Shown piece by piece: positions 1 to 64,000 of a DNA stretch of 64,000 nucleotides. Under the pieces are notes generated by a model, which saw only the letters and a program-made list of their open reading frames with translations, made no database searches and had not been told where the DNA came from. Made by a program: the position numbers and the translations under genes. This stretch comes from Mugil cephalus (Eukaryota; Chordata; Actinopteri; Mugiliformes; Mugilidae). The stretch is taken from positions 36,685,599-36,749,598 of the forward strand of contig NC_061770.1 in NCBI RefSeq assembly GCF_022458985.1, read 5' to 3'. How positions within the stretch are numbered: the first letter of the stretch is position 1; the number at the start of each line of letters is the position of its first letter.

Positions 1-838
1 GTTCATTAACACACATGTACACGGTCTGTAAAGAGGGCCTCATCCTCCGCAGCCACAGCAGGATTCAGCATTTCTACAAAGGAAGATCACTTGGGCATCA
101 CGCTTAGCAGATTAAAGGACTAAACCATTTCACCTTGATGGTGCACACACTAATTTTGTATTAACTTCCTTATTTGACACAATCCAGGACATCCTGTCTG
201 TGACATTATTGGCCTATATTAACAGTAGAATGATTGAGTTCATTTGTGGTTTATTTCACAGTGAACAAGAATGTTATAATTAGTAACACCATCACTCCAC
301 ACCAATGTTTTGTATATTTCAGCCAACATATATGAGACAAAAAAAATACTTCTCATTAAAATATATTAAAGTCCAACAATAAATGGTAAACTGAAGAAGT
401 TTTATTATAAAATGTCTCATAAAAACAAAAGTATCACAGGAGTCCCTATAAAAGACTCGAAAATTTGTGAAAAATTAGGGAATCTCAAATGAATAGTTCT
501 ATAAAAAAACTCATGGAGCTGGGAACTTGAACTTTGGTCCACTCGTTCCTGAGACATGTGAGACTTGTCCATTGATGGCACTGTCATGGTTTTGTGTCTT
601 GTTTTAAGTTTCCTCTTTTATTTTGTTTAGTTTCTTGATTTCCTGTCTGTTGTGTTTCTTCGTGGCTCATTGGTTTCTCCTGGTGTCATTGCCCTGATTT
701 GTCTCACCTGTGTCTTGTCATCCCTCAGCCCTCGTGTGATTTTATAGCCCTGCTTTCCCTTTGTTCCCTGTCGTGTCGTTGTATTCTGTTCCATGTACCT
801 GCCCTCTGCGGTGCCTTTTTTTTATTATTATTAAATAC
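1..838 (+). repeat. Segmental-duplication block, copy 1 (gene A intron)
   Basis: This stretch is near-identical by eye to 14821-15624 and 34086-34922, so it is one of three copies of an intronic block upstream of the main VLIG exons. It holds no convincing coding exon. From about 560 to 830 it contains a dispersed repeat arm that is interrupted at 831-838 (TTAAATAC) by a hAT-like element. Short ORFs here lie within the repeat and are not supported as genes. Confidence 0.7.
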
Positions 839-1465
839 TAGAGATGGGCAGATGAAGCTTCTGGGGCTTTTCTACCGAAAAGAGAGTCGAAGCTTTGAAG
901 CTTTAAAGACAGACCCTACCAGTGACATCTAGTGGCCAGCTGCATTTATAGCAGCTATAAACTTTCAAACAATCCACACATCAATCAAGTCACTCTTAAG
1001 TAACTGTGTCAACATTTTGAAATGTGACTTATTGCTTGAAACTTGATTTAGATATCAATTATTTCTGCTGCGAAGTGAGATAAGAAGTATTTCAACATTA
1101 GTGTTTTCGAGACATGACAAGAAATTTCATTAGAAACCATTTACAACGGTAATGATAAGAAGGACATCCCTGGATTTGGATGATACTCCTTTTGCTGATT
1201 GTCATTAAGAGAAAATGGTTTTCATTTAACACATGGTGTGAAAGAGTCAAATTAAACAATTAAACTGTAGAGATACTTTTTTGGGGAATGATTCTGAAGG
1301 ACTTCCTTAGTGGAAGAAAAAGTGCATGAGAGAATTGTGCTTGTGGGATGTGTTTGTGGCTGTGCAACATTTTTTTTCCCACAACTTTTTTATTTCTGAA
1401 CAAGATCTGCTCAATGGTATAATTCTCCATTATTTCTCTTGTAAGGCTATTAAGCATGGAGGGAA
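839..1465 (+). mobile_element. Truncated hAT-like non-autonomous element (gene A copy)
   Basis: It begins TAGAGATGGGC directly after TTAAATAC, exactly like the complete element at 15625-16461. Similarity to that copy stops near 1465, so the right end and the second target-site copy are missing. The sequence then continues into the Glu-rich exon region that B lacks. The loss looks like a deletion or recombination breakpoint, and copy C shares it near 35549. Confidence 0.55.
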
Positions 1466-1713
1466 CACATCAAAGCACCTGAGCATCAAAGTTTCGTAAC
1501 TGTAGGGGCTAGGCCTCAGGCGAAGCCCCGTAGCCCCTAATTAAAGAGAGTGAATATGATAAATGTGATAATCTATATACTGTACATGCTGCCTCTTATC
1601 CAAGAGCAAGTTCGTGTGCTTTTAATCATTTCTAAAACTTATTAGCATGACATGTCTGCTCATTTTATCAAACCCTATGATGTTGTTTTCTTCACATTAT
1701 TTCTTCTTGGAAG
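1466..1713 (+). other. Intron sequence with a conserved GC-rich hairpin
   Basis: No gene is visible. A perfect 9-bp inverted repeat, TAGGGGCTA and TAGCCCCTA, flanks about 19 bases near 1502-1540. It recurs with one loop change near 35586-35625 in copy C. A pyrimidine-rich tract precedes the Glu-rich segment at 1714. Confidence 0.4.
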
Positions 1714-1767
1714 GAAGATCAAGAGGAGAAGGATCAAGAGGAGAAGGAACAGGAGGAGAAGGAACAG
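1714..1767 (+). CDS. Candidate Glu/Lys/Gln-rich micro-exon (gene A)
   Basis: Fifty-four nucleotides between a pyrimidine-rich AG acceptor and CAG|GTTTG encode EDQEEKDQEEKEQEEKEQ, built of 15-bp repeats. The same 54 bp with the same boundaries recur at 35799-35852. The implied phase is 0-0, which does not fit the phase-1 chain of neighbouring cassettes unless it follows a phase-0 exon end such as ATGGAG. It may instead be a simple repeat in an intron. Transcript evidence is needed to decide. Confidence 0.3.
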
Positions 1768-2294
1768 GTTTGATTATTCTTCATGTTGAGTTTAGACCCT
1801 TTTTTTTAAATTCATACATAGGTCGGCCACCTACTAAAGCTCATTATGTCAGTGGAAATTAGGCAAATTCTTTATTTTGTTGTTTTCGTAGTGGAAAGAC
1901 AGAGAGAGGAGGTAGCAGCATGTCTGCCTTGCTTTTTATCATGTGTGTTGGCCCTCCACTCAAAATGTTCAAACCAGATGTCTATGTCAAGTCTTGGCTT
2001 CAAAGTCACTGCTTAGCTAACAATCAGAAAGCACGAACACGTAAAACCGTTGACAAAAAACATGATTACGATAGTCTTTGGAAACTGTTATGAGACACTG
2101 AGAAACTGAAAACAGAGGAAAAGTGTTGTAAAATGTTGAAGTTGTAAATTCTGTTGTAAAATACTGTCTCTAAAAAGAGATCATTTTTATGATAAAATAA
2201 ACTTGACTTGATATGATTTGACTTTTACTGCCTACTACCATTATATAACGTGTATGAGCTACTTATTTATTTATATTTATGTTATTATATCTAG
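1768..2294 (+). other. Intron sequence, no feature seen
   Basis: AT-rich sequence, closely matched at 35853-36380 in copy C. I see no splice-bounded ORF, repeat family or RNA gene in it. The pyrimidine-rich end leads into the acceptor of the next exon. Confidence 0.5.
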
Positions 2295-2405
2295 TGTCTC
2301 CTCACATGGACGCTCCTGTTGGTGCTGGGCAACAAAACTCCTTCCAAGATCCTGAAGAAATGGAGCACAGTATGAGCTCGCCTGATGTCACATTTGCACA
2401 CCCAA
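2295..2405 (+). CDS. 37-codon cassette exon of VLIG-like gene A
   Basis: The exon lies between acceptor TATATCTAG and donor CAA|GTAAGT. It is 111 nt and phase 1-1, coding for a short acidic, Ser/Gln-rich peptide (core MDAPVGAGQQNSFQDPEEM). Its last base A joins the first two bases AG of the main exon to make Lys, so the splice to 3712 keeps the frame into KTHLEMLLEDM. The same exon is at 36381-36491 in gene C; B and D have FN3 exons in this position. No known domain recognised. Confidence 0.65.
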
Positions 2406-3711
2406 GTAAGTAAAAGAAATACATGCTTTAGTGAAAGTTCAAATCTCCATGTAATTATGTGTGTATATATAGTGTATATACACATATATATGATTTGATG
2501 TAACATGCAAAAACTAATCACAGTTGAAGTGTTTAAAATGAAAGGTGATGAAATCTACAAGGTGCTACATTAAATCTTTCCAAAGGATGTGATTCCCTTT
2601 AACATGCATCATGTATCATCATGTAACTAATATCCTGCAAACGGAAAAATGTTGAGAATTGGGTGTTTTACAATTACATATCCTAAATTAGAAGTGTAAC
2701 TCATGGATATGTATACCTATTTTGAATTTTATTCGAATACAAATATTTCTCTTGGCCGGTTGCAGGAAACCTGACAGAGTCAGCAAATGTGTGGCCTTGT
2801 GATTGGCTCAGCAGCGATATGGGCGTGGCCTACTGCACACAGGAAGCTTAGATTGACAGATCTCAACTCGTGTGGCGCTCTGTGTGAAACGGTGCACTGT
2901 TGAGACATCTCCTGTATCACTGAATGAGAGAAGTGTTGACTCCAAGATTTGGATTTAAAAATTACAAAGTAGCACTGCTACAGCTGATATTCAGTTTTCT
3001 GGTGAATTCTTTCTATATTTATACTTTGTTGCGTTTTTAACAAAATTTTTACAGTCAGCTCTGCAAGTTATACACAAATCAGAGTAGAGATGATGGCAAG
3101 TCCACATCAAATATAAAAAGTAGATATGGCAGTATATAAAATTAGTTTTGAATAGTCGTGTTGTACTGAAGTCACTTCAGTGTAGTAATTATTGACAATT
3201 AAAAGGATTCTGTTGGATTAAAGTTGCATTTGAGTATTTATTTTATATGTGGTGGATTACAGAATATGGTAAATGTTCAGTGGTATAGTTTTAGTGTACT
3301 TTAGATTATTCCATATAGCATTTTATAAGGCTGAAATAAAGGCTAAAAGTAAAATAAAATAAATCATTTGTTAGAAAGTATCTGATCCCTTGTTTTCAGT
3401 ATATATGACCCTCTTGTGCAGTACTGACAGCAACTAAACATTTCTAGTAACTGGTGATCAGTCGTCTGTAACGGCTGGAAAGAATTTTAGTCCGTTACTC
3501 CATCCAGAACTGCTTCAGTTATGAGGTTCTGAGGTGTTCTTTTTTGGTTTAAATAAGGATATTACCACCCACCCCCATGTTTCAGACATGGGATGAGATT
3601 CTGCTGCTGGAATGTACAGTTTTTGGAATTGCAAATCTAAGATAACGAATGAATAACTAACTTTGTGATCTTGTTTTTGCTAAGAAATAACACGTGTCTT
3701 AATATCCACAG
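2406..3711 (+). other. Intron before main exon of gene A
   Basis: AT-rich intron closely paralleled by 36492-37795 in gene C. It contains a (TATA)-rich stretch near 2460-2490 and ends with a branch/pyrimidine region and CCACAG acceptor at 3706-3711. I see no further exon or recognisable repeat in it. Confidence 0.6.
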
Positions 3712-6247
3712 AGACACACCTGGAGATGTTATTGGAAGATATGGGGTTGGACCATTATTACAGAGACAAACTAACACTCAACAGAATGCTTCAGATTGAT
3801 GAGAAGACCATCACTGATGAACAACCTGCCATGTCCAAAACAGACCTTGCGTGGCATTTTCTAAAGAAATTGATGATGGTTAATGTGTCAGCAAGGAATG
3901 TGAATTGTACATTTGCAAGTGAGTCAAACTGTGAGGCGGCATCTGAGGTTACACAGTTTGATTTTGATGATAATGCTATTTTTGATGAGCAAAGTTCAAA
4001 CATGCTAAACCCCCTTGACTTAATCACTGCTCTCTTTCTATGCTCTGATGGTTTTGTGCAGCAGGAAATGACTCTCAAGATGTCTATGTGTCAGTTCTCT
4101 GTGCCTCTGCTGCTTCCTAATAGTGACACACAGCAGTGTACACTTATGCTGTGGGCCATGAGAGACATTGTTAAGAAGTACAGACCTCAGTCTCTCTCAG
4201 ACTCCAAGGGCTTCATTGAAGAGAGAATTGTTCTTTCTGAACTTCCCATGGTTTCTTTTGTGAGACTGGGTGAGTGCACCTTGTCTAAGTCTGAGATCCT
4301 CAACAAGCTCCTGAGCAATTCTCACCAATACCACGACACTTTTGTTCACCACAACATGGAGGGTGGAGACAGTCCAAGAAGAATATCCAATGGACTGACT
4401 GAAATTACTTGGTATCTTCCTGGAGGAAACAATAACATGGACATTTTCAGTGAGCCTGTGGCTGTTGCTAACCTTCGTGGGGACATTGCTTCATTTAAAA
4501 CCCAATATTCATTTCTGTGTCACACATCTGCAGCAGTTTTTGTCTTCTTTGACAATTTAGACTCTGGGTGCAATCTGCTGACGAACCGAACTGGCAAGGC
4601 ACAGATCTTCTTGGTGGGTAACCACAATGGGAAAAACTTCAGCTTAGAGGCTCTAAGAAAGGTAGCAGCTCAGTTGGGCTTGACTAAGAACAACATCATT
4701 CTTAAGACAAAACAGAAAAATTATGCAGACTTTGTCAAAAGTTTGAGGAAGGCAGTCAGTGATGTAGTTGAGAATTCACAAACGAAGATGCGAATAGAGC
4801 AGATGGCTGACATTGCCCATGAACTTGGGATTTTGGTTGATGAAGATGCTTCAGAGTGCAAGAATGGAAAGAAAAATGCAGATGCTATCACTGAAGAAAT
4901 CCAAGATTTCTGAAATGGATCCGAATGAACCTTGATAACGTGTCTCGTGAAAAACTGTCTGGACTCAGGGAGCGGTACAAAGAAAAATGCAATAATCCTA
5001 AAAACAAAGAGGAGATTAAGAAAATAGACAAACAGCTTTCTCACAGCTCACTGGGGACTGAGCACTCTTCCATGAAATGGGTCAGATCTATGAGGCTTCA
5101 CTTTCTCTTCAAGAGACAGACCCATCACATCAACATCAACCTCAACAGCAACAGCAACAGTTACAGTATTTACCCAAACTCTGTGTTGAACTGTTGCTTG
5201 ATGGATTTCCCCTTGAGCTGGTAGATGGAGATGCATCCAACATACCTCTCAGATGGGTGAGTGCTGTTCTCTCTCAGCTCAATGTCTTGGTGTCTTCAAA
5301 GAACAAGATACGAGTTGTCACAGTTCTTGGAGTTCAGAGCACAGGAAAGTCCACTCTCCTTAATACCATGTTTGGAGTGCAGTTTGCAGTCAGCAGTGGT
5401 CGATGCACTCGAGGTGCTTTCATGTTGCTCATCAGAATCAATGAAGACGCTAAGAAACTTCTCAAATGTGACTTCATGGTGATCATTGACACTGAGGGCT
5501 TAAAGTCCCCAGAGCTGGCACAGCTGGACAACAGTTATGAGCATGACAATGAGCTTGCAACACTTGTTGTAGGGCTGAGTGATGTCACCATTATTAATAT
5601 TTCAATGGAGAATTTAGTAGAAATGAAGGACATCCTCCAAATAGTTGTGCATGCTTTTCACAGGATGAAGGAGGTGGGTAAAAAGCCTAAATGTCAGTTT
5701 GTTCACCAGAACGTGTCGGATGTTTCCGCCCATGAGAAGAACTTACGAGACAGGAAACTGCTCTTGCAACAGCTGAATGAGATGACCCAGGCAGCAGCAA
5801 AAATGGAACGGAAAGAGGAGAACAAGAGCTTCACTGATGTGATGGAGTACTGTCCAGACACGGGGAACTGGTACATACCTGGACTCTGGAATGGAAACCC
5901 ACCAATGGCACCAGTCAATGCAGGATACAGTGAGGCTGTATATGAGCTCAAGAAGAACATCATCAAGCTACTGGGAGATTGTCAGTCATCTACCAATAAC
6001 ATTGATGAGTTTGAAGAGTGGGTGAAGAGCCTGTGGAATGCAGTGAAGCATGAAAACTTCATCTTCAGTTTCAGAAACAGCCTGGTCGCTGATGCATACA
6101 TGAAGCTCTGCACAGAATACAACAAATGGGAATGGGAATGTAAAAAGGAAATGTATACCTGGGTGACAAATACAGAAACGAGAATTTCCAATTTCGGTAC
6201 AGTTGCAGATAACTCTCAGGTATCCAACATGAGCGATTTTCTCACTA

Positions 6248-6966
6248 CAGTGAACCCTCATTTATTGCGGGGGTTACGTTCCAAAAAGAACCCGCGATAG
6301 GCGAAATCCGTGAAGTAGAAACCTTTATTTTTTTACAGTTATTATACAATGAAATACAGTGAACCCTCATTTATTGCGGGGGTTACGTTCCAAAAAGAAC
6401 CCGCGATAGGTGAAATCTGTGAAGTAGTCAGCTTTATTTTTTTTTTTTTTTACAATTATTATACAATACAATACAATACTATGGAATGGAAACCAACGAT
6501 CAAAACCTGTTTTCAGGCCCAAGCATTTGTTAAAGATATAAAAATCTCCTTGTTAAAACTTATCGCTGCAGTTGTCCTTATGTTATTTTCCTCCTTGTTT
6601 TCGGATCGAACCGAAGATTTATTTATTCCGTAATGGCGTCCTACAGCCGCATAGCTTCTACCTTCCTTCAGCATGTCCAGAAGTTTAACTTTTTCTGCGA
6701 TAGTTAGCATCTTCCTCTGCCTTTTGGGCGCAGAACGTTTTGTCAACATTGTGGGTTTTGTCATGGAGAAAATTTGCAAACGTAAATTTGGCAGGCTGTA
6801 CAGAGAGGAGGCACGGAGACTGTTGACATTGGTCTACAGTCCCTTAGCCAATCAGGATGCAGAACACAATGCACTGTAAAAAAAAAAGCATAAAAAAACT
6901 GCACAAAAAAATCCGTGAAACAGCGAAGCCGCGAAAGGTGAACCGCATTATAGCGAGGGTTCACTG
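6248..6966 (-). mobile_element. Tigger/pogo-type DNA transposon remnant inserted in coding exon
   Basis: The element starts CAGTGAACCCTC and ends GAGGGTTCACTG, so the 12-bp termini are perfect inverted repeats. It is flanked by TA on both sides (6246-6247 and 6967-6968), the Tc1/mariner/pogo target duplication. Comparison with C (ACAAGTTTG, near 40330) shows the exon is interrupted exactly here. The 5' terminal segment of about 109 bp is present twice in tandem (from 6248 and from 6357), again separated by TA. The encoded transposase piece is on the minus strand. Confidence 0.88.
6513..6779 (-). pseudogene. Tigger transposase N-terminal fragment (CENP-B-type HTH)
   Basis: The minus-strand reading contains KRQRKMLTIAEKVKLLDM followed by EGRSYAAVGRHYGINKSSVR, the N-terminal helix-turn-helix of Tigger/CENP-B-like transposases. 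The frame runs on into unrelated residues and no DDE catalytic domain is present. It is an internally deleted, non-autonomous copy. Confidence 0.85.
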
Positions 6967-8901
6967 TAGTTTGAAAACTGAAGCCTCCACAGAGCTGTCT
7001 ACATGGGAGAAAAAGCTTCACGACAATCTGTCAGAGTACTTCAAGCAAACAGAAGGTCACGTCTATCTGGTTGAAGGATACAAAGAGGACTTCTCAAACA
7101 GTATAAAGAGCCTTCGACGAGAAATGGAGAGATCTGTAGTTGATCAGCTGACAGCAGCAGCTGACATCAAAACTGGAATGACAGAACTCGACAGGATCAA
7201 GAAGAATCATAGGAAAGAAATTGAAAAAGCAGTGCATGCTTTAATTGATGAATGTCGAAAGAGAAAAGTCCAGATGACAGACAAACAGCTGGACAAAAGA
7301 TTTGATGAGACGTGGAAGGAAACACTGGAGAAACTGTCTTTTAATAAACTTAAGGCCACTGATGTCTTCACTAGAGTAGTTCACTGCCTCAGATCAAATC
7401 TGTCACATAGGGGAGGTCACGCAAGTGAATTGTTGAGTCAGAAAAACCTGAGAGAGTGTGGACTGGAGCCTTTTAAATATACAGCTGAAGGATACTACAA
7501 CCGATTTAAACAGACACTGAGAAAGTTGTTCAATCTTAAAGATCACATCAAGGTTGTACAAAACATGGCTGACAACATCATAGGTGATTGCACTCTGTCT
7601 GTGGATGAAAAACTGAACAGAAAGACCAATTACCATGATACTTACATCCAGGAGATCCTACACATCATCGATGAGAGTCTGAAAAACAATCCAGATGTTA
7701 AGATAGACGTGGAGTTTGAAGTCTCTCTAAAACAGCACATCTCTGGATTTGCAGCCAGGAAGTTTCAGAAGATGCATGATGATTTTATACAAGTAAATGA
7801 CCCCTATAGATGCCTGATGAAAAGCAAAGCAAAATATTGTGCTGATTTCAAAGATGTGTTCCATGAACGAGACCAGTGTCAGAAGAAGGCACAAGAATTC
7901 ACGGACCAATGCCTGAAGCCTGCAGTTGAGGCCTTTGTCAATCGTTCTCTGGGTCCTAATATCATTGATGAAATGCTGAAACAAGAGCAGTTCAGCACAA
8001 GGATGTCTTTCCAGTATTCACTTTTACTGGATTTGCTTTCAAAGAACAGAGTTGAAGACTATTTGAGATACAACCGTTCTTATGAGAGTTTCATAAAGAA
8101 AAGAATACTTGAACAGACAGAAGAGTGTTTTTCAAGCTGCTCTGCAACACTTGAGTTTGAGGAGCGACATCTTCAGTCAAGTATCAGCAGCATAAATGAC
8201 GCCATCAAAAAGGCCAAAGCAGGAAAGAGTGGCGACATGAAGACATTTGTTGAAAGAATCTGCAAAGAACTTGGAGATAAACTGGTCATTTCCCAGGATG
8301 CTGTTGGTGCTTTCATGATCCTGAACAATGCCAACTGCGAACAGTTTGCTGACTGGCTCATAGTGTCTGTGAAGGACATGGCAGAAGCTCTTAGAGAAAA
8401 GTTTAAAGAATCAAACATCAAAACGAAACTACAACATCTCCATGTGCAGCCCCAGAATGAACTCTTCACCAGAGTGATTGGATGTGGCAAACAGTGTCCA
8501 TTCTGTAAAACTCCTTGTGAGGCAGGAGGAAAAGACCATACGAAGCATTTACTTCACTGCATCGGCCAGAGGGTCTGGGAAGATACAAGTGGAATAAATC
8601 AGAAAAACTTGTCACTGACATATGCTCATCATTGGTGACCAGTGACGCTCGTTTTCGCTGCAGTGCTACAAAAAATGAATGGCACCCTTACAAGCGTTAC
8701 CATGAAATCTTCCCAGACTGGGATATTCGTCCAGATGTGAGCCTTCAGGCATCAGACTACTGGAAATATGTGATGACAAAGTACAACAAGGAGTTTGCTG
8801 AAGAATATGAAGCACAACCTGCTGATATTCCATCCACCTGGAATAATATCACACCAGAGAAGGCAAAACAAAGTCTCAAAGAGTCATTTAGCATCAAGTG
8901 A

Positions 8902-9916
8902 TTCTAACCAGTGAACATTTGTCCTCATGTTTTTCTCTATAATATAAAGGAACCTCCCAAATAACTTCACTATAGATAAGGTTCAAGTCAGTTCACTCAG
9001 ATATTTAACCACCATGACTTTCAATAGAGAAATACCCGAGATTTACTGAAGTTTGTTTTCATTACCTGAGTTTGCATTTCAGGAAAGAGTTTCTTCAAGT
9101 GATTTAATGATTCATGTCATTATTCAAACATGTATGTAGCTGATCAGAGCTGTTTCTTCTTTTCATGAAACAAATATGATATGGAACCTTTCTTTTCATT
9201 TTATCTTTGTTTCTGTGCTGTATCTCATATTAAATATTTAATTTATTTTTCTCAAACCTCACTTAGTCTGTATAATACCACATGAGGAGATTGTTGACAA
9301 GGAATTTACGTTGATATTAGACAAGTTACTGTATGTGCTAAAAGCACTGAGGAGAACTCTGTATGGAAAACAAACTAAATATGATTGTGCGCATGACTTG
9401 TAGCTGAGAAAATCAGTGCTGCGTTAGAATTATGAACAGCTATGTATGATCACATATACCGTTATATGCAGTACGCTGCGATGCTTTTGATGTTCATAAA
9501 AACATCATGGAAATCTCTTCACCTCATTTATCAAACAGTTAACATTTTTCTGCACTTTAAGTCAGGTGTTGTTTTTTTTTGTTGTTTTTTCTTTGGAGTG
9601 TGTATCATTGTTTTTGTGCATGTTTGACATTATGGAGCATTAGTCATGCGCTTGAATGCACTATCAATATGACACAGGGTTTTTAAAACCTCAGTGATGT
9701 GCATGTAGTCTTAGTTTGTCTGGTAGCAGTGATATCTAGAGCCAGTGTGTGAACAACGAGGCTCAGTGTGTCTCCACTATTTAACAAACTTGATCAGAGT
9801 GTAACAGTGAACTGAACCTCTTCTCTTTAGAGTTAATGCTAATCACTGTACATCGTATATTACATGAGCTGCCTGTGTAATTGTGTTCCTAATAAAATGC
9901 TTAGTGAGTGTAAAGT
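8902..9916 (+). other. 3' untranslated region of gene A with AATAAA at 9891-9896
   Basis: Sequence after the stop is shared almost base for base with the tails of B (27142-28142) and C (42267-43267). All three end with CCTAATAAAATGC, a consensus polyadenylation signal followed by a GT-rich stretch. A small T-rich length polymorphism near 9570 differs among copies. Confidence 0.65.
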
Positions 9917-10633
9917 GTGTGTGTCTGTGTCATTACAGTGACAGTTTCTCCAAAGGCTGTGAATTTACATCCTGTAACCCTCCTCATTATAACATAGCTC
10001 ATATTGTTTGTGTCATTTATCCCTCCATCATTTTACCACAATATCCAACTACTGAGGTCAACCATGCTGCCAGGAGAGACTGTGATGAAGGACAATGAGA
10101 AGAACGCCTCAACGTCATGGTTACACAAATCTAAAATCTATAGAATCAAAATGTATGTGACATTTGTGGCTTGTTAACTACAAGCTACAGTAAAGTTACA
10201 AATAATACTTGATGTGTTCAAGTTCTGGTGACTTAATAAAACTGACCTGATGACTCAGTATTTTAATTCCTCAAGTCTCAGTGCCACTCTAAAAAGAAAT
10301 CTTGTGGCTCAACCCATTAGTTTATTCTAGTTCTAGTTCCATTAGTCTTTTTGAGGTCTGACAACTTCTCATGAAATGACTTTTAACCAACAACCTATAT
10401 TGAGTGACAGGAATTATCTTCTGCAATCAGTGTTTTTAATAATGTATCAGTCAAGATGGACAACTCAGCCCAGTCCACTGTCAGTCATAACACAACTGAG
10501 AATGTTCCCAAATACACCAGGATAATTATTCATGAATGAAATTATACTCACTCTGAAATGTGCTTTCCATCAATGTTGTTCAGGACACGTGTTCCTTCGT
10601 CTTTACTGCATGATCAAAAACTCAACTAAGCTA
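9917..10633 (+). other. Downstream intergenic sequence of gene A
   Basis: The first 210 bases or so match downstream sequence of B (28143-28375) and, in part, C (43268-43400), so the duplicated unit extends past the poly(A) signal. The rest is AT-rich with no supported gene. The short ORF near 9883-10098 crosses the poly(A) signal and is not conserved as protein. Confidence 0.5.
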
Positions 10634-10808
10634 ATGGGCAGCAGTAGCTCAGGTCGTCCAGTAACTGAAAGGTTGATGGTTGGATCTCTAGTCTCCAATC
10701 TGTTGTGTCCTCGGGCAAATGGATGATGAATAATGTATAAAATGTAAAGCGTCTTCGAGTGTCTCTGATGAAGCGCTATATAAAACTGATGTATTATTAT
10801 TAATAATA
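10634..10808 (+). repeat. tRNA-derived SINE with (TTA)n tail
   Basis: The head has a box A-like AGTAGCTCAGG and a box B-like GGTTGATGGTTGGATCTC (consensus GGTTCGANTCC). The body reads AAGCGTCTTCGAGTG then GAAGCGCTATATAAAA, and it ends in a TTATTATTAATAATAATG tail. This layout fits a common fish SINE type, here slightly decayed. Confidence 0.7.
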
Positions 10809-12240
10809 ATGTAAACATCTAATTGGGACAACTATGTTCATAATTTTGATAATTAAGCACATAACACGTAAAGATTTCTTTTAAATAATGTGAACAACTT
10901 CATTTTTATGAACTTAGAAATGATCGTTTACTTTAGCAAATATTAAGTAGGTCATAATTAAAAACACTGTTAATTGTAGAAGAAACGATAATTTCCATAA
11001 CTCAGTATAGTCTGTTGCACTGAACAGACAATCTAAGTATATGAAACATAATTAAGCCTGTGATAATAACAATAAAAGTTTGTATCTTGACATTAATATA
11101 TCATGTTTTAAATGTGTTTACATTTGTTCAAAATACAAGTCATTTTGATTATTTTTTTCCCATTAACAAGAAGCAAGTGGATCAACAAATTTTTCTATGA
11201 AATTTGCTCAAACTGATGCCTGATGTAATGAATTCTGGGTAAATCCCACCAACCAACCAACTCCTCCACAAAAGAAGAAATTGGAAAAAGTGGGAGACTG
11301 GACTTTAAGGAAGGAATTAAGTTTTTAAGTTTTTTTAAGTTTTACATTGTTGTTGAAATGAACAAGTAAAATAACTTACTGTAGACTCTTGATGTAATTT
11401 GGAATTAACGACATCAAGTGGCTTCAGAAGACTCCATGAAAAACTAATGTCAGCTAGTTGTTTTTAAATACTTGATTCAAATTTAATTTCAAGCTAACTT
11501 TTTACTGTAATTTAAAGTAAGCAGAGATGTGTTTCTTCCTCTACTAATGTTAGCTTACAGAGCTAACATTGGTTAGCTGTTAGCTAACAACGTTAGCAAG
11601 CGGTTTTGGCTTTACAGCTTGGCTGAACCAAAAGGGAACAGATGAGAGGTAAGCAGATCAAACAAAAAAACAAACATAAAAAAAGTTGAAAAAAGGTTGT
11701 TGACGCAAAAGTCAAAGAGCCAAGCGTTACCACAGTGTGGTCTACAATGATGCGGTGAAGAAGCCAGTCTCTTATGTTCCACGGGTGCAATCGGCTTGGA
11801 TAAGCTGCAGGTGTGTGAAACCGGAAACAAGACAGAAGTAGGTCAGCCCTGGCCACCTGAGAGCGAGACTGACAGGGGAAAAGGAAAAAAATATACAAAC
11901 CACACATCTTAACATTTACAGTGTGAAATGGTTCATGATGGGTCACTAACTGTCTTTTTGAAGCTGATTCTGGACCGGACTGATGCCTGAGCTGTGTAAA
12001 AATAAAGAGGAGCCAAACTGATAAAATAAATGAACATAAAGCCACATGAATTAAGTTGTTGGTTTGTAGGTTTGGGACAAATGATTAGCAGATTTGTCAA
12101 GTGTCAATGATGACTTCTGAAATCTACCCTGCAGGTCTCATAGCTTCACCACTGGCTCTTGACTATCTGAGACATGAGGAGGGGAAACCACATCGTGCAC
12201 GTAGCCATGTAAGGGTATATTTCTTTCTCCCATCAGGGGA
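10809..12240 (+). other. Intergenic sequence between A and B, no gene seen
   Basis: AT-rich spacer without similarity to the other intergenic spacers that I can see. A perfect stem, AATGTTAGCT and AGCTAACATT with a 5-base loop, lies at 11546-11570, followed by further GTTAGC repeats. The antisense ORF at 11593-12045 has no recognisable domain and low-complexity hydrophobic composition, so I do not call it a gene. Confidence 0.4.
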
Positions 12241-12285
12241 TTTCCTGAACATGACAAGTGTCTGAGAAAGCATCTGATCAAAAAC

Positions 12286-12319
12286 AAAAGTGAAAGGTTG
12301 ATCACCTCGGAAATAAAAG
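12286..12319 (+). promoter_or_regulatory. IRF/ISRE-like element plus TATA-like box, gene B
   Basis: AAAAGTGAAAGG at 12286-12297 resembles an IRF-binding GAAA repeat, and AAATAAAAG at 12311-12319 is TATA-like. The element lies 143 bp upstream of the exon 1 donor, close to the spacing in C (146), E (153) and D (169). It is the weakest match of the four. Confidence 0.45.
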
Positions 12320-12341
12320 TAACGGTCTGGGCTGCAAAACT

Positions 12342-12429
12342 TCATTGTTGCATCCGGTGAAGAGAGAGATAAGACATTTAAATCAACTTACTGAAGACAG
12401 AATATAATGGCCAGAACTCTTCTACAAAG
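12342..12429 (+). other. Non-coding exon 1 of gene B (start approximate)
   Basis: It ends ACAAAG|GTGAG at 12429, the same boundary as 31558, 44707 and 60844. The ATG at 12407 opens a small upstream ORF (MARTLLQ then Arg across the splice) that reaches TAA in exon 2, so it cannot be the main start. The 5' end is inferred from the TATA-like box. Confidence 0.5.
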
Positions 12430-12743
12430 GTGAGTTGTTTTTATTCATTGTTTTAATATTTGAGAAAATTAAAGTGATGTGAATAAGGTAACAAGCCAAT
12501 GAACCCACATGTTGCCCAAATGTGGTCACACACACATCACTCACAAAACATTGCAGATGTGTCTTAGCTGAAACAAGCTGTTTGACTTCTATGTTAAATG
12601 TTTAGTTCTGATGGCTCATGAAACAAACTAAAAATCCAGCTTTAACTTTCCTACAAAAGGGCCATCATTTTCTAATGCATTGACTTTCCTGCAACCAGTG
12701 TGATTTTGGTCCTTCTAATTCAGACTAGTCTCATTTCTTTCAG

Positions 12744-12805
12744 AGAGAACGTGCCTGAATAATCTGGAGTAAACTGAATTGACCAAGTCTACACCCACGA
12801 TGGAG
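12744..12805 (+). CDS. GVIN1-like: Exon 2 of gene B, carries the main start codon (12800)
   Basis: Acceptor TTTCTTTCAG at 12743 and donor GAG|GTAAAC at 12805. Only the last six bases, ATGGAG, code; they join in phase 0 to exon 3 to give MEEISDEDF. I chose this start because the upstream ATG in exon 1 terminates in this exon and because all copies keep ATGGAG at the donor. Confidence 0.6.
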
Positions 12806-12901
12806 GTAAACTAATATGTTTAGGAATGCAAATACAGCCTTCTTGACAAACTGTGTATGGGTTCATGTTCATATTTATATTTTACTCTCATTTATCAAAA
12901 G

Positions 12902-13010
12902 GAGATCAGTGATGAAGACTTCTTAGTTAACCTTTCCCATGAGGAAGTAGAGGATCTTCCAGCAGCATGTTCTGTCTGTGAGGATGATCATCAACAGACT
13001 GATACAGGAG
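12902..13010 (+). CDS. GVIN1-like: Acidic exon 3 of gene B
   Basis: 109 nt between TCAAAAG and GGAG|GTAAAG, phase 0 in and phase 1 out. It encodes an acidic N-terminal segment (EISDEDFLVNLSHEEVEDLP then a Cys/Asp-rich end QQTDTG). It is conserved in D and E, shortened by five codons in C, and present as a relic near 30001. No known domain; low complexity suggests an unstructured tail. Confidence 0.65.
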
Positions 13011-13194
13011 GTAAAGGTCAACTTTAGGAGATGTTTCAGCAGACAGTTCAATATGATGCGTCATGTAGCTTTAAGTTAAATCATGATTATTATCACCAGG
13101 GGTGAGCGAGAATAGCTTAATTTGTAAATTTGTAACATTGCTACCTGTACTTTTTAATGAAATACAACAACAAAGTGTCAGACACTGCGTGATT

Positions 13195-13670
13195 TAAAAA
13201 AAAAAAAAAAAAAAAAGTCAGAGCCAGCCGACGGTTAAAAAAAAAAAAAAAGAAAAAAATCTCCACAGGCAGTTACGCAACGCGACTCGCATTAATCTGC
13301 GCCACGTCCGAACGAACCCACGTTTACCAGAACTCCACTGGTTGATAAGTAAGTACAAACTGGAGTAAAAACAATCCGGAAGCTGAAGAAACTCTAACGG
13401 AAAAGACCGCGAACCTCAGAGACAGAGAGCTGTTGTGTGTCAGAGTCAGCAGAGCGGGACACAGTAACACATGAGTATGTGTGTAGGGGAGGGGCGCGGC
13501 GCTGCGCTGCGCTGCGCCTATCACAGAACGCACACACAGTCAGATAACCAATGAGGCTTTTCATTCAATCCGAACACAGCTATTGACTCGTATTACTCGT
13601 ATAATACTCGTTCTCGGCAAAAGTGCTCGATCCATACCGGATAGTCGTTTCAGCTCAACTGTAATTATTA
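13195..13670. repeat. Probable interspersed repeat (non-autonomous DNA element), intron of B
   Basis: This GC-richer block with A-runs, the motif ATTACTCGTATAATACTCG and the phrase AAAGTGCTCGATCC recurs in shorter form at 32540-32940. The motif style resembles fish hAT-type repeats, but I could not find clear termini or a target duplication. A GCGCTGCGCTGCGCTGCG run at 13499-13516 is present here and missing in C. Confidence 0.35.
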
Positions 13671-13688
13671 CCATTCTTCTTAATCCAG

Positions 13689-13853
13689 ATCCTTGCCCTC
13701 ATGTGACGAGGACAGTGTATAATATCAGCAGTGAGTTAGTGTCTCTTTTGGAAAGTCCTGCTGGTGAACTGGAGAGATACATTGTGACCACATGCAGGGA
13801 GGGAGACATTGTGCACGAGACAACGGACACAAACCTGAAAGCTGCAGATATAA
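13689..13853 (+). CDS. GVIN1-like: Truncated FN3 cassette exon of gene B
   Basis: 165 nt, phase 1-1, between CCAG and ATAA|GTAAGT. It aligns with the first two thirds of the FN3 cassettes: NISSELVSLLESPAGELERY corresponds to SISSESVSLQWDTPAGEVESY. It lacks the hallmark LxPGxxY strand and has lost the core Trp (LQW to LLE). It would splice in frame but could not fold as a complete FN3. It may be a decaying exon; the C copy is frameshifted. Confidence 0.5.
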
Positions 13854-15624
13854 GTAAGTGAAAACAACACAGAAATGAAGCTGCATTAAGTCTCCTTCCA
13901 CCCATGACCCACACACAGAAGTAATATCACTTTACATCTGGGAGTCCAAACAGAAGCCTAATGTGCTGTCACATGTTAGTCATAACTATGAGGGAGTTTG
14001 GGAGGGAAGATGGCGCCATCTTCTGGTGAGAGTGACACCCTGCAACTGAATGAATAGCAGCGTTCACTGGTAAATCGAGGAAGGGCCAAAGTTCAAAGGA
14101 AATTCTGTTGGTGAGGAAATCAGACTTCATTTTCAAGTGGTTGATTTTGCTTGAATTCATTCACTTTGAGCCGAATCATCCTGACTGTGCCACAACATTA
14201 TGTGAGGTCAAAAATTAACAGAATATGACCATAAAGCGTTACAGAGCAGGATAAATTATTTACCAAATTAATAATAATAATTATTCTGGTTTTTGGGTCC
14301 TTGTGCTGTATTATACTGATCATTCTCCAGTAGTTTGTGTGAGTAGCACTCAAAAAATAAAAACCCAACCAAGAGCAAACATTGTTTTTATTCAGACCAA
14401 GATTTCCTTTTATTGTCATTTTTATGCTGCTCTCTGTGATAATAAATTAGCAACATTGGTCTCAGCCCCACACTGAAACTAATTACACTATATAGAAACA
14501 GAAAACCAGTGAGAGTGAAAAAGAAATCGTAAAAAGATGGACAACTTTTATTACAATGCCAAATATTGTTTTCAATGCTGAAGATTAAAGTCAGGGTATG
14601 GCCTCGTAAATTTGAGGCCAGGTTATAAATAATGAAGTTATAAATAAAGAAAAGTAAAAAGAACAGTGAGTATGTACAAACTTGAAAAGCGTCTGTGGCA
14701 TTCATCAATATTTAGGTACTTTTCACTTGGGTAAGAGCAGAATTTAAGAGAGACCTCACCCCACCAAAAATTGAATAAAAAGGCAGAAGGAAAAAACACA
14801 ACTGACACTAATCATTGCGAGTTCATTAACACACATGTACACGGTCTGTAAAGAGGGCCTCATCCTCCGCAGCCACAGCAGGATTCAGCATTTCTACAAA
14901 GGAAGATAACTTGGGCATCACGCTTAGCAGATTAAAGGACTAAACCATTTCACCTTGATGGTGCCCTCACTAATTTTGTATTAACTTCATTATGGACATC
15001 CTGTCTGTGACATTATTAGCCTATATTAACAGTAGAATGATTGAGTTCATTTGTGGTGTATTTCACAGTGAACAAGAATGTTATAATTAGTAACACCATC
15101 ATTCCACAACAATGTTTTGTATATGTCAGCCAACATATACCTGACAAAAAAAAAAAAAATACTTCTCTTTAAAATATATTAAAGTCCAACAATAAATGGT
15201 AAACTGAAGTAGTTTTATTATAAAACGTCTCATAAAAACAAAAGTATCACAGGAGTCCCTATAAAAGACTCGAAAATTTGTGAAAAAATAGGGAATCTTA
15301 AATGAATAGTTCCGTAAAAAAACTCATGGAGCTGGGAACTTGAACTTTGGTCCACTCGTTCCTGAGACATGTGAGACTTGTCCATTGATGGCACTGTCAT
15401 GGTTTTGTGTCTTGTTTTGAGTTTCCTCTTTTATTTTGTTAAGTTTCTTGATTTCCTGTCTGTTGTGTTTCTTCGTGGCTCATTGGTTTCTCCTGGTGTC
15501 ATTGCCCTGATTTGTCTCACCTGTGTCTTGTCATCCCTCAGCCCTCGTGTGATTTTATAGCCCTGCTTTCCCTTTGTTCCCTGTACCTGCCCTCTACGGT
15601 GCCTTTTTTAAAATTATTAAATAC
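13854..15624 (+). other. Gene B intron, segmental-duplication block copy 2
   Basis: Closely parallels 33121-34922 in gene C, and its part from 14821 parallels the window start. No coding exon is visible. From about 15381 to 15616 it contains the left part of a dispersed repeat that resumes at about 16470-16545 after the inserted hAT element. Confidence 0.6.
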
Positions 15625-16461
15625 TAGAGATGGGCAGATGAAGCCTTGTAAAGCTTCTCGGGCTTCTTCCTGTTTCTACCGAAAAGAGAGTCGAAGCTTT
15701 GAAGCTTTAAAGACAGACCCTACCAGTGACATCTAGTGGCCAGCTGCATTTATAGCAGCTACAAACTTTCAAACAATCCACACATCAATCAAGTCACTCT
15801 TAAGTAACTGTGTCAACATTTTGAAATGTGACTTATTGCTTGAAACTTGATTTAGATATCAATTATTTTTGCTGCGAAGTGAGATAAGAAGTATTTCAAC
15901 ATTAGTGTTTTGGAGACATGACAAGAAATTTCATTAGAAACCATTTACAATGGTAATGATAAGAAGGACATCCCTGGATTTGGATGATACTCCTTTTGCT
16001 GATTGTCATTAAGAGAAAATGGTTTTCATTTAACAGATGGTGTGGAAAGAGTCAAGTTAAACAATTAAACTGTAGAGATACTTTTTTGGGGAATGATTCT
16101 GAAGGACTTCCTTAGTGGAAAAAAATGTGCATGAGAGAATTGTGCTTGTGGGATGTGTTTGTGGCTGTGCAACATTTTTTTTCCAACAACTTTTTATTTC
16201 TGAACAAGATCTGCTCAATGGTATAATTCTCCATTATTTCTCTTGTAACTCTATTAAGCAGAGAGGGAAAACCGGGCATTTTTCGTCTCCCTTGACTGAA
16301 TTGCAGTCACCCAATTCCGGCGTTTCATTGTGACGTGACGTATGACGCTTCAAACGTCATCGGTCATGTGATCACAGAGATGTGATACAAGTCTCGACGC
16401 AGTGTTTCGAACCAATCTGCTTCAATAGTGAAACAGGCCTCGGAGCCTCAGTGTCTCTCTA
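15625..16461 (+). mobile_element. Complete non-autonomous hAT element with 8-bp target duplication
   Basis: The left end is TAGAGATGGGCAG and the right end, read in reverse complement, is TAGAGAGACACTG; both fit the hAT terminal pattern YARNG. TTAAATAC is present at 15617-15624 and again at 16462-16469, an 8-bp target duplication as hAT transposases make. It is 837 bp and encodes no transposase. It sits inside an older dispersed repeat whose halves resume on each side. Confidence 0.75.
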
Positions 16462-16469
16462 TTAAATAC

Positions 16470-16907
16470 CGTTTTCCCCGAATCCCCTGCCTCATCCTTT
16501 GTCCTGCATTTAGGTCCTTTCTTTAAAACCTACACAAATCCTGACAGACACAGTCTTTCTGCATCACTGACCCTATGAATCCCTTTGAAACCACTATGTG
16601 AGTTTTATTCCAAAGCATTACTCTAAATAAGGATCTCATGATGATTCAATTTAGTTTGCTCTAGTATCAAAGAATAAAAATGTGCTGCTATATCGATATG
16701 TTTTATTTAAGGTATCCCCCAAGGTTCAAGAATAGTTCCACTGCTCTTTACTGATGCTATAAATTCTTGTTGTTTTCCAACTCACCATTGCAGACCATAC
16801 TTTTGGAGGTGACACCATCTTATAAGAGAGTCAGACAGGTATTGTACTCATCAGTGTGAGCTACATGAAAAGTTCATCTGAACATCATTTCTCTTCTGTT
16901 TTGACAG
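16470..16907 (+). other. Gene B intron leading to FN3 cassette
   Basis: The first 75 bases or so are the right half of the dispersed repeat split by the hAT element. The rest is AT-rich and unassigned, ending in the TTTTGACAG acceptor at 16907. No further exon seen. Confidence 0.5.
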
Positions 16908-17153
16908 ATGTTCCTCCACCAGTAGAAGGTGTTGACACAGTTTCTCTTGGCTTGGCATCCACTGGTTCCTCTGTCAGGTATAAACTTCATGTAGATTATA
17001 CCTGTAAGACACAAGGAGGCAGTGTGGACCTGGAAGACTGCAGCCCTTTAGATATTGTAGGACTGAATCCTGGGACTGAGTATACCTTCAGCATCACAAG
17101 GATAGCAGAAAATGGAGTTAAAAGCACAGTGACCTCTATATCTGCCTGTACAG
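16908..17153 (+). CDS. GVIN1-like: FN3 cassette exon 1 of gene B
   Basis: 246 nt, phase 1-1, acceptor TTGACAG and donor ACAG|GTAAAG. It encodes an 82-residue FN3-like domain starting DVPPPVEGVDTVSLGL, with the family's closing strands LNPGTEYTFSITRIAENG and ending SACTG. The paralogue at 48680-48943 in D is 18 nt longer; here a short stretch after PPVE (six codons, ATVLHA-like) is missing, which may shorten strand A. Confidence 0.75.
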
Positions 17154-17281
17154 GTAAAGTCACCGGTCCCTGAACTCAGCCAAACACATATGTCCTTCTA
17201 CAGTGATGTATTGGTTTCAAAGGTTTGTGTGGGGTAAAGAAAAACATTTTTAAAGAAATTATTTAATTAATCTTCTCACAG

Positions 17282-17542
17282 AGCCTGTTCCTCCTGCATC
17301 AGTAACAGTTTCCAGTATCAGCAGTGAGTCAGTGTCTCTGCAGTGGGACACTCCTGCTGGTGAAGTGGAGAGCTACAATGTGACTTGTTGCAGTGAAGGA
17401 GAAACTGTGCAGGAGCTGAACACAGATACAAACAGTGTGACCTTCAACAATTTGAGGCCAGGGGTGTGTTACTCCCTCCATGTTTGTGCACTACTCAAAA
17501 ATGCAAGAAGAAGCAGCCCAACTGAGACATCTGCCACAACAA
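17282..17542 (+). CDS. GVIN1-like: FN3 cassette exon 2 of gene B
   Basis: 261 nt, phase 1-1, acceptor CTCACAG and donor ACAA|GTAAGT. FN3 hallmarks are the core Trp in SESVSLQWDTPAG, the YNVTCC strand, and LRPGVCYSLHVCA (LxPGxxY). It is close to the D cassettes at 45396 and 52132 and to E at 61766. Its last base A joins AG of the main exon to give Lys, keeping the frame into KTHLKSILEDLDLEQ. Confidence 0.8.
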
Positions 17543-17749
17543 GTAAGTCAAAGTTAAACATAAACATTTTTAAATAGTTAGTTATCTTATAAAAATCTAT
17601 CTCATATATATCTTATATATAAATACTGCCACCCTGAATCTGGGACCAGCAAATAAGTTCATTTCTAATTAGTGAGGAATATTGGGGAACAGAGATATTA
17701 CTTATCAAGTGGAACAATAGGCCACATGAATACTGTTTCATTCAAAAAG

Positions 17750-18295
17750 TTTTGTCGGATGAGTGTCACCACTTGAAAACATGAATGATGTGCCGCATAC
17801 TGCCTACTGTTGTTGGCTAGGCTTGTAAGCTGGCGTTTTCTTGTGTGTTACTTCTGATCTTGGCAGAGGGGAGGGATATTGTTTGAAGTATAGTCGCATG
17901 TCCCATCATTTCTTACCTACTGCTGGTGGCTAAGCTAATTAGCTGGTGTTTTCTAGTGTTTTACTTCTGTGGCTAGGCTAGTTAGCTGGTATCTAATAGT
18001 GTTTTATTTCTGATCCTAGCAAAAGGGAGCGGTGTTGGTTGAAATGTAGTCGCATGTCCCACCACCTCTCATTACCTCCTGCTGTGGACGAGGCTACGTA
18101 GCTGGTGTCTGGTTGTATCTTAGTTCTGACATTGGCAGAAGGAAGAGATGTTTGGTTGAAGTGTAGTTGCACATCCCATCATCTCTATTACCTACTGCTG
18201 CTGGCTAGGCTAGCTAGTAGCTGACCGCTGATCTGCTGGTTGGTTCTCCAGTTGGACTGGGCTTCTAGGAGTTTTGCCTCACATCCCATCCTGTG
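17750..18295 (+). repeat. Minisatellite, about 112-bp period
   Basis: A phrase of the type CTACTGCTGCTGGCTAGGCT recurs near 17806, 17918, 18079 and 18191, with a short extra partial unit near 17966. Units also share GCATGTCCCATCA. The related array in D lies at 51690-52030. In B it follows the FN3 exon, in D it precedes one. Confidence 0.7.
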
Positions 18296-19796
18296 TATTA
18301 ATGAATATTTATCCATTTATTTCTTAAACGACACATGACTTCACATGTAAAACGAAATGTTATTCAGATGAGGGGGCTGTCCACACTGGCTGAACTATCT
18401 CCTACTGTTTGATCGATGAATGCACAGATCGACTGCACATGTCTTTTCACAGCCAGCCAGGTAATTTGATTTGAGATGGTGCAGTGCATCGGCACAACCA
18501 TTGTTCCTCAGGTATTTGGAGGAAGAGGTACATCACTTGACCATGTCTGTCTGCCACACAGTCGAACACCCAGTATCTCAGGGTCAGCGCTTGTGTCGGA
18601 GTACGACGCCATGCTCCATTTACTCACCTGTTTAAATGTAATCAATGTGACCAGGACTCACAGGATTCTCAAACGATTTTCCTGCAGTTTTCTTTGCTTT
18701 GAGAACGAATATTTTCATACTTTGCACACAGACAGTAGGCATAACAATGACATAACACACACACACATACAAAGAAACACTACTATTCAGTTCTTTTACT
18801 TAGTTAAAAATAGAAGAAATAATATCTGCTTCTCTGAAACTTTGTTTCAAACCAGCATGGTCCATATAAACACAGATAGTGTTATCACTATAACAGATAT
18901 ACATATAACACAAAGATATTTGAAATACATAAAATACATCTGTAACATTAAGTTATTCACACCAATATAAAATAATATATAATGCATATATACACTTGCA
19001 TTGTTATCTGTAACAAACTGAAAAAAATATTAATATGCGATATATATTCTATCTACAGTCTATCTTTCTTATTTTATCTTATCTAATCAGTCTTATTTAT
19101 TTTTATGTAACCTAATAATTTCTCCTATCTTACCATTCCTCGGTGAAAGGCTTTGAGCCCACTGAATCATTGAAAGAGGACGGTTTTGAATAGCATATTT
19201 CTTTACCTGCCACTCTGCAATGTGAGAGAGGTGAGTTGGTGATGTGGTGAAGCCTTATTTTAAGGAACATGGACATAACCAATGACAACAAGTTTGAATG
19301 ATGGTTATCAGTGGAACGGTGTGTGTTCCCTGAGGAAGAAAACATCCTCAGTGCCTTGGAGCTTAAATGTTGTCAGAGGACAGAGGACATGTCCACTCCA
19401 GACAGGGCAGGGACTAAGTGTCATCCTGTATGGCCACGTCTTTCTTTACTGACACCAAACCATCAGACGGTGGAAGATGGACTGGAACAGGTGTGCAGAT
19501 GGATTACTGTTCCATTCCCTTGGTAGGGAAAACACATACAAAACATACAGCACATAAAAATGATTAAATATATTTGTAGAATTCATTGTATTTATTATTA
19601 TTATGAATCCTGAGGCTCTGATTGAATTCAACAGAAGCTCCAAGTGATCCTGGCTGCACCTGTATCATATAGCATAGCACACTTATTCTGAACCAACAAA
19701 AAACATAATGTTATTGTATATGACATGAGAAATATTTTACTAGTTAGAGATGGATACAGTCGTTCTGTCTGTGCCACCCTGTATAAAATACACTAG

Positions 19797-19925
19797 TCAA
19801 TTCAGTTCATTTCAATTTTATTTACATAGTGACATTAACAATACAAATTCTCTCAAGACACTTTACAAAAACTGTCCTGAAACCTCCAGAGCAGCCTGAA
19901 GGAAAAACTCTCATTCAGTGTCAGT
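19797..19925. repeat. Common fish interspersed repeat fragment
   Basis: It contains TTCAATTTTATTTACATAG, CTCAAGACACTTTACAAA and GGAAAAACTCTC in the order of a widespread fish repeat of the type TTTATTTGTATAGC ... AAGGCGCTTTACA. Class not assigned. Confidence 0.5.
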
Positions 19926-20142
19926 GATACACCAGTCACACTACGCTTATTTCAGCATTCATAATGTCAGCTGTAATCTACATCTGTGTTTGAATACATG
20001 ATTTTTAAAGTTTCATAGATTTAACTTTCATAGCATAATTTTCATAACTAGCACTAAACATGAATTAGCCCTAGTTAGCTACCCATGATTGAACATTATT
20101 ATAGCACTATTAAATCAACTTGTTGCCGTCTGCTTTAGGTAT

Positions 20143-20957
20143 GTGTATAACGGTAACCTGAGAGAGAGAGCTGTCGGATTTGTCGCAACAGATGACATGA
20201 CATCATCTGGCATCACCAGAAATACTGGAACCACTGCAGCTAGATCCTGAACTGTGTGTAGGTTTCAATTTTGACAGGGCAACAGTTATGTCCGGTGGGA
20301 AATCTGGAGTGCAGGTGCAGCTCAAAAAATCTTTTCCTCATGCAGTGTATGTACACTGCCACTCCCACTGCCTGAATCTGGTGCTTTCAACAGCGTCAAA
20401 AGTGTCTCCCACTGTGGCCGGTGTGGACAGCATTTGATGTTGTGAATTCACTGCATCATTTCATGACTGGAGCCAACAGACATGCATGATTTCTACAAAT
20501 CCAAGAAGAACTTCAGCCTGACGCACCCCGTCTGGAGCTTGTGCTCTCCACAGATATTAGGTGGAGTTCAAAATCATTGCGCACACCGAGCAGGCATTAC
20601 GGACTTGGTTTGGAGGTCGCTGAATTGACTGTGTTTGTGCAACTAATCAAACGGAAAGTGGCAAGGGGACATCAGTTCCCGTCCATTATTGAAGTCTTGG
20701 ACACATGTGACAAATATGTTTTTCCCAACATGAACTGTTTACTGCGTATTCTGATATCACTGCCTGTTACACGTTGCTCTGTGGAGCGCCTGTTTTCAGT
20801 TGTAAACAGGATTATATCCACCAGCAGAGCTACAATGCTCACAGAAAGACTGAATAGCATGTCGTTGCTCATGTCTAAAAAAGAGCTCGCGGAGAAACTG
20901 GACTCTGATGAAATAATAAATGTGTTGAAGGCCAAGCCACACTGTCTTGCCCTTTAA
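20143..20957 (+). pseudogene. hAT-superfamily transposase relic
   Basis: Three blocks are readable in broken frames: RYVYNGNLRERAVGFVA near 20143, then ATVMSGGKSGVQVQLKK with YVHCHSHCLNLVL near 20275-20400 (the RNase H-fold region of hAT/ZMYM-type transposases), and finally a 138-codon frame from 20541. The last has the hAT C-terminal dimerisation signature RILISLPVTRCSVERLFSVV with the R-x-R/N-x-x-S-x-R-x-x-M-L-x-x-R-L-N-x-x pattern. Stops and frame changes separate the blocks, so it is not functional. Confidence 0.8.
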
Positions 20958-21415
20958 ATTGAGAACTGCGCAGTGCAAGTCCAATAGTTGTGTTCAGATG
21001 GTTAAATAGCTTTGCTGATCATGCGTAATGTGGATACATCACACGTCACTGGTGAATGTTTAGACCTGCTGCGAACTACCGTTAACTGTTACTGATGAGA
21101 ACGCACACAACATGCGGATATGTTTTGTGTGAATTATGTTGTATTGGAGAGTTACATTCTTTTGAATGTTTGTGGAGGTGTAACACTGTTGAAAATAAAT
21201 TTGGCACACCCAGTATTTGCTGGTGCACATCCAATGTCTTTTTTCTGGCTATGCCAGTGGCTGGCTGTGAACAGCAAGGCATTTGCAGTCGATCTGTGCG
21301 TTCATCGATCAACTAATAGGAGATGGTTCAGCCACTGTGGACAGCCCCCTTATCTGAATAACATTTCGTTGTGCATGTGAAGTCCATCGACAAAAAATAA
21401 AAAAATGGATAAATA

Positions 21416-22472
21416 AATAGCATTCATGTCATGTATTTAGCTATTTATTGAATTATTTATGGCAGGTATTTATTTTTTTATTATGTCAGATGTTCAATGT
21501 CCACTATAGTGGAAAAAAAAAAAAAAAATTGTATTCTAATGACTTTACAAAGATTTGTATTTTTGTTTACAGAAATTGTGATTGGACAACATTGTCTCTC
21601 TTGGTATGAAATTAACCCTTTCCCAGCCCCTAAAGTGAAACTAGCTGCTGTAACTAAAAATACACCTTCCCTAACTATCTGATAGACTTCCAGTTCCCTG
21701 CTCTTATCATGATTTGTTGATTTCAGCTATACATGTAAGTCGTCAACCTATGTGATGCAGAGCCTCGTCAGGTACATTAGATAAAAGTTCAGTCCTATTT
21801 TGTAGAAAGAAGACAACAAACTGTACTCCCTCTTCAGGTTCACAACCTCTGGAGAATAGTTTTCATAGCTCCTGAATGTGTGACCCTTATAATATATGAT
21901 AGTGTGCTTCTCCTCCTGGCGTCACAAATGAGAAGTTCCTTGTTAGTGAAGTGGTGAAAACAGGGCAAGGCCTTGGCCTGCTCCCAGGCAATCGGCCTGT
22001 TGTGGTGACTTTGAACAGTTGCTTGAAATTCATCCAGCTTCTAATCCAGTTCCTGAAATGATGTTTTAAGGTCGAAGAACAGAGTGAGCCTGTGGTTCGC
22101 TAATATGGCTACTAGGTCAGATTTACAGCCATGTCGGCTTCTTCTTCTTTCTTCTTTTTCACTTGGTTTAGGAACATGAACAGTGGCAGGAATGTATAAA
22201 GGTGAAGAAAATAACTTTCTAGTTTGAAGTACAGATAATTATCCACTTGTTACGTAAAAGTAGATTAAAAACTTAATATAGTGGGAGCTAATGGGAAGCT
22301 AGTCTAGAAGAATATTTCTTAACTGTATCAATATTCATGTGTACAAGTAAAAACAGGGACACCCATTTCTACTAGATTAAAAAAAAACACAGGGAGCATT
22401 CAAGTACGGATCCATGCTTTAGAACATTAAAACAGCTCTTTTGATAACACTTTTTTTAATATATATCCACAG
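21416..22472 (+). other. Gene B intron before main exon, nothing recognised
   Basis: AT-rich with A/T homopolymer runs near 21510. It ends in a pyrimidine/AT tract and the ATCCACAG acceptor at 22472. I see no conserved exon or assignable repeat. Confidence 0.5.
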
Positions 22473-25400
22473 AGACACATCTGAAGAGTATTTTGGAGGA
22501 TCTTGATTTGGAGCAGCACTACAAAGAAAAGCTGTCAATCAGTGAAATACTTCAGATTGATGAGAAGACAATTACTGATAAACCTGCCACATGTAAATCA
22601 GACCTTCCATGGACTTTTCTTAAGAAATTGATGATGGTCAATGTGTCAGCTAGAAATATGAAATGCATATGTGAGTCAAACAGTGATGCTGCATCAGGAA
22701 TAACAGAGTTTGATTTTGATGATATTTTTGATGGGCAAAGTTCAAACATGCTAAACCCCCTTGACTTAATCACTGCTCTCTTTCTATGCTCTGATGGTTT
22801 TGTGCAGCAGGAAATGACTCTCAAGATGTCTATGTGTCAGTTCTCTGTGCCTCTGCTGCTTCCTAATTGTGACACACAGCAGTGTACATTTATGCTGTGG
22901 GCCATGAGAGACATTGTTAAGAAGTACAGACCTCAGTCTCTCTCAGACTCTAAGGGCTTCATTGAAGAGAGAATTGTTCTTTCTGAACTTCGCATGGTTT
23001 CTTTTGTGAGGCTGGGTGAGTGCACGTTGTCTAAGTCTGAGATCCTCAACAAGCTTCTGAGCAATTCTCAACAATACCATGACATGTTTGTTCACCACAA
23101 CATGGAGGGTGGAGACAGTCCAAGAAGAATATCCAATGGATTGACTGAAATTACTTGGTATCTTCCTGGTGGAAACAAGAACATGGACATTTTCAGTGAG
23201 CCTGTGGCTGTTGCTAACCTTCGTGGGGACATTGCTTCATTTGAAACCCAATATTCATTTCTGTGTCACACATCTGCAGCAGTTTTTGTCTTCTTTGACA
23301 ATTTAGACTCTGGGTGCAATCTGCTGATGAACCAAACTGGCAAGGCACAGATCTTCTTGGTGGGTAACCACAATGGGAAAAACTTCAGCTTAGAGGCTCT
23401 AAGAAAGGTAGCAACCCAGTTGGGCTTGACTAAGAACATCATTCTTAAGACAAAACAGAAAAATGATGCAGACTTTGTCAAAAGTTTGAGGAAGGCAGTC
23501 AGTGATGTAGTTGAGAACTCACAAGCGAAGATGCAAATCAATGAGATGGCTGACATTGCCCATGAACTTGGGATTTTGGTTGATGAAGATGTTCCAGAGT
23601 GCAAGAGTGGGAAGAAAAATGCAGATGCCATCACTGAAGAAATACAAAACATCCTGAAATACAAAGAAGAACAGCTTCCCTTGCAAGGTGACATATGGAA
23701 GGAGCTGACTCGCTTAGAAAAGGAAGAATTCCGGCTGCGAAATGTTGGATCTAAAAACATAGAGGAGTATAAAAGTGATCTTCAGGTGAAGAAAAGAGAA
23801 TTGCATCAAAAACAGAACTCTTGTGACATGTCCACTGCTATGACATGCTTCATTAATGCAATATCAAGTCCTGGGATAGAGAGACGTTACTTTCTGAAAT
23901 GGATGCGAATGAACCTTGATAATGTATCTCGTGAAAAAGTGTCTGGACTCAGGGAGCGGTACAAAGAAAAATGCAATAATCCTGAAAACAAAGAGGAGAT
24001 CAAGAAAATAGACAAACAGCTTTCTAACAGCTCACTGGGGACTGAACACTTCTTCCGTGAAATGGGTCAGATCTATGAGGCTTCACTTTCTCTTCCAGAG
24101 ACAGACCCATCACGTCAACAATTACAGCATTTACCCAAACTCTGTGCTGAACTGTTGCTTGATGGATTTCCCCTTGAGCTGGTAGATGGAGATGCATCCA
24201 ACATACCTCTCAGATGGGTGAGTGCTGTTCTCTCACAGCTCAATGTCTTGGTGTCTTCAAAGAACAAGATACGAGTTGTCACCGTTCTTGGAGTTCAGAG
24301 CACAGGAAAGTCCACTCTCCTTAATACCATGTTTGGAGTGCAGTTTGCAGTCAGCAGTGGTCGATGCACTCAAGGTGCCTTCATGTTGCTCATCAGAATC
24401 AATGAAGATGCTAAGAAACTTCTCAAATGTGACTTCATGGTGATCATTGACACTGAGGGCTTAAAGTCCCCAGAGCTGGCTGAGCTGGACAACAGTTATG
24501 AGCATGACAATGAGCTTGCAACACTTGTTGTAGGGTTGAGTGATGTCACCATTATTAATATTGCAATGGAGAATTTAGTAGAAATGAAGGACATCCTCCA
24601 AATAGTTGTGCATGCTTTTCTCAGGATGAAGGAGGTGGATAAAAAGCCTAAATGTCAGTTTGTTCACCAGAACGTGTCGGATGTTTCCGCCCATGACAAG
24701 AACTTACGAGACAGGAAACTGCTCTTGCAACAGCTGAATGAGATGACCCAGGCAGCAGCAAAAATGGAACGGAAAGAGGAGAACAAGAGCTTCACTGATG
24801 TGATGGAGTACTGTCCAGACACGGGAACTGGTACATACCTGGACTCTGGAATGGAAACCCACCAATGGCACCAGTCAATGCAGGATACAGTGAGGCTGTA
24901 TATGAGCTCAAGAAGAACATCATCAAGCTACTGGGAGATTGTCAGTCATCTACCAATAACATTGATGAGTTTGAAGAGTGGGTGAAGAGCCTGTGGAACG
25001 CAGTAAAGCATGAAAACTTCATCTTCAGCTTCAGAAACAGCCTGGTCGCTGATGCATACATGAAGCTCTGCACAGAATACAACAAATGGGAATGGGAATG
25101 CAAAAAGGACATTTGCACCTGGGTGACAAATACAGAAACGAGAATTTCCAATTTCGGTATAGTTGCAGATAACTCTCAGGTATCCAACATGAGAGATTTT
25201 CTGACAAGTTTGAAAACTGAAGCCTCCACAGAGCTGTCTACATGGGAGAAAAAGCTTCAAGACCGTCTGTCAGAATACTTCAAGCAAACAGAAGGTCACG
25301 TCTATTTGGTTGAAGGATACAAAGAGGAGTTCTCAAACAGTATAAAGAGCCTTCGGCGAGAAATGGAGAGATCTGTAGTTGATCAGCTGACAGCAGCAAC

Positions 25401-27141
25401 TGACATCGAAACTGGAATGACAGAACTCGACAGGATCAAGAAGAATCATACGAAAGAAATTGAAAAAGCAGTGCATGCTTTAATTGATGAATGTCGAAAG
25501 AGCAAAGTCCAGATGACAGACAAACAGCTGGACAAAAGATTTGATGAGACGTGGAAGGAAACACTGGAGAAACTGTCTTTTAATAAACTAAAGGCCACCG
25601 ATGTCTTCACCAGAGTAGAGTTCTACCTCAGATCAAATCTGTCACATAGGGGAGGTCACGCAAGTGAATTGCTGAGTCAGAAAAACCTGAGAGAGTGTGG
25701 ACTGGAGCCTTTTAAATGTACAGCTGAAGGATTGTTAAACCAATTGAAACACACAGTGAGCAAGTGGTTCAATCTTAAAGATCACATCAAGGTTGTACAA
25801 AACATGGCTGACAACATCATAGATGCCTGCACTCTGTCTGTGGATGAAAAACTGAACAGAAAGACCAATTACCATGATACTTACATCCAGGAGATCCTAC
25901 ACATCATCGATGAGCGTCTGAAAAACAATTCAGATGTTAAGATAGACATGGAGTTTGAAGTCTCTCTAAAACAGCACATCTGTGGATCTGCAGCCAGAAA
26001 ATTCCAGAAGATGCAAGAAGATTTCATACAAGTAAATGACCCCTATAGTTGCCTGATGAAAAACAAGGCAAAATATTGTGCTGATTTCAAAGATGTTTTC
26101 CATGAACGAGACCAGTGTCAGAAGAAGGCAGAAGAATTCACGGACCAATGCCTGAAGCCTGCAGTTGAGGTCTTTGTCAATCGTTCTCTGGGTCCTAATA
26201 TCACTGATGAAATGCTGAAACAAGACCAGTTCAGCACAAGGATGTCTTTCCAGTATTCACTTTTACTGGATTTGCTTAAAAATGACACGTTCAAAGAGTA
26301 TTTGAGCTACAATGACTGTTATGAAAGTTTTGTAAAGAAAAGAATAGTTGAAAAAATAGTAAAGTATTTTTCAAGTTGCTCTGCAACACTTGAGTTTGAG
26401 GAGCGACATCTTCAGTCAAGTATCAGCAGCATAAACGACGCCATCAAAAAGGCCAAAGCAGGAAAGAGTGGTGACATGAAGACATTTGTTGAAAGAATCT
26501 GCAAAGAACTTGGAGATAAACTGGTCATTTCCCAGGATGCTCTTGGTGCTTTCATGATCCTGAACAATGCCAACCAGGAACAGTTTGCTGACTGGCTCAT
26601 AGTGTCTGTGAAGGACATGGCAGAAACTCTTAGAGAAAAGTTTAAAGAATCAAACATCAAAACGAAACTACAACATCTCCATGTGCAGCCCCAGAATGAA
26701 CTCTTCACCAGAGTGATTGGATGTGGCAAACAGTGTCCATTCTGTAAAACTCCTTGTGAGGCAGGAGGAAAAGACCATACGAAGCATTTTACTTCACTGC
26801 ATCGGCCAGAGGGTCTGGGAAGATACAAGTGGGATGAATCAAAAAAACTTGTCACTGACATATGCTCATCATTGGTGACCAGTGAAACTCGTTTTCGCTG
26901 CAGTGCTACAAAAAATGAATGGCACCCTTACAAGCGTTACCATGAAATCTTCCCAGACTGGGATATTCGTCCAGATGTGAGCCTTCAGGCATCAGACTAC
27001 TGGAAATATGTGATGACAACGTACAACAAGGAGTTTGCTGAAGAATATGAAGCAGAGCCTGCTGATATTCCATCCACCTGGAATAATATCACACCAGAGA
27101 AGGCAAAACAAAGTCTCAAAGAGTCATTTAGCATCAAGTGA
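22473..27141 (+). pseudogene. GVIN1-like: VLIG/GVIN1-like giant exon, gene B, single frameshift
   Basis: Starts AG ACA CAT after the acceptor, phase 1. The first frame is open to 24985 and includes the conserved N-terminal region, the helical linker deleted in A and C, the P-loop GVQSTGKS near 24289 and DTEG near 24450. A single G is missing from the run in ACGGGAACTGG near 24824 (C has ACGGGGAACTGG), which moves translation out of frame after the G domain. The correct frame resumes immediately and stays open to 27141, including the Cys/His tail. The rest is intact, so this is either a very young pseudogene or an assembly/sequencing error in a homopolymer. Confidence 0.85.
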
Positions 27142-28142
27142 TTCTAACCAGTGAACATTTGTCCTCATGTTTTTCTCTATAATATAAAGGAACCTCCCAA
27201 ATAACTTCACTATAGATAAGGTTCAAGTCAGTTCACTCAGATATTTAACCACCATGACTTTCAATAGAGAAATACCAGAGATTTACTGAAGTTTGTTTTC
27301 ATTACCTGAATTTGCATTTCAGGAAAGAGTTTCTTCAAGTGATTTAATGATTCATGTCATTATTCAATCATGTGTGTAGCTGATCAGAGCTGTTTCTTCT
27401 TTTCGTAAAACAAACCTTTCTTTTCATTTTATCTTTGTTTCTGTGCTGTATCTCATATTAAATATTCACATTTACTTTTCTCAAACCTCACTTAGTCTGC
27501 AAATACCACATGAGGAGATTGTTGACAAGGAATTTAAGTTGATATTAGACAAGTTACTGTATGTGCTAAAAGCACTGAGGAGAACTCTGTATGGAAAACA
27601 AACTAAATATGATTGTGTGCATGACTTGCAGCTGAGAAAATCAGTGCCTCATTAGAATCATGAACAGCTATGTATGATCACATATACCGTTATATGCAGT
27701 ACGCTGCGATGCTTTTGTCATTCATAAAAGCATCATGGAAATCTCTTCACTTCATTATCAAACAGCTAACATTTTTCTGCACCTCAAGTCAGGTGCTCTT
27801 GTTTTTTTTGTTTTTTTTGGAGTGTGTATAATTGTTTTTGTGCATGTTTGACATTATGGAGCATTAGTCATGCGCTTGAATGCACCATCAACATGACACA
27901 GGGTTTTTAAATCACCTCAGTGATGTGCATGTAGTCTTAGTTTGTCTGGTAGCAGTGATATCTAGAGCCAGTGTGTGAACAACGAGGCTCAGTGTGTCTC
28001 CACTATTTAACAAACATGATCAGAGTGTGACAGTGAACTGAACCTCTTCTCTTTAGACTTAATGCTAATCACTGTACACTGTATATTACATGAACTGCCT
28101 GTGTGATTGTGTTCCTAATAAAATGCTTAGTGAGTGTAAAGT
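27142..28142 (+). other. 3' untranslated region of gene B with AATAAA at 28117-28122
   Basis: Near-identical to the tails of A and C, with small indels such as loss of ATATGATATGGA near 27410. The poly(A) signal is conserved in position about 975 bp after the stop codon. Confidence 0.65.
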
Positions 28143-29235
28143 GTGTGTGTCTGTGTCATGACAGTGACAGTTTCTCCAAAGGCTGTGAATTTACATCCTG
28201 TAACCCTCCTCATCATAACACGGCTCATATTGTTTCTGTCATTTATCCCTCCATCATTTTACCACAATAACCAACTACTGAGGTCAACCATGCTGCCAGG
28301 AGAGACTGTGATGAAGGACAATGAGAAGAACGCCTCAACGTCATGGTTACACAAATCTAAAAACTATAAAATCTAAATGTATGTGACATTTGTGGCTGTT
28401 AGTTTTAACTCTAACTACACTCTAAAAAAATACTAAGAGAACCTGTTACAACCACTTAATTGTAGAAAATGAATAAATTAATTAATGGATTTAGATTAAA
28501 GTTCTAAGTTACAAGCAATATTTGATGTGTTCAGCTGACTGAATATTTTTACCGATACCAAGATCAACTTAATATTGTGTGCACGCTAAACTGATATTAG
28601 GATGAATGGGTGTATCCTTTGATGAGCCAGTCTATGAGAGGGTAGGCTGGGTCTCCAAGAAGAAAGAGCCTGACTGAGGTGACATTTATATCCTGTGGCT
28701 CCTACAAGTAGGAAGAGAGAAGGCATTGACTGATGTTAAAATGATAGATACAGAAACATGCACACACAACACTTTATATACTGAAATGAAATGCTGTTAT
28801 ACATCACTAACTGTTGGCAGTTTATGTGCCTGGCCAAACAACACGGACTGTTGTAGTACATTCCTGTCATTTGTGCATCTTGCCATTGATGTTGCAGAAC
28901 CTAAAAACTGATGAATGCAGAGATAAGATAATCTACACTGATGCACCCCATGACTTGTGGCATGCTGAGCTTCTGCTTCCTTGCTTTTGCAGAAACAATA
29001 CACAAACGTCTTCACGGTTGATTTGTGCACTCCCAACTGGTTTGCTATGACACTGCTGAAAAAGACACTTAGCGCCTCCTAGTGTGGAGGAGGAGGACGA
29101 CATGTTCGAGTGAGTTATTCAAATTTCTCCACTGCACGTAAACTAGGACAAGGGCTGTAGTCAGGATTTCATATTGGTCCGAGTAAGGCAATAATTCGTT
29201 TTTTTCACATGCATGTAAACACACTGTCTGTGTTA
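28143..29235 (+). other. Intergenic sequence between B and C
   Basis: About 230 bases continue the duplicated downstream block. The remainder is AT-rich with no assigned gene. The overlapping ORFs at 28797-29050 on both strands have no recognisable domain and no counterpart in the other spacers. Confidence 0.45.
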
Positions 29236-29322
29236 GCCCTGCGGCAGACTGGTGACCTGTCCAGGGTGTATCCGCCTCTCGGCCAATGACCCTAGTGAGG
29301 ATAAGTGGTAGTAGGAAATAAG
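29236..29322 (+). repeat. LINE 3' tail fragment (L2-like)
   Basis: The phrases GACTGGTGACCTGTCCAGGG and GTATCCGCCTCTCGGCCAAT followed by GGATAAGTGGTAGTAG match the widely dispersed 3' end of fish L2-type LINEs and SINEs that share their tail. Only the tail is present. Confidence 0.65.
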
Positions 29323-29872
29323 ATAAGATATAATTATTATTATTATTTCATTTTTATTGTTATATATCAGTCCATTTTGACAAATACCTAGAAGGTTTTC
29401 AGTGGTGTTGCACATTGTCTGCATTTTCAATTTAACCAATCTATATTGTATCGTAAATATATGTCTGACATTTATAACAAACCAAAGGGATTGAAAATTG
29501 GTTGAAATTTCAGTTGTGATGATTTTAATCGTTAATAGACCTCTGCCTCCGTTGACTAATACAGTAAGTGGACACGACTCCCTCAGCCCAAGATGGCGGC
29601 CATGTTGATGCATCATTGCAATGGACAGAGGTGGTGGAGGCGGCATCTACATGTATATATCTATGGGTGTAGGTACCAGATCTGCTAGGCTGGGTATCCG
29701 TTTTTTTTTTTTTTTTTTTCACATGCAGTGCAGTTTTGGTCCTTGAAAAACATGATCTTTTTTTTCTCCTAATTCAACCATTCAGGTTTTGGAGGAATTT
29801 AGCTCTCTGTTTTTGAATAGTTGAACTTCATGAGATGTACATTTAAAATAAAAACTTGAAAACTTTTTTTAG
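29323..29872 (+). other. AT-rich spacer with poly-T run
   Basis: Contains a run of about 19 T at 29701-29719 and no assignable gene. The last 40 bases (AAAACTTGAAAACTTTTTTTAG) resemble the intron end preceding exon 2 in the real genes. Confidence 0.45.
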
Positions 29873-30076
29873 AGAGAAAGTGTCAATGGAGGTAAACTGT
29901 AGTAACTGTGTTAATATGTTAAGGAATACAAATACAGCCTTCTTGACAAACTGTGTATGGGATCATTTTATATTTATATTTTACTCTCATTTATCAAATG
30001 GAGATCAGTGAAGTAGAGGATCTTCCAGCAACATGTTCTGTCTGTGAGGATGATCATCAACAGACTGATACAGAAG
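29873..30076 (+). pseudogene. Relic exons 2 and 3 of an additional VLIG-like gene
   Basis: AGAGAGAAAGTGTCA then ATGGAG|GTAAAC at 29886-29891 matches exon 2, and 30001-30076 matches acidic exon 3, with donor GAAG|GTAAAG intact. The exon 3 acceptor AAAAG has become AAATG at 29996-30000, so normal splicing is lost. The exon also lacks 33 bp in frame relative to B. No exon 1 or IRF element is seen upstream and no GTPase exon follows before gene C. It is a dead remnant of a duplicated unit. Confidence 0.7.
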
Positions 30077-30531
30077 GTAAAGGTCAACTTTAGGAGATTT
30101 TGCAGCTTTCATTGCATTGAATATTTGCTTATATTATTTTAAAGGCTTGATGTGGGTCAATTATTGGCAGCAAGAAGGATTTTGATGCATCATTATTTTT
30201 TTCTACAGTGTCAGACTTAAGTTAATCTTAGCCTCTATTGGGACGATGTCCCTAGGCCTTCTGCTAGTACAATAAGTAAGTATTTACCCCCATGCTGATA
30301 ACCATGTTGTGTTCTAACACTGAACATTGAACATGGAATGAGAGATAACGTATGTGTCTGGGTGTAAGAGTCCAGATCAAGTGGATTAGAGGCTGTAAAA
30401 GGACAGACTGTGGTTCTTCCATGTGAACATTTTCAGTCGGTGCTGCCAATTCTTTTTTTCTTTCTGGTTTCTGCTTCTCCCATGGTGGCTCGAATGATGT
30501 CCTCATAACCTGAGTGTTGTAAAATTAAATT
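30077..30531 (+). other. Spacer between relic exons and piggyBac remnant
   Basis: AT-rich. A minus-strand ORF at 30264-30506 could be more decayed flank of the piggyBac element but shows no transposase motif that I can identify. Nothing else seen. Confidence 0.4.
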
Positions 30532-31360
30532 TTAACCAAGTTGTGGTACAGAGCCAGTGGCTAAATGAGAGTGAAGGTCAGGCTTGTTTTGGTAAATTGT
30601 TCGAACCAGGGCCGGTTCTCTCCTGACCAGCTCCTCTGTCAGAGTGAACAAGGTGATAAAACCATCACAGGTAATGATGAGCCACAGGAGCTCCTCTGCC
30701 ATCTCTAGAACCACCAACATCTCCTGGTTGACTTCAGAAATTGCTTCACCTCTGTACATCTGCAGACTCTAGGCACAGGTTGTTTTGAGACTGCTTGCCT
30801 TAATCTCTATTCCATATTTGGTTGTCTTTTTTGGCCTGAAGCTTCAACATCTGAACTGTTCATCCACACAGATGTCTCATCTGGGCTCCAGGGTATCAGC
30901 AGGAGGTGCATCCACATATCTCAGAGTGGGCAATAGGCAGCCAGCTTGTCGTTATAGTGTCAGGGTCAGGAAAGCTCCGTCCTGACTCCTCATATTTAAT
31001 TTCTCCATATTTTTAATGGAGGTTTGTCGTGGTCATAATATGCTGCAGGATTTCATCCATCAGCAGTAGGGCGAAGCTGGATGTCAATGATTTTAGGGGT
31101 AGCAAAGTGTGTAGAGGTCCCAAGATCAAAACTCTGGCATAGTGGATATAGCGGAGTATAGCAGTGTATGTGAGAGATTAGAATATTTAAGTTTAAGTCC
31201 ATCCTGTCCCTGCTTTATCCATCTTCCCTCATTCTCATCTTTAGATGAGAGTGGAGTTGGAGTTTCTACCTCTGAGGTCTCATCTGTGTCAGAATCAGAC
31301 TCCTCAGGGGACGTTGAGGAGCAAATCAACAACTTGACCATGAACCTTGTGCCCAATGTT
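30532..31360 (-). pseudogene. piggyBac transposase relic upstream of gene C
   Basis: On the minus strand, moving down from 31360, there is an acidic Ser-rich N-terminal segment (SPEESDSDTDETSEVETP), then EILQHIMTTTNL near 31060, then NQEMLVVLEMAEELLWLIITCD followed by GFITLFTLTEELVRREPALVRTI and KPDLHSH near 30570-30720. The last block corresponds to the piggyBac core around the conserved CDNFFTS aspartate and the LVGTxRxNKPELP motif. Stops and large internal deletions break the frame. Related shorter pieces lie near 43541 and 58722. Confidence 0.7.
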
Positions 31361-31411
31361 TTATGACATTTCCTCAGTGGGATTTACTGGAAAGCAAGTG
31401 ATCATTTACAC

Positions 31412-31445
31412 AGAAGTGAAAGTGAGTTCAGCCAGCAAATAAAGG
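31412..31445 (+). promoter_or_regulatory. IRF element (PRDI/ISRE-like) and TATA-like box, gene C
   Basis: AGAAGTGAAAGTGAG at 31412-31426 matches the GAAGTGAAAGTG core of interferon-promoter PRDI-type IRF sites. AAATAAAGG at 31437-31445 is TATA-like. It lies 146 bp before the exon 1 donor. Position and sequence parallel D and E, which supports an interferon-responsive promoter for this pseudogenised copy. Confidence 0.6.
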
Positions 31446-31467
31446 GAGAGCAACTTAGAGCACCACC

Positions 31468-31558
31468 TGTCTTCAAGGTGAAGAGTGATACTTTATCTAC
31501 AGTAACAGTAGAATACAACAAGATTAAGTCCTACAATGACCAGAACTCTTCTACAAAG
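31468..31558 (+). other. Non-coding exon 1 of gene C (start approximate)
   Basis: Ends CTACAAAG|GTGAG. ATG at 31536 starts an upstream ORF reading MTRTLLQ and across the splice to TAA in exon 2. The shared tract CAGTAACAGTAGAATACAAC is present in D and E too. Confidence 0.5.
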
Positions 31559-32186
31559 GTGAGTTGCTTCAATTTGTACTTCACATTTTTATTAGGGTAT
31601 ATGCATTATGAGGAAAAATGAGAAATTACCTTAAATAAGAGAAAAAACAGAGCTGTTATTTGGTCAGCGTAATTTTTCCTTTCACTGCTTTTAGAGCTGA
31701 AGCACTGATGCTCTGTGTTTTCAGTGTTTTCATTGACCCTTTATACTGAAATTTTCAGTTTATTTTCATTGCAAACATCATAAATGCCTCCAGGTATTAT
31801 AGCCCCCACCCTGATTTATAGAAAAATGTTTCATGTCCATTAATGAAGTTTCAAATCAACACTACTTTTCATGTGAATTCTTAACGTTGCTCACATAATG
31901 GAAACTTTTCAAATGTTCAGGACTCAGTTGCAGGTGTGACTCAGCTGAAAGAATCTGTTTCTACTTCTCATGCCAGATATTTTATGGCTTTTTAATGAGC
32001 CAATAAAAAAATCAGCAATAACCTTTTGGATGTGGTGTGTCCATCTGAAAAACACGATCAATAACAGCTCCTATAGCTAAATGTTTCAATGGGAAAAAAG
32101 TGCGCTGTCTAAATGTTTGACCTTCATGAGGTGTTTAGGGTCAGTTTAGGATAAAAACTTGAAGACTTGTCTCTCATTTCTTTCAG

Positions 32187-32244
32187 AGGGAGTTTGATTA
32201 ATCTGAAATAAACTGGACTGATCAAGTCTTCACCCACGATGGAG
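32187..32244 (+). CDS. GVIN1-like: Exon 2 of gene C with start codon at 32239
   Basis: Acceptor TTTCTTTCAG, donor GGAG|GTAAAC. Only ATGGAG is coding. It joins in phase 0 to exon 3 (MEDISEELYCEEV). Confidence 0.55.
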
Positions 32245-32327
32245 GTAAACAGATAAGTTGTACAAAAATGAAATAAAAAGACAACCTTCTTCTTTTGTAT
32301 TTATATTTTACTCTCATTTATCAAAAG

Positions 32328-32421
32328 GACATCAGTGAAGAACTTTACTGTGAGGAAGTAGAGGATCTTTCAGCAACATGTTCTGTCTGTGAGGATGATC
32401 ATCATCAGACTGATACAGGAG
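32328..32421 (+). CDS. GVIN1-like: Acidic exon 3 of gene C
   Basis: 94 nt, 15 nt shorter than in B, D and E but still phase 0 in, phase 1 out. It encodes DISEELYCEEVEDLSATCSV and then an Asp/His/Gln-rich end. Intact splice signals. Confidence 0.6.
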
Positions 32422-32539
32422 GTAAAGGTCAACTTTAGCTTAATTTGTATTTATACCAGTGCTACCTTTATTTTTTAATGAAATACAACAACAAAGTGTC
32501 AGACACTGTGCGTAAAGTTCAAAAACAAATGAAATTTAA

Positions 32540-32940
32540 AAAAAAAAAAAAAAGGAAAAAGAAAAAAAAAATCTCCACAGGCAGAGACGCAACGAGAGTC
32601 GCATTAATCTGCACCACGTCCGAACGAACCCACGTTTACCAGAACTCCACTGGTTGTTAAGTAAGTACAAACCGGAGTAAAAACAAACCTGAAGCCGAAG
32701 AAACTCTAAACGTCAACGGAAAAGACTGCGAACCTGAAGGACAGAGAGCTGTTGTGTGTCAGAGTCAGCAGAGCCTATCACAGAACGCAGACACAGTCAG
32801 ATAACCAATGAGGATTTTAATTCAATCCGAGCACAGATACTGAGTCATATTACTCGTATAATACTCGTACTCGGCAAAAGTGCTCGATCCGTCCTGGATA
32901 TTCGTTTCAGAGTATCCGGCTCAACTGTAATTATTACCAT
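32540..32940. repeat. Interspersed repeat, copy of 13195-13670
   Basis: Shares the A-runs, the Thr/Lys-poor GC block and ATTACTCGTATAATACTCG with the B copy. It lacks about 50 bp of the GCGCTGCG block. Element class uncertain. Confidence 0.35.
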
Positions 32941-32954
32941 TCTTCTTCCTCCAG

Positions 32955-33120
32955 ATCCCTGCCCTCATGTGACGAGGACAGTGTATAATATCAGCAGTGA
33001 GTTAGTGTCTCTTTTGAAAAGTCCTGCTGGTGAACTGGAGAGATACATTGTGACCACATGCAGGGAGGGAAATCATTGTGCACGAGACAACGGACACAAA
33101 CCTGAAAGCTGCAGATATAA
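32955..33120 (+). pseudogene. Truncated FN3 exon of gene C, frameshifted
   Basis: Same boundaries as 13689-13853 but 166 nt: one extra base in GGGAAATCATTG (B has GGGAGACATTG) breaks the phase 1-1 rule. If included, the main exon would be read out of frame; if skipped, the frame holds. It also lacks the LxPGxxY half of an FN3 domain. Confidence 0.65.
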
Positions 33121-35798
33121 GTAAGTGAAAACAACACAGAAATGAAGCTGCATTTAGTCTCATTCCACCCATGACCCACAGACAGAAGTAATTATCACTT
33201 TACATCTGGGAGTCCAAACAGAAGCCTAATGTGCTGTCACATGTAAGTCCTGACTATGATGGAGTTTGAGAGTGAAGGTAGTGCCATCTCTTGGTGACAG
33301 TGACACCCTGCAATTAAATGAATAGCCGTGTTCACTGTTAAATCTAGGAAGGGCCAAAGTTCAAAGGAAATTCTGTTGGTGAGGAAATCAGACTTTATTT
33401 TCAAGTGGTTGATTTTGCTTGAATTCATTCACTTTGAGCCGAATCATCCTGACTGTGCCACAACATTATGTGAGGTCAAAAATTAACAGAACATGACCAT
33501 AAAGCGTTACAGAGCAGGATAAATTATTTACCAAATTAATAATAATAATTATTCTGGTTTTTGGGTCCTTGTGCTGTATTATACTGATCATTCTCCAGAG
33601 GTTGTGTGAGTAGCACTCAAAAAATAAAAACCCAACCAAGAGCAAACATTGTTTTTGTTCAGACTCAGATTTCCTTCCTGTGTCATTTTCATGCTGGTCT
33701 CTGTAATAATAAATTAGCAACATTGGTCTCAGCCCCACACTGAAACTAATTACACTATATAGAAACAGAAAACCAGTGAGAGTGAAAAAGAAATCGTAAA
33801 AAGATGGACAACTTTTATTACAATGCCAAATATTGTTTTCAATGCTGAAGATTAAAGTCAGGGTATGGCCTCGTAAATCTGAGGCCAGGTTATAAATAAT
33901 GAAGTGAAAATAAAGAAAAGTAAAAAGAACAGTGAGTATGTACAGACTTGAAAAGCGTCTGTGGCATTCATCAATATTTAGGTACTTTTCACTTGGGTAA
34001 GAGCAGAATTTAAGAGAGACCTCACCCCACCAAAAATTGAATAAAAAGGCAGAAGGCAAAAACGCAACTGACACTAATCATTGTGAGTTCATTAACACAC
34101 ATGTACACGGTCTGTAAAGAGGGCCTCACCCTCCACAGCCACAGCAGGATTCAACATTTCTACAAAGGAAGATCACTTGGGCATCACGCTTAGCAGATTT
34201 AAGGACTAAACCATTTCACCTTGATGGTGCCCACACTAATTTTGTATTAACTTCATTATTTGACACAATCCAGGACATCCTGTCTGTGACATTATTAGCC
34301 TATATTAACAGTAGAATGATTGAGTTCATTTGTGGTGTATTTCACAGTGAACAAGAATGTTATAATTAGTAACACCATCACTCCACACCAATGTTTTGTA
34401 TATTTCAGCCAACATATACCTGACAAAAAAAAAAAAAACTTTTCATTACAATATATTAAAGTCCAACAATAAATGGTAAACTGAAGTAGTTTTATTATAA
34501 AACGTCTCATAAAAACAAAAGTATCACAGGAGTCCCTATAAAAGACTCGAAAATTTGTGAAAAATTAGGGAATCTCAAATGAATAGTTCCATAAAAAAAC
34601 TCATGGAGCTGGGAACTTGAACTTTGGTCCACTCGTTCTTGAGACATGTGAGACTTGTCCGTTGATGGCACTGTCATGGTTTTGTGTCTTGTTTTGAGTT
34701 TCCTCTTTTATTTTGTTAAGTTTCTTGATTTCCTGTCTGTTGTGTTTCTTCGTGGCTCATTGGTTTCTCCTGGTGTCATTGCCCTGATTTGTCTCACCTG
34801 TGTCTTGTCATCCCTCAGCCCTCGTGTGATTTTATAGCCCTGCTTTCCCTTTGTTCCCTGTCGTGTTGTATTCTGTTCCATGTACCTGCCCTCTGCGGTG
34901 CCTTTTTTTTATTATTAAATACTAGAGATGGACAGATGTAGCTTCTGGGGCTTTTCTACCGAAAAGAGAGTCGAAGCTTTGAAGCTTTAAAGACAGACCC
35001 TACCAGTGACATCTAGTGGCCAGCTGCATTAATAGCAGCCACAAACTTTCAAACAATCCACACATCAATCAAGTCACTCTTAAGTAACTGTGTCAACATT
35101 TTGAAATGTGACTTATTGCTTGAAACTTGATTTAGATATCAATTATTTCTGCTGCGAAGTGAGATAAGAAGTATTTCAACATTAGTGTTTTGGAGACATG
35201 ACAAGAAATTTCATTAGAAACCATTTACAATGGTAATGATAAGAAGGACATCCCTGGATTTGGATGATACTCCTTTTGCTGATTGTCATTAAGAGAAAAT
35301 GGTTTTCATTTAACACATGGTGTGGAAAGAGTCAAATTAAACAATTAAACTGTAGAGATACTTTTTTGGGTAATGATTCTGTAGGACTTCCTTAGTGGAA
35401 AAAAATGCGTATGAGAGAATTGTGCTTGTGGGATGTGTTTGTGGCTGTGCAACATTTTTTTTCCCACAACTTTTTTATTTCTGAACAAGATCTGCTCAAT
35501 GGTATAATTCTCAATTATTTCTCTTGTAAGGCTATTAAGCATGGAGGGAACACATCAAAGCATCTGAGCATCAAAGTTTCGTAACTGTAGGGGCTAGGCC
35601 TCAGGCAAAGCCCCGTAGCCCCTAATTAAAGAGAGTGAATATGATAAATGTGATAATCTATATACTGTACATGCTGCCTCTTATCCAAGAGCAAGTTCGT
35701 GTGCTTTTAATCATTTGTAAAACTTATTAGCATGACATGTCTGCTCATTTTATCAAACCCTATGATGTTGTTTTCTTCACATTATTTCTTCTTGGAAG
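33121..35798 (+). other. Gene C intron, segmental-duplication block copy 3
   Basis: Parallels 13854-16268 and, from 34086, the window start. It contains the dispersed repeat arm (about 34650-34914), a truncated hAT-like element from 34923 to about 35549 without its right end, and the GC-rich hairpin near 35586. I see no intact coding exon. Confidence 0.6.
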
Positions 35799-35852
35799 GA
35801 AGATCAAGAGGAGAAGGAACAAGAGGAGAAGGAACAGGAGGAGAAGGAACAG
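35799..35852 (+). CDS. Candidate Glu-rich micro-exon of gene C
   Basis: 54 nt with the same boundaries as 1714-1767, encoding EDQEEKEQEEKEQEEKEQ. One codon differs from copy A (GAA for GAT). Phase 0-0. Same doubts as for A. Confidence 0.3.
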
Positions 35853-36380
35853 GTTTGATTATTCTTCATGTTGAGGTTTAGACCCTTTTTTTTAAATTCA
35901 TACATAGGTCGGCCACCTACTAAAGCTCATTATGTCAGTGGAAATTAGGCAAATTCTTTATTTTGTTGTTTTCGTAGTGGAAAGACAGAGAGAGGAGGTA
36001 GCAGCATGTCTGCCTTGCTTTTTATCATGTGTGTTGGCCCTCCACTCAAAATGTTCAAACCAGATGTCTATGTCAAGTCTTGGCTTCAAAGTCACTGCTT
36101 AGCTAACAATCAGAAAGCACGAACACGTAAAACCGTTGACAAAAAACATGATTACAATAGTCTTTGGAAACTGTTATGAGACACCGAGAAACTGAAAACA
36201 GAGGAAAAGCGTTGTAAAATGTTGAAGTTGTAAATTCTGTTGTAAAATACTGTCTCTAAAAAGAGATAATTTTTATGATAAAATAAACTTGGCTTGATAT
36301 GATTTGATTTTTACTGCCTACTACCAGTATATAACGTGTATGAGCTACTTATTTATTTATATTTATGTTATTATATCTAG
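35853..36380 (+). other. Intron of gene C, no feature seen
   Basis: Counterpart of 1768-2294. Nothing beyond AT-rich intron sequence is visible. Confidence 0.5.
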
Positions 36381-36491
36381 TGTCTCCTCACATGGACGCT
36401 CCTGTTGGTGCTGGGCAACAACACTCCTTCCAAGATCCTGAAGAAATGGAGCACAGTATGAGCTCGCCTGATGTCACATTTGCACACCCAA
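36381..36491 (+). CDS. GVIN1-like: 37-codon cassette exon of gene C
   Basis: 111 nt, phase 1-1, acceptor TATATCTAG, donor CCAA|GTAAGT. It differs from A by very few bases, for example AACACTCC for AAAACTCC. Joins in frame to the main exon at 37796. Confidence 0.65.
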
Positions 36492-37795
36492 GTAAGTAAA
36501 AGAAATACATGCTTTAGTGAAAGTTCAAATCTCCATGTAATTATGTGTGTATATATAGTGTATATACACATATATATGATTTGATGTAACATGCAAAAAC
36601 TAATCACAGTTGAAGTGTTTAAAATGAAAGGTGATGAAATCTACAAGGTGCTACATTAAATCTTTCCAAAGGATGTGATTCCCTTTAACATGCATCATGT
36701 ATCATCATGTAACTAATATCCTGCGAACAGAAAAATGTTGAGAATTGGGTGTTTTACAATTACACATCCTAAATTAGAAGTGTAACTCATGGATATGTAT
36801 ACCTATTTTGAATTTTATTCGAATACAAATATTTCTCTTGGCCGGTTGCAGGAAACCTGACAGAGTCAGCAAATATGTGGCCTTGTGATTGGCTCAGCAG
36901 TGATGGGGCGTGGCCTACTGCACACAGGAAGCTTAGATTGACAGATCTCAACTAGTGTGGCGCTCTGTGTGAAACAGTGCACTGTTGAGACATCTCCTGT
37001 ATCTCTGAATGAGAGAAGTGTTGACTCCAAGATTATGATTTAAAAATTACAAAGTAGGAATCTAGCACTGCTACAGCTGATATTCAGTTTTCTGGTTTAT
37101 TCTTTCTATATTTATACTTTGTTGCGTTTTTAACAAATTTTTTACAGTCAGCTCTGCAAGTTGTACACAAATCAGAGTAGAGATGATGGCAAGTCCACTT
37201 CTAATATAAAAAGTAGATATGGCAGTATATAAAATTAGTTTTGAATAGTCTTGTTGTACTTCAGCGTAGTAATTATTGACAATTAAAATGATTCTGTTGG
37301 ATTAAAGTTGCATTTGAGTATTTAGTTTATATGTGGTGAATTACAGAATATGGTAAATGTTCAGTGGTATAGTTTTAGTGTACTTTAGCTTATTCCATAT
37401 AGCATTTTATAAGGCTGAAATAAAGGCTAAAAATAAAATAAAATAAATCATTTGTTAGAAAGTATCTGATCCCTTGTTTTCAGTATATATGACCCTCTTG
37501 TGCAGTACTGACAGCAACTAAACATTTCTAGTAACTGGTGATCAGTCGTCTGTAACGGCTGGAAAGAATTTTAGTCCGTTACTCCATCCAGAACTGCTTC
37601 AGTTATGAGGCTCTGAGGTGTTCTTTTTTGGTTTAAATAAGGATATTACCACCCACCCCCATGTTTCAGACATGGGATGAGATTCTGCTGCTGGAATGTA
37701 CAGTTTTTGGAATTGCAAATCTAAGATAACGAATGAATAACTAACTTTATAATCTTGTTTTTTCTAAGAAATAACACGTGTCTTAATATCCACAG
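36492..37795 (+). other. Intron before main exon of gene C
   Basis: Counterpart of 2406-3711 with scattered substitutions and small indels (for example an added GTAGGAATC near 37055). Ends with the ATCCACAG acceptor. Confidence 0.6.
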
Positions 37796-40700
37796 AGACA
37801 CACCTGGAGATGTTATTGGAAGATATGGGGTTGGACCATTATTACAGAGACAAACTAACACTCAAAAGAATGCTTCAGATTGATGAGAAGACCATCACTG
37901 ATGAACAACCTGCCATGTCCAAAACAGACCTTGCGTGGCATTTTCTAAAGAAATTGGTGATGGTTAATGTGTCAGCAAGGAATGTGAATTGTACATTTGC
38001 AAGTGAGTCAAACTGTGATGCGGCATCTGAGGTTACACAGTTTGATTTTGATGATAATGCTATTTTTGATGAGCAAAGTTCAAACATGCTAAACCCCCTT
38101 GACTTAATCACTGCTCTCTTTCTATGCTCTGATGGTTTTGTGCAGCAGGAAATGACTCTCAAGATGTCTATGTGTCAGTTCTCTGTGCCTCTGCTGCTTC
38201 CTAATAGTGACACACAGCAGTGTACACTTATGCTGTGGGCCATGAGAGACATTGTTAAGAAGTACAGACCTCAGTCTCTCTCAGACTCCAAGGGCTTCAT
38301 TGAAGAGAGAATTGTTCTTTCTGAACTTCCCATGGTTTCTTTTGTGAGACTGGGTGAGTGCACCTTGTCTAAGTCTGAGATCCTCAACAAGCTCCTGAGC
38401 AATTCTCACCAATACCACGACACTTTTGTTCACCACAACATGGAGGGTGGAGACAGTCCAAGAAGAATATCCAATGGACTGACTGAAATTACTTGGTATC
38501 TTCCTGGAGGAAACAATAACATGGACATTTTCAGTGAGCCTGTGGCTGTTGCTAACCTTCGTGGGGACATTGCTTCATTTAAAACCCAATATTCATTTCT
38601 GTGTCACACATCTGCAGCAGTTTTTGTCTTCTTTGACAATTTAGACTCTGGGTGCAATCTGCTGACGAACCGAACTGGCAAGGCACAGATCTTCTTGGTG
38701 GGTAACCACAATGGGAAAAACTTCAGCTTAGAGGCTCTAAGAAAGGTAGCAGCTCAGTTGGGTTTGACTAAGAACAACATCATTCTTAAGACGAAACAGA
38801 AAAATTATGCAGACTTTGTCAAAAGTTTGAGGAAGGCAGTCAGTGATGTAGTTGAGAATTCACAAGCGAAGATGCGAATAGAGCAGATGGCTGACATTGC
38901 CCATGAACTTGGGATTTTGGTTGATGAAGATGCTTCAGAGTGCAAGAATGGAAAGAAAAATGCAGATGCCATCACTGAAGAAATCCAAGATTTCTGAAAT
39001 GGATCCGAATGAACCTTGATAACGTGTCTCGTGAAAAACTGTCTGGACTCAGGGAGCGGTACAAAGAAAAATGCAATAATCCTAAAAACAAAGAGGAGAT
39101 TAAGAAAATAGACAAACAGCTTTCTAACAGCTCACTGGGGACTGAACACTTCTTCCGTGAAATGGGTCAGATCTATGAGGCTTCACTTTCTCTTCAAGAG
39201 ACAGACCCATCACATCTACATCAACCTCAACAGCAACAGCAACAGTTACAGTATTTACCCAAACTCTGTGCTGAACTGTTGCTTGATGGATTTCCCCTTG
39301 AGCTGGTAGATGGAGATGCATCCAACATACCTCTCAGATGGGTGAGTGCTGTTCTCTCTCAGCTCAATGTCTTGGTGTCTTCAAAGAACAAGATACGAGT
39401 TGTCACAGTTCTTGGAGTTCAGAGCACAGGAAAGTCCACTCTCCTTAATACCATGTTTGGAGTGCAGTTTGCAGTCAGCAGTGGTCGATGCACTCGAGGT
39501 GCCTTCATGTTGCTCATCAGAATCAATGAAGATGCTAAGAAACTTCTCAACTGTGACTTCATGGTGATCATTGACACTGAGGGCTTAAAGTCCCCAGAGC
39601 TGGCACAGCTGGACAACAGTTATGAGCATGACAATGAGCTTGCAACACTTGTTGTAGGGTTGAGTGATGTCCCCATTATTAATATTGCAATGGAGAATTC
39701 ATCAGAAATGAAGGACATCCTACAGATAGTTGTGCATGCTTTTCTCAGGATGAAGGAGGTGGGTAAAAAGCCTAAATGTCAGTTTGTTCACCAGAACGTG
39801 TCGGATGTTTCCGCTCATGAGAAGAACTTACGAGACAGGAAACTGCTCTTGCAACAGCTGAATGAGATGACCCAGGCAGCAGCAAAAATGGAACGGAAAG
39901 AGGAGAACAAGAGCTTCAGTGATGTGATGGAGTACTGCCCAGACACGGGGAACTGGTACATACCTGGACTCTGGAATGGAAACCCACCAATGGCACCAGT
40001 CAATGCAGGATACAGTGAGGCTGTATATGAGCTCAAGAAGAACATCATCAAGCTACTAGGAGATTGTCAGTCATCTACCAATAACATTAATGAGTTTGAA
40101 AAGTGGGTGAAGAGCTTGTGGAATGCAGTAAAGCATGAAAACTTCATCTTCAGCTTCAGAAACAGCCTGGTCGCTGATGCATACATGAAGCTCTGCACAG
40201 AATACAACAAATGGGAATGGGAATGCAAAAAGGGAATGTACACCTGGGTGACAAATACAGAAACTAGAATTTCCAATTTTGGTACAGTTGCAGATAACTC
40301 TCAGGTATCCAACATGAGAGATTTTCTGACAAGTTTGAAAACTGAAGCTTCCACAGAGCTGTCTACATGGGAGGAAAAGCTTCACGACAATCTGTCAGAA
40401 TACTTCAAGCAAACAGAAGGTCACGTCTATCTGGTTGAAGGATACAAAGAGGAGTTCTCAAACAGTATAAAGAGCCTTCGACGAGAAATGGAGAGATCTG
40501 TAGTTGATCAGCTGACAGCAGCAGCTGACATCAAAACTGGAATGACAGAACTCGACGGGATCAAGAGGAATCATACGGAAGAAATTGAAAAAGCAGTGCA
40601 TGCTTTAATTGATGAATGTCGAAAGAGAAAAGTCCACATGACAGACAAACAGCTGGACAAAAGATTTGATGAGACATGGAAGGAAACACTGAAGAAACTG

Positions 40701-42266
40701 TCTTTTAATAAACTAAAGGCCACAGATGTCTTCACTAGAGTAGCTCACTGCCTCAGATCAAATCTGTCACATAGGGGAGGTCACGCAAGTGAATTGTTGA
40801 GTCAAAAAAACCTGAGAGAGTGTGGACTGGAGCCTTTTAAATGTACAGCTGAAGGATTGTTAAACCAATTGAAACACACAGTGAGCAAGTGGTTCAATCT
40901 TAAAGATCACATCAAGGTTGTACAAAACATGGTTGACAACATCATAGATGCTTGCACACAGTCTGTGGATGAAAAAATGAAAAGAAAGACCAATTACCAT
41001 GATACTTACATCCAAGAGATCCTACACATCATCGATGAGCGTCTGAAAAACAATCCAGATGTTAAGATAGACATGGAGTTTGAAGTCTCTCTAAAACAGC
41101 ACATCTGTGGATCTGCTGCCAGAAACTTTCAGAAGATGCAAGAAGATTTCATACAAGTAAATGACCCCTATGAATGCCTGATGAAAAACAAGGCAAAATA
41201 TTGTGCTGATTTCAAAGAGGTTTTCCATGAACGAGACCAGTGTCAGAAGAAGGCACAAGAATTCACGGACCAATGCCTGAAGCCTGCAGTTGAGGTCTTT
41301 GTCAATCGTTCTCTGGGTCCTAATATCATTGATGAAATGCTGAAACAAGAGCAGTTCAGCACAAGGATGTCTTTCCAGTATTCAGTTTTACTGGATTTGC
41401 TTCCAAAGGACAGAGTTGAAGACTATTTGAGATACAACAGTTCTTATGAGAGTTTCATAAAGAAAAGAATACTTGAACAAATAGAAGAACATTTTTCACG
41501 CTGCTCTGCAACACTTGAGTTTGAGGAGCGACATCTTCAGTCAAGTATCAGCAGCATAAACGACGCCATCAAAAAGGCCAAAGCAGGCAAGAGTGATGAC
41601 ATGAAGACATTTGTTGAAAGAATCTGCAAAGAACTTGGAGATAAACTGGTCATTTCCCAGGACGCTCTTGGTGCTTTCATGATCCTGAACAATGCCAACC
41701 GGGAACAGTTTGCTGACTGGCTCATGGTGTCTGTGAAGGACATGGCAGAAGCTCTTAGAAAGAAGTTTAAAAAATCAAACATCAAAACGAAACTACAACA
41801 TCTCCATGTGCAGCCCCAGAATGAACTCTTCACCAGAGTGATTGGATGTGGCAAACAGTGTCCATTCTGTAAAACTCCTTGTGAGGCAGGAGGAAAAGAC
41901 CATGCAAAGCATTTTACTTCACTCCATCGGCCAAAGGGTCTGGGAAGAATCAGGTGGGATGAATCAAAAAAACTTGTCACTGACATATGCTCGTCCTCTG
42001 TGACCAGTGAAACTTGTTTTCGTTGCAGTGCTACAAACAATAAATGGCACCCTTACAAGCGTTACCATGAAATCTTCCCAGACTGGGATATTCGTCCAGA
42101 TGTGAGCCTTGAGGCATCAGACTACTGGAAATATGTGATGACAACGTACAACAACAAGTTTGCTGAAGAATATGAAGCAGAGCCTGCTGATATTCCATCC
42201 ACCTGGAATAATATCACAGCAGAGAAGGCAAAACAAAGTCTCAAAGAGTCATTTAGCATCAAGTGA
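37796..42266 (+). pseudogene. GVIN1-like: VLIG/GVIN1-like giant exon, gene C, one 241-bp deletion
   Basis: The first frame runs from the acceptor to TGA at 38995-38997 and holds the conserved N-terminal region. The junction ATCCAAGA|TTTCTGAAATGG near 38990 matches D with bases 54094-54334 removed. That is 241 bp, about 80 codons of the helical linker before the G domain. The second frame, from ATG 39009 to 42266 (1085 codons), is fully open. It contains the P-loop GVQSTGKS near 39415, DTEG near 39575, the helical region and the Cys/His tail. No other lesion is seen. It is a pseudogene for the full protein, yet a G-domain protein could be made by internal initiation or an unannotated splice. 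Confidence 0.85.
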
Positions 42267-43267
42267 TTCTAACCAGTGAACATTTGTCCTCATGTTTTTC
42301 TCTACAATATAAAGGAACCTCCCAAATAACTTCACTATAGATAAGGTTCAAGTCAGTTCACTCAGATATTTAACCACCATGACTTTCAATAGAGAAATAC
42401 CAGAGATTTACTGAAGTTTGTTTCCATTACCTGAGTTTGCATTTCAGGAAAAGTTTCTTCAAGTGATTTAATGATTCATGTCATTATTCAAACATGTATG
42501 TAGCTGATCAGAGCTGTTTCTTCTTTTCGTAAAACAAACCTTTCTTTTCATTTTAACTTTGTTTCTGTGCTGTATCTCATATTAAATATTTAATTTACTT
42601 TTCTCAAACCTCACTTAGTCTGTATAATACCACATGAGGAGATTGTTGACAAGGAATTTATGTTGATATTAGACAAGTTACTGTATGTGCTAAAAGCACT
42701 GAGGAGAACTCTGTATGGAAAACAAACTAAATATGTTTGTGTGCATGACTTGCAGCTGAGAAAATCAGTGCCTCATTAGAATCATGAACAGCTATGTATG
42801 ATCACATATACCGTTATATGCAGTACGCTGCGATGCTTTTGATGTTCATAAAAACATCATGGAAATCTCTTCACCTCATTATCAAACAGCTAACATTTTT
42901 CTGCACCTCAATTCAGGTGTTTTTTTTTTGTTGTTGTTTTTTTTTGGAGTTTGTATCATTGTTTTTGTGCATGTTTGATATTATGGAGCATTAGTCATGT
43001 GCTTGAATGCACCATCAACATGACACAGGGTTTTTAAAACCTCAGTGATGTGCATGTAGTCTTAGTTTGTCTGGTAGCAGTGATATCTAGAGCCAGTGTG
43101 TGAACAACGAGGCTCAGTGTGTCTCCACTATTTAACAAACTTGATCAGAGTGTGACAGTGAACTGAACCTCTTCTCTTTAGAGTTAATGCTAATCACTGT
43201 ACACTGTATATTACATGAGCTGCCTGTGTAATTGTGTTCCTAATAAAATGCTTAGTGAGTATAAAGT
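42267..43267 (+). other. 3' untranslated region of gene C with AATAAA at 43242-43247
   Basis: Matches the A and B tails. The poly(A) signal is at the same relative place, followed by the GT-rich stretch. Confidence 0.65.
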
Positions 43268-43540
43268 GTGTGTGTCTGGGTCATTACAGTTTCTCCAAAG
43301 GCTGTGAATTTACATCCTGTAACCCTCCTCATTATAACATGGCTCATATTGTTTCTGTCATTTATCCCTACATCATTTTACCACAATATCCAACTACTGA
43401 CTATTGCCCTCTCTTCTTGATGTGTGGGGTCATTAGCTTCTCCCCCACCTCTTCACTGTTGAGTTTCCAGTCTGGTTTCTGATGGCCAGTATGGCTCTCT
43501 GATGTCCACGCAACGTGAGTGTTGTGAAGTTAAATTTCAA

Positions 43541-43735
43541 CCAAGGTGTGGAACCGAGCCAGTGGGCAAATGAGAATGAAGGTCAGGCTTGTTTTTGTGA
43601 ATTGTATCAACCTGGGCCAGTTTTCTGCAGTCTCCAGTCACAGGTCGTTTTGAGATGAAGCTTCAGCTTCTTCTGAACTGTTCACCCACACAGAGATGTC
43701 CCCATCTGGGCTCCAGGGTATCAGCAAGGGGTGCA
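43541..43735 (-). repeat. Short piggyBac-derived remnant upstream of gene D
   Basis: It shares AATGAAGGTCAGGCTTGTTT and flanking sequence with 30532-30990 and 58722-59080, but the central transposase block around the catalytic aspartate is deleted. Only the order of flanking pieces identifies it. Confidence 0.5.
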
Positions 43736-44100
43736 AATAAGTGTGTAAGGTATGTTTTTATTGTTGTTGACTAAACAGCTCTTTACATAAAAACAATCCA
43801 GAATACTTGTTACAGGACTCTGGAGAAAAAAACAAATCACCATAAAATTGATTGGAAGCATTAAAGTGGAAAGAGATATGTTTAAGCAGCTTTATATAAT
43901 TTCCAAGTACATATTGTTATCTCTAAAGATTTAGAATGAAAAACTATTACTATATCACAACTATTATTATAATAATAATGATAGTAATAATAACTCATAT
44001 AGGTGTTAGTGTCCCCATTAAATTAGGAAAAGTCATTAAATATGAACCAAAAATTAAATGAAATTAAAACAACATGTTTATGTAAATCAGACACGTTAAA
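43736..44100 (+). other. Spacer upstream of gene D, duplicated upstream of E
   Basis: Parallels 59100-59390. AT-rich with TAATAATAATG runs. No gene. Confidence 0.5.
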
Positions 44101-44460
44101 TACTAAATGGAGTCAAACTGAAGTAACGTCATCTGTGTGTGGTTTGAATTCGCTGTTATCGGCGCTTTGAAGTGACGCCAGGATAAAAGGAAACTAGCGG
44201 GGAAACGAACGTGGAGAGCGGAGCTACTTTCAGCGTGTCTCTATGTCAATATGTCTGTTAACCTACTGGTGTTTAGCTGTAGTGAAGTTTATCATGTGTA
44301 TTTTACTAAGTTTTCTGTTTGTGCTAAAATGGAACAGTAGGGAAACAGATTAGTCCGCTGTCTGTAAACGTTACAACATGTGTGTGGAAGAATCTCCCGG
44401 AACGTAGTTTAGTATTTATTGCTTTAATGCTTGACGCTGCCGATGTCAGGGCTTTACTTT
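44101..44460 (+). promoter_or_regulatory. Conserved upstream block of gene D (possible distal promoter)
   Basis: About 360 bp that is almost identical to 59401-59769, more conserved by eye than its flanks and GC-richer. It carries AGTGACGCC, GGATAAAAGG and GGGGAAACGAACGTGG (a GAAA-type motif). It could be an alternative promoter with its own first exon or simply a recently homogenised duplicate. Confidence 0.35.
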
Positions 44461-44520
44461 GTGTTAAAAATTTCACCTGAAGAGTTTCATAACATTACCT
44501 CCGTGTTATTCGCTGCAAAA

Positions 44521-44568
44521 CACGTGACCATTTCAACAGAAGTGAAACTGAGTTCAGCCATTAAAAGG
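44521..44568 (+). promoter_or_regulatory. E-box, ISRE and TATA-like box of gene D
   Basis: CACGTG at 44521-44526, AGAAGTGAAACTGAG at 44538-44552 (GAAGTGAAACT fits the ISRE GAA-N2-GAAACT core) and TTAAAAGG at 44561-44568. The trio has the same order in E. The short distance between ISRE and TATA-like box is typical of interferon-inducible promoters. Confidence 0.65.
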
Positions 44569-44591
44569 AGACTCCTTTTTTTTTTTTTTTT

Positions 44592-44707
44592 TCCCATTTC
44601 CTTTTTCCAAAGGAGCGCACAAGGTGAAGAGAGGTGCTTCATCTACAGTAACAGTAGAATACAACATGATTTAGATATTTTGCCATGACCAGAACTCTTC
44701 TACAAAG
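44592..44707 (+). other. Non-coding exon 1 of gene D (start approximate)
   Basis: Ends CTACAAAG|GTGAG. ATG at 44685 opens an upstream ORF, MTRTLLQR, that continues across the splice and stops at TAA 45072-45074, before the main ATG. Transcription start inferred about 25-30 bp after the TATA-like box. Confidence 0.5.
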
Positions 44708-45049
44708 GTGAGCTGCTTAACTTCATAGTTTACATTTTTAATTAGGTATACGCATAATGAGAAAAGTGAGAAATGACTGTATATAAGAGAAAAACAGAGC
44801 TGTTATTTAGTCAAGCGATTATTCATGCTGGGCTTTTAGAGCGTCCTGTGAACTTAAGCACTGACGCTCTGTGTTTTTAATGTTTTCAATTATTTATTTT
44901 TTTGCTTTCAACCTGCTTTGACTTGCAAACATCATATATGGCTCTTTTTTCCCCCTTGTTGAAACGTCTATCAATATGAAGTTCATGAAATATTAAGAGT
45001 CAGTTAAGGATAAAAACTTGAAATTTTTTGTCTCATTTCTTTCAAATAG

Positions 45050-45107
45050 AACGTGTCTGAATAATCTGGAGTAAACTGGATTGACCCAGTCTACACCCAC
45101 GATGGAG
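45050..45107 (+). CDS. GVIN1-like: Exon 2 of gene D with start codon at 45102
   Basis: The acceptor here is CAAATAG, because the CAG used in B and C has changed; the exon therefore starts a few bases later. ATGGAG|GTAAAC ends it. Six coding bases, phase 0. Confidence 0.55.
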
Positions 45108-45187
45108 GTAAACTGATATGTTAATGAGAGCCTGCTGGTCACAGTGTGTATGGGACCATTTTATATTTCACTCTCGTTTATCAAAAG

Positions 45188-45296
45188 GAGATCAGCGATG
45201 AAGACTTCTTAGTTAACCTTTCCCATGAGGAAGTGGAGGATCTTCCTGCAGCATGTTCTGTGTGTGAGGATGATCATCAACAGACTGATACAGGAG
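45188..45296 (+). CDS. GVIN1-like: Acidic exon 3 of gene D
   Basis: 109 nt between TCAAAAG and GGAG|GTAAAG. Encodes EISDEDFLVNLSHEEVEDLP and a Cys/Asp-rich end, identical in plan to B and E. Joins FN3-1 as GEPVP. Confidence 0.65.
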
Positions 45297-45395
45297 GTAA
45301 AGGTCAACTTTAGGAGATGTGTCAATATGAACATTGCACGGTTATTCCCAGAGTTAGCATGTTTTTAATTGTTTTTATTATTATTGTTGTCACAG

Positions 45396-45653
45396 AGCCT
45401 GTCCCTGCATCAGTAACAGTCTCCAGTATCAGTAGTGAGTCAGTGTCTCTGCAGTGGGACACTCCTGCTGGTGAAGTGGAGAGCTACAATGTGACTTTTT
45501 GTAATGAAAGAGAAATAATACAAGAGCTGAAGATAGATACAAACAGTGTGACCTTCAACAGCCTGAGGCCAGGGGAGTGTTATTTCTTCTATGTGTCTAC
45601 ACAACTTAAAAATGGAAGAAGAAGCAGGCCAACTGAGACATGTGCCAAAACAG
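45396..45653 (+). CDS. GVIN1-like: FN3 cassette 1 of gene D, 5' splice site mutated
   Basis: 258 nt, phase 1-1. FN3 hallmarks: SESVSLQWDTPAG, SYNVTF, LRPGECYFFYV. The acceptor TCACAG is normal, but the donor reads ACAG|CTAAGT where E has ACAG|GTAAGT, so the invariant GT is lost. Because it is phase 1-1, skipping it would still leave gene D in frame (about 1826 instead of 1912 residues). Read-through into the intron would stop at TGA 45680-45682. Confidence 0.65.
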
Positions 45654-46503
45654 CTAAGTCGAGGTCCAACATAATACAATGAAGAAACTAAGACATTCTT
45701 TTTTAAAAAGTTAGTTCACTTATAAATATTGTCACGCCACATCGTGAACATCCAGAGATAAAAGGAGCCATTCTGATGAAAGCAGCATTTCATTTCATTT
45801 CCTATATTTCTTGTTGTCCTGACCTGAACAAACTACACTTTAAAGAAAAGATTACACCTCCAGCTACAGATGGAGGAAGAAAATGTATATGTATATATAA
45901 TTGTTGTAAGTATATGAAGGACTTTTAAAATGATCTGGAAACACTCACAGTTTAGGAATATTATCTATAATAATAAAGTATATAATAAAAAGGAATACTG
46001 TGGGGGGAAAGCAACGTTGGCGCTAGAGGTTAAATTATTTTCTGTATATTTTCTTTTGGTTCTATGGCTTGAGGGGAGGGGCCTAACACTGTTTTTTTTT
46101 TTTTTTATTATTGTCTTCAATCACTGCAGGGATAAAGTGCACCAAGTCATCTGAAGGCAGTCTTAGAAATTTTTGTTTAGGAAATGTTATGTAAATGAAC
46201 TCACATACATGAAATGAAAATGAAAGCTTGGTTACTTTCAATTGTTGGTTTTCGTGATTTTTCCATTATATGCCTATAGAGTGAAGATAAAAACTGTGGA
46301 AAAGAAGAACAGCAAACCTACCGTTTGAGGTTTTAGTTAAATATAACCCTTTGTTTTTTTCTAGATTTGGGTGATAGAAAATGTAATACGTTGTAGCACA
46401 GAGGGAGGAAGACTGGCTGTCACTTTTCAGCATTTGAACCTTCTGAGATAATCATGTTCCTCAAGAAATGAAGAGTTAAAGGTTTGGTTCTTGTTATTTT
46501 CAG
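45654..46503 (+). other. Intron of gene D, no gene seen
   Basis: Parallels 62024-62971 in E. Relative to E it lacks about 98 bp near 46012 (E 62390-62490). Holds a T run near 46091. Confidence 0.55.
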
Positions 46504-46550
46504 AGAGAAGTTGCCTGAGTGAAGAGAATGAGTCTGCACTCACAGTGGAG
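46504..46550 (+). CDS. GVIN1-like: Exon 5 of gene D (exon-2-like)
   Basis: 47 nt, phase 1 in, phase 0 out, acceptor TTATTTTCAG, donor GGAG|GTAAAG. Encodes RSCLSEENESALTVE. Its DNA resembles exon 2 (AGAGA..GT.GCCTGA at the start, TGGAG|GTAA at the end) but here it is read as coding. Confidence 0.6.
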
Positions 46551-47016
46551 GTAAAGATACGTGTACATGTCAAACATAAAATAAAAATACTCCTCTCATT
46601 GGATAATGTGTATGGAATATTTACATTTAAAGTTACTGTCATTATTATTATAATAATTTTCATTAGTCGTCTTCTGAGGTGTTTCAAATTTGCGTGAGCT
46701 AAAATGAGAGACACTGAAAATGGAAATGATGTGCAAATGGTTTACAAGGCAACACCCCTAACAACATAAGCTGGCCTGATTTGAGTCAGGAGTTGATCTA
46801 TACTCCTGAAAAGGGTATTTGGGGCCTTATAAGGCCATCATTTCTGCCATAAAACTACAATTTGTTTCTGACCTTAGGTCCTTAGGTCCAATGACTTCCA
46901 ATATTTCTAATTTGATGATTAATGGAGTAAAGGTTTGTGGATATATTGTCAGTATATAACAGTAATATATAGTATGTATGACTTTAGTTATTTCTATTTT
47001 TCCTCATTTGTCAAAG
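46551..47016 (+). other. Intron of gene D with conserved palindrome
   Basis: Closely matched in E. Contains the perfect 14-bp palindrome GGCCTTATAAGGCC at 46823-46836 (E 63291-63304). No exon. Confidence 0.5.
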
Positions 47017-47125
47017 GGATCCAGCAGCGAAGATTCAGCTGTTGATTTTTTCTATGAGGCACCAGACGACCTTCCATCAACAAGTTCTGCTGGGAAAGAT
47101 GACTGTGAACAGGCTGATACAAGTG
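47017..47125 (+). CDS. GVIN1-like: Acidic exon 6 of gene D (exon-3-like)
   Basis: 109 nt, exactly the length and phase (0 in, 1 out) of exon 3. Encodes GSSSEDSAVDFFYEAPDDLP then STSSAG, Asp/Cys and QADTSG, alignable with exon 3 (ISDEDFLV...EEVEDLP...QQTDTG). Acceptor TCAAAG and donor AGTG|GTAAC are normal. It is an internal duplicate of the N-terminal acidic exon. Confidence 0.65.
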
Positions 47126-47525
47126 GTAACAATCAGTTTTATAACACTAGAAAGTGTTAATGAACTAAATCACGTTGAGTTCAAAAATAATTTGGGTAAT
47201 ATCATGTGGGTGAAGATTTGTTTGTTTTTTGTTTTTTTTTTCGTTAAGATTATTTTGTCAGTGAATTCACTTCCCTGCAGCATTTCAAATTATTCTGACT
47301 GCACCATAACATTTTGTAAGGTATAAAAGAAATGCTTCTTTTATTTAAAAATTCAACTACGGTAAAAAGTTAAAATATAATTGCTAAAGAAAATAAATCT
47401 CCAGTGGCATAAATACTGGAAATCACTTGTGATGCAATGACAACTGGATGTGAAGGAGCTGAATTACTGATGAAAAGAAGATGAAACCCTACGGTTTCTA
47501 CAAGAACCTCAGTCACTTTTCATTA
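47126..47525 (+). other. Intron of gene D up to SINE
   Basis: AT-rich, matched by 63594-63983 in E. Nothing else seen. Confidence 0.5.
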
Positions 47526-47756
47526 GGGGAGCTGTGGAGAAGTGGTGAGAGGCACAGCTTGGGTTTGAAGGGTCACAGGTCCAAGGCTGTGGTGCCGAGC
47601 AAGCACCGAACCCCCAATTTGCTCCCCAGGCGCAGCCACCTGAGGCTGCAGCCCAGTGCTCCAACTGTACACACTACTGTGTGAACAAATGGATGGGTCA
47701 AAATGCAGAGATGGAATTTCCCCATGTCCCCAAAAAGGGAACAATTTATTTATTTA
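47526..47756 (+). repeat. tRNA-derived SINE in gene D intron
   Basis: The head GGGAGCTGTGGAGAAGTGG and box B-like GGGTTTGAAGGGTCACAGG precede a body with GCACCGAACCCCCAATTTGC and TCCCCAGGCGC and an ATGCAGAG...ATTTCC stretch, then an (ATTT)n tail. This is the layout of a common fish SINE. The same insertion begins at 63984 in gene E, so it predates the D/E duplication. Confidence 0.75.
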
Positions 47757-48679
47757 TTTATTTGTGCAAGACACACTCTACATGAAGCCTTTCCCAGAAT
47801 AAAGTTTAAGCATGTTAATGGACAAAACTGGTTACATCCATAGTTAAGACGACTAACACCAATGCAGATGTGAAGCAAACTCAACTGTTCAATAACCTGA
47901 CTACTACTTTAAGATTTAGAGCTATATTGTTCAATATGATAACTCATTTATTCACGGCTGGCAGGGAATTCATTGCTGATGATTCTCCAGAGGGTTCAGA
48001 AAGTGTGGACGGGTCCACTCATGGAGTCAGCGAGCCATAAGGCTGGTAAGAGTTTTTAGAAACTGAAGAGTGAACAATATTTGAGCTGTCAAAAGAGTTT
48101 TGCGTCGTTCATTCAGAAAAAAAGCACATTACTCTTATTAGCACTGCAACTGATGTCTGTTCATTAATGATGAGAGCCTTTTAAAATACTCTGTCCTTGT
48201 AGCTGTTAACTAGTCACATTCAGTGTATGGTCACATTATGTTTCTATAGCGCCAAATAACTGAAACAAACCTTAAAAAAAATATACAAAACATGTTATAT
48301 TAAAATGACAGAAACCATCCTTGAAAAAAAATTATTTCACGTGTGCTTGAGTGTTTTAGTTTAGCCCAAATATACTATTATAATTATATACTTTATATTA
48401 TACCTTATAGCTTAAATATATGACTTACTGCAGGAGTGAACTGCAGGTTTGAACTTAAGGGCCTGTCACTCAAATTACAGTCTTCAAGTTGAACCTGTAT
48501 GTGTGATTGTTGTTGTTTTTTTTATATACACTTTATTGTATGACCTCAATTAAAGAACTTAACTAATAAAAAAGGCAAAACAAACAAAAGATTAATCTCC
48601 ATTGTCAGAAATTGCTTACCTTCTGAGTAGTGAAAACATTCTGTAATGTGCTGAATGGTATTCACTTCTATTTTGGCAG
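47757..48679 (+). other. Intron of gene D before FN3-2
   Basis: AT-rich; no exon or assignable repeat. Ends with the TTTTGGCAG acceptor. Confidence 0.5.
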
Positions 48680-48943
48680 ATGTTCCTCCACCAGTAGAAG
48701 CAACTGTTCTCCATGCTGGTGTTGACACAGTTTCTCTTGGCTTGGCATCCAGTGGTTCCTCTGTTAGGTATAAACTTCATGTAGATTATACCTGTAAGAC
48801 ACAAGGAGGCAGTGTGGACCTGGAAGACTGCAGCCCTGTAGATGTTGTAGGACTGAATCCTGGAACTGAGTATACCTTCAGGATCACAAGGATAGCAGAA
48901 AATGGAAATCAAAGCACAGTGACCTCTATATCCGCCTGTACAG
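48680..48943 (+). CDS. GVIN1-like: FN3 cassette 2 of gene D
   Basis: 264 nt, phase 1-1, donor ACAG|GTAAAT. Encodes an 88-residue FN3-like domain starting DVPPPVEATVLHAGVDTVSL and containing LNPGTEYTFRITRIAENG. Paralogue of B 16908-17153, which is six codons shorter. This type lacks the core Trp and is distinct from the SLQWDTP type. Confidence 0.75.
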
Positions 48944-49246
48944 GTAAATCTGAAATAATAATGAGTTGGTTGAATTAAAATTACAATTGTTTCCCAGTGT
49001 AGACAGTTGTTGGCTAAATAGTCCCTGAACTGAACTAAAACCTACAGAAATATAGTTATTTATGACACATATATTGTTATATTTATTGTTATTTTTTTGG
49101 AGGTAGGCATCATGGCAGTGTGTACAATCTCTCCACTGGCCTTTACAGTGGCAATGGAGGTGATTATCAGGGCTTCGAAATGGGTGGTAGGTGGAGAAAA
49201 GCTGCATGGAGGGCTTTGTCTCCCCCCAATTAGGGCCTACATGGAT

Positions 49247-49300
49247 GACATGACGACATGGATGACATGGATGACATGGATGACATGGATGACATGTGAT
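49247..49300 (+). repeat. 9-bp tandem repeat (GACATGGAT)n inside the RT palm
   Basis: GACATGGAT is repeated about five times and encodes (TWM)n directly after the catalytic YMDD. It has replaced the residues that normally follow the motif in this family. Confidence 0.75.
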
Positions 49301-49574
49301 GTCAACTGCTCCATGTTAAATAGCAACTTGGAGTGGGCTAGGATGAAAGTGAAGTCGAGTAAGTCTTGGAGCATCTCAGTTGTTAAAGGAAAGGTAGTAG
49401 ATAAGAAGTTTGTCATAAAAGAGGAGGTGATTCCCACAGTGCTTGAGAAGCCAGTGAAAAATCTGGGAAGGTGGTATGATGCAAGTCTCAGTGATAGAGC
49501 GCAGTTTGCTGGATTGAAACAGGAAATGATTAAAGGCATTTCGAGCATAGACCACCAGGGTGCTCTAAGCCAGG

Positions 49575-50195
49575 TGTAAAATGCAGTTTGTTGTGCTTTT
49601 GTGCTGTGTCATCATGTGTGATGTGTTATTGCTGCTGCCAATTAGTGCTGCGTATAGCAGCATGCAGGAAGAAGCGAGCTGCTGCTGAGCATGGTCGGAA
49701 TGGAGTTGCTGCAGGTCAGTTTGGAATTGTTTGGCACAGTTTTTGGTGATTTATCTGAACTATTTAAACTATTAATGCTTCATATGGACTATTTCTCATA
49801 ACCTGGAAGGGTGTTGTATGAGTTTGGGGTGGAGATATTTCTGTGGGTTGTTTTTGTTGTGCTTGGGGATAAAGTAAACTGAATATACTAAAAGTGTTGA
49901 ACTGTGAAACCAATGCATGTATACATACCTTCAAATTTGTTGTGCCTTTAAAGAATACTGAATGGCCATTCAAAAGATTGTCATTTATTTTTGTTAAATA
50001 CTGTTCTGTTATCTATTTTGTTTAATATCCTTAATACACTATTATTGATATCAAGAAATTTCATTGTCATTTGTGACTGTTTCCGTTCATTTCCTCTCTG
50101 AGCCGAGCTTATGTCTTCTGACAAGGAGACTCATTAACCAGAGAAACCGGTTGACATATCGGTTATATTTTACATCATATATGCTACAGTACCCA
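49575..50195. mobile_element. About 620-bp insertion interrupting the LINE fragment
   Basis: RT sequence stops after GISSIDHQG at about 49565 and resumes with AAAGTTGAGGTTATGG at about 50196, in the order expected for one continuous LINE ORF. The intervening AT-rich sequence has no identified coding content. CCAGG occurs at both junctions and could be a short target duplication. Class unknown. Confidence 0.4.
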
Positions 50196-51460
50196 GGAAA
50201 GTTGAGGTTATGGTGTATGCTTTTTGGGTTATTGCCCTGACTAATGTTACCACTGACTGTATATGAGGTTCCTCTGACAAAGTTTGAGAAGCTTGAAAGG
50301 ATGATTAATTCATCAATTAAGAGATGGCTTGGTGTCCCACGCTGCTTAAGCGGCGCAGCCTTGTATGGGAAAGGCATACTGGAGCTCCCAGTAACTAGCC
50401 TAACAGAGGAGCTTAAGTGTGCTGAGGTGAGACTGGAGATGACTCTTACTCAGACAAAAGATCAAATAGTTAGGTGTACAGCCCCCACGGTTAAAACAGG
50501 GAGGAAGTGGAATCCGAGAGATACGGTTCAGGAAGCACAGGCTGCCCTCAGGCTCAGGGATATCATAGGTCATGTACAGCACAGGTGTGGAGGCCTGGGG
50601 CTGTGTGCAGGGAAACCTCTGTGGAGCAAGGCATCAGCAGCAGGAAAGAGGAAGATGGTAGTGGAAGAAATTCATAGACAAGAAGAAGCGATGAGATGCA
50701 CTAAGACAGTGTCACAGACTAAGCAAGAACATTGGGTGAACTGGGAGAGTGTAGAGAAAAGGAAGTTGAATTGGAGAGAACTGTGGAGCATGGAGGCTAG
50801 TAGGATTAGATTTATGATAGGGGCTATTTATGATGTGCTGCCATCTCCCCGGAACCTAAACCAGTGGTTAGGGAATAATGTTGCCTGCCCACTCTGTTCG
50901 TGTGTATGTACACTTAGCCACATTCTGACAAATACCTGGCATCACAACCTGGTTCTGAAATGCTTAGCAGCTGCAATTGAGGGAAAACGGATTGAAGCAA
51001 ATTCCTGACGTGCTAAAAAGCAAATAGGCATATGATGGTTGTTTGGGGAGATAAGGCCAGACCAGCGAGAATCAGGCACAGCGCGGGGCAGCTAAGGGTG
51101 GGTGGAACCTAGGAGCTGAGGTATGATTTAAACGGCCGGCTAACTGTTCCAGAACATATAGCCATTATTTGCAAAAGACCAGAGTTGTTGTTGTGGTCCG
51201 AAGTGGAAAAGAATGTGTACTTTGTGGAACTTACTGTCCCGTGGGAAGACCGAGTGCAAGAGAGACAGATATGCGGAGATGGCAACAGAAGCTGAGCAGC
51301 GAGGCTGGAGCGCCTCTGTGCGACCAGTGGAGGTCGGTTGCCGTGGATTTGTTGTAACCATTGCTCTCCTGTATGTGTTGGGCATTCGCGGGAAAGAACA
51401 TAGAATTGCTAAAAAAAAAACAAAAAAACATGTCCCTGGCAGCGGATTGAGCAAGTGAGT

Positions 51461-51689
51461 GGCTGTGGCTAAGGAGGAAACACGCTAGATGGAGAGCAGG
51501 CTAAAGGTACTGTGTAGTGTTAGTAGTTAGCAATTGTTGGAGGGCTAATCTAATCTTGAAAATCACACGGTGGTGTGGTGGCTACATTGAGGGGGGCGAC
51601 TCCGGGACGCTGGAGCTCACTGTTAAGCCTTCTTGAGGTGTTCTTGAGGCCTAATGTAACGAAACATTGGTGAAGGGAGGTGCCCACTT
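51461..51689 (+). other. Gene D intron, unassigned
   Basis: Sequence between the LINE end and the minisatellite; no feature seen. Confidence 0.4.
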
Positions 51690-52030
51690 GAAAACATGAA
51701 TGATGTGCCGCATACTGCCTACTGCTGTTGGCTAGGCTTGTTAGCTGGTGTTTTCTTGTGTGTTACTTCTGATCCTAGCGAAAGGCAAGGTGTTGGTTTA
51801 AGTGTAGTTGCATGTCCCATCACCTCTCATCACCTGCTGCTGTGGAGTAGGCTAGGTAGCTGGTGTCTGGTAGTATCCTAATTCTGATTTTGGCAGAAGG
51901 GAGAGGTGTTGGTTGAAGTGTAGTTGCATGTCCCATGACCTCTATTATCTACTGCTGCTGGCTAAGCTAGGCTAGTTAGTAGCTGACTGCTGGTCTGCTG
52001 GTTGGGTTTTCAGTTGGACTAGGCTTCTAA
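51690..52030 (+). repeat. Minisatellite related to 17750-18295
   Basis: Three units of about 115 bp marked by CTACTGCTGTTGGCTAGGCT-type phrases near 51717, 51833 and 51950. It begins with CCACTTGAAAACATGAATGA, as the B array does, and here lies just upstream of FN3-3. Confidence 0.65.
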
Positions 52031-52131
52031 ATGAATTTTGCCTCAGATCAAGGCACGAGGGATTGTAACGTCTTGTCCTGTGTATTAATGAATATTTTAA
52101 TTAATTTATCATTGTTATATTGTTGTCACAG

Positions 52132-52392
52132 AGCCTGTCCCTCCTGCATCAGTAACAGTTTCCAGTATCAGCAGTGAGTCAGTGTCTCTGCAGTGGGACA
52201 CTCCTGCAGGTGAAGTGGAGAGCTACAATGTGACTTGTTGCAGTGAAGGAGAAACTGTGCAGGAGCTGAAGATAGATACAAACAGTGTGACCTTCAACAG
52301 CCTGAGGCCAGGGGTGTGTTATTACCTCCATGTTTGTGCACAACTCAAAAATGGAAGAAGAAGCAGGCCAACTAAGACATCTGCCACAACAG
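52132..52392 (+). CDS. GVIN1-like: FN3 cassette 3 of gene D with GC-type donor
   Basis: 261 nt, phase 1-1, acceptor TGTCACAG. FN3 hallmarks SESVSLQWDTPAG, YNVTCC, LRPGVCYYLHVCA. The donor reads ACAG|GCAATA: B has ACAA|GTAAGT at this place. GC donors are used rarely, usually with strong flanks, and this one is weak. Its last base G joins AA of the main exon to make Glu (TTETYLK). Confidence 0.7.
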
Positions 52393-52901
52393 GCAATAAA
52401 AGAAAAATAAGATAACAAAATGAAAAATGAGCAAAGTTTGATTTAATTTGACTGATTTGACTGGATCATAACTAAGTTGTAGGCAAAGCTTCAGAATGCG
52501 AAAACAAGAAAGTGGAGCAAGAAACAACAAGTACAGAGTAGGCAATTCATTGAAACCTGCATTTTGACTCAAACAGGCTGTTCACGTTTAGACCATAACC
52601 TCAAAAAGGCAAAATCTGCACAAACATTTGCCTCCCTTTAATTTAAACAAAACTAAATTAATTCCATGTATGTGTATTGCTGAGACCTAACAAAACTGCT
52701 CAATGTCATTGTTTGATAACATGACATAAATGTTCCAAGGACAATTTCTGAAGTAATTTAAATACAGCCTTTCCTCAGTAAATACTGACTTGCTGTCTAC
52801 TGAATCAATATTCTTACAGGAAAACTAAGCTAAACATGCTACATGCTTTATTGTGCAATGATAAATAATGAAAAAAATTACCACCATCTGCTTCCCCACA
52901 G
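52393..52901 (+). other. Intron before main exon of gene D
   Basis: AT-rich, not clearly similar to the corresponding intron of A, B or C. Ends TGCTTCCCCACAG at 52901. The open frame extends back to ATG 52868 through this intron end, which I regard as chance. Confidence 0.55.
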
Positions 52902-55900
52902 AAACATACTTAAAGAGTCGATTGGAGAGTCTCGGCTTGGAGCAGCACTACAGACAGAAGCTATCACTCAGTCAAATACTACAGATTGATGAGACGACCA
53001 ACAATGATGAACAACCTGCCATGTCTAAATCAGACCTTCCATGGTATTTTCTAAAGAAACTGTTGATGGTTAACGTGTCAGCAAGGAATGTGAATTATAA
53101 ATCTGCATGTGAGTCAAACTGTGATGCTGCATCAGAGATTACAGAGTTTGATTTTCCTAATCTGCTTGGCAGTGCAAATGCAGTTGACACGATAAACCCC
53201 CTTGACTTAATCACTGCTCTCTTTCTATGTTCTGATGGTTTTGTGCAGCAGGAAATGACTCTCAAGATGTCTATGTGTCAGTTCTCTGTGCCTCTGCTGC
53301 TTCCCAATAGTGACACACAGCAGTGTACCCTTATGCTGTGGGCCATGAGAGACATTGTTAAGAAGTATAGACCTCAGTCTCTCTTAGACTCCAAGGGCTT
53401 CATTGAAGAGAGAATTGTTCTTTCTGAAATTCCCATGGTTTCTTTTGTGAGGCTGGGTGAGTGCACCTTGTCTAAGTCTGAGATCCTCAACAAGCTTCTG
53501 AGCAATTCTCAGCAATACCATGACACCTTTGTTCACCACAACATGGAGGGTGGAGACAGTCCAAGAAGAATATCCAATGGACTGACTGAAATTACTTGGT
53601 ATCTTCCTGGTGGAAACAAGAACATGGACATTTTCAGTGAGCCTGTGGCTGTTGCTAACCTTCGTGGGGACATTGCTTCATTTGAAACCCAATATTCATT
53701 TCTGTGTCACACATCTGCAGCAGTTTTTGTCTTCTTTGACAATTTAGACTCTGGGTGCAATCTGCTGACCAACCAAACTGACAAGGCACAGATGTTCTTG
53801 GTGGGTAACCACAATGGGAAAAACTTCAGCTTAGAGGCTCTAAGAAAGGTAGCAACCCAGTTGGGCTTGACTAAGAACAACATCATTCTTAAGACGAAAC
53901 AGAAAAATGATGCAGACTTTGTCAAAAGTTTGAGGAAGGCAGTCAGTGATGTAGTTGAGAACTCACAAGTGAAGATGCAAATTGAGCAGATGGCTGACAT
54001 TGCCCATGAACTTGGGATTTTGGTTGATGAAGATGCTTCAGAGTGCAAGAATGGAAAGAAAAATGCAGATTCCACCACTAAAGAAATCCAGGATGCCCTC
54101 AAGTACAAAGAAGACCAGCTTCCCTTGCAAGGCCAAATATGGAAGGACTTAACTCACTTGGAGAAAGAAGAATTCCGACTTCGACATGCTGGGTCTAAAA
54201 ACATAGAGGAGTATAAAAGTGATCTTCAGGTGCAGAAAAGAGAACTGCGTCAAAAACAGAACTCTTATGACATGTCCACTGCTATGACATGCTTCATCAA
54301 TGCAATATCAAGTTCCGGGACAGAGAGGCGTTACTTTCTGAAATGGATGCAAATGAACCTTGATAACGTGTCTCGTGAAAAACTGTCTGGACTCAGGGAG
54401 CGGTACAAAGAAAAATGCAAGAACTCTGACAACAAAGAGGAGATCAAGAAAATAGACAAACAGCTCTCTAACAGCTCACTGGGGACTGAACACTTCTTCC
54501 GTGAAATGGGTCAGATCTACGAGGCTTCACTTTCTCTTCCAGAGACAGACCCATCACGTCAACAACTACAGCATTTACCCAAACTCTGTGCTGAACTGTT
54601 GCTTGATGGATTTCCCCTTGAGCTAGTAGATGGAGATGCATCCAACATACCTCTCAGATGGGTGAGTGCTGTTCTCTCTCAGCTCAATGTCTTGGTGTCT
54701 TCAAAGAACAAGATACGAGTTGTCACCGTTCTTGGAGTTCAGAGCACAGGAAAGTCCACACTCCTTAATACCATGTTTGGAGTGCAGTTTGCAGTCAGCA
54801 GTGGTCGATGCACTCGAGGTGCCTTCATGTTGCTTATAAGAATCAATGAAGATACTAAAAAACTTCTCAACTTTGACTTCATGGTGATCATTGACACTGA
54901 GGGCTTAAAGTCCCCAGAGCTGGCACAGCTGGACAACAGTTATGAGCATGACAATGAGCTTGCAACACTTGTTGTAGGGCTGAGTGATGTCACCATTATT
55001 AATATTGCAATGGAGAATTCATCAGAAATGAAAGACATCCTACAGATAGTTGTGCATGCTTTTCTCAGGATGAAGGAGGTGGGTAAAAAGCCTAAATGTC
55101 AGTTTGTTCACCAGAACGTGTCGGATGTTTCCGCCCATGAGAAGAACTTACGAGACAGGAAACTGCTCTTGCAACAGCTGAATGAGATGACCCAGGCAGC
55201 AGCAAAAATGGAACGGAAAGAGGAGAACAAGAGCTTTACTGATGTGATGGAGTACTGTCCAGACATGGGGAACTGGTACATTCCTGGACTCTGGAATGGA
55301 AACCCACCAATGGCACCAGTCAATGTAGGATACAGTGAGGCTGTATATGAGCTCAAGAAGAACATCATCAAGCTAGTGGGAAATTGTCAGTCATCTACCA
55401 GTAACATTGATGAGTTCGAGGAGTGGGTGAAGAGCTTGTGGAATGCAGTAAAGCATGAAAACTTCATCTTCAGTTTCAGAAACAGCCTGGTCGCTGACGC
55501 GTACATGAAGCTCTGCTCAGAATACAACAAATGGGAATGGGAATGTAAAAAGGAAATGTACGCCTGGGTGACAAATACAGAAACAAGAATTGCAAATTTC
55601 GGTACAGTTGCAGATAACTCTGAAATATCGGACAAGAGAGTTTTTCTCACTCATTTGAAAACTGAAGCTTCCACAGAGCTGTCTACATGGGAGAAAAAGC
55701 TTCAAGACAATCTGTCAGATTACTTCAAGCAAACAGAAGGTCACGTCTATCTGGTTGAAGGATACAAAGAGGACTTCTCAAACAGTATAAAGAGCCTTCG
55801 ACGAGAAATTGAGAGATCTGTAGTTGATCAGCTGACAGCAGCAGCTGATATCAAAACTGGAATGACAGATCTCGACAGGATCAAGAAGAATCATACGAAA

Positions 55901-57586
55901 GAAATTGAAAAAGCAGTGCATGCTTTGATTGATGAATGTCGAAAGAAAAAGGTCCAGATGACAGACAAACAACTGGACAAAAGATTTGATGAAATGTGGA
56001 AAGAAACACTGGAGAAACTGTCTTTTAATAAACTTAAGGACACCGATGTCTTCACTAGAGTAGCTCACTGCCTCAGATCAAATCTGTCACATCGGGGAGG
56101 TCACGCAAGTGAATTGTTGAGTCAGAAAAACCTGAGAGAGTGTGGACTGGAGCCTTTTAAATGTACAGCTGAAGGACACTACAACCGATTTAAACACGCA
56201 GTGAGCAAGTGTTTCAATCTTAAAGATCACATAATGATTCTACAAAACATGGCTGACAAGATCATAGGTCCTTGCACTCAGTTTGTAGGTGAAAAACTGA
56301 AGAGAAAGACAAATTACCACGATACTTACATCCAGGAGATCCTACACATCATTGATGAGAGTCTAAAAAACAATCCAGATGTTCAGATAGACATGGAGTT
56401 TGAAGTCTCCCTAAAACAGCACATATGTGGGTTTGCAGCCAGAAACTTTCAAAAGATGGAAGAAGATTTCATACAAGTAAATGACCCCTATAGATGCCTG
56501 ATGAAAAACAAGGAGAAGTTTTGTGCTGATTTCAAAGATGTTTTCCATGAACGAGACCAGTGCCAGAAGAAGGCACAAGAATTCACAGACCAATGCTTAA
56601 AGCCTGCAGTTGAGGCCTTTGTCAATCATTCCCTGGGTCTTACTATCATTGATGAAATGCTGAAACAAGAGCAGTTCAGCACAAGGATGTCTTTCCAGTA
56701 TTCAGTTTTACTGGATTTGCTTGAAAATGACACCTTTGAAGACTATTTGAGATACAACCGTTCTTATGAGAGTTTCATAAAGAAAAGAATACTTGAACAA
56801 ATAGAAGAGTGTTTTTCAAGCTGCTCTGCATCACTTGAGTTTGAGGAGCGACATCTTCAGTCAAGTATCAGCAGCATAAATGACGCCATCAAAAAGGCCA
56901 AAACAGGAGAGAATGGTGACATGAAGACATTTGTTGAAGGAATCTGCAAAGGACTTGGAGATAAACTGGTCATTTCCCAGGATGCTCTTGGTGCTTTCAT
57001 GATCCTGAACAATGCCAACTGCGAACAGTTTGCTGACTGGCTCTTAGTGTCTGTGAAGGACATGGCAGAAGCTCTTAGAGAAAAGTTTAAAGAATCAAAC
57101 ATCAAAACGAAACTACAAGATCTCCATGTGCAGCCCCAGATTGAACTCTTCACCAGAGTGATTGGATGTGGCAAACAGTGTCCATTCTGTGGCGCTCCTT
57201 GTGAGGCAGGAGGAAAAGACCATGCAAAGCATTTTACTTCACTGCACCGACCACAGGGTCTGGGAAGAATCAGGTGGAATGAATCAGAAGAACTTGTCAC
57301 TGACATATGCTCGTCCTCTGTAACCAGTGAAACTCATTTTCATTGCAGTGCTACAAACTATGAATGGCACCCTTACAAGCGTTACCATGAAATTTTTCCT
57401 GAATGGGATATTTGTTCAGACATGAGTCTTGAGGCATCAGACTACTGGAAATATGTGATGACAAAGTACAACAAGGAGTTTGCTGAAGAATATGATGCAA
57501 AGCCTGCTGATATTCCATTTGCTTGGATGATGATCTCATACAATCAGGCAGAACAAAGTCTCCAAATGTCATTTAACATCAAGTGA
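52902..57586 (+). CDS. GVIN1-like: VLIG/GVIN1-like very large GTPase, giant last exon of gene D, intact
   Basis: This is the only fully open main exon in the array (4685 nt, about 1561 codons). Spliced to the upstream cassettes it gives about 1912 residues. Family: dynamin-related very large interferon-inducible GTPases, expected to be cytosolic or nuclear. Order, in spliced numbering: acidic and FN3 region (1-351), conserved N-terminal region with LPWYFLKKLLMVNVSARNV and NPLDLITALFLCSDG (about 365-480), helical linker (about 755-840), then the G domain. The G domain has P-loop GVQSTGKS (963-970), RCTRG, DTEG (1016-1019) and, in the place of a canonical N/TKxD, FVHQNVSD (about 1086-1093). A long helical region follows, then a Cys/His-rich tail from about 1774 (C-x3-C-x2-C-x3-C, then H-x3-H). 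It ends AEQSLQMSFNIK. No enzymatic role has been shown for this copy; function is inferred from family. Confidence 0.92.
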
Positions 57587-58721
57587 TTCCAACCATGTGT
57601 ATATTTGTCCTCGTATTTTTTTCCCTCTATAATATAAAGGAACATCCGGAATGATTTTAGTGTAGATAAGGTTTAACACATTTTCAGTTCACCAGATATT
57701 TATCCACCATGACTTGCATTAGGAAATACCAGAGATTTGCTCACATTTGTTGTCGTTAGCTCAGTTTGCCTTTTAGAAAAGTGATAGCTTCATCATGTGA
57801 TTGAATGATTCATGTCATTATTCAAACTTGTATGTAGCTGGTATGAGCTGTTTCTTCTTGTCATGAAACAAATATGATATGGAACCTTTTTTTTTTTAAT
57901 TTTATCCTTGTTTCTGTGCTGTATCTGATATGAAATATTTGAATTTATTTTCTTGTACCTCACTTAGTCTGTATAATATGACAAGAAGATGTTGGCAAAG
58001 AATTTAAATAATGCTGTGTTTGTGTGACGCATGGTAGTGTTCATCAAACAATAGTTAGTTCATGTATATGACAGACGAAGAAGAAAGTGTAGAGGTCATG
58101 GGTAAAGTTTTTCTCTTTAGAGTCAATTGCGTGTATGTACATGTAATATACACTGTATATTACATGCATGAGAAGAGATAAAAAAATATTTTATTCCAAC
58201 TGTGTTCACTTAAACAGTACATCTTCTTTTTTTTGTATTGCTTACTAGGATTTTCTTACATTTAATTAAATGGATGTTTATGTAGGTTATCAGACAGTGG
58301 TGTCACTCAATCAGGGAGAGACCAAATTAAGAAGTGACATTAAATCACGGGCCAACCAAATTGGATATTTGTTTAAAATGACACACTTTTTGTCTTTTCA
58401 GATGTATTATCAGAGATCATTCATGCAGAAAATATGAATTTAACGTTTTCCAGGTTAAACAATGGAGAACAACACTAAGTTCACTGATTAAATGACAACA
58501 AATTTGAAATAAAAGGGTAGTGTTACTCTCAATTTGGAGATTTCCACTGACTTATTTCAAATGAAAATATTTTTTTCTCACAAATTCAACAGATTTAAAT
58601 AGGACATAAAGAGGTGAAAGGGGGATAAAAATCTCACTTTTGAAGCTTTTCTACATTTAGTAGGACACGTGGCATGTCTGCCAGCTCAGAAATGCTGATA
58701 AAAAGCCATGCAGTCAGTTTC
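57587..58721 (+). other. 3' region of gene D
   Basis: The first 400 bases or so resemble the tails of A, B and C but are more diverged, and the AATAAA of those copies is gone. The first AATAAA I see is at 58508-58513, about 920 bp after the stop, and is a candidate poly(A) signal. No other gene. Confidence 0.45.
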
Positions 58722-58973
58722 TCATGAGTGGCAATGAGGGTGAAGGTCAGGCTTGTTTTGGTGAATTGTTCCTACCAGGGCCAGTTTTCTCCTGAGCAGC
58801 TCCTCCGTCAGAGTGAACGAGGTGATAAAATCATCACAGGTAATGATGAGCCACTGGAGCTCCTCTGTCATCTCTAGAACCACCAACATCTCCTGGTTGA
58901 CTTCAGCAACTGCTTTACAGTCTCCAGGCAAGGGTTGTTCAGAGATTACAGGTTGCAACAATCTGTATTCCAT
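58722..58973 (-). pseudogene. piggyBac transposase fragment upstream of gene E
   Basis: Minus-strand frame with NQEMLVVLEMTEELQWLIIT, CDDFITSFTLTEELLRR and LALVGTIHQNKPDL. It matches the piggyBac segment holding the second catalytic aspartate (consensus CDNFFTS) and LVGTxRKNKPELP. It is the best preserved of the three relics but only about 80 codons long. Confidence 0.75.
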
Positions 58974-59400
58974 ATTTGTCTTTTTTGGCCTGAAGCTTCA
59001 ACTACCTCTGAAGTGTTTATCCTCACATATGTCCCCATCTGGGCTCCAGGGCATCGGCAGGTGGGTGCAAATAAGTAAGTAAATAAATAAATAAATAAAT
59101 ACAATTCCCAAGTTTATGTGTATGGTATGTTTTTTTGTTGACTAAATAGCTCTTCAAATAAATCAACTTAGACCCCACACATCCATCCGGAATACTTCAT
59201 ATAATGTTTAAGTACATATTATTATCTATAACGTTTGGTATGAAAAACTATTACTACATCACAACTATAATTATCAAGAAAAATAACTCATTATATAGAG
59301 GCCAGTGTCTGTGTCCCCATTAAATTAGGAAAAGTGATTAAATATAAGGCAAAAATTAAATGAAATGAAAACAACATGTTTATGTAAATCAGATACGTTA
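58974..59400 (+). other. Spacer upstream of gene E
   Basis: Decayed piggyBac flank followed by AT-rich sequence parallel to 43690-44100, with an (AAAT)n run near 59075-59100. No gene. Confidence 0.45.
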
Positions 59401-59769
59401 AATACTGAATGGAGTCAAACTGAAGTAACGTCATCTGTGTGTGGTTTGAATTCGCTGTTATCGGCGCTTTGAAGTGACGCCAGGATAAAAGGAAACTAGC
59501 GGGGAAACGAACGTGGAGAGCGGAGCTACTTTCAGCGTGTCTCTATGTCAATATGTCTGTTAACCTACTGGTGTTTAGCTGTAGTGAAGTTTATCATGTG
59601 TATTTTACTAAGTTTTCTGTTTGTGCTAGAATGGAACAGTAGGGAAACAGATTAGTCCGCTGTCTGTAAACGTTACAACATGTGTGTGGAAGAATCTCCC
59701 GGAACGTAGTTTAGTATTTATTGCTTTAATGCTTGACGCTGCCGATGTCAGGGCTTTACTTTGTGTTAA
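59401..59769 (+). promoter_or_regulatory. Conserved upstream block of gene E (copy of 44101-44460)
   Basis: Nearly base-identical to the D block, including GGGGAAACGAACGTGG. The match breaks off abruptly after TTTGTGTTAAAAA, about 920 bp upstream of the ISRE. In D the block lies within 80 bp of the ISRE. Confidence 0.35.
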
Positions 59770-59813
59770 AAACCCCACCTCAGCTCCATGGGACCGGGTC
59801 CGTGTATGTTTTA

Positions 59814-60567
59814 GGTCGTTGGATTTTTCGCTCGGAAAAGGATATTAAAAAACAAAAAAAAAATAAGCGGTTATTAGATTTTCATATTAAAATTCAAAAA
59901 TTAATGATGAAATGCGATGCATTTTTGTGAGAGAAGGGATTAACAAAAGTAAAAAGAAAAAAAAGTCCGGTTTCATTTTCTCTTCCTAAAAATGAAAAGT
60001 GAAACCGTTAGAAGACAACCGGAAAATGTTGTTTTCAAAGTAAGAGCACGTATGAGGACGGTACTGTGTTTCTGGCCAGAGCGCCCACAAATACATAACT
60101 TCCATCTGTGGTTTCCCTAGACTAGCCCAGGCAAAAATGTCTTTGGAGCCGTACTCTGGCGTGACTATTGATATGGAAAACAAGGCTTGTCATCTGCAGA
60201 AATCTATGTTAGCTAGTGTACAACCATACTGACAATGACAGTCATCAACTTCTGTTCCACAGCACCGTACTCATACGTGCTCTTACGTTGAACACAACAA
60301 CTTCCGGTCGCACATATAAAAAACAAAAAAACAAAAAAACGGGCACTTTTTTCTTTCTGTCGTCTAACGAATTTATTTCTTGTTTTCTGAAACAGAATAT
60401 GAAAAGCGAGCAGTTTTTTAATGGTTTGTTTATGATTCTCGACCCCGATAAAGAAAATTGCCTTGAAATTCAATTTTAATTTTAAAATTAAAATCGAATA
60501 ATTCATCGTTTTTTTTTTTTTTTTGTTTGTTTTTTTATATCCTTTTCTGAACGGAAATTCAATGACC
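59814..60567. mobile_element. Foldback (long inverted repeat) element in E promoter region
   Basis: Outer ends GGTCGTTGGATTTTT and, in reverse complement, GGTCATTGAATTTCC followed in both by GGAAAAGGATAT or GAAAAGGATAT. Inner arms 60019-60068 and 60259-60306 share GTAAGAGCACGTATGAG and CCGGAA ends in inverted orientation. The whole 750 bp behaves as an imperfect palindrome around about 60170. No coding capacity. The right end could instead be 60587, where another AATGACC occurs. Confidence 0.65.
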
Positions 60568-60674
60568 AAATTATAATACCAATGACCAAACAACATACAC
60601 AGCAGGAAAAACAAATTTGTGCCCAACGTTATTTGAATGGTTTTGGAACATTTCCTCTGTGGTTCACTGGAAAA

Positions 60675-60722
60675 CACGTGATTATTTCCAGAGAAGTGAA
60701 ACTGAGCTCAGTCATTAAAAGG
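60675..60722 (+). promoter_or_regulatory. E-box, ISRE and TATA-like box of gene E
   Basis: CACGTG at 60675-60680, GAGAAGTGAAACTGAG at 60691-60706 (the best ISRE/PRDI match in the window) and TTAAAAGG at 60715-60722. Same order and near-identical spacing to D. Confidence 0.68.
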
Positions 60723-60744
60723 AGCGTGATTTAGAGCAGCGCCT

Positions 60745-60844
60745 CATTGTCGCACGAGGTGAAGAGATCGGTGCTTTACCTGCAGTAACAGTAGAATACA
60801 ACATGTTTTAGATATTCTGCAACGACCAGAACTCTTCCACAAAG
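60745..60844 (+). other. Non-coding exon 1 of gene E (start approximate)
   Basis: Ends CCACAAAG|GTGAG. The upstream-ORF ATG of B, C and D is ACG here (60822), so E has lost that ORF. Confidence 0.5.
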
Positions 60845-61314
60845 GTGAGTTGCTTCAATTCATACTTTGCATTTTTTTTTATTAGGGTATGTGCATGATG
60901 AGAAACGTTTCCTGTGAACTTGAAGCACTGACTGCGTTTTCAATGTTTTCACCTACGTTTTATGATGAATTGCTTTCGTCCCGCTTTGATGTGCAAACAT
61001 CATATATGCCAAATATCTCCACCCCCACCCTGATTTATAGAAAAATGTTTCATGTTCATTAACGGAGATTCTTGTCAGTGATGAATACAGGGCGTTGCTC
61101 ACTAACGGAAACGTTTAAAATGTTCAGGACTTGCAGGCGTGGCTCAGCTGAAATAATCAGTTTCTACTTCTCATGCCAGATTTTTTATGGCTTGATAATG
61201 AGCCAAGAAAAATTTCAGTGAAAACGTTTGGTTGCAGTATAACGTTTTTTTTTTTTTTTTTTGTTTGTTTTAGTTTTTTTTTCCTCGTTGAAACTTTTAG
61301 CTATAGAAACTGTA

Positions 61315-61345
<31 letters not shown>

Positions 61346-61416
61346 GAACATTGTGAGGTATTTAGAACCAGTTTAGGATAAAAACTGAAAAACAAAATGT
61401 TTCTCATTTCTTTCAG
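60845..61416 (+). other. Intron 1 of gene E
   Basis: Contains two long T runs (about 61246-61263 and 61315-61340). Otherwise parallels intron 1 of C and D. No exon. Confidence 0.5.
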
Positions 61417-61449
61417 AGAAAGTGCCTGAAATCTAATCCCCTGATGGAG
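61417..61449 (+). CDS. GVIN1-like: Exon 2 of gene E with start codon at 61444
   Basis: Shorter than in the other copies (33 nt) but with the same CTTTCAG acceptor and ATGGAG|GTAAAC end. Confidence 0.55.
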
Positions 61450-61557
61450 GTAAACTGATATGTTGTACATGTCCAAAATAAAATACAGATACAGCCTGCT
61501 GGTCACAGTGTGTATGGGACCATTTTATATTTATATTTCACTCTCGTTTATCAAAAG

Positions 61558-61666
61558 GAGATCAGTGATGAAGACTTCTTAGTTGACCTTTCCCATGAGG
61601 AAGTGGAGGATCTTCCTGCAGCATGTTCTGTGTGTGAGGATGATCATCAACAGACTGATACAGGAG
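61558..61666 (+). CDS. GVIN1-like: Acidic exon 3 of gene E
   Basis: 109 nt, encodes EISDEDFLVDLSHEEVEDLP and the QQTDTG end; differs from D by Asn to Asp. Normal splice signals. Confidence 0.65.
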
Positions 61667-61765
61667 GTAAAGGTCAACTTTAGGAGATGTGTCAATATGA
61701 ACATTGCACGGTTATTCCCAGAGTTAACATGTTTTTAATTGTTTTTATTATTATTGTTGTCACAG

Positions 61766-62023
61766 AGCCTGTCCCTGCATCAGTAACAGTCTCCAGTATC
61801 AGCAGTGAGTCAGTGTCTCTGCAGTGGGACACTCCTGCTGGTGAAGTGGAGAGCTACAATGTGATGTGTTGCAATGAAAGAGAAATTGTACAAGAGCTGA
61901 AGACAGATACAAACAGTGTGACCTTCAACAGCCTGAGGCCAGGGGAGTGTTATTTCTTCTATGTGTCTACACAACTTAAAAATGGAAGAAGAAGCAGGCC
62001 AACTGAGACATGTGCCCAAACAG
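61766..62023 (+). CDS. GVIN1-like: FN3 cassette 1 of gene E
   Basis: 258 nt, phase 1-1, acceptor TCACAG and intact donor ACAG|GTAAGT. FN3 hallmarks SESVSLQWDTPAG, YNVMCC, LRPGECYFFYV. It is the direct counterpart of D 45396-45653 and shows what the D donor looked like before its mutation. Confidence 0.78.
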
Positions 62024-62971
62024 GTAAGTCGAGGTTCAACATAATACAATGAAGAAACTAAGACATTCTTTTTTAAAAAGTTAGTTCACTTATAAATATT
62101 GTCACGCCACATCCGTGAACATCCAGAGATAAAAGGAGTCATTCTGATGAAAGCAGCATTTCATTTCATTTCCTATATTTCTTGTTGTCCTGACCTGAAC
62201 AAACTACACTTTAAAGAAAAGATTACACCTCCAGCTACAGATGGAGGAAGAAAATGTATATGTATATATAATTGTTGTAAGTATATGAAGGACTTTTAAA
62301 ATGATCTGGAAACACTCACAGTTTAGGAATATGATCTATAATAATAAAGTATATAATAAAAAGGAATACTGTGGGGGGAAAGCAACGTTTGCTTTGTCTG
62401 CTTGTATTTATTGCACCAGCAATAGTGAGATATTTCATGCTATTATCATGTTCTCCAACTAAACTACATCCACTGGTGATGGCGCTAGAGGTAAAATATT
62501 TTCTGTATATTTTCTTTTGGTTCTATGGCTTGAGGGGAGGGGCCTAACACTGTTTTTTTTTTTGTTTTTGTTTTTTTTATTGTCTTCAATCACTGTAGGG
62601 ATAAAGTGCACCGAGTCATCTGAAGGCAGTCTTAGAAATGTTTGTTTAGGAAATGTTATGTAAATGAACTCACATACATGAAATGAAAATGAAAGCTTGG
62701 TTACTTTCAATTGTTGGTTTTTGTGATTTTTCCATTATATGCCTATAGAGTGAAGATAAAAACTGTGGAAAAGAAGAACAGCAAACCTACCGTTTGAGGT
62801 TTTAGTTAAATATAACCCTTTGTTTTTTTCTAGATTTGGGTGATAGAAAATGTAATATGTTGTAGCAGAGAGGGAGGAAGATGGCCGTCACTTTTCAGCG
62901 TTTGAACCTTCTGAGATAATCATGTTCCTCAAGAAATGAAGAGTTAAAAGTTTGGTTCTTGTTATTTTCAG
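62024..62971 (+). other. Intron of gene E
   Basis: Parallels D 45654-46503 and keeps about 98 bp (near 62390-62490) that D lacks. No exon. Confidence 0.55.
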
Positions 62972-63018
62972 AGAGAAGTTGCCTGAATGAAGAGAATGAG
63001 TCTGCACTCACAGTGGAG
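62972..63018 (+). CDS. GVIN1-like: Exon 5 of gene E (exon-2-like)
   Basis: 47 nt with the same boundaries as D 46504-46550; encodes RSCLNEENESALTVE. Confidence 0.6.
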
Positions 63019-63484
63019 GTAAAGATACGTGTACATGTCAAACATTAAATAGAAATACTCCTCTCATTAGATAATGTGTATGGAATATTTACATTTAAAG
63101 TTATGGCCTTTGTTATTTTAATCATTTTCATTAGTCGTCTTCTGAGGTGTTTCAAATTTGCGTGAGCTAAAATGAGAGACACTGACAATGGAAATGATGT
63201 GCAAATGGTTTACGAGGCAACACCCCTAACAACATAAGCTGGCCTGATTTGAGTCAGGAGTTGATCTATACTCCTGAAAAGGGTATTTGGGGCCTTATAA
63301 GGCCATCATTTCTGCCATAAAACTACAATTTGTTTCTGACCTTAGGTCCTTAGGTCCAATGACTTCCAATATTTCTAATTTGATGATTAATGGAGTAAAG
63401 CTTTGTGGATATATTGTCAGTATATAACAGTAATATATAGTATGTATGGCTTTAGTTATTTCTATTTTTCCTCATTTATCAAAG
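63019..63484 (+). other. Intron of gene E with conserved palindrome
   Basis: Matches D 46551-47016, including GGCCTTATAAGGCC at 63291-63304. Nothing else seen. Confidence 0.5.
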
Positions 63485-63593
63485 GGACCCAGCAGCGAAG
63501 ATTCAGCTGTTGATTTTTTCTATGAGGCACCAGACGACCTTCCATCAACAAGTTCTGCTGGGAAGGATGACTGTGAACAGGCTGATACAAGTG
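63485..63593 (+). CDS. GVIN1-like: Acidic exon 6 of gene E (exon-3-like)
   Basis: 109 nt; encodes GPSSEDSAVDFFYEAPDDLP and the QADTSG end. Ser to Pro at position 2 is the main difference from D. Gene E continues beyond the window. Confidence 0.65.
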
Positions 63594-63983
63594 GTAACAA
63601 TCAGTTTTATAACACTAGGAAGTAAAGCTAATAAACTAAATCACGTTGAGTTCAAAAATAATTTGGGTAATATCATGTAGGCGAAGATTTTTTATTTTTT
63701 TTTTCATTAAGATTATTTTGTCAGTGAATTCGCTTCCCTGCAGCATTTCAAATTATTCTGACTGCACCATAACATTTTGTAAGGTATAAAAGAAATGCTT
63801 CTTTTATTTGAAAATACAACTACGGTAAAAAATTTAAATATAATTCCTAAAGAAAATAAATCTCCAGTGGCATAAATACCGGAAATCACTTGTGATGCAG
63901 TGACAACTGGATGTGAAGGATCTGAATTACTGATGAAAAGAAGATGAAACCCTACGGTTTCTACAAGAACCTCAGTTACTTTT
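63594..63983 (+). other. Intron of gene E to window end
   Basis: Matches D 47126-47525; no feature seen. Confidence 0.5.
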
Positions 63984-64000
63984 CATTAGTGGAGCTGTGG
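63984..64000 (+). repeat. First bases of SINE, cut by window end
   Basis: CATTAGTGGAGCTGTGG corresponds to 47521-47537, the head of the SINE in gene D, indicating the same insertion in E. Confidence 0.55.

Follow-up and report, generated by a model that had tools for sequence, protein, structure and literature searches.

A predicted family of FN3-bearing VLIG/GVIN-type giant GTPase genes on chromosome 1 of Mugil cephalus

The window analysed here, a stretch of 64,000 nucleotides of Mugil cephalus DNA, covers part of an array in which giant GTPase genes of the VLIG/GVIN type lie in tandem, and two adjoining genes in it, D and E, are predicted to carry FN3 domains ahead of the GTPase in one reading frame (Table 1). 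The exon pattern of gene D is more than chance, as gene E repeats it, and the FN3-VLIG fusion family thus exists as a predicted gene structure. The explanation that we favour, at about even probability, is a chromosome-1 VLIG/GVIN subfamily in which the FN3 array would act as an N-terminal adaptor on an interferon-inducible, coat-forming GTPase.

The eight coding exons that the sequence-only reading had proposed for gene D (6, 109, 258, 47, 109, 264, 261, and 4685 nt) were located at exact coordinates, and a Pfam run agreed that the predicted frame joins three FN3 domains (FN3b below the cut-off) and a VLIG/GVIN-type giant GTPase. Joined, the exons total 5739 nt, i.e., 1913 codons with a single stop at the end. 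The claimed frame of 1913 codons holds as an open reading frame but not as a message, since a CT-AG intron is required; production of the full 1913-codon protein by D as it stands was ruled out on the same ground. The cassettes had also been described as all symmetric and in phase 1, which is true of the three FN3 exons (phase 1-1), while, going by length, the 109-nt exons begin in phase 0 and end in phase 1, the 47-nt exon does the reverse, and symmetry is reached only in pairs. Half of gene E lies beyond the window. All eight of its exon lengths match those of D and each of its seven introns is GT-AG, and on this evidence E is an intact gene with a predicted three-FN3 form of 1912 aa. The start micro-exon (ATGGAG/gtaa) is present in B, C, D, E, and in two further chromosome-1 copies, S667 and S686.

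Table 1. Features of the array in the 64,000-nt window (positions are those of the window; a slash marks the exon-intron boundary)
Feature	Position	Strand	Remarks
Gene A giant exon	3712..8901	+	broken, pseudogene-like
Gene B start micro-exon	12800..12805	+	ATGGAG/gtaa
Gene B leader N1 exon	12902..13010	+	
Gene B truncated FN3 remnant	13691..13834	+	54-56% identity, half a domain
Gene B FN3b exon	16908..17153	+	18-nt in-frame deletion
Gene B FN3c exon	17282..17542	+	GT donor
Gene B giant exon	22473..27141	+	one frame break near 24825
Gene C giant exon	37796..42266	+	internal deletion and frame change, pseudogene-like
ISRE-like element upstream of D	44539..44551	+	GAANNGAAACTGA, perfect match
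Putative 5′ UTR exon 1 of D	44640..44707	+	inferred; donor AAAG/GTGAGC read in sequence; start not defined
Putative UTR exon 2 and start micro-exon of D	45050..45107	+	ATGGAG/gtaaac, coding 45102-45107; UTR part inferred
D exon 2, acidic leader module N1	45188..45296	+	relatives: B 100%, E 97%
D exon 3, FN3a	45396..45653	+	Pfam fn3 E=1.3e-14; CT donor, broken relative to E
D exon 4, first half of second acidic module N2	46504..46550	+	joined frame
D exon 5, second half of N2	47017..47125	+	42-45% identical to N1
D exon 6, FN3b	48680..48943	+	Pfam fn3 E=1.7e-4, below cut-off; FN3 by AF2 and Foldseek
Degenerate non-LTR-retroelement-like insert, intron 6 of D	49050..51450	+	ends approximate
D exon 7, FN3c	52132..52392	+	Pfam fn3 E=1.6e-15; GC donor (E: GT)
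D exon 8, giant exon, URGCP + URGCP_GTPase	52902..57586	+	intact, 1560 full codons + stop
ISRE-like element upstream of E	60693..60705	+	GAAGTGAAACTGA, perfect match, at the place aligned to that of D
Gene E, first five coding exons	61444..63593	+	61444-61449, 61558-61666, 61766-62023 (FN3a, GT donor), 62972-63018, 63485-63593

The FN3a donor reads AACAG/ctaagt in D vs. AACAG/gtaagt in E, and the FN3c donor of D is GC, in contrast to GT in E. On reading of the sequence, the next GTs beyond the FN3a donor of D, 4 or 10 nt downstream, break the frame; skipping of FN3a keeps it and gives a product of 1826 aa. Because of the CT donor, D is a poor type specimen, E being the better one, and is most likely to make a two-FN3 product, probably by skipping FN3a in frame. 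We consider it unlikely that D is instead a dying copy, in which the CT donor would block normal splicing while the giant exon is not yet broken. Such a copy could show the CT and GC donors and a 3.2-kb intron 6 carrying an insert, and much of the array is decaying, as seen in the two weakened donors of D and the broken giant exons of A, B, and C (the deletion in that of C is also found in A). Yet the giant-exon branch counts of D and E over 1311 codons are alike (39 synonymous and 55 nonsynonymous changes in D, 30 and 42 in E), with no relaxation seen in D; moreover, FN3a is symmetric, so that skipping saves the frame, and a misassembly or an allele private to this animal could account for the CT. 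Intron 6 is 3188 nt long in D vs. 1500 nt in E, with little in common beyond the edges, and the insert in D, labelled retroelement-like on the basis of its motifs, gave no Pfam match over the cut-off in two frames.

A profile search of the joined exons of D, suggested earlier as a check on the fusion, found both FN3 and URGCP/URGCP_GTPase domains (Pfam). In the giant exon URGCP_GTPase (PF25683) was matched across 396/396 positions with E=1.5e-198, and URGCP (PF25496) with E=1.9e-121. FN3a and FN3c exceed the Pfam fn3 cut-off of 25 bits; FN3b scores 22.2 bits, below it. The AF2 model of FN3b has an FN3 fold (pLDDT 86.7), and the 50 Foldseek matches listed for it were all FN3 domains or complexes or fusions holding one. 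Two acidic-module exons gave no Pfam match over the cut-off, and a search of the whole window against Rfam at gathering score returned no match.

The 4685-nt giant exon is open throughout in D and E, and the GTPase part is essentially one coding exon. Among eight aligned paralogues, four of which are 48-49% identical to D in this alignment, the G1 sequence GVQSTGKST (except T615) and the G3 sequence DTEG, both GTP-binding motifs, are intact and invariant. The first Met within the giant exon of D is residue 40, and L3, L7, L10, L12, L20, L26, I28, and P38, which precede it, are invariant in all eight (T1 was not counted, because in the chromosome-3 rows the opening codon is intronic, just before the acceptor). 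Because these residues are conserved, translation is expected to start upstream of the giant exon.

The sequence-only reading had also proposed a rapidly diversifying family, which the substitution data do not support. Between D and E, dN/dS was 0.44 in exons 1-7 and 0.445 in the giant exon, and the FN3 part showed no excess of nonsynonymous change vs. the engine, in a comparison that low divergence makes a modest test. Averaged across six pairs, dN/dS did not pass 1 in any 100-codon window of the first 1311 giant-exon codons; individual pairs do pass it within codons 1-100 and 201-300, two windows whose dS is zero, small, or noisy. For FN3b and FN3c together, with B as outgroup, the branch counts were 2 synonymous and 5 nonsynonymous changes in D and 4 and 3 in E. 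Positive selection on FN3 was rejected on this dN/dS, window, and branch-count evidence. FN3b between D and B, with dN/dS of 0.82 on 10 changes, is near neutrality.

Signs of constraint were detected between D and E. No indel event was found in the 1054 coding nt of exons 1-7 vs. 16 in the 3049 nt of introns 1-5 (probability of none of the 16 falling in exons by chance, 0.009), and nonsynonymous changes were in deficit in exons 1-7 (p=0.023) and in FN3 alone (p=0.048; rounded counts). Because introns 2-5 (96.8-99.0% similar) are as similar as the coding exons, the constraint shown by D and E alone is modest. The similarity between the two genes is a mosaic, with intron 6 homologous only at its edges and a giant exon older than the preceding exons, a pattern that gene conversion or segmental exchange could have produced.

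The FN3 array may also be real but passive, i.e., a spacer or stabiliser without a recognition role, with a cassette number set by neutral birth and loss; we regard this as rather doubtful. It would account for the equal dN/dS of the FN3 part and the engine and the lack of positive selection on average, as well as for acidic modules that resemble linkers between the FN3 domains and for types a, b, and c that are recognisable across genes and not reshuffled, but FN3 is a common protein-binding fold. In the FN3 tree the types cluster across genes with support of 100/100 for b, 92/99 for c, and a weak 85/87 for a, the joining point of the single FN3 of S667 being poorly placed. The earlier proposal that paralogues swap or skip FN3 domains therefore stands in part: cassette number varies with the phase unbroken, but swapping of types was not seen. 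A bolder form of the adaptor reading, in which the slot docks interchangeable cytosolic FN3 modules, paralogues with 0, 1, 2, or 3 FN3 coat different targets, and skipping adds variants, seems to us improbable.

Genome-wide, about 38 VLIG-type copies were counted on four chromosomes (46 pieces, grouped by us). The chromosome-1 copies form a cassette series, with no FN3 in S686, one in S667, two and a remnant in B, and three in D and E; the engines of D, E, S667, and S686 are about 92-94% identical at the DNA level over the stretch compared. Close relatives of the FN3 exons were found only beside chromosome-1 copies. FN3c has six relatives at ≥81% identity and FN3b three (D, E, and B) at ≥93%, all beside giant exons of that chromosome, and the N1 leader exon has seven matches in the genome, exclusively on chromosome 1. 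Five FN3 matches elsewhere, on chromosomes 7, 8, and 12, are 30-39% identical. A home-built FN3 profile recovered nine FN3-bearing frames.

We scanned 10 kb upstream of giant exons by tblastn (E 1e-3) and with this profile on open frames ≥30 aa long. An FN3 frame was detected in one of 19 such stretches, on chromosome 1, and in 0/12 on chromosome 3, 0/1 on chromosome 9, 0/3 on chromosome 20 (where 3/17 copies had the upstream 10 kb read), and 0/2 for other chromosome-1 copies; the sole other profile match (L027; 93 nt, E 0.93) is at chance level. On these 19 stretches, FN3 as a general trait of VLIG genes in this genome was rejected. S686 has a leader and a giant exon with no FN3 within the 10 kb read, and for a broken chromosome-1 copy at 36.6685 Mb a leader was not found in 10 kb upstream. 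The leader-to-giant slot is in phase 1 in S686 and in the chromosome-3 copies (five leaders and six giant exons read), and this phase-1 slot is common to FN3-bearing and FN3-less copies. That the FN3 exons are relics absent from most VLIG messages, which would start near the giant exon or splice it directly to the leader, as FN3-less paralogues would, is quite unlikely: FN3-less S686 and chromosome-3 copies (in the stretches read), the lost FN3a donor of D, the truncated first FN3 of B, and an ATG at codon 4 in some chromosome-3 giant exons would fit, but in E all seven introns remain GT-AG and the frame stays open across every cassette, indels are absent from D-E exons and common in introns, and the conserved residues before the first Met of D speak against initiation within the giant exon but not against skipping.

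The FN3 exons occupy an intron slot of phase 1, with a short acidic leader on one side and the single giant GTPase exon on the other. In the adaptor reading that we prefer, genes D and E may be interferon-inducible, as suggested by the ISRE-like site upstream of both. Perfect matches to this element number two in the window vs. 0.14 expected (at least two in 2/100 shuffles), and matches with one mismatch 12 vs. 2.92. The acidic N-terminus, without the look of a signal peptide, points to a cytosolic protein. On an intracellular target the GTPase would assemble as a coat or a large oligomer, by analogy to human GVIN1, and the N-terminal FN3 array would bind the target or a co-factor, steering or spacing the GTPase. 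Gene D would then supply a constrained GTPase with two FN3 domains and E the three-FN3 form. For giant-exon residues 1-1200 AF2 gave a model too poor to use (pLDDT 43.6), so the case for coat formation comes from family analogy. Human GVIN1 is reported to be IFN-gamma-inducible and to build a coatomer on cytosolic bacteria (PMC11974893), and in salmon TO cells given type I IFN and SAV-3, a fish VLIG-1 had the top fold increase among the antiviral genes (PMC4337061).

Few interferon-inducible GTPases are as poorly understood as the VLIG/GVIN proteins, including in how they reach their targets; closely similar engines with 0, 1, and 3 FN3 domains (2 if D skips) offer a natural domain-deletion series for probing whether targeting depends on the N-terminus. 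With VLIG/GVIN genes such as mammalian GVIN1 the fish genes share the giant coding exon, the URGCP and URGCP_GTPase domains, tandem arrays, and an ISRE-like promoter site, but differ in the stretch from leader to giant exon, which holds FN3 cassettes and a doubled acidic module. As described in PMC11974893, human GVIN1 has one N-terminal and one C-terminal domain plus two large GTPase domains, and a count of the word fibronectin in the available portion of that paper gave 0. FN3 and VLIG/GVIN in one protein were not found in the accessible parts of the open-access literature (including PMC4337061, PMC6047052, PMC5499884, PMC10706248, and PMC11974893); such fusions may already be present in the automated annotation of other fish.

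By name, the two Pfam domains also recall URGCP, the up-regulator of cell proliferation. A lone diverged copy at 12.545 Mb on chromosome 9 may be its orthologue; unlike D and E it is single and outside the arrays, with FN3 not found in 10 kb upstream. Phase 1-1 exons are typical of shuffled extracellular modules, and the best match of FN3c among solved structures (1fnf, E 7.8e-14) places it with fibronectin and tenascin; unlike in those proteins, FN3 here precedes a GTPase predicted to be cytosolic, a signal peptide not being evident, and FN3c contains four cysteines. A large GTPase engine is shared with GBP, Mx, and IRG proteins, which differ from VLIG-type genes in size, exon anatomy, and accessory domains; one faint GBP2 match (E 0.063) was recorded.

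When the exons proposed for gene D in the sequence-only reading were joined, all their lengths were recovered exactly, giving 5739 nt with a single, terminal stop. The giant exon matched the Pfam models URGCP_GTPase (1.5e-198) and URGCP (1.9e-121), which stand for the VLIG/GVIN/URGCP family. FN3a and FN3c gave strong Pfam fn3 matches and FN3b a weak one under the cut-off (1.7e-4); the AF2 model of FN3b, made from an alignment of eight rows with FN3a and FN3c among them, reached a pLDDT of 86.7 and matched FN3 domains and FN3 monobodies in the PDB. Two donor sites of D had been overlooked in the sequence-only reading: FN3a ends in AACAG/CTAAGT and FN3c in AACAG/GCAATA. CT is no splice donor, and GC is a rarer donor type. 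Because the FN3a donor is CT, the nearest downstream GTs (at 4 and 10 nt) would both shift the frame and omission of FN3a (258 nt) preserves it, the predicted D product most likely has two FN3 domains and 1826 aa, unless the C of the CT donor is an assembly error. Gene E, which continues into the adjoining stretch L019, has eight exon lengths equal to those of D, 7/7 GT-AG introns and a product of 1912 aa. As a separate copy, it is the strongest evidence that the D gene model is real. The fusion of FN3 exons with a very large interferon-inducible GTPase (VLIG) is real at the level of gene structure, D being a splice-damaged example of a structure that is intact in E.

The first Met in the giant exon of D is residue 40. 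Among residues 1–39, eight usable positions are invariant across eight paralogues, four of which are 48–49% identical to D. As these invariant positions precede residue 40, translation of D most likely starts in the upstream exons. Their conservation argues against starts inside the giant exon, which the sequence-only reading had named as speaking against the fusion; it is no argument against FN3 exon skipping. Some chromosome-3 copies have an ATG at giant-exon codon 4.

In the window (C1:36685599-36749598), giant GTPase genes stand in a tandem array. Searching the 634.8-Mb assembly (24 contigs) with URGCP_GTPase gave 46 matching pieces, which manual grouping reduced to 38 copies (8 on chromosome 1, 12 on chromosome 3, 17 on chromosome 20 and 1 on chromosome 9), counts for such large families being lower bounds. 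The FN3c exon found 12 matches: six at 81–100% identity, each adjoining a chromosome-1 giant exon, a further one on chromosome 1 (the B remnant) and five weak ones on chromosomes 7, 8 and 12. FN3b matched only D, E and B, and all seven matches of the acidic leader exon N1 were on chromosome 1. As far as was searched, the fusion in this genome is limited to one local subfamily, and no report of such fusions came up in the open-access literature searched.

The start micro-exon ATGGAG/gtaa was present in 6/8 chromosome-1 copies (B, C, D, E and the outside paralogues S667 and S686); for the broken copy at C1:36.6685 Mb, no leader was found within 10 kb upstream. S686 has an N1-like leader exon of 85 nt ending in phase 1, a giant frame without stops and no FN3 frame within the 10 kb read. 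S667, also with a giant frame without stops, has a 76-nt N1 (phase 1) and one symmetric FN3 exon of 261 nt with a GT donor. In B, N1 is followed by a truncated FN3 remnant and then by FN3b and FN3c, but the frame of the giant exon is broken; D and E have three FN3 exons each. On chromosome 3, the five leaders found by pattern among 12 copies all end in phase 1, and the giant exons read (6/6) start in the matching phase; we infer that these leaders splice to these giant exons. As the chromosome-3 and S686 leaders end in phase 1 and the chromosome-3 giant exons match, copies without FN3 also have a phase-1 slot separating the leader from the giant exon. Phase 1-1 is ordinary for FN3 exons as shuffled modules, and such exons are free to enter or leave this slot.

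Features of the window and related loci (window positions unless a chromosome is given)
Feature	Location	Strand	Remark
A giant exon	3712-8901
A leader (N1 match)	C1:36684680		outside the window
B giant exon	22473-27141		one frame break near 24825, halves otherwise open
Stray ATGGAG/gtaa and partial N1 exon	29886-30072		upstream of C
C giant exon	37796-42266
Perfect ISRE-like site	44539-44551		upstream of D
D intron 6 insert	49050-51450
D giant-exon codons 1-100	52904-53203
Perfect ISRE-like site	60693-60705		upstream of E
E start	61444
S667	C1:35.667 Mb	minus
S686	C1:35.686 Mb
VLIG array	C3:29.90-30.21 Mb		about 12 copies (own grouping)
VLIG array	C20:3.68-4.12 Mb		about 17 copies (own grouping)

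Of the proposal that FN3 cassettes are swapped or skipped before a common GTPase, a variable FN3 number was borne out, from none (S686) through one (S667) and two plus a remnant (B) to three (D, E). D and E differ more in the giant exon (dS 0.115) than upstream of it (dS 0.048). Their copies of intron 6 (3188 nt in D, 1500 nt in E) have little beyond the edges in common, and identity in intron 7 is 54% across 373 aligned columns. Such a mosaic is consistent with insertions together with gene conversion or unequal exchange, but is no proof that cassettes were swapped. In the FN3 tree, types cluster across genes (b: Db, Eb, Bb, 100/100; c: Dc, Ec, Bc, 92/99; a: Da, Ea, 85/87), with the S667 domain within the a/c part, its exact place without resolution. 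The intron 6 insert of D is strand-skewed, higher in G+C and carries a GATGACATG mini-repeat; some fragments in it resemble non-LTR reverse transcriptase sequence and a CCHC motif, and a Pfam search of two of its frames gave no match above the cut-off.

The suggestion of a rapidly diversifying family found no support, dN/dS between D and E being 0.44 in exons 1–7 and 0.445 in the giant exon. A nonsynonymous deficit was seen upstream of the giant exon (p = 0.023; FN3 exons alone, p = 0.048; rounded counts), with no indel events in 1054 coding nt vs. 16 in 3049 nt of introns 1–5. Introns 2–5 are 96.8–99.0% identical, not below the exons, so that D and E have diverged too little to test constraint strongly. 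For FN3b of B vs. D, dN/dS was 0.82 (10 changes). In the six pairs among D, E, S667 and S686, no 100-codon giant-exon window had a mean dN/dS above 1, single pairs exceeding 1 in codons 1–100 and 201–300; the GTPase core (codons 501–900) was most constrained (mean 0.11–0.25). Giant-exon branch counts (synonymous/nonsynonymous: D 39/55, E 30/42) showed no relaxed constraint in D compared with E; those for FN3b plus FN3c (D 2/5, E 4/3) are too small to decide. Codons 1–100, the most divergent 100-codon window between chromosome-1 copies (mean dN 0.24, dS 0.36), adjoin a highly conserved core.

The two perfect ISRE-like sites are the only ones in the window, vs. 0.14 expected, and two were reached in 2/100 shuffles; with one mismatch there were 12 vs. 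2.92 expected, several within giant exons. Published work describes human GVIN1 as IFN-gamma-inducible, coating cytosolic bacteria and having two predicted large GTPase domains (PMC11974893), a fish VLIG-1 as the antiviral gene with the highest fold increase when salmon cells were treated with IFN or infected with SAV-3 (PMC4337061), and VLIG1 as one of the virus-induced salmon markers, with a variable response in some tissues (PMC5499884). By analogy, the chromosome-1 proteins may be cytosolic, inducible, coat-forming GTPases, with the N-terminal FN3 part as a putative adaptor. Alternatively, the FN3 array could be a spacer, which would account equally well for the equal dN/dS of FN3 part and giant exon.

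Among the neighbors, the A and C giant exons stem from a recent duplication (97.7% over 6.2 kb). As an internal deletion and a frame change are common to both, they look like pseudogenes from one broken ancestor. The frame break in B could reflect a pseudogene or a sequencing error. S667 and S686 are arranged divergently, leader regions face to face and GTPase matches ~18 kb apart (C1:35667–35686 kb). The chromosome-3 leader exon, MDTEEQDPQ-like, differs from that of chromosome 1. The stray leader upstream of C is an orphan, perhaps of a lost gene copy.
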